Origin: a virus
DNA: 21,257 bases
IMG/VR virus record: IMGVR_UViG_3300047562_002936
Span: 1 to 21,257 of that record
Reading direction: 5' to 3' (one strand)
In this document: in pieces, positions 1 through 21,257 of the stretch
Numbering within the stretch: the first letter of the stretch is position 1
Layout: every line of letters starts with the position of its first letter
The notes under the pieces: generated by a model
What the model was told of the DNA's origin: nothing
The model's database searches: none
The model's input: the letters and a program-made list of their open reading frames with translations, nothing else
Made by a program: the position numbers and the translations under genes

Positions 1-1996
1 TAAAATTAGATGGGTTTATTTCTGAGGTTGGTAGACCACCATCACAAATACCGATAACGGTTGTAATACCGGTAATTGTTAATGAACTTTCGGAGACTGA
101 TTGAATTTTAGCAAATGTGCTTGTCGTGAATCCTGGATTTGAAAATGCTACCAAGTTTCCAACTGTAGCTACTCCAACAAAAATAATATCGGGTGAAGTT
201 ACAGTACTAACTCCAGCAGACTCTGCAGTAATATTTACTTCACCTAAAGATATTGAAGGTGATTGAATCGTATCTGCTGTAAAAGTGTATGCAGTTCCAA
301 CTATTCCATATAGTGACTTTACATCATTTATTCCATAAGAACGAACAGTTTTTGTTACTCTTGTGTTCTCTATACCATCAAAAATGAGCTTTTCACCTAA
401 TGAGAATTTTCCTTTAATATCATAGACTGTTAAAGTGTCACTAGCAGAAACGTCATATCTTAAGAATCCAACTGCACCACTTTCTTTACCTTTAATGTGT
501 GTTGGTGTACTTAATGTGATGGGTTCATTCAATACTAAGGTTGTGTATGTCTGAACATCATAGAGAGAAATATCCCACTGATTTTCATCTAGATTAGATG
601 TTGTATATGAACCAGACTCTAAAGCAAAATCATAAACTCTAGCCAAACCAATTTCACTTCCAGCAGCAGTTGTTTGAGACGTTCCAACTCTAGAATCTCG
701 CAAACTCAAGAAATAAGTTGTAGCAATTCCAACTACTGGTGAACCATAAACTCTGTTTAAAGTCAGTGATGGCCCAGTGAAGTAATTTAAACTTTGATTT
801 TCTAATGTTTTTGTTTCTCTTGGTTTGTTAAAATCTAAAAACTTAGGACTTACAGTTTCAATCTCATATCCTCGAACATATGCCTTGAATGGTGAAATTG
901 AATAAGTTCCCAGATTTTCATTCGGAACATTATTGTTATAAGTTAATTGATTTTCATTAAAAATACCATCATTTCCCAATAAGTCGTTTAAAGTCTCTTT
1001 TGGTTCTATGATTGGTGGAACTACATAATAATTTCCAGATTCATCATATGTTCTTCTAGCAAATTCTTGAGCAAGAACATTATATTGTGGAGTTGAAGTT
1101 ACATTATTCAACTTACCATTCACAATTTGCATCAATTCTACAAAATTGTCAGTATCTGTAGAATTTAAATCTATTTTTACTAAATTTGCCGTGATAGAAA
1201 ATCTATCTGCTCCAGGTGCTGCATAATTTGAAAATCCTTGAGCATTATCATTTAAATCTTCATTTTCAAATGAATTTATAATTTCTTCATCTATTCTAAG
1301 ACCAACTCTATAACTTGGAATATTAGAGTATGGTTCTAAGTAAAGTAAGTTAGAAAGTACATTTACAAAGCATCCTCTAAGGAAATATATCCCCTCATCT
1401 AGATAGACAGCAGAACCTATTGCAGTGCTGTTTTGTGATAATGTCGTTGCAAATCCTTCACCAGCCGCAAGAACTATAGTTGTTGGTTCTTCTTCTTCAT
1501 CACCAAGTAAAGATGTTGGGTCTGCTGCTTCAACATCTTCATCAATCAATAAATTTTCACCATCAAAGAATTTTGATTGTGAAGTGCTTTGACTTGACGA
1601 TGACAAATATCTTACATATAGTGTATTTTTTTCAACACCATCTCCTGCCTCAAGATAATCTTCAATAATTGCAGTAATTCCACTTACCTGTCCCTTTATT
1701 CTTACGTTCAATAAACTTCCGAAGTAATAATTTGAGGGAAGACCTTGATATGAATCTTCTACAATTACAGCATTTAAATCATTTCTATATGTTACATTAC
1801 CGGGAATTACAACAGAACCCTCTTTAAAAGTATGATTTCCAAACTGTTCAATTTGATTTTGAAGAATCGATTGTAAAGTTGTTAATTCTCTAGCCTGAAC
1901 TGGATATCCAGGCTTGAACAAAACTTTATAGTAATTATTATCGATGTCAAAGTCGTCATAATATGGAGAGACATTGAGGTTCGTTTCTTGTGGCAT
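1..1996 (-). CDS. DUF4815-type virion structural protein, C-terminus cut off by the window edge
   Basis: The frame is open from ATG 1996 to base 1, giving 664 complete codons. The N-terminus has the hallmark of the DUF4815 family of T4-like cyanophage virion proteins: LFKPGYPVQARELTTLQSIL (about residues 26-45) followed by NQIEQFGNHTFKEGSVV. Further family-like blocks are GIYFLRGCFV (near 210), NYAAPGADRFS (near 260), FARRTYDESGNYYV (near 315) and KAYVRGYEIET (near 372). Beyond about 450 the protein becomes a Gly/Ser/Thr-rich beta-type sequence like its neighbours. It starts 7 bases after the gp8 stop (TAAAGAATCATG) with no clear Shine-Dalgarno. Its position matches T4 genes 9 and 10, so a peripheral baseplate or fibre-attachment role is likely; that role is inferred. 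The family call is strong and the exact function is unknown. Confidence 0.85.
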   Translation of the reverse strand, partial: MPQETNLNVSPYYDDFDIDNNYYKVLFKPGYPVQARELTTLQSILQNQIEQFGNHTFKEGSVVIPGNVTYRNDLNAVIVEDSYQGLPSNYYFGSLLNVRIKGQVSGITAIIEDYLEAGDGVEKNTLYVRYLSSSSQSTSQSKFFDGENLLIDEDVEAADPTSLLGDEEEEPTTIVLAAGEGFATTLSQNSTAIGSAVYLDEGIYFLRGCFVNVLSNLLYLEPYSNIPSYRVGLRIDEEIINSFENEDLNDNAQGFSNYAAPGADRFSITANLVKIDLNSTDTDNFVELMQIVNGKLNNVTSTPQYNVLAQEFARRTYDESGNYYVVPPIIEPKETLNDLLGNDGIFNENQLTYNNNVPNENLGTYSISPFKAYVRGYEIETVSPKFLDFNKPRETKTLENQSLNYFTGPSLTLNRVYGSPVVGIATTYFLSLRDSRVGTSQTTAAGSEIGLARVYDFALESGSYTTSNLDENQWDISLYDVQTYTTLVLNEPITLSTPTHIKGKESGAVGFLRYDVSASDTLTVYDIKGKFSLGEKLIFDGIENTRVTKTVRSYGINDVKSLYGIVGTAYTFTADTIQSPSISLGEVNITAESAGVSTVTSPDIIFVGVATVGNLVAFSNPGFTTSTFAKIQSVSESSLTITGITTVIGICDGGLPTSEINPSNF

Positions 1997-2002
1997 GATT
2001 CT

Positions 2003-3556
2003 TTAGAACTGCAAAATAACTTTGATATCTTCCTTTTGATTGGCAGACCTTGTTATGGATGGTCTATTATCAACATAAATTATGTTTCCAGAATACTTTT
2101 TAACCTCTGGGTTTGACACACCATTCGTAAAAGTTTGTCCAAGGTAGTATGTTCTACTATTTATTTCTGTTGAAATACCAGTAAAACTTGTTTCTATTCC
2201 CAAGGTAACACTTCCACCAATAATATTCAGAGAACCACCGGTGCCTGGACTTGAGGTAAATCTATTAAGGTTGAAACCATAAGTTGGTGATGAATTTTGA
2301 GAACCATCTGTGTTAAATCCAACCAAAGATTTATCTTGCCAATATTTCAAAACTCCTGTTGCAGCATCATAAGATACAACTCTACCAACAGCAGTAGAAC
2401 CAACTCCAATTGTTTGAGTTATTCTAGAATCTGCTGTAAATGTTGCTGTACTATATCCAATTCCAGTTAACTTCAGTGCATAAACAGCACTTGCTTTATC
2501 TGAAGTTAATATGGTGCTAGAACCAAATGCTTCTGGATTTTCTATGATTCCAATTCTAGCAATTTGATTTCCTGTAATAAAATCTGGATTTTCTATATCA
2601 TTTTCAATTCTAGAGTAAACAAGGACATTATATGCTCCAAGTTCTCTATAAATGTCTGCACCATGCCCACCCTGTGGGGGAATTATTACATTAAATACTG
2701 GGGATGTTGAACCTGTTGGAACTCCTCCAGATACTAAATCTACAGTTCCATAGGTATATCCAGAACCACCGTTAGAAACGGTAACGGATTCTACTTTAGA
2801 ATCGTTATTGATTACGATTGTAGCTTCTGCACCAGAACCATCACCCTTAATTGGAACTCTAGTGTATGTTCTATTTGCAGTTCCAAGTCCAACACCACGA
2901 TTCGTAATGGTTACGATTTTTAATTGTCCACTTGTCGATGCATTATCTCTGACGGATGCATTTTCTGTACTAGTTTCCCAATCTTTAGGGACTGGTATAA
3001 AGTTTGTAGAGTCAAATTTTACAATATCACTTGGTTTAATTGTGTAGAGATATTTCCATACATAACCATCTCCACTATCACCAGCAACTCTAGGTTCTAA
3101 GTCTGTAAATGTTGGTTGGTCTAAGGATGGTTTTCCTGATGGATTTTCTGGGTCAGAACCATTCTGTAGGCAGATATAAACCTTATAATCCTCATTAATA
3201 ACATAATAATTTGCATTATATAAGTGAGTTGCACCAGAAGGTTTTGATGTATTTGTTCTACTTATATCATGTCTGTACATATCATATGTTGTTCCGGAAG
3301 TCCAAGTATTTTTCCGAACAACTTGCTTAATATCACCACTAGAAATTTTCTTCAACGCAATCATGGTATCCCAATAATCATCCTCCTGCTCAAAACTATC
3401 TTTTGGAGATGGAGGAGTGGTATCCCAAGTTGAACTATAATCTGTTGCATTTGGAAGTCCAACAAAAGCATAATAAGAATTTGTGTCTGATGTTGCCACA
3501 GACACAAAATTCTTTGCACTTAGAATTCTAAATTGGTCAGTTATAATTGCAGACAT
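2003..3556 (-). CDS. gp8: baseplate wedge protein gp8, with a large insertion
   Basis: This is the homologue of T4 gp8, a baseplate wedge component (517 aa here, 334 aa in T4). The conserved parts flank an insertion. GDGYVWKYLYTIKP (residues 162-175) matches T4 GDGYVWEYLFEIPP. GNQIARIGIIENP (329-341) resembles T4 GFRQISIITNP. The C-terminus, SGNIIYVDNRPSI to KVILQF, matches T4 GEMIYMENRPPI to NILFTF. The N-terminal ITDQFRILSAKNF also resembles the T4 start. Residues about 212-290 are a glycine-rich repeat (GDGSGAEATIVINN, then VSNGGSGY) absent from T4 gp8 but abundant in the giant protein next door. A second extra stretch lies at about 345-480. The start at 3556 follows an A-rich leader (AAAAAACCGCAAAATG) without a Shine-Dalgarno. 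Position after the gp7-like gene follows T4 order. Identification is confident. Confidence 0.92.
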   Translation of the reverse strand: MSAIITDQFRILSAKNFVSVATSDTNSYYAFVGLPNATDYSSTWDTTPPSPKDSFEQEDDYWDTMIALKKISSGDIKQVVRKNTWTSGTTYDMYRHDISRTNTSKPSGATHLYNANYYVINEDYKVYICLQNGSDPENPSGKPSLDQPTFTDLEPRVAGDSGDGYVWKYLYTIKPSDIVKFDSTNFIPVPKDWETSTENASVRDNASTSGQLKIVTITNRGVGLGTANRTYTRVPIKGDGSGAEATIVINNDSKVESVTVSNGGSGYTYGTVDLVSGGVPTGSTSPVFNVIIPPQGGHGADIYRELGAYNVLVYSRIENDIENPDFITGNQIARIGIIENPEAFGSSTILTSDKASAVYALKLTGIGYSTATFTADSRITQTIGVGSTAVGRVVSYDAATGVLKYWQDKSLVGFNTDGSQNSSPTYGFNLNRFTSSPGTGGSLNIIGGSVTLGIETSFTGISTEINSRTYYLGQTFTNGVSNPEVKKYSGNIIYVDNRPSITRSANQKEDIKVILQF

Positions 3557-3572
3557 TTTGCGGTTTTTTATT

Positions 3573-3580
3573 TATTTATT
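3573..3580 (-). promoter_or_regulatory. possible T4-type late promoter element (AATAAATA) before gp8
   Basis: The minus strand reads CTAATAAATAAATAAAA between the giant gene and gp8, and AATAAATA matches the T4 late -10 element TATAAATA at 7 of 8 bases. It overlaps the stop codon of the giant gene. The expected start site would leave only about ten bases before the gp8 ATG, and the tract is simple A/T sequence, so chance similarity is quite possible. Confidence 0.3.
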
Positions 3581-6500
3581 AGTTATAATTTAGATATTTA
3601 AGTGGATTCACTCTTCTCACAATTGGTGCTGTTGAAATTCCAACTAATCCATTATTTGAGAGTGTGAATGACTTTGGTGTGGCTCTGCTATCAGATTCAA
3701 TTCTTCCCCAACTATATTCACCGAAGAAAGAACTATAACCAATACCAGAGAGACCATTATAATCAGAAACACTCACAGTAACTTGAGCAACATAAGTCAG
3801 ACCAATACCAACAGCATCAGTCTGTGCAATTGATACTGCAGCAACCTCATAAACATTATCGATGTAAGAAGAACCAATTGAAAGGTTTGAACCATTACTG
3901 TACAGAGATGTTAATCCATTTCCAACATTTGAGTTGAATACAACAAAATAATAACCAGTTTGAATTCCACTTACAGTAATTCCAGTACCAACTATTGTAG
4001 AATCTCTTAAGAAAGAGTTTTCTGGAATAATCAAGTCAAAAACTAGTCCAGTAGATGCAACCCCAACAGAAACCGTTGAAATTCCCGAGACAATACCAAA
4101 ATCACCTGAGTAGTTTACATTAGAAATTTCTTCGGTAGTTGGTGATGGTTCTTCTATAAGAACAACTGGTGGATTTGTATTTGTATATCCAGTTCCAGGT
4201 GATGATACTGATATTGAAGATACAGTTCCTCCAACTGAGATGTTTGCGGAAGCCGTTGCTCTTTGAGTTGACCCAAGACCAACTGGATTGGAGATAGTTA
4301 CCTCTGGATTTGTTGAATATCCAACACCACCATTAGAAATTATCACTGAGGAGATAGTACCAGCTGCAGATACTAAAGCAGTTGCAGCAGCAGAAACTAT
4401 GGTATCTTGTGAGATAATTTCAATCTTAGTTCTAAATGCTTCGGTAACATTTTCTTTTTCACTATCAAAGAATGTTTTCAAACTCTCCACAAAAATTACA
4501 GTTGAACCAACACCAACACTTTGAATTATGTTCGTAGATGGTTGAATGAGTGGTTCGTAGATTGTTCTGTCCTTAGAAACTTCCTTTCCATCGATGAACA
4601 AGTCCTCAGTTTGTCTGCACCAGATTAATGGTCTCTCAAGATTGGAATTTTGAGTAATTCCTGGTCCTGGATACACATTTGTATTGATAGTGTCTACCGA
4701 AACAACCTCCGTTACAATTCTATCATTCTGCTTCAGGGAAAGTTGCTCACTATCAAGTCTAACGAGGTCTCCAATCTTTATGGTCTCCAAAATATCAACT
4801 TCACGAACATCAACATCACCAGTTCCCTTATAAAATACAATCTTGCAGGTGTCCCCAACTTTTGGAGCTTCGGTGAATGTTATATTACTTCCACCATTAA
4901 AGATATATCCTTGACCGGGAACTTGTAAAATATCATTTAAGAATACAATAAGGGTTGACTGAACATCAATTGATGAACCAGGTTTTGCTTTAATAGACTT
5001 CTGCTCACCATTAAAGAATAATGGGAACGAAACTCTAATACCATCAAACAGAGAATCTATTGGGTCAAATACTTCCAAGTCACCAATAGTCCATCCACTG
5101 AAACTATCACTATCAGTTCTTTCTATAGAAATTTGGAATTCTGAGAATGATAGTGAAGTATTTGTAGGAATGCCAACCGTTCCTCCAATTGATACTGTCA
5201 GAACTTCCCCTTGTCCATATCCATAACCAAGATTTTTTATTTCAAAATCAATTACACTAGAACCTTGTCCAACAACGATATCAACAGTAGCCTCTGTTCC
5301 AAATCCAGATACTGATGATGAACTATAAATCAGTGGAATATCATTATACGAAAGAGGTTCATCAAATACAACTATTGGTGGATTTGTGGAGGTATAACCA
5401 ACTCCTGGATTTGTGATTGCAACACTTACGATATTTCCACCACTAATAGCAGCAGTTCCGATAAATTCGATATTTGGAGTTCCAGTGCTAGAAGTTGCAA
5501 CTCCAACATTTACTACTGTCTGAACTCCTTCTCTATATCCAGAACCACTATTTCCAATACTGATTGATTGGATTGTTCCGGATGCAGACACAACTGCAGT
5601 GCCACCAGCAGCAACTAAAGGTTGATATCCAAAACCAGATGTTGAACCGACAGAAACTATAATTCCACCAACAGGGACATTGGAAGAATTTACATCATAT
5701 AAAGCGGAAGTTGCAGTTCCAGTAAACTGTACACTAGTAATACCAACACTCTCTACGAGAGTATAATTTGATTGGTCTTCAACTGTGGATGAAATATTCT
5801 TTTGTCTTGGAACTTGGAAAATCTCATTAATTAATATAATAGCATTTCCAGTTGAAATTCCAGATATGTCAGTGCTATTAGACTTAAGTGTAAATTCAGT
5901 TCTAATGCCAGTAAATGACTGTGATATGTCATCAAAGATATAGTTCTTAGAATATGTTTCGGATGTGCTATTTTCTACACCAGACCTTATAAAGGTTCTA
6001 CCACTAAAAGTAGAATGTGTAGTAATTCCAGTCCAATCTCTTTGATTTGGAGTATTTGAAGATGTTCCAATTGGAACTGGTCCATATGGAGCTGTTATAA
6101 AGTTAATTGTATTATCAACAATATTATAATTTCCATTAACCTTAGTCACCAATGAATATTGTGCATGAGTTGCCAGTCCAGTTCCCATCCAAGACCTTTC
6201 AACAAGAAGAACATTAGTGCTTCCAAATCCAACAGAATTTACTCTTACTATTTCATCATTAATCTTAAGAAGATCTCCACCAAATATTGAAGTTATTCCA
6301 ACCAAAGAAATTGTATCATCTATTGTTAAAATTTCTAAATCATTACTTGTTGTTACGGCAGTCGATACAACTGGTGATTGTATTACATTATCAATTGAAA
6401 TGAGTGTTTTTGCATTTTGATTCTTTGCAGTAAATGTATGCAAAGTACCTATTCCAACAGATGTAATGTCTAATGCAATTGGTAAAGTCTTAAGTGCATT

Positions 6501-9500
6501 TTCAGCACTGGAAGCAAGTTTAATATTCAAATCATCAACTTTAATTGCATAGACTGAAGATGGAAGTTTGTCTGTAGTTCCAATTCCAACAAATGATGTT
6601 GAAGCAATACCAATAGACTGTGTTGTTCCAGCTCCTGCATTTGAATAAACAAGTTCTTCACCAGTTACGAAGAAGTGACCTGGAATTCTAATTGTATCCT
6701 CAGAAACATTTACTATTGATGAATTATTACCTTCAAAGTTTCTTTCAAAAATTGGCAGTTGTTTATGAGTGAGATTAAATTGTCTTCTAACATCAGTAAA
6801 TGTTCCTCTATATTCTCCATGTCCAGTGTCTATTGAACCACTTTCCAAGTCAATAACAGTATCTGATAAGTCAGTATCGACAACTCGCATAGCATTTTGG
6901 AATACTCTTACTTCAACATCAATATTTGCAACTGGAGTAAAATAAAGTTGAACATTAGAACCTGTAATTCCAGCTCCAACAGTTCCCAGTCCAGATTGAG
7001 TAAATATTTCACCAAATTCAACAATAGAAGCTTGAGTTCCATCATCAACAACTACAACTTCGGACATTTGAGTTGCATTATTTGTCATGTCATTAACTGA
7101 CACGATGTAGTATGATGCATTGTAATTTGAATTATTATATTCAAATACAGTATTTTGTACTGGAGAAGTTGATGATGCGATTGATGTGTAACTCGACTCT
7201 AACAATCCAGTGTTGAGAACCTGAGTTCCTATTCCAGTTGAAGATGTATCTCCAATAGAAACTCTCAGTGTATTAATTACATAAGAAACTCCAACTCCAA
7301 CATATGGGGTGAAGTTCAAATTGACATTAGAACCCGAGAATGCTGCTCCATAGGTTCCTAAACCAACTATTGAGTATGATGATGAACTATCATCTGTGAG
7401 TTGTCCATAGTCAATAATTTCTATATTAGTTCCATCATGAACTATAGAAATTTCATCGAATTCGTAGTAAGAATCATCAGTAGCGGCAATAGAGACTAAA
7501 ACTTTAGATGAAGTATATGTAGAGGCAATTCCTACTAATGTAGTTTCTCCAGTAGTTCCAGATGGAATTATTTGATTGGATGTTTGAATATCTACAACAT
7601 CACCCAAAGTGGTTGTTCCAACACCTGCTATTGCGTCCTCCAAGTTATAAGAGACGTAACTAACGTCAAAATTATTAACCTCATAATCTACTGGGTAGAA
7701 TAAAAGGTTTCCTTCATCTCCAGAGATGGAAACATCAAATGAACCCATGTTATTTACTGTCTGGATTCTTCCATATTGGTTAATATAGACAGAGCTATCA
7801 TTATGTAAGATTGATACCAGGTATAACTGCCTCTCTGCAGTAAATCTTCTATCTTTTACATATGTTATGAATTTTCTAATTCTTCCAGAATCTAATCTAA
7901 ATCTATCTACCACACTAAATGGAGTGGATCTTGGATTGCTGTTAAATTCTTCACTAATATCATCAATCAGCAATACTCGGTTTCCAATAGACTCAAAATA
8001 GTCTTGAAGTGTTGTGGAACCAAGTACAATTTCATCAGAGACTACATTTGAATCTATTGTCAAAGTCCTTTCAGTTGCTAAATCGAAATCACTAACACAA
8101 TTAAATCCAGTTAGACTAACCAAATCTGCTATTCCCGAAAAATCACCAAGGTTCTGCTCTGTAGAAATTCCAGTGAAATCTTGACCAGAAGACTCTACAA
8201 CCAAATCACTAAATTTCTTAAATCCAGCAGTATGGTTTGTTGCATCAACAACATCGTCCCATTTTTCCAACTCAACTTTAGACTTGATAGAATATGAGAA
8301 ATATTGATAGTAATCACTATCGTGTATTCTTTGGAAGTTATTATTTAAGAATCCTCTTTCAGTTTCCCAACCCTTTCTAACAATAGATGATGCTGAAGTA
8401 TTGTATAGTGCATTATATTCTTCGACAAAAGAAATAATAGCTTGAGAACCTGAAGAAGATGCTGTTATCTTTTGACTCTGCTCAAATGTATCTTCACTAA
8501 GAACTTTAAGTATTTCGTTTAAAGAATCCCATTCATTAATCGTTCCAATAGCACCATTAGATGAAACCAATTCGTCATTAAAGAATTGATTTTTTTCTAA
8601 AGTTATATCAAAAATTGGGAAGAATTTTTCTGGTGTTACTCTACCAGAAGAATAAGTCAAACTAAAGGTTCCAGGATCTTCATTTTCATCCAAGTATTCT
8701 GACAAATTATAAGTTATTGTCCCATTAGCACCACCAATATTTGGATCTATTGAGGTTAAAGTGAATAAAGCATAGTCATATGCAGATGAATTGTATCCTC
8801 TTAAGGTAGTTGCAGTACCAACACTTGTATTTTCAATAAGAACTTTATCACCAACTGCAAAAGGATAATCACTTATGTTGCTATAACTTACTGCCAATCC
8901 AACCGTAACATTCTTGGTAACACTGTTAAATGTTATTGAATTAATCCCAATACCATTTGAATTATTCGTTGGAATTATCAGTGGAGTCTTATTATTAATA
9001 CCCTTAGTATTCTTTAGAATAGTAACAGCACTATCTCCGATGTTATATGAAAGATTTACATCATCAATTACTTCATTCGTAACTGAATCTATAACAATGA
9101 GATTTGGAGATATTGTATAATTTTTTCCAACTGATGATATTCCAATATTTTTGAAAGTGGATAATGTAGACACCTTCAAAATTTGAGGAAGTTTTGCCGT
9201 TGGTCTTAAAGTTTTATCTGCGGAATATTCAAATCCAATATCTTCAATTTCAGTTGAAAGAATATTTCCAATTGAGTCTGAAGATGGTACTAATAATGTA
9301 CCAGATCCAGTCGAAGAATATACTGAAGATATTCCTGGTAAAGAATCGTACATCTTACCACCAGAAATAATATTAAAGTCATTGATTTCACCAAATGCAG
9401 ATAGTGAATTGGTGGTATAAGATAATTTTGCTTCAGTCGAAAGATATGACGATCTTTCTGGTTGGATTGGTATATTATATGAAAAAGTATTAGTTGTGAT

Positions 9501-12500
9501 TCCAGAAATTGAATAAATTCCAGAATAAGAACTATCTACTACATCAATTCTGTTATTAGATTGTACATTTTCATTATCAACAATTATCTGTAAATTCTCT
9601 TGGTCATTTTCATCTATGTTAACTGGTTCTAATCCATAATATATTACACTAGGAATATTATTCGACACACTTAAAGTCAACTTAGCTGTTGTACTAACTC
9701 CAATAGTACCACTTCTAGAAATTTCAAATCCACCAAAACCAGAAGTTTCAAAAATATTTTTTAAATTTTCATCACTATAAAGATTAAAATCAAATGCTGG
9801 ATATCTTATAGAATTTTTTAAATAAGACAATGAATTGTCAGATAAGTCGAAGATAATCGATTGATTCTTAGTCGCAACAATTGGTGGATTAACTAACGAT
9901 AATGTTCCAGATGATGCGCTCGTTAAATCGATAACAACAGGAATTCTTAGAGTTGCGTTATAATAGGTTTCTGCAAGTTTGAATGTATTGTCATCTATAA
10001 CAACAATATAATAAATTCCATTATTAACAAGACCACCAGATGGAGAAGATGAAGTGTGAATTACTTTTTGTCCATTCGTATAACCATGAGATGTTAATGT
10101 GATTGAATCCGTTGAAGTGTTGACATCTCCAGATAAGAAGTCTTTTGGATTTACAACCAACCTACGGTTATATTCATTATACTTTAAAGTATATGTTGTT
10201 GATATTCCAGATGAGCAATCAACAGAAACAGAATCTTTAACATTAAGTCCATGAGTTGATGCTGTAGATACTGTAACAAGATTTTTATTTACCTTTCCAG
10301 TAATTACATCATCATAACTTGTTTGGAAGCTATGAATTACGCCTGTACCTTCGTTAGTAAAATAGAGAATATCTGTAAATACGCTACTATTAATTCCTAC
10401 AAAGTTTCCAGTGGAACCCAAACCAACTCTATTGGTTGCAATACCAATCAAATCATTTGTAATTCTTGCGGCATATACAATTTGATTTTCTGTGAGTTGG
10501 AAAGATGATGACCCATCAGTTGAAACTGAAATTGCAGTATCACCACCAGAAGAATAGACTAACTTATCACCAGTATTCAAATTGTGATTTGGCAGATAAA
10601 TTGATCTAGTAGGAATGAACAAAGAACTAACACCAACACCAGGATTTGAGAAACTTAAGGTTGACCCAATTCCAACACCAGATGTAGTTCCCAATCCAAC
10701 AGATTCTACTGGGTTGAAGTAAATTTGAGTATTATACTTATATGGGAATAGTGTTGTAGTTAATCCTACGGTAAAAGTAAATTTCCTAGATTGCTCATAA
10801 AGAATAGAAGCTACTGTATGAGATGAACCGACAGTGCCATCATACTCTCTTAAAACTCTTATTCTTCCGGATGGTTGATCAATATTTAATACCTTTACCT
10901 TTTCAGAATCTATCTCAAATACATCATTCTCTCTAATAAATGGATAATTTAGTTGCCCAGAAACACTAAAATATGTAACTATGCCAGTTACTGAAGTGGA
11001 ACCAATCCCAGAATTGAGTGAGAAATTATCAGATCTAACACCAATATTATAAAAACCATTCAATTCTGTACCAAAAGTGCTTATTCCACTAATCTTAACT
11101 AAGTCAAGATTTAGCAGATTGTGTGTGGAAGTTGAAAATGCTACAAAACTTGAATTTCCAGTAAGGGGGACAAATTCAACATTTGATAGTGATGTGCTAT
11201 TGACCGAAATTTGATTTACTAACTTTCCTTTTACTGAAGATACCTTTACAGATGCTCCTTGCCCACCTGTTCCTTGATTATTAAAAATTACTACATCATT
11301 AACTTTATAATCCAATCCTCCAGTTACAATTCCAATAGAGTCTAACGAACCCTTCTTAGTATTTCTGATAACTGAAGTTTGTTTTCTTATTTTATTTGAA
11401 TCTACTATAAAGTCATATCCACTTCTTTGGTTGAGTAAATTATATGGAGTAGTATTTCTCAGCAAGTCAACTTGATTCAAATCAACAGAATCTTGATTGG
11501 AACTAGTGCTAAAATTATAATCTATTGGTTTTGATTTAAATTCATTTCCAATAAAATATGGGAAGACTGGTTTTCTATAATTTCTAAGAGGTCCAGAAGA
11601 CTCTACACTAAAACCATTAATTGTAGAAAAATATGCATAAACTCCATTTGGATATTCTGGAGTTACACAGAATCTTCCATTATATTGGTCGAGGTCTCCA
11701 GACGCATTATACTGATAGTCTTCTACAAAAAATCCTTCTGGATAAAGTGAAGTTCTTGGTCTACCAGACTCAACAGAAACTTTATATCCAGATTCTAAAG
11801 CCTTTACAGAACCTCCTGTAATCGTTGAATATCCATATGGACCATAAATTGGATTTCCATCATATGCCCATCCAATAATAGGAGAGTGTGAATCTGAAAG
11901 TGCTTCTCTATTATTCTGAATTACTAAGTCTGGTGAAAATACTGTCGTACCATTAATTAATTTCTTAGTAGTAATGGTCTGTCTTAATTTTCTTGGAGCA
12001 TAGAGATGTGTATATTGCAGTCCATAATCCGAATTAATTCCATTATCAATAACTCCATCATCATCGGAAATTAATTCACTCTGAAGATTTCTTTCAACTA
12101 AGTTAATTGTCCATGTCTTTGGAACAGATTGTAAATTAGCACCAGAACCTGCAGGGACAACATTTATGATTGTTCTTGAGGTCTCAAATCCAACTCCACC
12201 ATAAACAACCTTAACTTCTGAAAGGGAACCATTTACTATAACAGGAGTTAATTCTGCACCATAACCATTCCCGATAATTTCAAATGATGGTGGAGAATTA
12301 TACTCTCTTCCTGAGTTAGTAACTAAAACTTCAGAAATAGCACCATTAGATATTACTGGAATTACTTCAGCTCCAGTTCCACTATTCAAATTAAATGTTG
12401 GTTGTCTGTTGAAGTTTATTACCTCTTCTGAACCATAATTTGAACCACCAGATTCTAAGAATACTGACTTAATTTGACCTCTTACAATTGGTTGAGCTAT

Positions 12501-15500
12501 TGCGTTAAAGTCTTGATTTGTTCTTGTAGATACTCCTACAATTCCAGATACATTTACAACTATTGGTTCATAATTGAATTGATGATATCCAGAACCTACA
12601 GAAGTTAAATCTACATATTGATTTGACTTAAAGTAAAAATCTACAGTTGTTGTAACTCCAACCACTGCAGAACCAACACCTACCGTAGAAGCAACACCTA
12701 CTTTAGATAACTTAAATGAGTCACTATCCAGTGCTGTGACGTAGTAAGATTGTCCATCAACCAAACCACCAACTACACTACCTGTAGTATTGTATACTAT
12801 TATTTCTCCAGTGCTGTAATTATGATTTTTGGCAAAAATTGTATTTGATGCTGTATTAATCCCAGATGATGGTATAGAAATCTTTCTATTCTTATATCCA
12901 CTTCCCTTGTCGTAGACATTTATGTAGGATATCTTCTTCTTAATATTTGAAGAAGCAAATCTATGAACTCCAGTTCCATATGAAGTAAGATTGATTGTGT
13001 TTATGCCAGCTGCTGCATCTTCATATGTTTTATGAAGTTTGACGGTAAAGGAATCTTGTACAGAAACATAATAAGAAGAATCTGTTGATATTCCCCCAAC
13101 TGCTTGCTGTCCATCTGGTTTGTAGATTATTCTTTCAGCATCCCTAAACTTATGATATGAAGAAAATCCAATTGTATCATTGGTTAAATCAACCAATCCA
13201 GAAGACTCGATTGCATTAAAAGACACTGAATGTTCAAAAGAGAATAACTCTGCCTTAGCTTTTGCTCCACTACCACCACCACCAGATATAGTTACGATAG
13301 GTTCGGAAATATAGTCAAATCCACCATCGATGATGTTAATTTTTTCTACTTGACCATGAACTTCACAATATCCAGTTGCTCCAGTTCCAACACTATCTGT
13401 TATTGATAAGGTTGGTGGATTTATTACATCATAGTTACTTCCTTCCGAAAGAACATTTATTTCTTCAAGTGGACCGTAGAAAATTTTATCCTTTGACTTA
13501 TAATTTAAAATTTCTACACCATTTACGAGAATTCCAATTTGTCCAAATTTAGTTTCGTGAGAATTATCTGTATTCTCTGGATTTTGTATTTTTCTTACTA
13601 ACTTTTGAGTGTCGAGAGTTTGATATGCAAATTCACTAAAAATTAACTGACTGTTTGTTACAGTTCCAGAAAGGTTTATATAATTTCCTTTGTAAATATT
13701 TTCTCTACTACGAGATAATTTAATGGTGAGTGGGTCAACTCTTTTTACATAATAAGTTCCTTCAGTTATGTTTAAAGAATTTGATTCCGATTCTGGTCTG
13801 TAAATTACAGAATCTCCAGTGTAGAAATAATGTCTTCCGATTGTTAAATTTTCACCACTGAATGTTCCAGAGAAAGTTATTTCTCTGTTTCTTATTCCAA
13901 GTGATTCTCCAAGATATGATGGAAGTGAAGGTGAAGTTACATAGTAAGAACCCAACTGGTCAGTGTAGACATTTTGAACATTAGTTGAGTAATTTGATGC
14001 TTCTGGGAAGTTTGTATAACTTCCTTTTGATAATACTTTTTGTATCTTATCTTTTTTAGTAATATCAATTATTCCTTGACCACTTACAGTAAAGGTTTTT
14101 TCATTTAAAACTGATAATATACTAGTATTAATATCAGTTCCATCACTGAGAATAAGTTTTACAGAGTCTCCTCTATAGAAATTGTGATTATCGTATACTC
14201 TTATCTGATAGGTAAAATTAGAAATATCAACTAAACTAATTGAATCTATATCATATTTCGATGCAACATTATAAATCCAATTATTCGATTTAATATCCGA
14301 AGAGTCTTCTCCTAAAGTTTTAATTACAATTTTATTTCCAGGATTGTAATATCTCGCACCATCATCAATTTTTAACTCAGATAATACACCAGTTACTCTA
14401 AGTTTTACTACATTATCTGTTCCAATTCCAGAATATCCATATGCATACGAATTAATTCTAACATTCTGACCAGATGATAAGTTTTGGGTTATTCCAGAAC
14501 ATCCATAAAACTGAGTATATGATTTTGATTCGTAAGAAATTGTTACTGAAGTTCCATTTTCCAAATCAGCAACGATTTCACCAGAACTCGGAAATCCAAC
14601 AGTTGAATCAACATCCAAAACTGTAGATCCAATTGAAGCCTCGGTTATTATTTTAGTCTGGGGATGAACAGAAAACTCACCAGAAACCGAACCCCTTACA
14701 CTAATATCTTTATTGTAATCATAATCTAAACTAATTACATGATATTCATTATCACCTCTGAATATTTTTTCAATCTTGTTTATTGATCCAAATGCTTGAT
14801 TGAAATTTTCATATTGGTCCTGATATAATGTTCTATTTTCCAAGTCCTCAGGATTACCCTCAAGTGCTTCAACAACTAAGTCTTTTGTGATTCTATACTG
14901 AGCATCTGAGGGAATAAACAGATAATCTCTTGGCTTAATGACTTCAACATCTTCACCATACAAGGCTCTAAAAAGAATCTCGAAAGATTGGTCTGTTCCT
15001 TTAGATGAATAAAAATCTTTAGACTGCTTTATAAACAGATTTGCATTTAAATCTGAATCAAATTCTCTATCTTCAAACCCAGGAACAAGTTGTCTCTTTA
15101 CCTTCTTATAAAACTCTTTTAAAAATAAAACACTCAGATTTAAAACCAAAGAATCTGTATCATGTTCTACGATTTCTGAGGTAGAAAATACTAAATGATC
15201 TGGTTTGTTTTTATCTTGATATGAAGTGACTCCACTAAATCCACGTACACATCCATTAAAAGCAGTTTCGGTCTTTGAAGTATATGTGATGATTTCCGAG
15301 TCAATCTGTATAATTCCATAGGAATCTGGAAATCCAGAAGTGGATACTACATTAATTGTATCATCGGAAAATCCTATAGATGAAGTTGTACTGGTAGAAT
15401 CGGTAAGATTTGTAAGTTGTTCTACTTTAATATACTTGTCAATATTTTGAAGAATATCAAGAACAGCACCTTGATTTTCTACAGATGTGTAATATTGGGA

Positions 15501-15593
15501 TAAAAACTCTCCGACTAATGGAAAATCTTCCCTAACGAAAGCTGGGAGTTGATTTTCAACAACTGAACTAATCTTGATTCGAGTGTCTACCAT
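3579..15593 (-). CDS. giant (4004 aa) gp7-like baseplate wedge protein built of beta repeats
   Basis: One uninterrupted frame lies between gp6 and gp8, exactly where T4 has gene 7. Residues about 16-57 and 150-245 resemble the C-terminal helical region of T4 gp7; the key match is DFYSSKGTDQSFEILFRALY (193-212), followed by GEDVEV. A small beta insertion (about 66-125, GFPDSYGIIQIDSEIITY then NGCVRGFSG) splits this match. The rest is Gly/Ser/Thr-rich beta sequence. It includes about six copies of an NH..TGD..VY...YYV..D..FKL module (near 586, 811, 921, 1668, 1833 and 2971). It also has GSGY-type repeats (755-780, 1038-1154, 3321-3404, 3731-3814) and a YHYH-like module (1190-1340, with GWAYDGNPIYGPYGYS). 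Further elements are a NHTAGFKKF motif near 2447, a duplicated block (2700-2775 and 2820-2900) and LIVFLNDILQVPG near 3540. The C-terminus ends PLKYLNYN. T4 gp7 is 1032 aa, so this is about four times larger. Being structural is near certain; gp7 identity is inferred from order and the N-terminal motif. The start is 4 bases after the gp6 stop, without a Shine-Dalgarno. Confidence 0.85.
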   Translation of the reverse strand: MVDTRIKISSVVENQLPAFVREDFPLVGEFLSQYYTSVENQGAVLDILQNIDKYIKVEQLTNLTDSTSTTSSIGFSDDTINVVSTSGFPDSYGIIQIDSEIITYTSKTETAFNGCVRGFSGVTSYQDKNKPDHLVFSTSEIVEHDTDSLVLNLSVLFLKEFYKKVKRQLVPGFEDREFDSDLNANLFIKQSKDFYSSKGTDQSFEILFRALYGEDVEVIKPRDYLFIPSDAQYRITKDLVVEALEGNPEDLENRTLYQDQYENFNQAFGSINKIEKIFRGDNEYHVISLDYDYNKDISVRGSVSGEFSVHPQTKIITEASIGSTVLDVDSTVGFPSSGEIVADLENGTSVTISYESKSYTQFYGCSGITQNLSSGQNVRINSYAYGYSGIGTDNVVKLRVTGVLSELKIDDGARYYNPGNKIVIKTLGEDSSDIKSNNWIYNVASKYDIDSISLVDISNFTYQIRVYDNHNFYRGDSVKLILSDGTDINTSILSVLNEKTFTVSGQGIIDITKKDKIQKVLSKGSYTNFPEASNYSTNVQNVYTDQLGSYYVTSPSLPSYLGESLGIRNREITFSGTFSGENLTIGRHYFYTGDSVIYRPESESNSLNITEGTYYVKRVDPLTIKLSRSRENIYKGNYINLSGTVTNSQLIFSEFAYQTLDTQKLVRKIQNPENTDNSHETKFGQIGILVNGVEILNYKSKDKIFYGPLEEINVLSEGSNYDVINPPTLSITDSVGTGATGYCEVHGQVEKINIIDGGFDYISEPIVTISGGGGSGAKAKAELFSFEHSVSFNAIESSGLVDLTNDTIGFSSYHKFRDAERIIYKPDGQQAVGGISTDSSYYVSVQDSFTVKLHKTYEDAAAGINTINLTSYGTGVHRFASSNIKKKISYINVYDKGSGYKNRKISIPSSGINTASNTIFAKNHNYSTGEIIVYNTTGSVVGGLVDGQSYYVTALDSDSFKLSKVGVASTVGVGSAVVGVTTTVDFYFKSNQYVDLTSVGSGYHQFNYEPIVVNVSGIVGVSTRTNQDFNAIAQPIVRGQIKSVFLESGGSNYGSEEVINFNRQPTFNLNSGTGAEVIPVISNGAISEVLVTNSGREYNSPPSFEIIGNGYGAELTPVIVNGSLSEVKVVYGGVGFETSRTIINVVPAGSGANLQSVPKTWTINLVERNLQSELISDDDGVIDNGINSDYGLQYTHLYAPRKLRQTITTKKLINGTTVFSPDLVIQNNREALSDSHSPIIGWAYDGNPIYGPYGYSTITGGSVKALESGYKVSVESGRPRTSLYPEGFFVEDYQYNASGDLDQYNGRFCVTPEYPNGVYAYFSTINGFSVESSGPLRNYRKPVFPYFIGNEFKSKPIDYNFSTSSNQDSVDLNQVDLLRNTTPYNLLNQRSGYDFIVDSNKIRKQTSVIRNTKKGSLDSIGIVTGGLDYKVNDVVIFNNQGTGGQGASVKVSSVKGKLVNQISVNSTSLSNVEFVPLTGNSSFVAFSTSTHNLLNLDLVKISGISTFGTELNGFYNIGVRSDNFSLNSGIGSTSVTGIVTYFSVSGQLNYPFIRENDVFEIDSEKVKVLNIDQPSGRIRVLREYDGTVGSSHTVASILYEQSRKFTFTVGLTTTLFPYKYNTQIYFNPVESVGLGTTSGVGIGSTLSFSNPGVGVSSLFIPTRSIYLPNHNLNTGDKLVYSSGGDTAISVSTDGSSSFQLTENQIVYAARITNDLIGIATNRVGLGSTGNFVGINSSVFTDILYFTNEGTGVIHSFQTSYDDVITGKVNKNLVTVSTASTHGLNVKDSVSVDCSSGISTTYTLKYNEYNRRLVVNPKDFLSGDVNTSTDSITLTSHGYTNGQKVIHTSSSPSGGLVNNGIYYIVVIDDNTFKLAETYYNATLRIPVVIDLTSASSGTLSLVNPPIVATKNQSIIFDLSDNSLSYLKNSIRYPAFDFNLYSDENLKNIFETSGFGGFEISRSGTIGVSTTAKLTLSVSNNIPSVIYYGLEPVNIDENDQENLQIIVDNENVQSNNRIDVVDSSYSGIYSISGITTNTFSYNIPIQPERSSYLSTEAKLSYTTNSLSAFGEINDFNIISGGKMYDSLPGISSVYSSTGSGTLLVPSSDSIGNILSTEIEDIGFEYSADKTLRPTAKLPQILKVSTLSTFKNIGISSVGKNYTISPNLIVIDSVTNEVIDDVNLSYNIGDSAVTILKNTKGINNKTPLIIPTNNSNGIGINSITFNSVTKNVTVGLAVSYSNISDYPFAVGDKVLIENTSVGTATTLRGYNSSAYDYALFTLTSIDPNIGGANGTITYNLSEYLDENEDPGTFSLTYSSGRVTPEKFFPIFDITLEKNQFFNDELVSSNGAIGTINEWDSLNEILKVLSEDTFEQSQKITASSSGSQAIISFVEEYNALYNTSASSIVRKGWETERGFLNNNFQRIHDSDYYQYFSYSIKSKVELEKWDDVVDATNHTAGFKKFSDLVVESSGQDFTGISTEQNLGDFSGIADLVSLTGFNCVSDFDLATERTLTIDSNVVSDEIVLGSTTLQDYFESIGNRVLLIDDISEEFNSNPRSTPFSVVDRFRLDSGRIRKFITYVKDRRFTAERQLYLVSILHNDSSVYINQYGRIQTVNNMGSFDVSISGDEGNLLFYPVDYEVNNFDVSYVSYNLEDAIAGVGTTTLGDVVDIQTSNQIIPSGTTGETTLVGIASTYTSSKVLVSIAATDDSYYEFDEISIVHDGTNIEIIDYGQLTDDSSSSYSIVGLGTYGAAFSGSNVNLNFTPYVGVGVSYVINTLRVSIGDTSSTGIGTQVLNTGLLESSYTSIASSTSPVQNTVFEYNNSNYNASYYIVSVNDMTNNATQMSEVVVVDDGTQASIVEFGEIFTQSGLGTVGAGITGSNVQLYFTPVANIDVEVRVFQNAMRVVDTDLSDTVIDLESGSIDTGHGEYRGTFTDVRRQFNLTHKQLPIFERNFEGNNSSIVNVSEDTIRIPGHFFVTGEELVYSNAGAGTTQSIGIASTSFVGIGTTDKLPSSVYAIKVDDLNIKLASSAENALKTLPIALDITSVGIGTLHTFTAKNQNAKTLISIDNVIQSPVVSTAVTTSNDLEILTIDDTISLVGITSIFGGDLLKINDEIVRVNSVGFGSTNVLLVERSWMGTGLATHAQYSLVTKVNGNYNIVDNTINFITAPYGPVPIGTSSNTPNQRDWTGITTHSTFSGRTFIRSGVENSTSETYSKNYIFDDISQSFTGIRTEFTLKSNSTDISGISTGNAIILINEIFQVPRQKNISSTVEDQSNYTLVESVGITSVQFTGTATSALYDVNSSNVPVGGIIVSVGSTSGFGYQPLVAAGGTAVVSASGTIQSISIGNSGSGYREGVQTVVNVGVATSSTGTPNIEFIGTAAISGGNIVSVAITNPGVGYTSTNPPIVVFDEPLSYNDIPLIYSSSSVSGFGTEATVDIVVGQGSSVIDFEIKNLGYGYGQGEVLTVSIGGTVGIPTNTSLSFSEFQISIERTDSDSFSGWTIGDLEVFDPIDSLFDGIRVSFPLFFNGEQKSIKAKPGSSIDVQSTLIVFLNDILQVPGQGYIFNGGSNITFTEAPKVGDTCKIVFYKGTGDVDVREVDILETIKIGDLVRLDSEQLSLKQNDRIVTEVVSVDTINTNVYPGPGITQNSNLERPLIWCRQTEDLFIDGKEVSKDRTIYEPLIQPSTNIIQSVGVGSTVIFVESLKTFFDSEKENVTEAFRTKIEIISQDTIVSAAATALVSAAGTISSVIISNGGVGYSTNPEVTISNPVGLGSTQRATASANISVGGTVSSISVSSPGTGYTNTNPPVVLIEEPSPTTEEISNVNYSGDFGIVSGISTVSVGVASTGLVFDLIIPENSFLRDSTIVGTGITVSGIQTGYYFVVFNSNVGNGLTSLYSNGSNLSIGSSYIDNVYEVAAVSIAQTDAVGIGLTYVAQVTVSVSDYNGLSGIGYSSFFGEYSWGRIESDSRATPKSFTLSNNGLVGISTAPIVRRVNPLKYLNYN

Positions 15594-15597
15594 GTCT

Positions 15598-17511
15598 TTA
15601 TTGTCTTATACGGCTTCCGTTTGTGTAACTTGTTGTTGGGTCATAGTATGAACCAGAGATATCGGAACCTGAGGAAATTTCATCCGACTTCATATTTAAA
15701 ATACTCTTACTAATATCTAGTTGCAAATAAAGATCCTGTTTTCCAATAACATCATTTGAGATTGGAATTGCAGAAATTTCAATTATTGGATTTCCATTAT
15801 TGTTTTTGGAAGTTCCAACTATATTAATTGGGTTTAAAATAATTTCTCCTTTTTCATAACTTATAGTTCCAACTGACCTTCTTTTAATAGTTGGTGTATC
15901 TGAATTTGGGTCTGAGAATAGGAAAATGGTTCCAGTTAAACCGTCTGTATTTGGCAAATCTCCGAGATATACTGTGCCATCAATTCCACTGACGGTAAAT
16001 CCTGAAGACTTTATATTATATCCTTCAACACTCTTTATATAAAAACCATTTCCATAACAAATTTCATATTCAGCTAACTGATTTAATATTACACCTAAAT
16101 CTCTTCTGATTTGAACTTTAGTAATATTTGATGTGATAGATTCGTGACTATCATCTACAATTTTTTGGAATTTGCTATATTTAAACTTTGCACCATATCT
16201 GTTCAGTTCTGACGAATCTGCATATGAGTTTATGTTAGAAGAAACTATACTCTTTACAAAGTCCGCATCTGGTGCCAAGTTGGTATTGTAATATGCTGTG
16301 GTATCAACTTCCACATAAATGTACTTCAAGTCTATAATTTCGGGAACAATTCCAGCAACACTATAATTTCTTAATTTATTTTTTAAATTATCCTTGATGC
16401 TGTTAGGAACAAATTGTCCATTATAAGGTTTTATGCTAATAAAAACTCTTCCGTATTGTGGTGGAGATAAAGTCTCACCTCCATATACTGAAACGGATTG
16501 AGTTTCGGGATAAATTTGAGGAACTATTGTCTCATAGTCTGCTGCAGTAACTGCTCTATTCTGAGATGCATAAATTCTTGGCGCATAATTTTTAATAGAG
16601 TCTACTGATTCAATCTCTTTTCCACCTTCCGATGCTATATTTGTGGTAATGAGTGAAATTCCATTTGTTACCGAAATTCCGTTATTATCAAGCAATCTTC
16701 CATTAAAGGTAAAAGAAGATAATCCATTCGCAGACTCACCACTGGTTACAATGTATGAAGCTTCGATATAATTTAATGCTTGTAATTTCTCACCAAAAAT
16801 ACCATCACCAAAAATAAGTTCATATCTTTGATCTTCAACCTCTTGTATAAAGAATACTCTAGATGATGAAGTAACAGAGAATAAACTATTCGACTGTACA
16901 AATTTTCTTGAATTTGTACTTGATTCAGTATCTCTTACAATAACATTAATTGAAGAACTATCAATATTTGGATTATTTAAGATATATTTCTGAGGTGGTG
17001 CTGGATTTTCTGATTGTACAGTAAAATTGTCAACAACATAAGTTCCTTCATATACTGATATATTATCAAAAAATGCAATTCCATTTACAACTGGAACAGT
17101 AATATTACTTGGAACTGTAAATGTATAACTTTCTCCACCAAATGCTGCTGTTGTCGCAACAACTCCCTTCTGAAGAGTTAATGTAATTGGGTTAGTTTGA
17201 AATCCTGTAGTATCTACGAAAAAAGAAATATTTGCTTTTGCTGCTGTTCTAGACCTTGGAACATATCCAATGTTTCTTGCAAGAGAAACTACGTTTTCTC
17301 TTAATGTCGCACTATCAATAAAAACCTCATTGCTAACCATGTTAGCATTATATGAGGAAATATATGTATTATATGCTAAAGTGTCTATGAGAACGGATAA
17401 GTTAGACCCCTCAAAATCGTAGTCAGTAAAATTTGAATTCGATCTAAGGTAATCCTTAATCGAAGTTTTTATCTGGTCGAAGTCTAAATTCGTAAAATTA
17501 ACTAATGGCAT
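15598..17511 (-). CDS. gp6: baseplate wedge protein gp6 (baseplate J-like)
   Basis: This is the homologue of T4 gp6, which forms the inner ring of the baseplate wedge (637 aa here, about 660 in T4). The N-terminus shows the conserved gp6 signature: NFTNLDFDQIKTSIKDYLRS, DYDFEGSNLSVLIDTLAYNT, then VFIDSATLRENVVSLARNIG (within residues 5-83). The central part has the IFGDGIFGEKL loop near 232. The baseplate-J-type motif SQNRAVTAADYETIVPQIYP lies near 320, followed by YGRVFISIKP. The start ATG overlaps the gp25 stop by one base (TAATG), so translation is probably coupled, which fits the missing Shine-Dalgarno. Order gp25-gp6-(gp7)-gp8 matches T4-like phages. No anomaly in length or frame. Identification is very secure. 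Confidence 0.97.
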   Translation of the reverse strand: MPLVNFTNLDFDQIKTSIKDYLRSNSNFTDYDFEGSNLSVLIDTLAYNTYISSYNANMVSNEVFIDSATLRENVVSLARNIGYVPRSRTAAKANISFFVDTTGFQTNPITLTLQKGVVATTAAFGGESYTFTVPSNITVPVVNGIAFFDNISVYEGTYVVDNFTVQSENPAPPQKYILNNPNIDSSSINVIVRDTESSTNSRKFVQSNSLFSVTSSSRVFFIQEVEDQRYELIFGDGIFGEKLQALNYIEASYIVTSGESANGLSSFTFNGRLLDNNGISVTNGISLITTNIASEGGKEIESVDSIKNYAPRIYASQNRAVTAADYETIVPQIYPETQSVSVYGGETLSPPQYGRVFISIKPYNGQFVPNSIKDNLKNKLRNYSVAGIVPEIIDLKYIYVEVDTTAYYNTNLAPDADFVKSIVSSNINSYADSSELNRYGAKFKYSKFQKIVDDSHESITSNITKVQIRRDLGVILNQLAEYEICYGNGFYIKSVEGYNIKSSGFTVSGIDGTVYLGDLPNTDGLTGTIFLFSDPNSDTPTIKRRSVGTISYEKGEIILNPINIVGTSKNNNGNPIIEISAIPISNDVIGKQDLYLQLDISKSILNMKSDEISSGSDISGSYYDPTTSYTNGSRIRQ

Positions 17512-17912
17512 TATCGTGTTGGCTGTAATGCGAATGATAACTGTTGTGGTAATGCATCAATACCAACAATATAATAATTGATGGTTACATTAAATTCATT
17601 ATTATCATAGTTTGCTGCAACTTTTACATCAATTAATTCAACTCTTGGTTCATAGTTATTAATGGTATTTTCAATCTCATCTCTAATAATAGATGCTGAA
17701 ATATCATCAATGTTCTCAAATAATGATCTAGAAACTCTAGAACCAAGATTTTCATTAAAAAATCTTTCACCTGGAAGGGTAAACACAAGATTTCTTACTG
17801 ATCTAGCTATTGCTGTCTCATTTTTAATCGCAATCATGTCAGAATTCAGAGGATTAATCTGAAATGACATGCTGAGATCTTTAAATTCTTTGCTTACCCG
17901 TTGTACAGGCAT
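17511..17912 (-). CDS. gp25: baseplate wedge protein gp25 (lysozyme-like/TssE fold)
   Basis: This is the homologue of T4 gp25 (133 aa here, 132 in T4), the small wedge protein that links the gp6 ring to the sheath and is related to TssE of type VI secretion. Visible hallmarks are NLVFTLPGERFFNENLGSRV (residues 41-60), SRSLFENID, and the conserved EPR motif in NNYEPRVELIDV (85-96), which in this family contacts the core bundle. Despite the historical lysozyme label, it is a structural protein. It begins the late baseplate block: a GATAAATA late-promoter motif lies about 22 bases upstream, and no Shine-Dalgarno is visible. Its stop overlaps the gp6 start by one base. Very secure. Confidence 0.97.
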   Translation of the reverse strand: MPVQRVSKEFKDLSMSFQINPLNSDMIAIKNETAIARSVRNLVFTLPGERFFNENLGSRVSRSLFENIDDISASIIRDEIENTINNYEPRVELIDVKVAANYDNNEFNVTINYYIVGIDALPQQLSFALQPTR

Positions 17913-17932
17913 GTAAAAGTGATAAATCTATC

Positions 17933-18100
17933 TTATTTATCAGTGTTTTTGAATTCGTAAAGAGGTTCCGTTCCATATTCCCAGTCATCATAATCATCAT
18001 CATTACGAATTTTTTCATGAATTTCGTTTTGATGGAAAAAATCATGCTTTTTCGGTGTCAAATCATCATTATTGATTTCTCTAAGTAGTCTCTGGTCCAT
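17933..18100 (-). CDS. small acidic protein of unknown function, 55 aa
   Basis: A 55-aa frame not recognised as a known family. It begins MDQRLLREINNDDLTPKKHD and has an unusually acidic, aromatic C-terminal half (RNDDDYDDWEYGTEPLYEF). Support for it being real is a clear Shine-Dalgarno (GGAG, 6 bases before ATG 18100), a perfect 6-bp stem-loop directly upstream of that site, and the exact fill of the gap between the 205-aa gene and gp25. Its TAA lies in the late-promoter motif that serves gp25. There is no signal peptide, membrane segment or cysteine. No function can be assigned. Confidence 0.75.
   Translation of the reverse strand: MDQRLLREINNDDLTPKKHDFFHQNEIHEKIRNDDDYDDWEYGTEPLYEFKNTDK
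17934..17941 (-). promoter_or_regulatory. T4-type late promoter element (GATAAATA) before gp25
   Basis: The minus strand reads GATAAATAAG, matching the T4 late -10 element TATAAATA at 7 of 8 bases; NATAAATA elements are known in T4-like cyanophages. It lies about 22 bases upstream of the gp25 ATG, placing a start site near 17925, at the boundary between the accessory cassette and the baseplate block. It overlaps the stop codon of the 55-aa gene. Late phage factors (gp55/gp33/gp45 type) would be needed; none are in this window. Confidence 0.5.
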
Positions 18101-18109
18101 TTTTAGCTC

Positions 18110-18127
18110 CTGATTGGTTAAAATCAG
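18110..18127 (-). promoter_or_regulatory. stem-loop abutting the ribosome-binding site of the 55-aa gene
   Basis: CTGATT-TTAACC-AATCAG is a perfect 6-bp inverted repeat with a 6-base loop. The GGAG Shine-Dalgarno begins within its last base (AATCAGGAGCTAAAAATG). It lies in the 33-base gap between the 205-aa gene and the 55-aa gene. It could tune initiation or protect a processed 3' end. There is no following U tract, so it does not look like an intrinsic terminator. Confidence 0.4.
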
Positions 18128-18133
18128 AACTTT

Positions 18134-18751
18134 TTACGGGGTTGCTATCCCGTTATCGATGTAAAATCCTTTTCTTAGATAGTCTTCATCCTCTATAAAC
18201 ACTAAATTTTCTATTTTTTCTATATTTTGGTCTTTCCAAACGGGAATTGCAACACTATTTCCATATCTAAAGTCTGGATTTCTTCTAAAATGCACTTCAA
18301 TTAAGTGATTTCCAATAAATTCACAATTAATCCACTCATAATTCCCTTTTAGACTATTTAATAGAGGTGGAAAATCTACTTCACAATCAACTTTAGTCCA
18401 CTTTTTCCATCTGTAAAGAGGATCATATTCATCTCTTTCACCCAGAACAACTAACTTCGACTTTTTATTCTGGTAATCAACACTATAATGCTCCCCCTCA
18501 AAGACTTCACACCAAAATTCAGCTGGATGAAAGTGGTCAGTGTACTTATAAATCATCTCCTTACGAGAAAATCGTCCCATACCAAGTAAATTAATACTCG
18601 GTCGGACGATATAATATCCTGAATAAGGAACAGGCACCCCTGTAGGACCACAGAGATGCCTTAGACGATGATTTAGAAGTAGTTTATTATAAACCCATAA
18701 GTCATCTGGATGTATCGAATTCCACTCTTGACCAGAATCAAAATAATACAT
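18134..18751 (-). CDS. conserved phage protein with ATP-grasp-like motifs, 205 aa
   Basis: Not firmly recognised, but three blocks occur in the order seen in ATP-grasp enzymes. YYIVRPSINLLGMGRFS (residues 46-62) resembles the nucleotide-binding strand with Arg-Pro. FWCEVFEGEHYSVDY (79-93) resembles the E..ieG.E.sVd strand. HLIEVHFRRNPDF (149-161) resembles the metal-binding iEiN.R region, with His in place of the usual Asn. At 205 aa it is shorter than typical ATP-grasp proteins (about 300 aa), so it would be a minimal or divergent form. There is no signal peptide or membrane segment. It lies between a 46-aa basic protein and the 55-aa acidic one, downstream of a glycosyltransferase, which suggests a ligase or modification role. 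Start chosen at 18751, 22 bases after the preceding stop; no Shine-Dalgarno seen. That it is a gene is certain; the function is a hypothesis. Confidence 0.85.
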   Translation of the reverse strand: MYYFDSGQEWNSIHPDDLWVYNKLLLNHRLRHLCGPTGVPVPYSGYYIVRPSINLLGMGRFSRKEMIYKYTDHFHPAEFWCEVFEGEHYSVDYQNKKSKLVVLGERDEYDPLYRWKKWTKVDCEVDFPPLLNSLKGNYEWINCEFIGNHLIEVHFRRNPDFRYGNSVAIPVWKDQNIEKIENLVFIEDEDYLRKGFYIDNGIATP

Positions 18752-18773
18752 TCAAGACTTATAACTCTATGAA

Positions 18774-18914
18774 TTATTTACCTTGACCCCGATAACGCTT
18801 CTTACGACCATTACGAGATGTTGCACTCAACAAAGTACGTGAAGAACGACCTTGACGAGTTTTCTTAGGTGCTCCTGGTTCAAATACAGTTTTGTTGCCA
18901 CCACCTTTAGCCAT
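18774..18914 (-). CDS. small highly basic protein, 46 aa
   Basis: A 46-aa frame beginning MAKGGGNKTVFEPGAPKKTR and ending NGRKKRYRGQGK. It is strongly basic (about 15 Lys/Arg and very few acidic residues), Gly-rich at both ends, with no hydrophobic core. I recall similar short basic proteins in marine T4-like cyanophages but no named function. A strong Shine-Dalgarno (GGAGGAAATCTAATG) sits inside the end of the preceding gene, and the ATG overlaps that gene's TAA by one base. The composition suggests an unstructured protein that binds nucleic acid or acts as a polyanion counterpart; this is inference. It is followed by the 205-aa gene. Confidence 0.85.
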   Translation of the reverse strand: MAKGGGNKTVFEPGAPKKTRQGRSSRTLLSATSRNGRKKRYRGQGK

Positions 18915-19060
18915 TAGATTTCCTCCAATTCGATTTCATTAATGTCATAGTTTTCATTTTGATAATACTCTTGAGAGAGATTATCTAGGACCTCCACACA
19001 TTCTTCATAAGAGAGGTCCGTATATATCTTACGTCCTTTATATAAGATATTAAAAGCCAT
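18914..19060 (-). CDS. small acidic protein of unknown function, 48 aa
   Basis: A 48-aa frame starting MAFNILYKGRKIYTDLSYEE and ending in an acidic tail (NEIELEEI). The central LSYEECVEVLDNLSQEYYQN looks like one amphipathic helix. It resembles the short 'Y-x-G-x-K-x-Y..LSYEEC' phage proteins in general style, and the unlinked 63-aa protein at 19887 also has a DLSYEEL stretch. The ATG immediately follows the glycosyltransferase TAA (TAAATG), and its TAA overlaps the next ATG by one base, so three genes are probably translationally coupled. Function unknown. Confidence 0.8.
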   Translation of the reverse strand: MAFNILYKGRKIYTDLSYEECVEVLDNLSQEYYQNENYDINEIELEEI

Positions 19061-19828
19061 TTAGATTACTCGTGTTTTCTCGTGTCCTACTCGAATACGT
19101 GGGTCGCACCAAATCTCAAATCCTTCTTCTTTTGCATCAAGACAGAATGAAACATCTTCTCCACACATATCTTGTACTGCACCAGATTCAAAGACTTGCA
19201 TCTTAGGAGCAAACCAAGGATATTCAAGATTCTCAAAGACACCCTTCTTAATCAGTACCCAACCGAAACCAGTATAGTCTACTGTGAAAGGCTTACGACG
19301 TTTCGAGATACTCTCCACAGTCTCGTGATTCATCACACCACCATTCTTACGGAAATCATCCTCTTCTAACCAATGAGCCACTGAAGTCGTGTGCCCATCT
19401 TCTGTGGCATACCATCCTGCAACAATCTCCTTCTCTTCACCTTCCTCATTCAGAGCAAGATCACAGAGTTGCCAGAATTTATTTGTGTCAAATACAATGT
19501 CACTATCAATCCACAGTTGATAATCATATTGCAGTTTACCGTCCCAAGGAATTTGCTTAGGACCACGAAGTACATTTGCACCAAGTACTTTACAACGTGC
19601 AAAGTTAACCATCGATGAGTAATCTTGAGAAATCTGAATACTCATGCCATTCTGTACTAAGTCAAAGCACAGTTGCACAAATGCTTTCAGAAAAATAAAA
19701 GAACATCCACGACCAGGAAGACAGAATACAATACTCTTCCCTTTCATTCGTTCTTTAATTGCAGCATAGTCCCAATCTGCTTCTTTAGGTTTGGGTGCTG
19801 CTGCTTTTACAGTAAATCCTTTTGCCAT
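19061..19828 (-). CDS. GT-A-fold glycosyltransferase (GT2-like), 255 aa
   Basis: Likely transfers a sugar from a nucleotide-sugar donor. The sequence shows a beta-strand with a loop (SIVFCLPGRGCS, residues 32-43), NFARCKVLGANVLRG (75-89), and a DxD-type metal/donor motif in QLWIDSDIVFD (104-114, Asp-Ser-Asp at 108-110). The acceptor-side region carries DYTGFGWVLIKKGVFENL (184-201), with MCGEDVSFCLDAKEEGFEIW (221-240) and a terminal RVGHEKTR; the acidic GED and the late His are typical of GT-A enzymes. No signal peptide or membrane segment, so cytosolic. Its own near-consensus sigma70 promoter lies upstream, with AAGGTGA as Shine-Dalgarno about 10 bases before ATG 19828. T4-like cyanophages often carry such genes. 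The acceptor (virion protein, DNA or host surface glycan) is unknown. Confidence 0.88.
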   Translation of the reverse strand: MAKGFTVKAAAPKPKEADWDYAAIKERMKGKSIVFCLPGRGCSFIFLKAFVQLCFDLVQNGMSIQISQDYSSMVNFARCKVLGANVLRGPKQIPWDGKLQYDYQLWIDSDIVFDTNKFWQLCDLALNEEGEEKEIVAGWYATEDGHTTSVAHWLEEDDFRKNGGVMNHETVESISKRRKPFTVDYTGFGWVLIKKGVFENLEYPWFAPKMQVFESGAVQDMCGEDVSFCLDAKEEGFEIWCDPRIRVGHEKTRVI

Positions 19829-19852
19829 AAGTTGAAATCACCTTCAAACTCA

Positions 19853-19881
19853 ATTTTATCAGTCTATATATGTCTTGTCAA
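19853..19881 (-). promoter_or_regulatory. sigma70-like promoter TTGACA-17-TAAAAT for the glycosyltransferase cassette
   Basis: On the minus strand TTGACA (19881-19876) is separated by exactly 17 bases from TAAAAT (19858-19853), matching the consensus in 11 of 12 positions. A start site near 19846 would give a short leader of about 18 bases containing the AAGGTGA Shine-Dalgarno of the 19828 gene. It lies in the only real gap (58 bases) between the 63-aa gene and the glycosyltransferase, as expected for early or middle transcription by host RNA polymerase. Confidence 0.75.
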
Positions 19882-19886
19882 GATTG

Positions 19887-20078
19887 TCAGTGTGATGAAT
19901 TTAGAATTGCATCCTTATTCACATACAATTCCTCATAAGACAAATCTTCAGAAGAATAATCGGTCTTCATAATACCTACAAGATTATTCAGAGTTTTCCA
20001 TGCTGTATGAAACTCTTCTTCCTTGATAGAATGCATAATACACTTATCTTTTGCGTAGATATGATAAACCTTTTCCAT
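19887..20078 (-). CDS. small protein of unknown function, 63 aa
   Basis: A 63-aa protein starting MEKVYHIYAKDKCIMHSIKE, followed by EEEFHTAWKTLNNLVGIM and an acidic end DYSSEDLSYEELYVNKDAIL. The layout (a beta-strand pair then a helix) is like many short conserved phage proteins; no function is known to me. The frame is open upstream to ATG 20144, but the start at 20078 is preferred. CGGAGAAA lies about 9 bases before it, the upstream extension overlaps the 52-aa membrane gene, and KVYHIYAKDKC is a sensible N-terminus. It lies 34 bases after the 52-aa gene stop and is probably co-transcribed with it. Confidence 0.8.
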   Translation of the reverse strand: MEKVYHIYAKDKCIMHSIKEEEFHTAWKTLNNLVGIMKTDYSSEDLSYEELYVNKDAILNSSH

Positions 20079-20112
20079 AAAAAATTTTCTCCGGATTTTT
20101 TTGAGTCCTACA

Positions 20113-20271
20113 TCATCTTGCGACAGCATTATATATGAGAACAATCAAAAACCCGATCGGCAACCCTATCAGTGTAAAGCATTGCCTCGGATATCTTATC
20201 AACCACCCCGCAAAGACAACCTTCCAAAAGTTCCAGTATGGGGATCTTCTGCGGACCTTATAAAGTCTCAT
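20113..20271 (-). CDS. small single-span membrane protein, 52 aa
   Basis: A 52-aa frame with a basic N-terminus (MRLYKVRRRSPYWNFWKVVF) and a hydrophobic segment CFTLIGLPIGFLIVLIYNAV (residues 31-50) ending in AR. The Arg/Lys-rich N-terminal side suggests an N-in orientation in the host inner or thylakoid membrane by the positive-inside rule. Evidence that it is real is an excellent Shine-Dalgarno (GGAGGTATAATG) and an upstream sigma70-like promoter with a long leader. An open frame on the plus strand (20135-20263) is its shadow. Function unknown; small membrane proteins of this kind may affect host envelope functions, but nothing here shows that. Confidence 0.78.
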   Translation of the reverse strand: MRLYKVRRRSPYWNFWKVVFAGWLIRYPRQCFTLIGLPIGFLIVLIYNAVAR

Positions 20272-20301
20272 TATACCTCCGGAAAATTTTTATGAGTCTT
20301 A

Positions 20302-20309
20302 TATTTAAA
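20302..20309 (-). promoter_or_regulatory. possible late-type -10 element (TTTAAATA) before the 52-aa gene
   Basis: TTTAAATA matches TATAAATA in 7 of 8 bases and lies about 30 bases upstream of ATG 20271. It could also simply be AT-rich leader sequence, since a better sigma70-like promoter lies further upstream. Confidence 0.28.
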
Positions 20310-20359
20310 GGTCGAATTGTCACCTCTGTAGGTTAGGGTAGTTATCGATTTTTATACGA

Positions 20360-20399
20360 CCCCCCCGTTACGCCCGCAGGGGACATCACATAAGACCCC
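20360..20399 (-). other. G-rich leader segment with alternative pairings
   Basis: In the 205-base gap before the 52-aa gene, the minus strand carries G4 (20399-20396), C4 (20382-20379), G3 (20375-20373) and G7 (20366-20360). The C4 can pair with either the upstream G4 or the downstream G7, and the four possible G tracts (G4, G3, G3, G3) could form a quadruplex. Such G/C runs are exceptional in this AT-rich window. The rest of 20272-20476 holds the promoter at its upstream end and no convincing gene. Confidence 0.4.
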
Positions 20400-20428
20400 A
20401 AATAACTGCGAATACGACAACGAATAAG

Positions 20429-20457
20429 AGTCTAACATAAGGAGAGCAAACTGTCAA
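20429..20457 (-). promoter_or_regulatory. sigma70-like promoter TTGACA-17-TAGACT
   Basis: TTGACA (20457-20452) is followed after 17 bases by TAGACT (20434-20429), a perfect -35 with a 4-of-6 -10. A start near 20422 would produce a leader of about 150 bases containing the G-rich segment before the 52-aa gene. It lies just downstream of the 47-aa gene stop. Confidence 0.5.
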
Positions 20458-20476
20458 GAATGCTCCCCGAATATCA

Positions 20477-20620
20477 TCAGAACTCGATTACATCAAGAGT
20501 CGGCACATTCGACTGTTCAGTATCACTCACTGTCTCTGAGGTAAGTGCATCGAGAATCGAAAGAATCTCAGAACCAGTGTTACCTTTGGACAGCAGGGAG
20601 ATGAGAACTTGCTTGGACAT
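20477..20620 (-). CDS. small conserved protein of unknown function, 47 aa
   Basis: A 47-aa frame, MSKQVLISLLSKGNTGSEIL then SILDALTSETVSDTEQ and an acidic tail TLDVIEF. The N-terminal half looks like a helix-turn-helix-sized helical hairpin (LISLLSKGNTGSEILSILDAL), a pattern I recall in short proteins of cyanophages and other phages, without known function. It ends in two consecutive in-frame stops (TGA TGA). No Shine-Dalgarno is seen; the leader carries an ACTAACCACA motif shared with neighbouring genes. Codons end in C or G more often than in the structural genes. Confidence 0.75.
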   Translation of the reverse strand: MSKQVLISLLSKGNTGSEILSILDALTSETVSDTEQSNVPTLDVIEF

Positions 20621-20649
20621 AATAAAGAAGAAAAGTGTCAGAAACTGTG

Positions 20650-20660
20650 TGTGGTTAGTT
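20650..20660 (-). repeat. leader motif AACTAACCACA, copy 1
   Basis: The 11-base motif (TGTGGTTAGTT on the plus strand) lies 30 bases upstream of the 47-aa gene start. An identical 11-mer precedes the 84-aa gene and a shorter form precedes the 62-aa gene. Confidence 0.5.
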
Positions 20661-20686
20661 TATAGTCATGCCCAGGACTTAAGGTA

Positions 20687-20705
20687 TAAGAACTGTGAGC
20701 TCTTA
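20687..20705 (-). other. short stem-loop between the 84-aa and 47-aa genes
   Basis: On the minus strand TAAGAGC-TCACA-GTTCTTA can form a 7-bp stem (one G-U pair) 9 bases after the 84-aa gene stop. No U tract follows, so it is at best a weak terminator or a 3'-end stabiliser. The rest of the 93-base gap holds the repeated ACTAACCACA motif and nothing else recognisable. Confidence 0.3.
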
Positions 20706-20713
20706 TGTGTTAA

Positions 20714-20968
20714 TCAAAGGTCAAAGACATCACTATTGATTTGGATGACATTTACCTTCGGGTCGTTGAACTTAACCCCGTCCTTTGTTTCACGCACTCC
20801 ATACTCATTGTAGAGGGTATTTACAAGGGTTTCATAATCACCACAGTCCATTGCTAGGTGATACAAACCCTCATCATTGTTGATCCACAGAGCAACATTC
20901 CAGGTCTCATAATTCTCCCAACCGTTATACTCAGTAGAGAGGATGTTGGTCTGGTAAGTAACAGTCAT
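20714..20968 (-). CDS. GWENYETWNVALWI-type conserved protein, 84 aa
   Basis: An 84-aa protein with a striking aromatic signature, YNGWENYETWNVALWINNDE (residues 14-33), followed by GLYHLAMDCGDYETLVNTLY. I recognise this as a small conserved family of cyanobacterial and phage proteins (DUF7249-like in current naming; the accession is from memory) with no known function. The C-terminal part (DGVKFNDPKVNVIQINSDVFDL) is likely a beta strand pair. It starts 34 bases after the 62-aa gene stop. No Shine-Dalgarno; the ATG directly follows ACTAACTAACCACAA. Mixed codon use, more C-ending than the baseplate genes. Being a real gene is secure; function unknown. Confidence 0.85.
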   Translation of the reverse strand: MTVTYQTNILSTEYNGWENYETWNVALWINNDEGLYHLAMDCGDYETLVNTLYNEYGVRETKDGVKFNDPKVNVIQINSDVFDL

Positions 20969-20980
20969 TTGTGGTTAGTT
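20969..20980 (-). repeat. leader motif AACTAACCACAA, copy 2, directly before an ATG
   Basis: AACTAACCACAA abuts the ATG of the 84-aa gene, occupying the place where a Shine-Dalgarno would be expected. It is identical over 11 bases to the copy at 20650-20660. A related ACAACCACAA occurs at 21200-21209 before the 62-aa gene. Confidence 0.5.
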
Positions 20981-21002
20981 AGTGTGAATGAAGGGGATGA
21001 AA

Positions 21003-21191
21003 TCAGAACGCAAGGAGTGCCGAATCCATCTGCTCTTCAGTGATAAGACCCAACTGATAATCAGTGTTCAGAGTATACATCAGGTCTTTGAACTGAGTAT
21101 AACGATTCGGAGCAAAGTTACGCAGGAAGAACATCTTACGGGGCAGAGGATTGTTCATCATGTGGGCAAAGTTGCGAATCTGGTTGAGCAT
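21003..21191 (-). CDS. small protein of unknown function, 62 aa
   Basis: A 62-aa frame, MLNQIRNFAHMMNNPLPRKM, then FFLRNFAPNRYTQFKDLMYTLNTDYQLGLITEEQMDSALLAF. It is mostly helical in appearance, basic in the first half and acidic at the end (ITEEQMDSALLAF looks like a capped C-terminal helix). No known family is recognised. The start at 21191 has no Shine-Dalgarno but follows the shared ACAACCACAA leader motif; an internal Met11 is possible. It is the first gene of the row in this window, and a weak sigma70-like promoter lies upstream. Confidence 0.75.
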   Translation of the reverse strand: MLNQIRNFAHMMNNPLPRKMFFLRNFAPNRYTQFKDLMYTLNTDYQLGLITEEQMDSALLAF

Positions 21192-21199
21192 CTGTATCG

Positions 21200-21209
21200 T
21201 TGTGGTTGT
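21200..21209 (-). repeat. leader motif ACAACCACAA, divergent copy 3
   Basis: It shares AACCACA with the two other copies and lies 8 bases upstream of the 62-aa gene ATG. The three copies occur in three successive gene leaders on the same strand. Confidence 0.4.
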
Positions 21210-21215
21210 CCTTAC

Positions 21216-21243
21216 ACTATAGGGACACTTTGAAGGTGAGTAA
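21216..21243 (-). promoter_or_regulatory. weak sigma70-like promoter before the 62-aa gene
   Basis: TTACTC (21243-21238), 16 bases, then TATAGT (21221-21216). The -10 is good (5 of 6) and the -35 poor. A start near 21209 would give a short leader of about 18 bases. The remaining bases to 21257 show no gene. Confidence 0.33.
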
Positions 21244-21257
21244 CTTTAATACCCCTA

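Follow-up and report, generated by a model that had tools for sequence, protein, structure and literature searches.

A 4,004-residue gp7 candidate of a T4-like cyanophage with a conserved wedge scaffold and three sites of growth

gp7 in described phages and the cyanophage locus

T4-like cyanophages are reported to be the most abundant and most widespread marine cyanophages (PMC10665884). In T4, gp7 is a protein of 1,032 aa (phrog_964; PDB 5HX2 and 5IV5). For the cyanophages, Sullivan et al. (2010; PMC3037559) name gp7 in the section on the non-cyanophage core, and a 2020 paper covering cyanophage and pelagimyophage baseplates (PMC7029224) calls gp7 absent and replaced by VrlC. An earlier sequence-only reading of the DNA studied here, which did not count gp7 among the cyanophage core genes, agrees with both papers, but relatives have already been deposited in GenBank as gp7, 'similar to gp7' or 'baseplate wedge initiator'. 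The giant protein described below therefore belongs to a known kind of protein, and it is its unusual growth that is of interest.

The closest relatives are the cyanophage giants of phrog_2885, phrog_4406 and phrog_701 (among them Bellamy gene 111, S-SM2 gp7, P-HM1 gp7 and the P-SSM3 protein 'similar to gp7'). They share family and layout with the window giant, which is 48% identical to the Bellamy protein across its whole length, but differ from one another in length (1,942–7,312 aa) and in the sizes of the regions termed I1, I2 and I3 below. Virion evidence is reported for S-SZBM1, whose 6,619-aa 'baseplate wedge initiator' was found with 71 peptides, and for S-SM1, in which T4-GC969 is the cluster assigned to the giant. 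Shorter gp7-like proteins occur in Desulfovibrio phage 7757 (587 aa), Variovorax phage V45v66 (498 aa) and the pelagimyophage HTVC008M (gp055, 1,016 aa). Published descriptions also liken A-1(L) gp32 and the gp7-like part of AlgoCIS Alg12 to this wedge role; the former is described as small, unlike the giant, and the latter as laterally exposed, fibre-contacting and an evolutionary hotspot.

The window, i.e. the whole stretch of 21,257 nucleotides that was analysed, contains the following genes:

2..1996, minus strand: DUF4815/'VrlC' protein, cut by the window end (PF16075, E 1.9e-31; phrog_358)
2003..3556, minus strand: gp8, baseplate wedge (PF09215, E 5.6e-16; phrog_438)
3579..15593, minus strand: giant, putative gp7 gene, 4,004 aa, ATG start, no internal stops
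15598..17511, minus strand: gp6, baseplate wedge (PF21379, E 1.4e-17; phrog_219)
17511..17912, minus strand: gp25, baseplate wedge (PF04965, E 1.6e-14)

Both the 4,004-aa reading frame and its location between gp6 and gp8, the position of gene 7 in T4, were borne out. In PHROG, the giant matched phrog_2885 ('baseplate wedge subunit') at E=0, with residues 1-3372 as the best-matching stretch. The DUF4815/VrlC-type frame sits where P-HM1 and S-SM2 have the gene called VrlC. The window yielded no matches in Rfam or tRNA scans.

Assignment of the giant to gp7

We assign the 4,004-aa protein to gp7, the wedge subunit of the T4-like cyanophage baseplate, with a probability of roughly 0.85. This assignment, first proposed from the letters, is supported by profile–profile comparison, a profile search of the PDB, a Foldseek ranking, gene order and the finding of no second core in 10 cyanophage records. 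Comparisons were based on S-PM2-type loci (L101-L180, 68 of 80 used) and on two alignments, alignment A1 (54 rows, i.e. the window and 53 others, drawn from 145 loci encoding 345 aa or more after removal of rows at least 85% identical; an IMG/VR copy of S-PM2 is included) and alignment A2 (57 rows). The P-SSM3 giant was read across 7,089 of its 7,312 aa. The protein is divided as follows, with all coordinates on the minus strand:

15414..15593, minus strand: core block A1, residues 1-60, helical, presumed core-bundle helix (block HMM matches)
15147..15413, minus strand: insertion I1, residues 61-149, beta-rich domain (VIA-align, spacing)
14706..15146, minus strand: core block A2, residues 150-296, with the motif FYxxKG...LFRALYG at 185-218 (T4 gp7 725-758 / 725-814)
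8379..14705, minus strand: insertion I2, residues 297-2405, where T4 gp7 has ~100 aa (Pfam domain V)
8178..8378, minus strand: core block B, residues 2406-2472, DSDYYQYFSYSIKS...NHTAGF (hhalign, HMM)
3582..8177, minus strand: extension I3, residues 2473-4004, after block B

The resemblance of DFYSSKG...LYGEDVEV in the window protein to DFYSTKG...LYNEEVEI in T4 gp7, which had been aligned by eye, proved to be real, with 47% identity over 34 columns between residues 185-218 and T4 725-758 (pairwise E 1.9e-9). Profile–profile comparison with T4-type gp7 aligned residues 185-290 to T4 725-814 with an hhalign E-value, in all cases a single-pair value, of 1e-10; the best of 40 column-shuffled controls reached 0.077. 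For the N-terminal helix (residues 16-57, T4 about 661-675) the direct match drawn in the sequence-only reading was not significant, as residues 1-60 matched the T4 gp7 profile only at E 0.36 and at another T4 place, but it could be bridged by an ORF of Desulfovibrio phage 7757. This ORF aligns to T4 644-896 (hhalign E 1.6e-7) and 645-888 (blastp E 9.5e-9) as well as to residues 1-277 of the window protein (hhalign E 3.7e-11), all three values without a shuffled control, and a probable correspondence of block A1 to T4 follows indirectly from its alignment to both. In sequence terms, this 587-aa protein is a link between the T4 form and the giant form.

Searching 177,635 distinct PDB sequences with the profile of alignment A1 placed two gp7 sequences at the top (E 0.0036 and 0.0058; next 0.82), and those same two are the only PDB sequences matched by T4 gp7 itself at E ≤ 0.001. 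A direct phmmer search of the PDB with the whole giant gave no match at E ≤ 1, and NCBIfam gave none at E ≤ 0.1. The Pfam model PF23786 scored 27.4 bits on residues 1-251, just above its cut-off of 27, and 21.6 bits, under that cut-off, on the full-length protein. An AlphaFold model of residues 1-345 had a pLDDT of 63.5 and a pTM of 0.37, the core helices being least certain. With this model T4 gp7 chains ranked 1 and 2 of 350,542 in Foldseek (E 2.4e-3 and 2.6e-2; TM 0.15), and the superposition on T4 gp7 proposed earlier was not achieved owing to the poor quality of the model. VIA-align, which examined mostly residues 62-156, did not have T4 gp7 among its 50 listed rows.

The gp7 core was confined to the giant in all 10 cyanophage records searched at E ≤ 1. 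A T4-derived profile had the giant as its sole match in nine of these records (E 1.1e-7 to 0.0063) and gave no match in the S-PM2 record. In the phage studied here, a second gp7 could lie in the part of the genome beyond the window. PHM1_095, annotated as a second 'gp7' of P-HM1, was rejected as a candidate, with no match in the record search and at most 1.6 bits with the block HMMs. These searches bear on the replacement of gp7 by VrlC stated in PMC7029224, according to which gp7 would be absent and the giant an unrelated structural protein. VrlC is a separate gene after gp8, and the gp7 core is located in the giant and, in HTVC008M, in gp055, which is labelled 'head closure Hc2'; the VrlC of HTVC008M gave no match to the block HMMs at E ≤ 1. 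We regard such a replacement as very improbable.

Our assignment to gp7 does not extend to T4-type (Straboviridae) gp7 in its narrow, full-architecture sense. The giant is outside that group because the Pfam T4 gp7 models Gp7_helical, Gp7_5th and Gp7_6th had no match in it at E ≤ 1 and because no counterpart of T4 residues 1-640 was found. The N-terminal ~640 aa of T4 gp7 (with a weak fn3 match at their start) and Pfam domains V and VI are thus unmatched in the giant, whereas gene position, the A2 motif, block B and the order of the blocks are common to both. P2 gpI and pyocin TriB may resemble the gp7 core family; no family of this type was among the Pfam matches of the giant at E ≤ 1.

Scaffold blocks, insertions and their proposed role

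HMMs of blocks A1 and A2 found their targets in 10/10 giants, and the order of the blocks was identical in all of them (the window's and nine named others). Since the block HMMs were built from alignments containing some or all of these ten giants (for block A1, 7 of the 10), such matches are partly by construction. T4 and the Desulfovibrio, Variovorax and HTVC008M proteins lie outside these alignments; the A1 HMM also matched the latter three, which have A1, A2 and B ordered as in the giant. Block B aligned to residues 187-292 of the Desulfovibrio protein with hhalign E 2.9e-17 and, weakly, to T4 782-893 (E 6.7e-4, probability 27%; best of 30 shuffles 0.089; E 0.64 with three full-length sequences only), and its HMM matched T4 861-890 when nine proteins were searched (E 3.5e-5).

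Residues 1-60, 150-296 and 2406-2472 of the window protein thus correspond to T4 ~644-690 (via the Desulfovibrio protein), 725-758 and 861-890. The sequence-only reading had proposed a permuted gp7, since the matched part is close to the C-terminus of the T4 protein but close to the N-terminus of the giant. This is scarcely credible, given that the three common blocks are collinear and that T4 residues 1-640 had no significant match anywhere in the giant (best hhalign E 0.26 against the whole protein; best hmmsearch E 0.099 against the set of 10 giants). The enlargement of about fourfold over T4 gp7 was correct as a statement of length; only about 270 residues belong to the shared blocks. T4 domain V can be aligned to two places in the window protein, 235-290 and ~2339-2390.

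On the alignments, growth is placed at three sites, between A1 and A2 (~90 aa), between A2 and B (~2,110 aa) and after B (~1,530 aa). In the PF23786 Baseplate_wedge model, A2 (positions 178-226) and B (234-281) are adjacent, whereas the giant has ~2,100 residues between them. I1 reaches ~600 aa in S-SM1, P-SSM3 and ACG-2014d and is missing from the Desulfovibrio and Variovorax proteins, which also have a short I2; the extension after B varies from 44 aa in ME01 to about 2,700 aa in S-SM1. Residues 61-156 resembled domains of other phage virion proteins in VIA-align (Z 10-11).

By analogy with T4 and other contractile systems, A1 would join two gp6 helices in the core bundle of the wedge, A2 together with gp6 would form the unit connecting the ring, and B would pack against these parts. 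Through these contacts the scaffold might hold the wedge together and relay movement to gp25 and the sheath. The ~3,700 residues added outside the blocks probably serve as decoration: I1, I2 and I3 would be mainly beta-rich, radiate from the wedge, form the outer baseplate and carry or position fibres and host-contact surfaces. A fusion of a small gp7 with functional counterparts of gp10, gp11 and gp12, the extra regions replacing separate proteins, would fit the grouping of gp7, gp10 and gp12 as divergent non-cyanophage core members by Sullivan et al. (2010; PMC3037559), and I2 and I3 far exceed the size of any T4 gp7 domain. It appears unlikely, because the giant matched seven PHROG families, none in common with those of T4 gp9, gp10, gp11 and gp12 (E ≤ 0.1), because its Pfam matches are YHYH and Baseplate_wedge only, and because a length varying from 1,942 to 7,312 aa is unlike that of fused essential subunits. 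Added regions of gp7 may still replace gp10-gp12 functionally without sequence similarity.

The YHYH domain and growth of gp7

Insertion I2 includes the following domain:

11544..12026, minus strand: degenerate YHYH domain, residues 1190-1350 (Pfam match 1224-1325; PF14240, 82.9 bits, E 3.7e-23, cut-off 25)

The domain is present in the giant of 10/10 cyanophage records; T4 gp7 lacks it, and the Desulfovibrio, Variovorax and HTVC008M proteins gave no YHYH match. In jumbo phages YHYH domains are predicted to be metal-dependent hydrolases (PMC7824862). For the giant's copy, an active enzyme of this type, helping to breach the cell wall, would accord with the presence of the domain in all ten giants and with the histidine of the HSP motif, kept in 66/66 phage rows. 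Three near-invariant histidines of the bacterial PF14240 members, predicted metal ligands (78, 79 and 79 of 80 rows, a biased set selected for DGFPIYGPYGY from 88 stretches found), are found in none of the 66 phage rows, and this is evidence against the published prediction for this copy. The stand-alone YHYH protein of ACG-2014d retains the YHYH motif. We therefore consider hydrolase activity improbable; the domain is most likely a binding or structural module. A histidine occupies the third YHYH position in 37/66 phage rows, so that a shifted site is possible. Phage and bacterial rows were both picked by patterns with the Asp-Gly-x-Pro-x-Tyr-Gly motif, and its constancy is uninformative for that reason. 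An AlphaFold model of residues 1031-1490 was poor (pLDDT 62.9, pTM 0.47; best PDB match E 1.1), which left the domain without a fold assignment.

Tentatively, and at somewhat less than even odds, gp7 of T4-like marine phages can be seen as a platform for growth. On this view its scaffold stayed fixed while additions at three insertion sites raised its length from about 500 to 7,300 residues, and the enlarged protein came to form the outer baseplate in place of the periphery of T4-type gp7 and possibly of gp10-gp12. A YHYH enzyme would have been disabled and put to use as a binding module. If so, gp7 would be among the largest virion parts and a principal factor in host contact. Neither the layout with three insertions nor the loss of the histidines was described in the parts of the literature that were searched. 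The block definitions provide a testable gp7 for cyanophages and pelagimyophages, contradict its replacement by VrlC, correct the label 'head closure Hc2' in the database and show at which places thousands of residues can be added to the T4 wedge scaffold.

Self-comparison of the giant gave 15 off-diagonal matches. One module recurs near residues 575, 800, 910, 1820 and 2960, and another near residues 2575, 2700 and 2840.

Identification of the giant protein as gp7

The locus in the window has the gene order gp25, gp6, giant, gp8, VrlC/DUF4815, and the search of this phage's genome covered the 21,257-base IMG/VR record.

3579-15593, minus strand: giant gp7 ORF, 4,004 amino acids, 433 kDa

Profile–profile alignment of the cyanophage N-terminal region with T4-type gp7 paired residues 185-290 of the window giant with T4 725-814 (pairwise E 1e-10; best of 40 shuffled controls, 0.077). 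Among 177,635 distinct PDB sequences, the top two matches were gp7 (E 0.0036 and 0.0058) and the third had an E value of 0.82; at E ≤ 0.001, T4 gp7 itself matches just those same two gp7 sequences. Foldseek ranked T4 gp7 chains first and second, with E 0.001 not reached. The core of block A2 (residues 150-296) was confined to the giant in 10/10 cyanophage records searched. Seven matches in other ORFs (P-HM1, S-SM1, P-SSM3, ACG-2014d, S-SSM6a and S-CAM7) fell at model positions 52-126, the insert region. A profile of T4-like gp7 alone gave one match per record, in the giant, for nine of the ten cyanophages and none for S-PM2; the P-HM1 (E 0.0038) and ME01 (E 0.0063) records had the weakest matches. 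The main claim of the sequence-only reading, that the giant is gp7, was correct.

The top PHROG family of the giant is PHROG 2885, 'baseplate wedge subunit' (best stretch, residues 1-3372). Its N-terminal 251 residues matched 469 of 50,697 phage records by tblastn, 373 of them named Synechococcus and 61 Cyanophage. For gp6, identical counts of both names were found among 2,365 records.

The giant is less new than it appears, because the gp7 label is already in databases: it is deposited as gp7 for S-SM2 and P-HM1, as 'similar to gp7' for P-SSM3 and as baseplate wedge initiator for Bellamy. The S-SM1 giant bears the note T4-GC969, a cluster that a passage of PMC3037559 reports as a virion structural protein. 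For S-SZBM1, an excerpt of PMC9146016 lists 71 peptides of a 6,619-aa 'baseplate wedge initiator', which by name and size would be the giant's homologue. Part of PMC10665884 gives 91 unique peptides for S-CREM2 ORF122, by its position the putative gp7. One section of PMC3037559 places gp7 in the non-cyanophage core, and a statement in PMC7029224 has it absent and apparently substituted by VrlC; VrlC is a gene of its own, 3′ of gp8. The present analysis corrects one statement in the literature and one label in a database.

In Proteus phage PM2 (L089:1109-4218), gp7 is annotated as two adjacent ORFs. Pelagibacter phage HTVC008M gp055 (L428:33435-36485; 1,016 aa), annotated as 'head closure Hc2' like PHROG 3465, lies between gp6 and gp8 and contains gp7 blocks A1, A2 and B; it is probably the pelagimyophage gp7. 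A search with the gp7 block HMMs covered two of the three HTVC008M genes labelled 'baseplate wedge initiator' (L428:44145-46025 and 46673-49735), and neither gave a match at E ≤ 1. In P-HM1, a second gp7-labelled gene, PHM1_095 (L086:12325-19602), showed a laminin-G/ConA-like domain and no gp7 core, and its label is probably wrong.

Block order and insertions

As judged from sequence comparison, the giant carries scaffold blocks A1 (residues 1-60), A2 and B (2406-2472) with insertions I1 (61-149), I2 (297-2405) and I3 (2473-4004). Block B aligned with a Desulfovibrio protein (E 2.9e-17) and with T4 782-893 (E 6.7e-4, probability 27%; best of 30 shuffles, 0.089), and its HMM, searched against a set of nine proteins, matched T4 861-890 (E 3.5e-5). 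The same register recurred with a profile of just three full-length giants, at a non-significant E of 0.64. From the block B alignments to the Desulfovibrio protein and T4, the giant, at the level of its sequence, keeps the T4 order of blocks, and the changed domain order proposed earlier was mistaken. The N-terminal helix had been aligned to T4 by eye; this direct match is not significant, and the correspondence follows instead via the Desulfovibrio protein, which matches both T4 644-896 and giant residues 1-277. Nothing significant matched T4 gp7 1-640 anywhere in the giant.

The order A1, A2, YHYH domain, B was found in 10/10 giants (window and nine named) with four block HMMs, partly by construction, over a wide range of lengths.

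Lengths of the giants (amino acids)
ME01: 1,942
S-SSM6a: 3,007
S-PM2: 3,048
Window: 4,004
Bellamy: 4,067
S-SM2: 4,156
P-HM1: 4,446
S-SM1: 6,180
ACG-2014d: 6,817
P-SSM3: 7,312

A1 and A2 are separated by ~600 residues in S-SM1, P-SSM3 and ACG-2014d compared with ~90 in the window giant, where I1 resembles domains of virion proteins from other phages (Z 10-11). The spacing of A2 and B is ~2,110 residues in the window giant, ~1,500 in ME01 and S-PM2, ~2,640 in S-SM1 and ~470 in HTVC008M; between HMM matches the distance is ~60 in the Desulfovibrio and ~205 in the Variovorax protein. In contrast to the window giant, A2 and B adjoin in the model of Pfam PF23786, and their counterparts in T4 gp7 are only ~100 residues apart, at the site of Pfam domain V. 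The collinear three-insertion layout and the bridge proteins are new contributions of this analysis.

The giant would retain the wedge scaffold, and the outward domains it carries would form the baseplate periphery. A passage on AlgoCIS describes the gp7-like part as side-exposed on the baseplate, touching tail fibres and a re-engineering hotspot, and its authors speculate there that core bundles relay movement to the gp25-like protein. The A-1(L) wedge is described as a (gp31)2-gp32 assembly that has a helical bundle at its N-terminal end.

The YHYH domain

PF14240 matched giant residues 1224-1325. The domain is present in the giant of 10/10 cyanophage records searched and was not found in the T4, Variovorax and Desulfovibrio phage records searched. 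Of 80 bacterial rows, 78, 79 and 79 have the respective one of three histidines, compared with 0, 0 and 0 of 66 phage rows (57 from alignment A2 plus nine named giants). An alignment-free search gave a concordant result, with an upstream YHYH-like motif in 67/80 bacterial and 0/66 phage rows. The HSP histidine is present in all 66 phage rows and in 56 of 80 bacterial rows. The third YHYH position is, however, a histidine in 37/66 phage rows, which counts against a clean loss. YHYH domains are predicted, in a section of PMC7824862, to be tail-associated metal hydrolases; such a role is unlikely for the giant's copy, because the three histidines are missing in 66/66 phage rows. The histidine loss is an addition of this analysis. 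ACG-2014d (L291) also has a stand-alone YHYH protein, encoded by a 588-aa ORF that follows its giant, and this protein retains the YHYH histidines.

Other sequences in the window

An ORF at 19061-19828 belongs to phrog_1574, with weak glycosyltransferase similarity. DNA from 19061 to ~20350 is 76-82% identical to 18 phage records, exceeding the matching of the baseplate genes.

A 57-bp piece at 18096-18152 has an identical copy in Synechococcus phage DSL-LC02, and occurs whole or in part in 10 Synechococcus phage records in total, at various loci. Rfam gave no match for it, and its folding is unexceptional (z -0.74). It comprises an ORF end (..GIATP stop), the inverted repeat CTGATT/AATCAG and an ATG; the end of the repeat overlaps AGGAG upstream of this ATG. 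The pattern recurs in at least 120 IMG/VR stretches, and one loop is common to 41 of the 80 matches read.

Follow-up and report, generated by a model that had tools for sequence, protein, structure and literature searches.

The window, by which we mean the entire 21,257-base stretch analyzed here and the whole of its source record, is part of the baseplate region of a T4-like cyanophage (Kyanoviridae). All genes of the window described below are encoded on the minus strand. An open reading frame (ORF) with an ATG start at 18134..18751 encodes a 205-aa protein. It is flanked on one side by genes for a 46-aa basic protein (18774..18914; PHROG 516), which also occurs in other phage loci and is a cyanophage backbone gene, a 48-aa acidic protein (18914..19060; PHROG 3252), and a 255-aa glycosyltransferase-like protein (19061..19828; PHROG 1574), with a weaker match to PHROG 34859 "glycosyltransferase" (E = 3.4e-7). 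On the other side lies a 55-aa gene (17933..18100), which the ORF list and related loci identify as a shortened relative of an 80-85-aa family. A preliminary description of the DNA had correctly listed these neighbors; it missed the two genes that follow the 55-aa gene, as well as a conserved RNA element that overlaps the 3′ end of the 205-aa ORF. The two genes encode the baseplate wedge proteins gp25 (17511..17912; Pfam GPW_gp25, E = 1.6e-14; PHROG 261, E = 1.7e-52) and gp6 (15598..17511; assigned by synteny in 93 of 93 eligible loci and by the gp6 annotation of relatives such as S-T4). A late-promoter-like sequence, GATAAATA (17934..17941, minus strand), overlaps the end of the 55-aa gene upstream of gp25; the late-promoter consensus is NATAAATA (PMC2984593). 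After gp6, a 4004-aa ORF occupies 3579-15593. Relatives annotate the gene at this position as a baseplate wedge initiator, and a 673-aa part of the ORF matched no Pfam family.

The 205-aa protein belongs to PHROG 3577 (E = 2.4e-57 in a PHROG profile search), a family of unannotated function that occurs in Synechococcus T4-like phages. A single scan of viral contigs yielded 328 relatives, and 50 Synechococcus phage records also carry one. Given the PHROG match and these relatives, the ORF is not a chance reading frame. Neither Pfam nor NCBIfam models matched the protein, comparison with PDB sequence profiles gave nothing informative, and a search by peptide patterns found no bacterial relatives. 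No distant viral relatives were found for the copy in BUCT-ZZ01, which is ~31% identical. In S-SRM01 (L084:5001-5592), the alignment of the homologue is split into two segments, and its coding sequence is annotated as starting at 5101, inside the homologue, possibly because of a frameshift or sequencing error.

Among loci with enough flanking sequence, the gene order around the 205-aa gene is well conserved: the glycosyltransferase-like gene is present in 78/79, the 46-aa gene in 93/95, the 48-aa gene in 68/91, the 55-aa gene in 92/105, gp25 in 102/102, and gp6 in 93/93. In other phages, the slot of the 205-aa gene holds a gene labeled PurM (S-BM3, S-SKS1), a dioxygenase gene (P-SSM5), a gene labeled ferredoxin (S-CAM4), or nothing, and S-SRM01 has both the 205-aa gene and speD. 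Therefore, the 205-aa gene is one of several alternative cargoes of a variable slot between the glycosyltransferase-like/46-aa block and the gp25-gp6 operon. The "PurM" genes (T4-GC_171; L206:747-1436, L207:1774-2490) encode proteins of 229-238 aa that matched no Pfam family, and the label is doubtful for these cyanophage genes. Since their sequences differ from that of the 205-aa protein, we ruled out the "PurM" proteins of S-BM3 and S-SKS1 as homologues. The small ORF that precedes gp25 differs in length between loci (L018:4653-4904; 17933-18100 in the window) and has a C-terminal stretch, IRNDxDYDDWEYGTEP, that is unannotated and shows strong conservation.

The preliminary description had proposed that the 205-aa protein is an unusually short ATP-grasp enzyme on the basis of three motifs, YIVRPSINLLGMG, FWCEVFEGEHYSVDY, and HLIEVHFRRNPDF, which are indeed present in this order, the order of ATP-grasp proteins. 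Structure prediction bears this out. An AlphaFold2 model built from a 48-sequence alignment had a mean pLDDT of 89.8 and a pTM of 0.85. When we searched with Foldseek, as had been suggested, the best 50 PDB matches of this model were all ATP-grasp proteins, led by 3df7 (E = 1.7e-5), PylC (2.8e-5), and the graspetide ligase PsnB (3.5e-4), with D-Ala-D-Ala ligases, L-amino acid ligases, LysX/ArgX, and RimK lower in the list. A relative of the ACG-2014f type, 49% identical to the 205-aa protein and modeled in a separate AlphaFold run (pLDDT 79.3), gave 28 matches at E <= 1e-3, every one an ATP-grasp protein, as were all 50 PDB matches listed. Both modeled family members are thus predicted to contain the RAGNYA and kinase-like subdomains of this fold. 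TM-scores against known ATP-grasp structures were modest, mostly 0.4-0.6 when normalized by the query. A profile comparison between the family and a CarB domain aligned 12 columns of the RP...GxG stretch (IVRPSINLLGMG to IIRPSFTMGGSG) with P = 0.015 and a probability of 3%, which we do not take as proof. Judging from the two models, it is nearly certain that the 205-aa protein has an ATP-grasp fold.

We then counted residues at the catalytic positions of the superfamily (PMC4431377) over 48 aligned family members, placing them by motif order and predicted strands rather than by superposition. K23, the counterpart of the linker lysine that precedes the RAGNYA domain, is present in 48/48 sequences (and in 20/20 in another count). 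The position of R50, in strand 2 (residues 45-51), is R in 45 sequences and K in the other 3. The glycine loop G57-M58-G59, which corresponds to the GbG motif between strands 2 and 3, is conserved in 48/48, 48/48, and 47/48 sequences, respectively. All sequences also have R60, located in the loop that follows strand 2. E144, at the position of an acidic metal ligand, lies in strand 4 of the kinase-like part (residues 140-146) and is found in 48/48 sequences. Eight residues further on, the position of E152 is E or D in 48/48 and H154 is conserved in 48/48, such that E152-V-H154 stands where the superfamily has ExN, with H in place of N in all members. Apart from the N of ExN, the positions expected to bind metal and nucleotide, whose loss in homologues would have spoken against the proposed assignment, are conserved in all or nearly all of the 48 sequences. 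Only ~45 residues precede strand 2, and the N-terminal pre-ATP-grasp domain found in most, but not all, ATP-grasp members is missing.

By analogy with the superfamily, the protein would consist of one RAGNYA-like and one kinase-like catalytic subdomain and would hold Mg-ATP between K23, R50, and the GMG loop on one side and E144, E152, and H154 on the other. A carboxylate would be activated as an acyl-phosphate and attacked by an amine or similar nucleophile, making the protein a small ligase. We consider it probable, given the modeled fold and the conserved positions, that the protein is an active enzyme and, by this analogy, slightly favor a carboxylate ligase.

Three other views of the protein deserve consideration. 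The replacement of ExN by ExH in every member, together with the missing N-terminal domain, leaves room for an altered or lost activity. As no substrate partner was recognized either, the protein could be a pseudoenzyme, perhaps a virion or regulatory protein, that binds a nucleotide or other ligand without catalysis. We regard this as unlikely, since the remaining catalytic positions are kept down to ~31% identity, with K23, E144, E152, and also H154 retained in the BUCT-ZZ01 relative, and since the N of ExN is occasionally exchanged for other polar residues elsewhere in the superfamily (PMC4431377). Membership in the R2K (CDC123) clade, an ATP-grasp clade that occurs in some phages, might be suggested by the compactness of the protein and by R60, which matches the second K/R in the loop. 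However, R60 is the only R2K hallmark that fits: R2K proteins have neither the linker lysine nor a GbG loop motif (PMC4431377), whereas the 205-aa family conserves both K23 and GMG, and no R2K Pfam model matched. This assignment is thus extremely unlikely. The third view, put forward in the preliminary description, is that a peptide-modifying enzyme of the graspetide or RimK style acts on the 46-, 48-, or 55-aa proteins. Although PsnB is among the best fold matches and the small genes are nearly always adjacent (the 46-aa gene in 93/95 loci), the 46- and 55-aa genes do not track the 205-aa gene. Of 24 annotated phage loci, 19 contain a relative of the 46-aa protein, but the 205-aa gene is present in only three of these 19. 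Such relatives are found in 16 of the 20 annotated loci that lack the 205-aa gene, and most phage records with the 46-aa protein do not have it. The 55-aa gene is part of the gp25 operon, which has an RNA leader of its own, and it accompanies gp25 in phages without the ATP-grasp protein as well. Because these genes are independent of the ATP-grasp gene, the synteny reflects a shared phage backbone rather than an enzyme-substrate pair. A dedicated precursor peptide that co-occurs with its ligase, as in graspetide systems, was not found among the 46- and 55-aa genes of the annotated phage loci, and we consider peptide modification of these neighbors very unlikely.

At the 3′ end of the 205-aa ORF, alignment of relatives revealed that conservation of the DNA exceeds that of the protein and that reading frames differ. 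The conserved sequence, at about 18153-18101 on the minus strand, is an RNA leader that heads the 55-aa/gp25/gp6 operon and is overlapped by the last codons of the ORF (18134..18153; stop codon, 18136-18134). It consists of a hairpin, P1, with an invariant loop AUAG(N)AAC, followed by GUUCU and then by a hairpin at the next ribosome site. In the window, the 5′ strand of P1 is at 18153-18149, the loop AUAGCAAC at 18148-18141, and the 3′ strand at 18140-18136, as supported by sequence and covariation. An A-rich linker (18135-18131) and GUUCU (18130-18126), which is invariant in the leader alignment, come next. The ribosome-site hairpin spans 18101..18127, with arms CUGAUU (18127-18122) and AAUCAG (18115-18110), and the Shine-Dalgarno sequence AGGAG of the 55-aa gene (18111-18107) adjoins and overlaps the second arm.

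The leader is widespread. It was detected in 88 of 97 loci that had been collected by protein similarity alone, with variants of the ACG-2014f type in five more. Of the remaining four, three (L236, L261, L286) have gp25 directly, with no small ORF, as in S-T4, and in the fourth (L075) the element lies further downstream. gp25 follows within 1.5 kb, behind a small ORF, in 179 of 185 distinct leader copies. A covariance model found one strong match each in 15 of 24 whole phage records (32-53 bits; next best anywhere, 18.8), and the carriers included S-SSM4 and S-CAM7, which were outside the input of the model. Unrelated genes can precede it. A few contigs contain a second copy upstream of the 205-aa gene (L034:2302, L035:220). 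The gene before this copy has an end similar to that of the "PurM"-labeled protein, and the 21-aa ORF after it may be the decayed remnant of a small ORF from a cargo insertion. In S-SCSM1 (L209:2497-2548), the element is within a plastocyanin/PTOX gene cluster rather than before gp25, and a small ORF follows there too.

Compensatory changes support both helices; the counts that follow are of distinct sequences, not of independent events. In P1, pair 4-19 occurs as AU (10), CG (10), GC (3), and UA (2), and pair 6-17 as GC, AU, and UA. The covariation score of P1 was 0.207, compared to 0.084 in shuffled alignments and at most 0.041 in slid controls. In a test independent of the original pattern, we required any base but C at the 3′ position of pair 6-17 and allowed every base at the 5′ position. 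This retrieved 108 distinct places, 102 of them within 1.5 kb upstream of gp25, and the 5′ base was complementary in all 102 (A-T 88, C-G 9, T-A 5), while a control pattern with the closing G-C pair disrupted had gp25 downstream in only 2 of 94. For the ribosome-site hairpin, a perfect arm of at least 5 bp was present in 88% of 156 distinct tails and in 3% after shuffling. When arms were swapped between leaders, CUGAU found its partner in 96% of its own leaders versus 2% of others, CUGUU in 85% versus 0%, and CUAAU in 58% versus 1%.

Could the element instead be coding sequence at the end of the ORF, or serve at the DNA level as a recombination site or late promoter? The frame is open through the element in many relatives (tail RDSNPVKSSD), and NATAAATA lies 4-15 nt upstream of it in 12 of 203 copies. 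However, the window and its close relatives use another frame and stop inside the element, which also occurs behind unrelated genes and shows compensatory changes in two helices. We consider these explanations highly improbable, and the sequence comparisons indicate that the leader is very probably a real, cis-acting structured RNA. We rejected a late promoter as a general explanation, as NATAAATA is found within 40 nt in only 12/203 (shuffled expectation, 4.7). An antisense tRNA, suggested by the recurring tail RDSNPVKSSD, was also discarded: ARAGORN found none, and the tail is the RNA element read in frame.

How might the leader act? The loop UAG(N)AAC (18147-18141 in the window) is complementary to GUUCU(G/A). 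The N can be any base and is absent from five distinct copies, as expected of a bulge. Since the columns of this candidate pseudoknot are nearly invariant, covariation is uninformative there; we think it fairly likely, from complementarity, that the pseudoknot exists. GUUCU also pairs downstream, toward the ribosome site, in the minimum free energy fold of all 285 distinct leaders, 28 of which also recruit the 3′ strand of P1 (for example, CUCCUAAAAAGU with ACUUUUAGGAGG in L508). Pairing of the Shine-Dalgarno sequence in the folds was in modest excess, at 0.69 versus 0.59 for shuffled upstream sequence. In one state, P1 and the loop-GUUCU pseudoknot would form and the ribosome site would be free; in the other, GUUCU would pair as part of the hairpin in which the ribosome site lies. 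Because the two pairings of GUUCU are mutually exclusive, they have the logic of a translational switch. A role in translational control is likely on these grounds, and the most likely form would be a bistable switch that acts in cis on the baseplate operon. The chief alternative, in which the hairpin mainly stabilizes the 5′ end of late mRNA, for example against RNase E, has in its favor that NATAAATA lies 5-7 nt before P1 in some phages, which would place P1 at the 5′ end of the transcript. Yet most copies are not closely preceded by such a promoter, the second helix follows the position of the ribosome site and shows covariation, and the invariant loop and GUUCU are more than a protective stem needs. 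We therefore regard end protection as the main role as unlikely.

Taken together, the probable explanation of the locus is a compact ATP-grasp ligase gene beside a gp25-gp6 operon with a bistable RNA leader. PHROG 3577 would change from a family of unknown function to one of exceptionally small ATP-grasp enzymes that have a modified metal motif and are open to testing. The leader, which heads the baseplate operon in much of the Kyanoviridae, abundant aquatic viruses, is absent from Rfam. A search of the window with Rfam covariance models gave no match for it, nor did searches of seven relatives; a snoU61 match to the window (25.8 bits; gathering threshold, 55; E = 0.022) was taken as chance. 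It also escaped the Rfam search published for a phage that carries it, S-CREM1, which gave four RNAs, none at position 95072, where the leader lies (PMC9964418). The leader is apparently undescribed in Rfam and the open literature, and may possibly have been described in subscription literature. There is perhaps an even chance that it represents a new, usually single-copy class of cis-regulatory RNAs of T4-like cyanophages: a bistable element at the head of the small-ORF/gp25/gp6 baseplate operon that switches between an H-type pseudoknot, built around the invariant AUAG(N)AAC loop, and the competing ribosome-site hairpin, and through which a small molecule or phage protein sets late tail-gene translation. 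If the switch is real, these phages would use RNA to control the timing or dosage of tail assembly.

Both parts of the locus can be compared with known systems. With the ATP-grasp superfamily, and most closely with 3df7 of A. fulgidus, PylC, and PsnB, the 205-aa protein shares the predicted two-subdomain catalytic fold and K23, R50, the GMG loop, E144, and E152 at catalytic positions; it differs in its small size, its ExH motif, the short distance of only 8 residues from E144 to E152, and its lack of a pre-ATP-grasp domain and of a match to sequence models. With the R2K/CDC123 clade, it has in common phage occurrence and, past strand 2, a positively charged loop residue (R60). The leader resembles preQ1-I-type riboswitches, which are H-type pseudoknots, and pseudoknot operators in its possible H-type pseudoknot with an A-rich linker near the ribosome site; unlike preQ1-I-type riboswitches, it has no Rfam match, and its pseudoknot is putative. 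The manA, wcaG, and PhotoRC-II RNAs, which have been listed as cyanophage RNAs (PMC2864571), and glnA (PMC9964418) are likewise structured cis-regulatory RNAs of T4-like cyanophages. None of these matches here, and the leader is distinguished from them by being short, usually single-copy, and tied to gp25.
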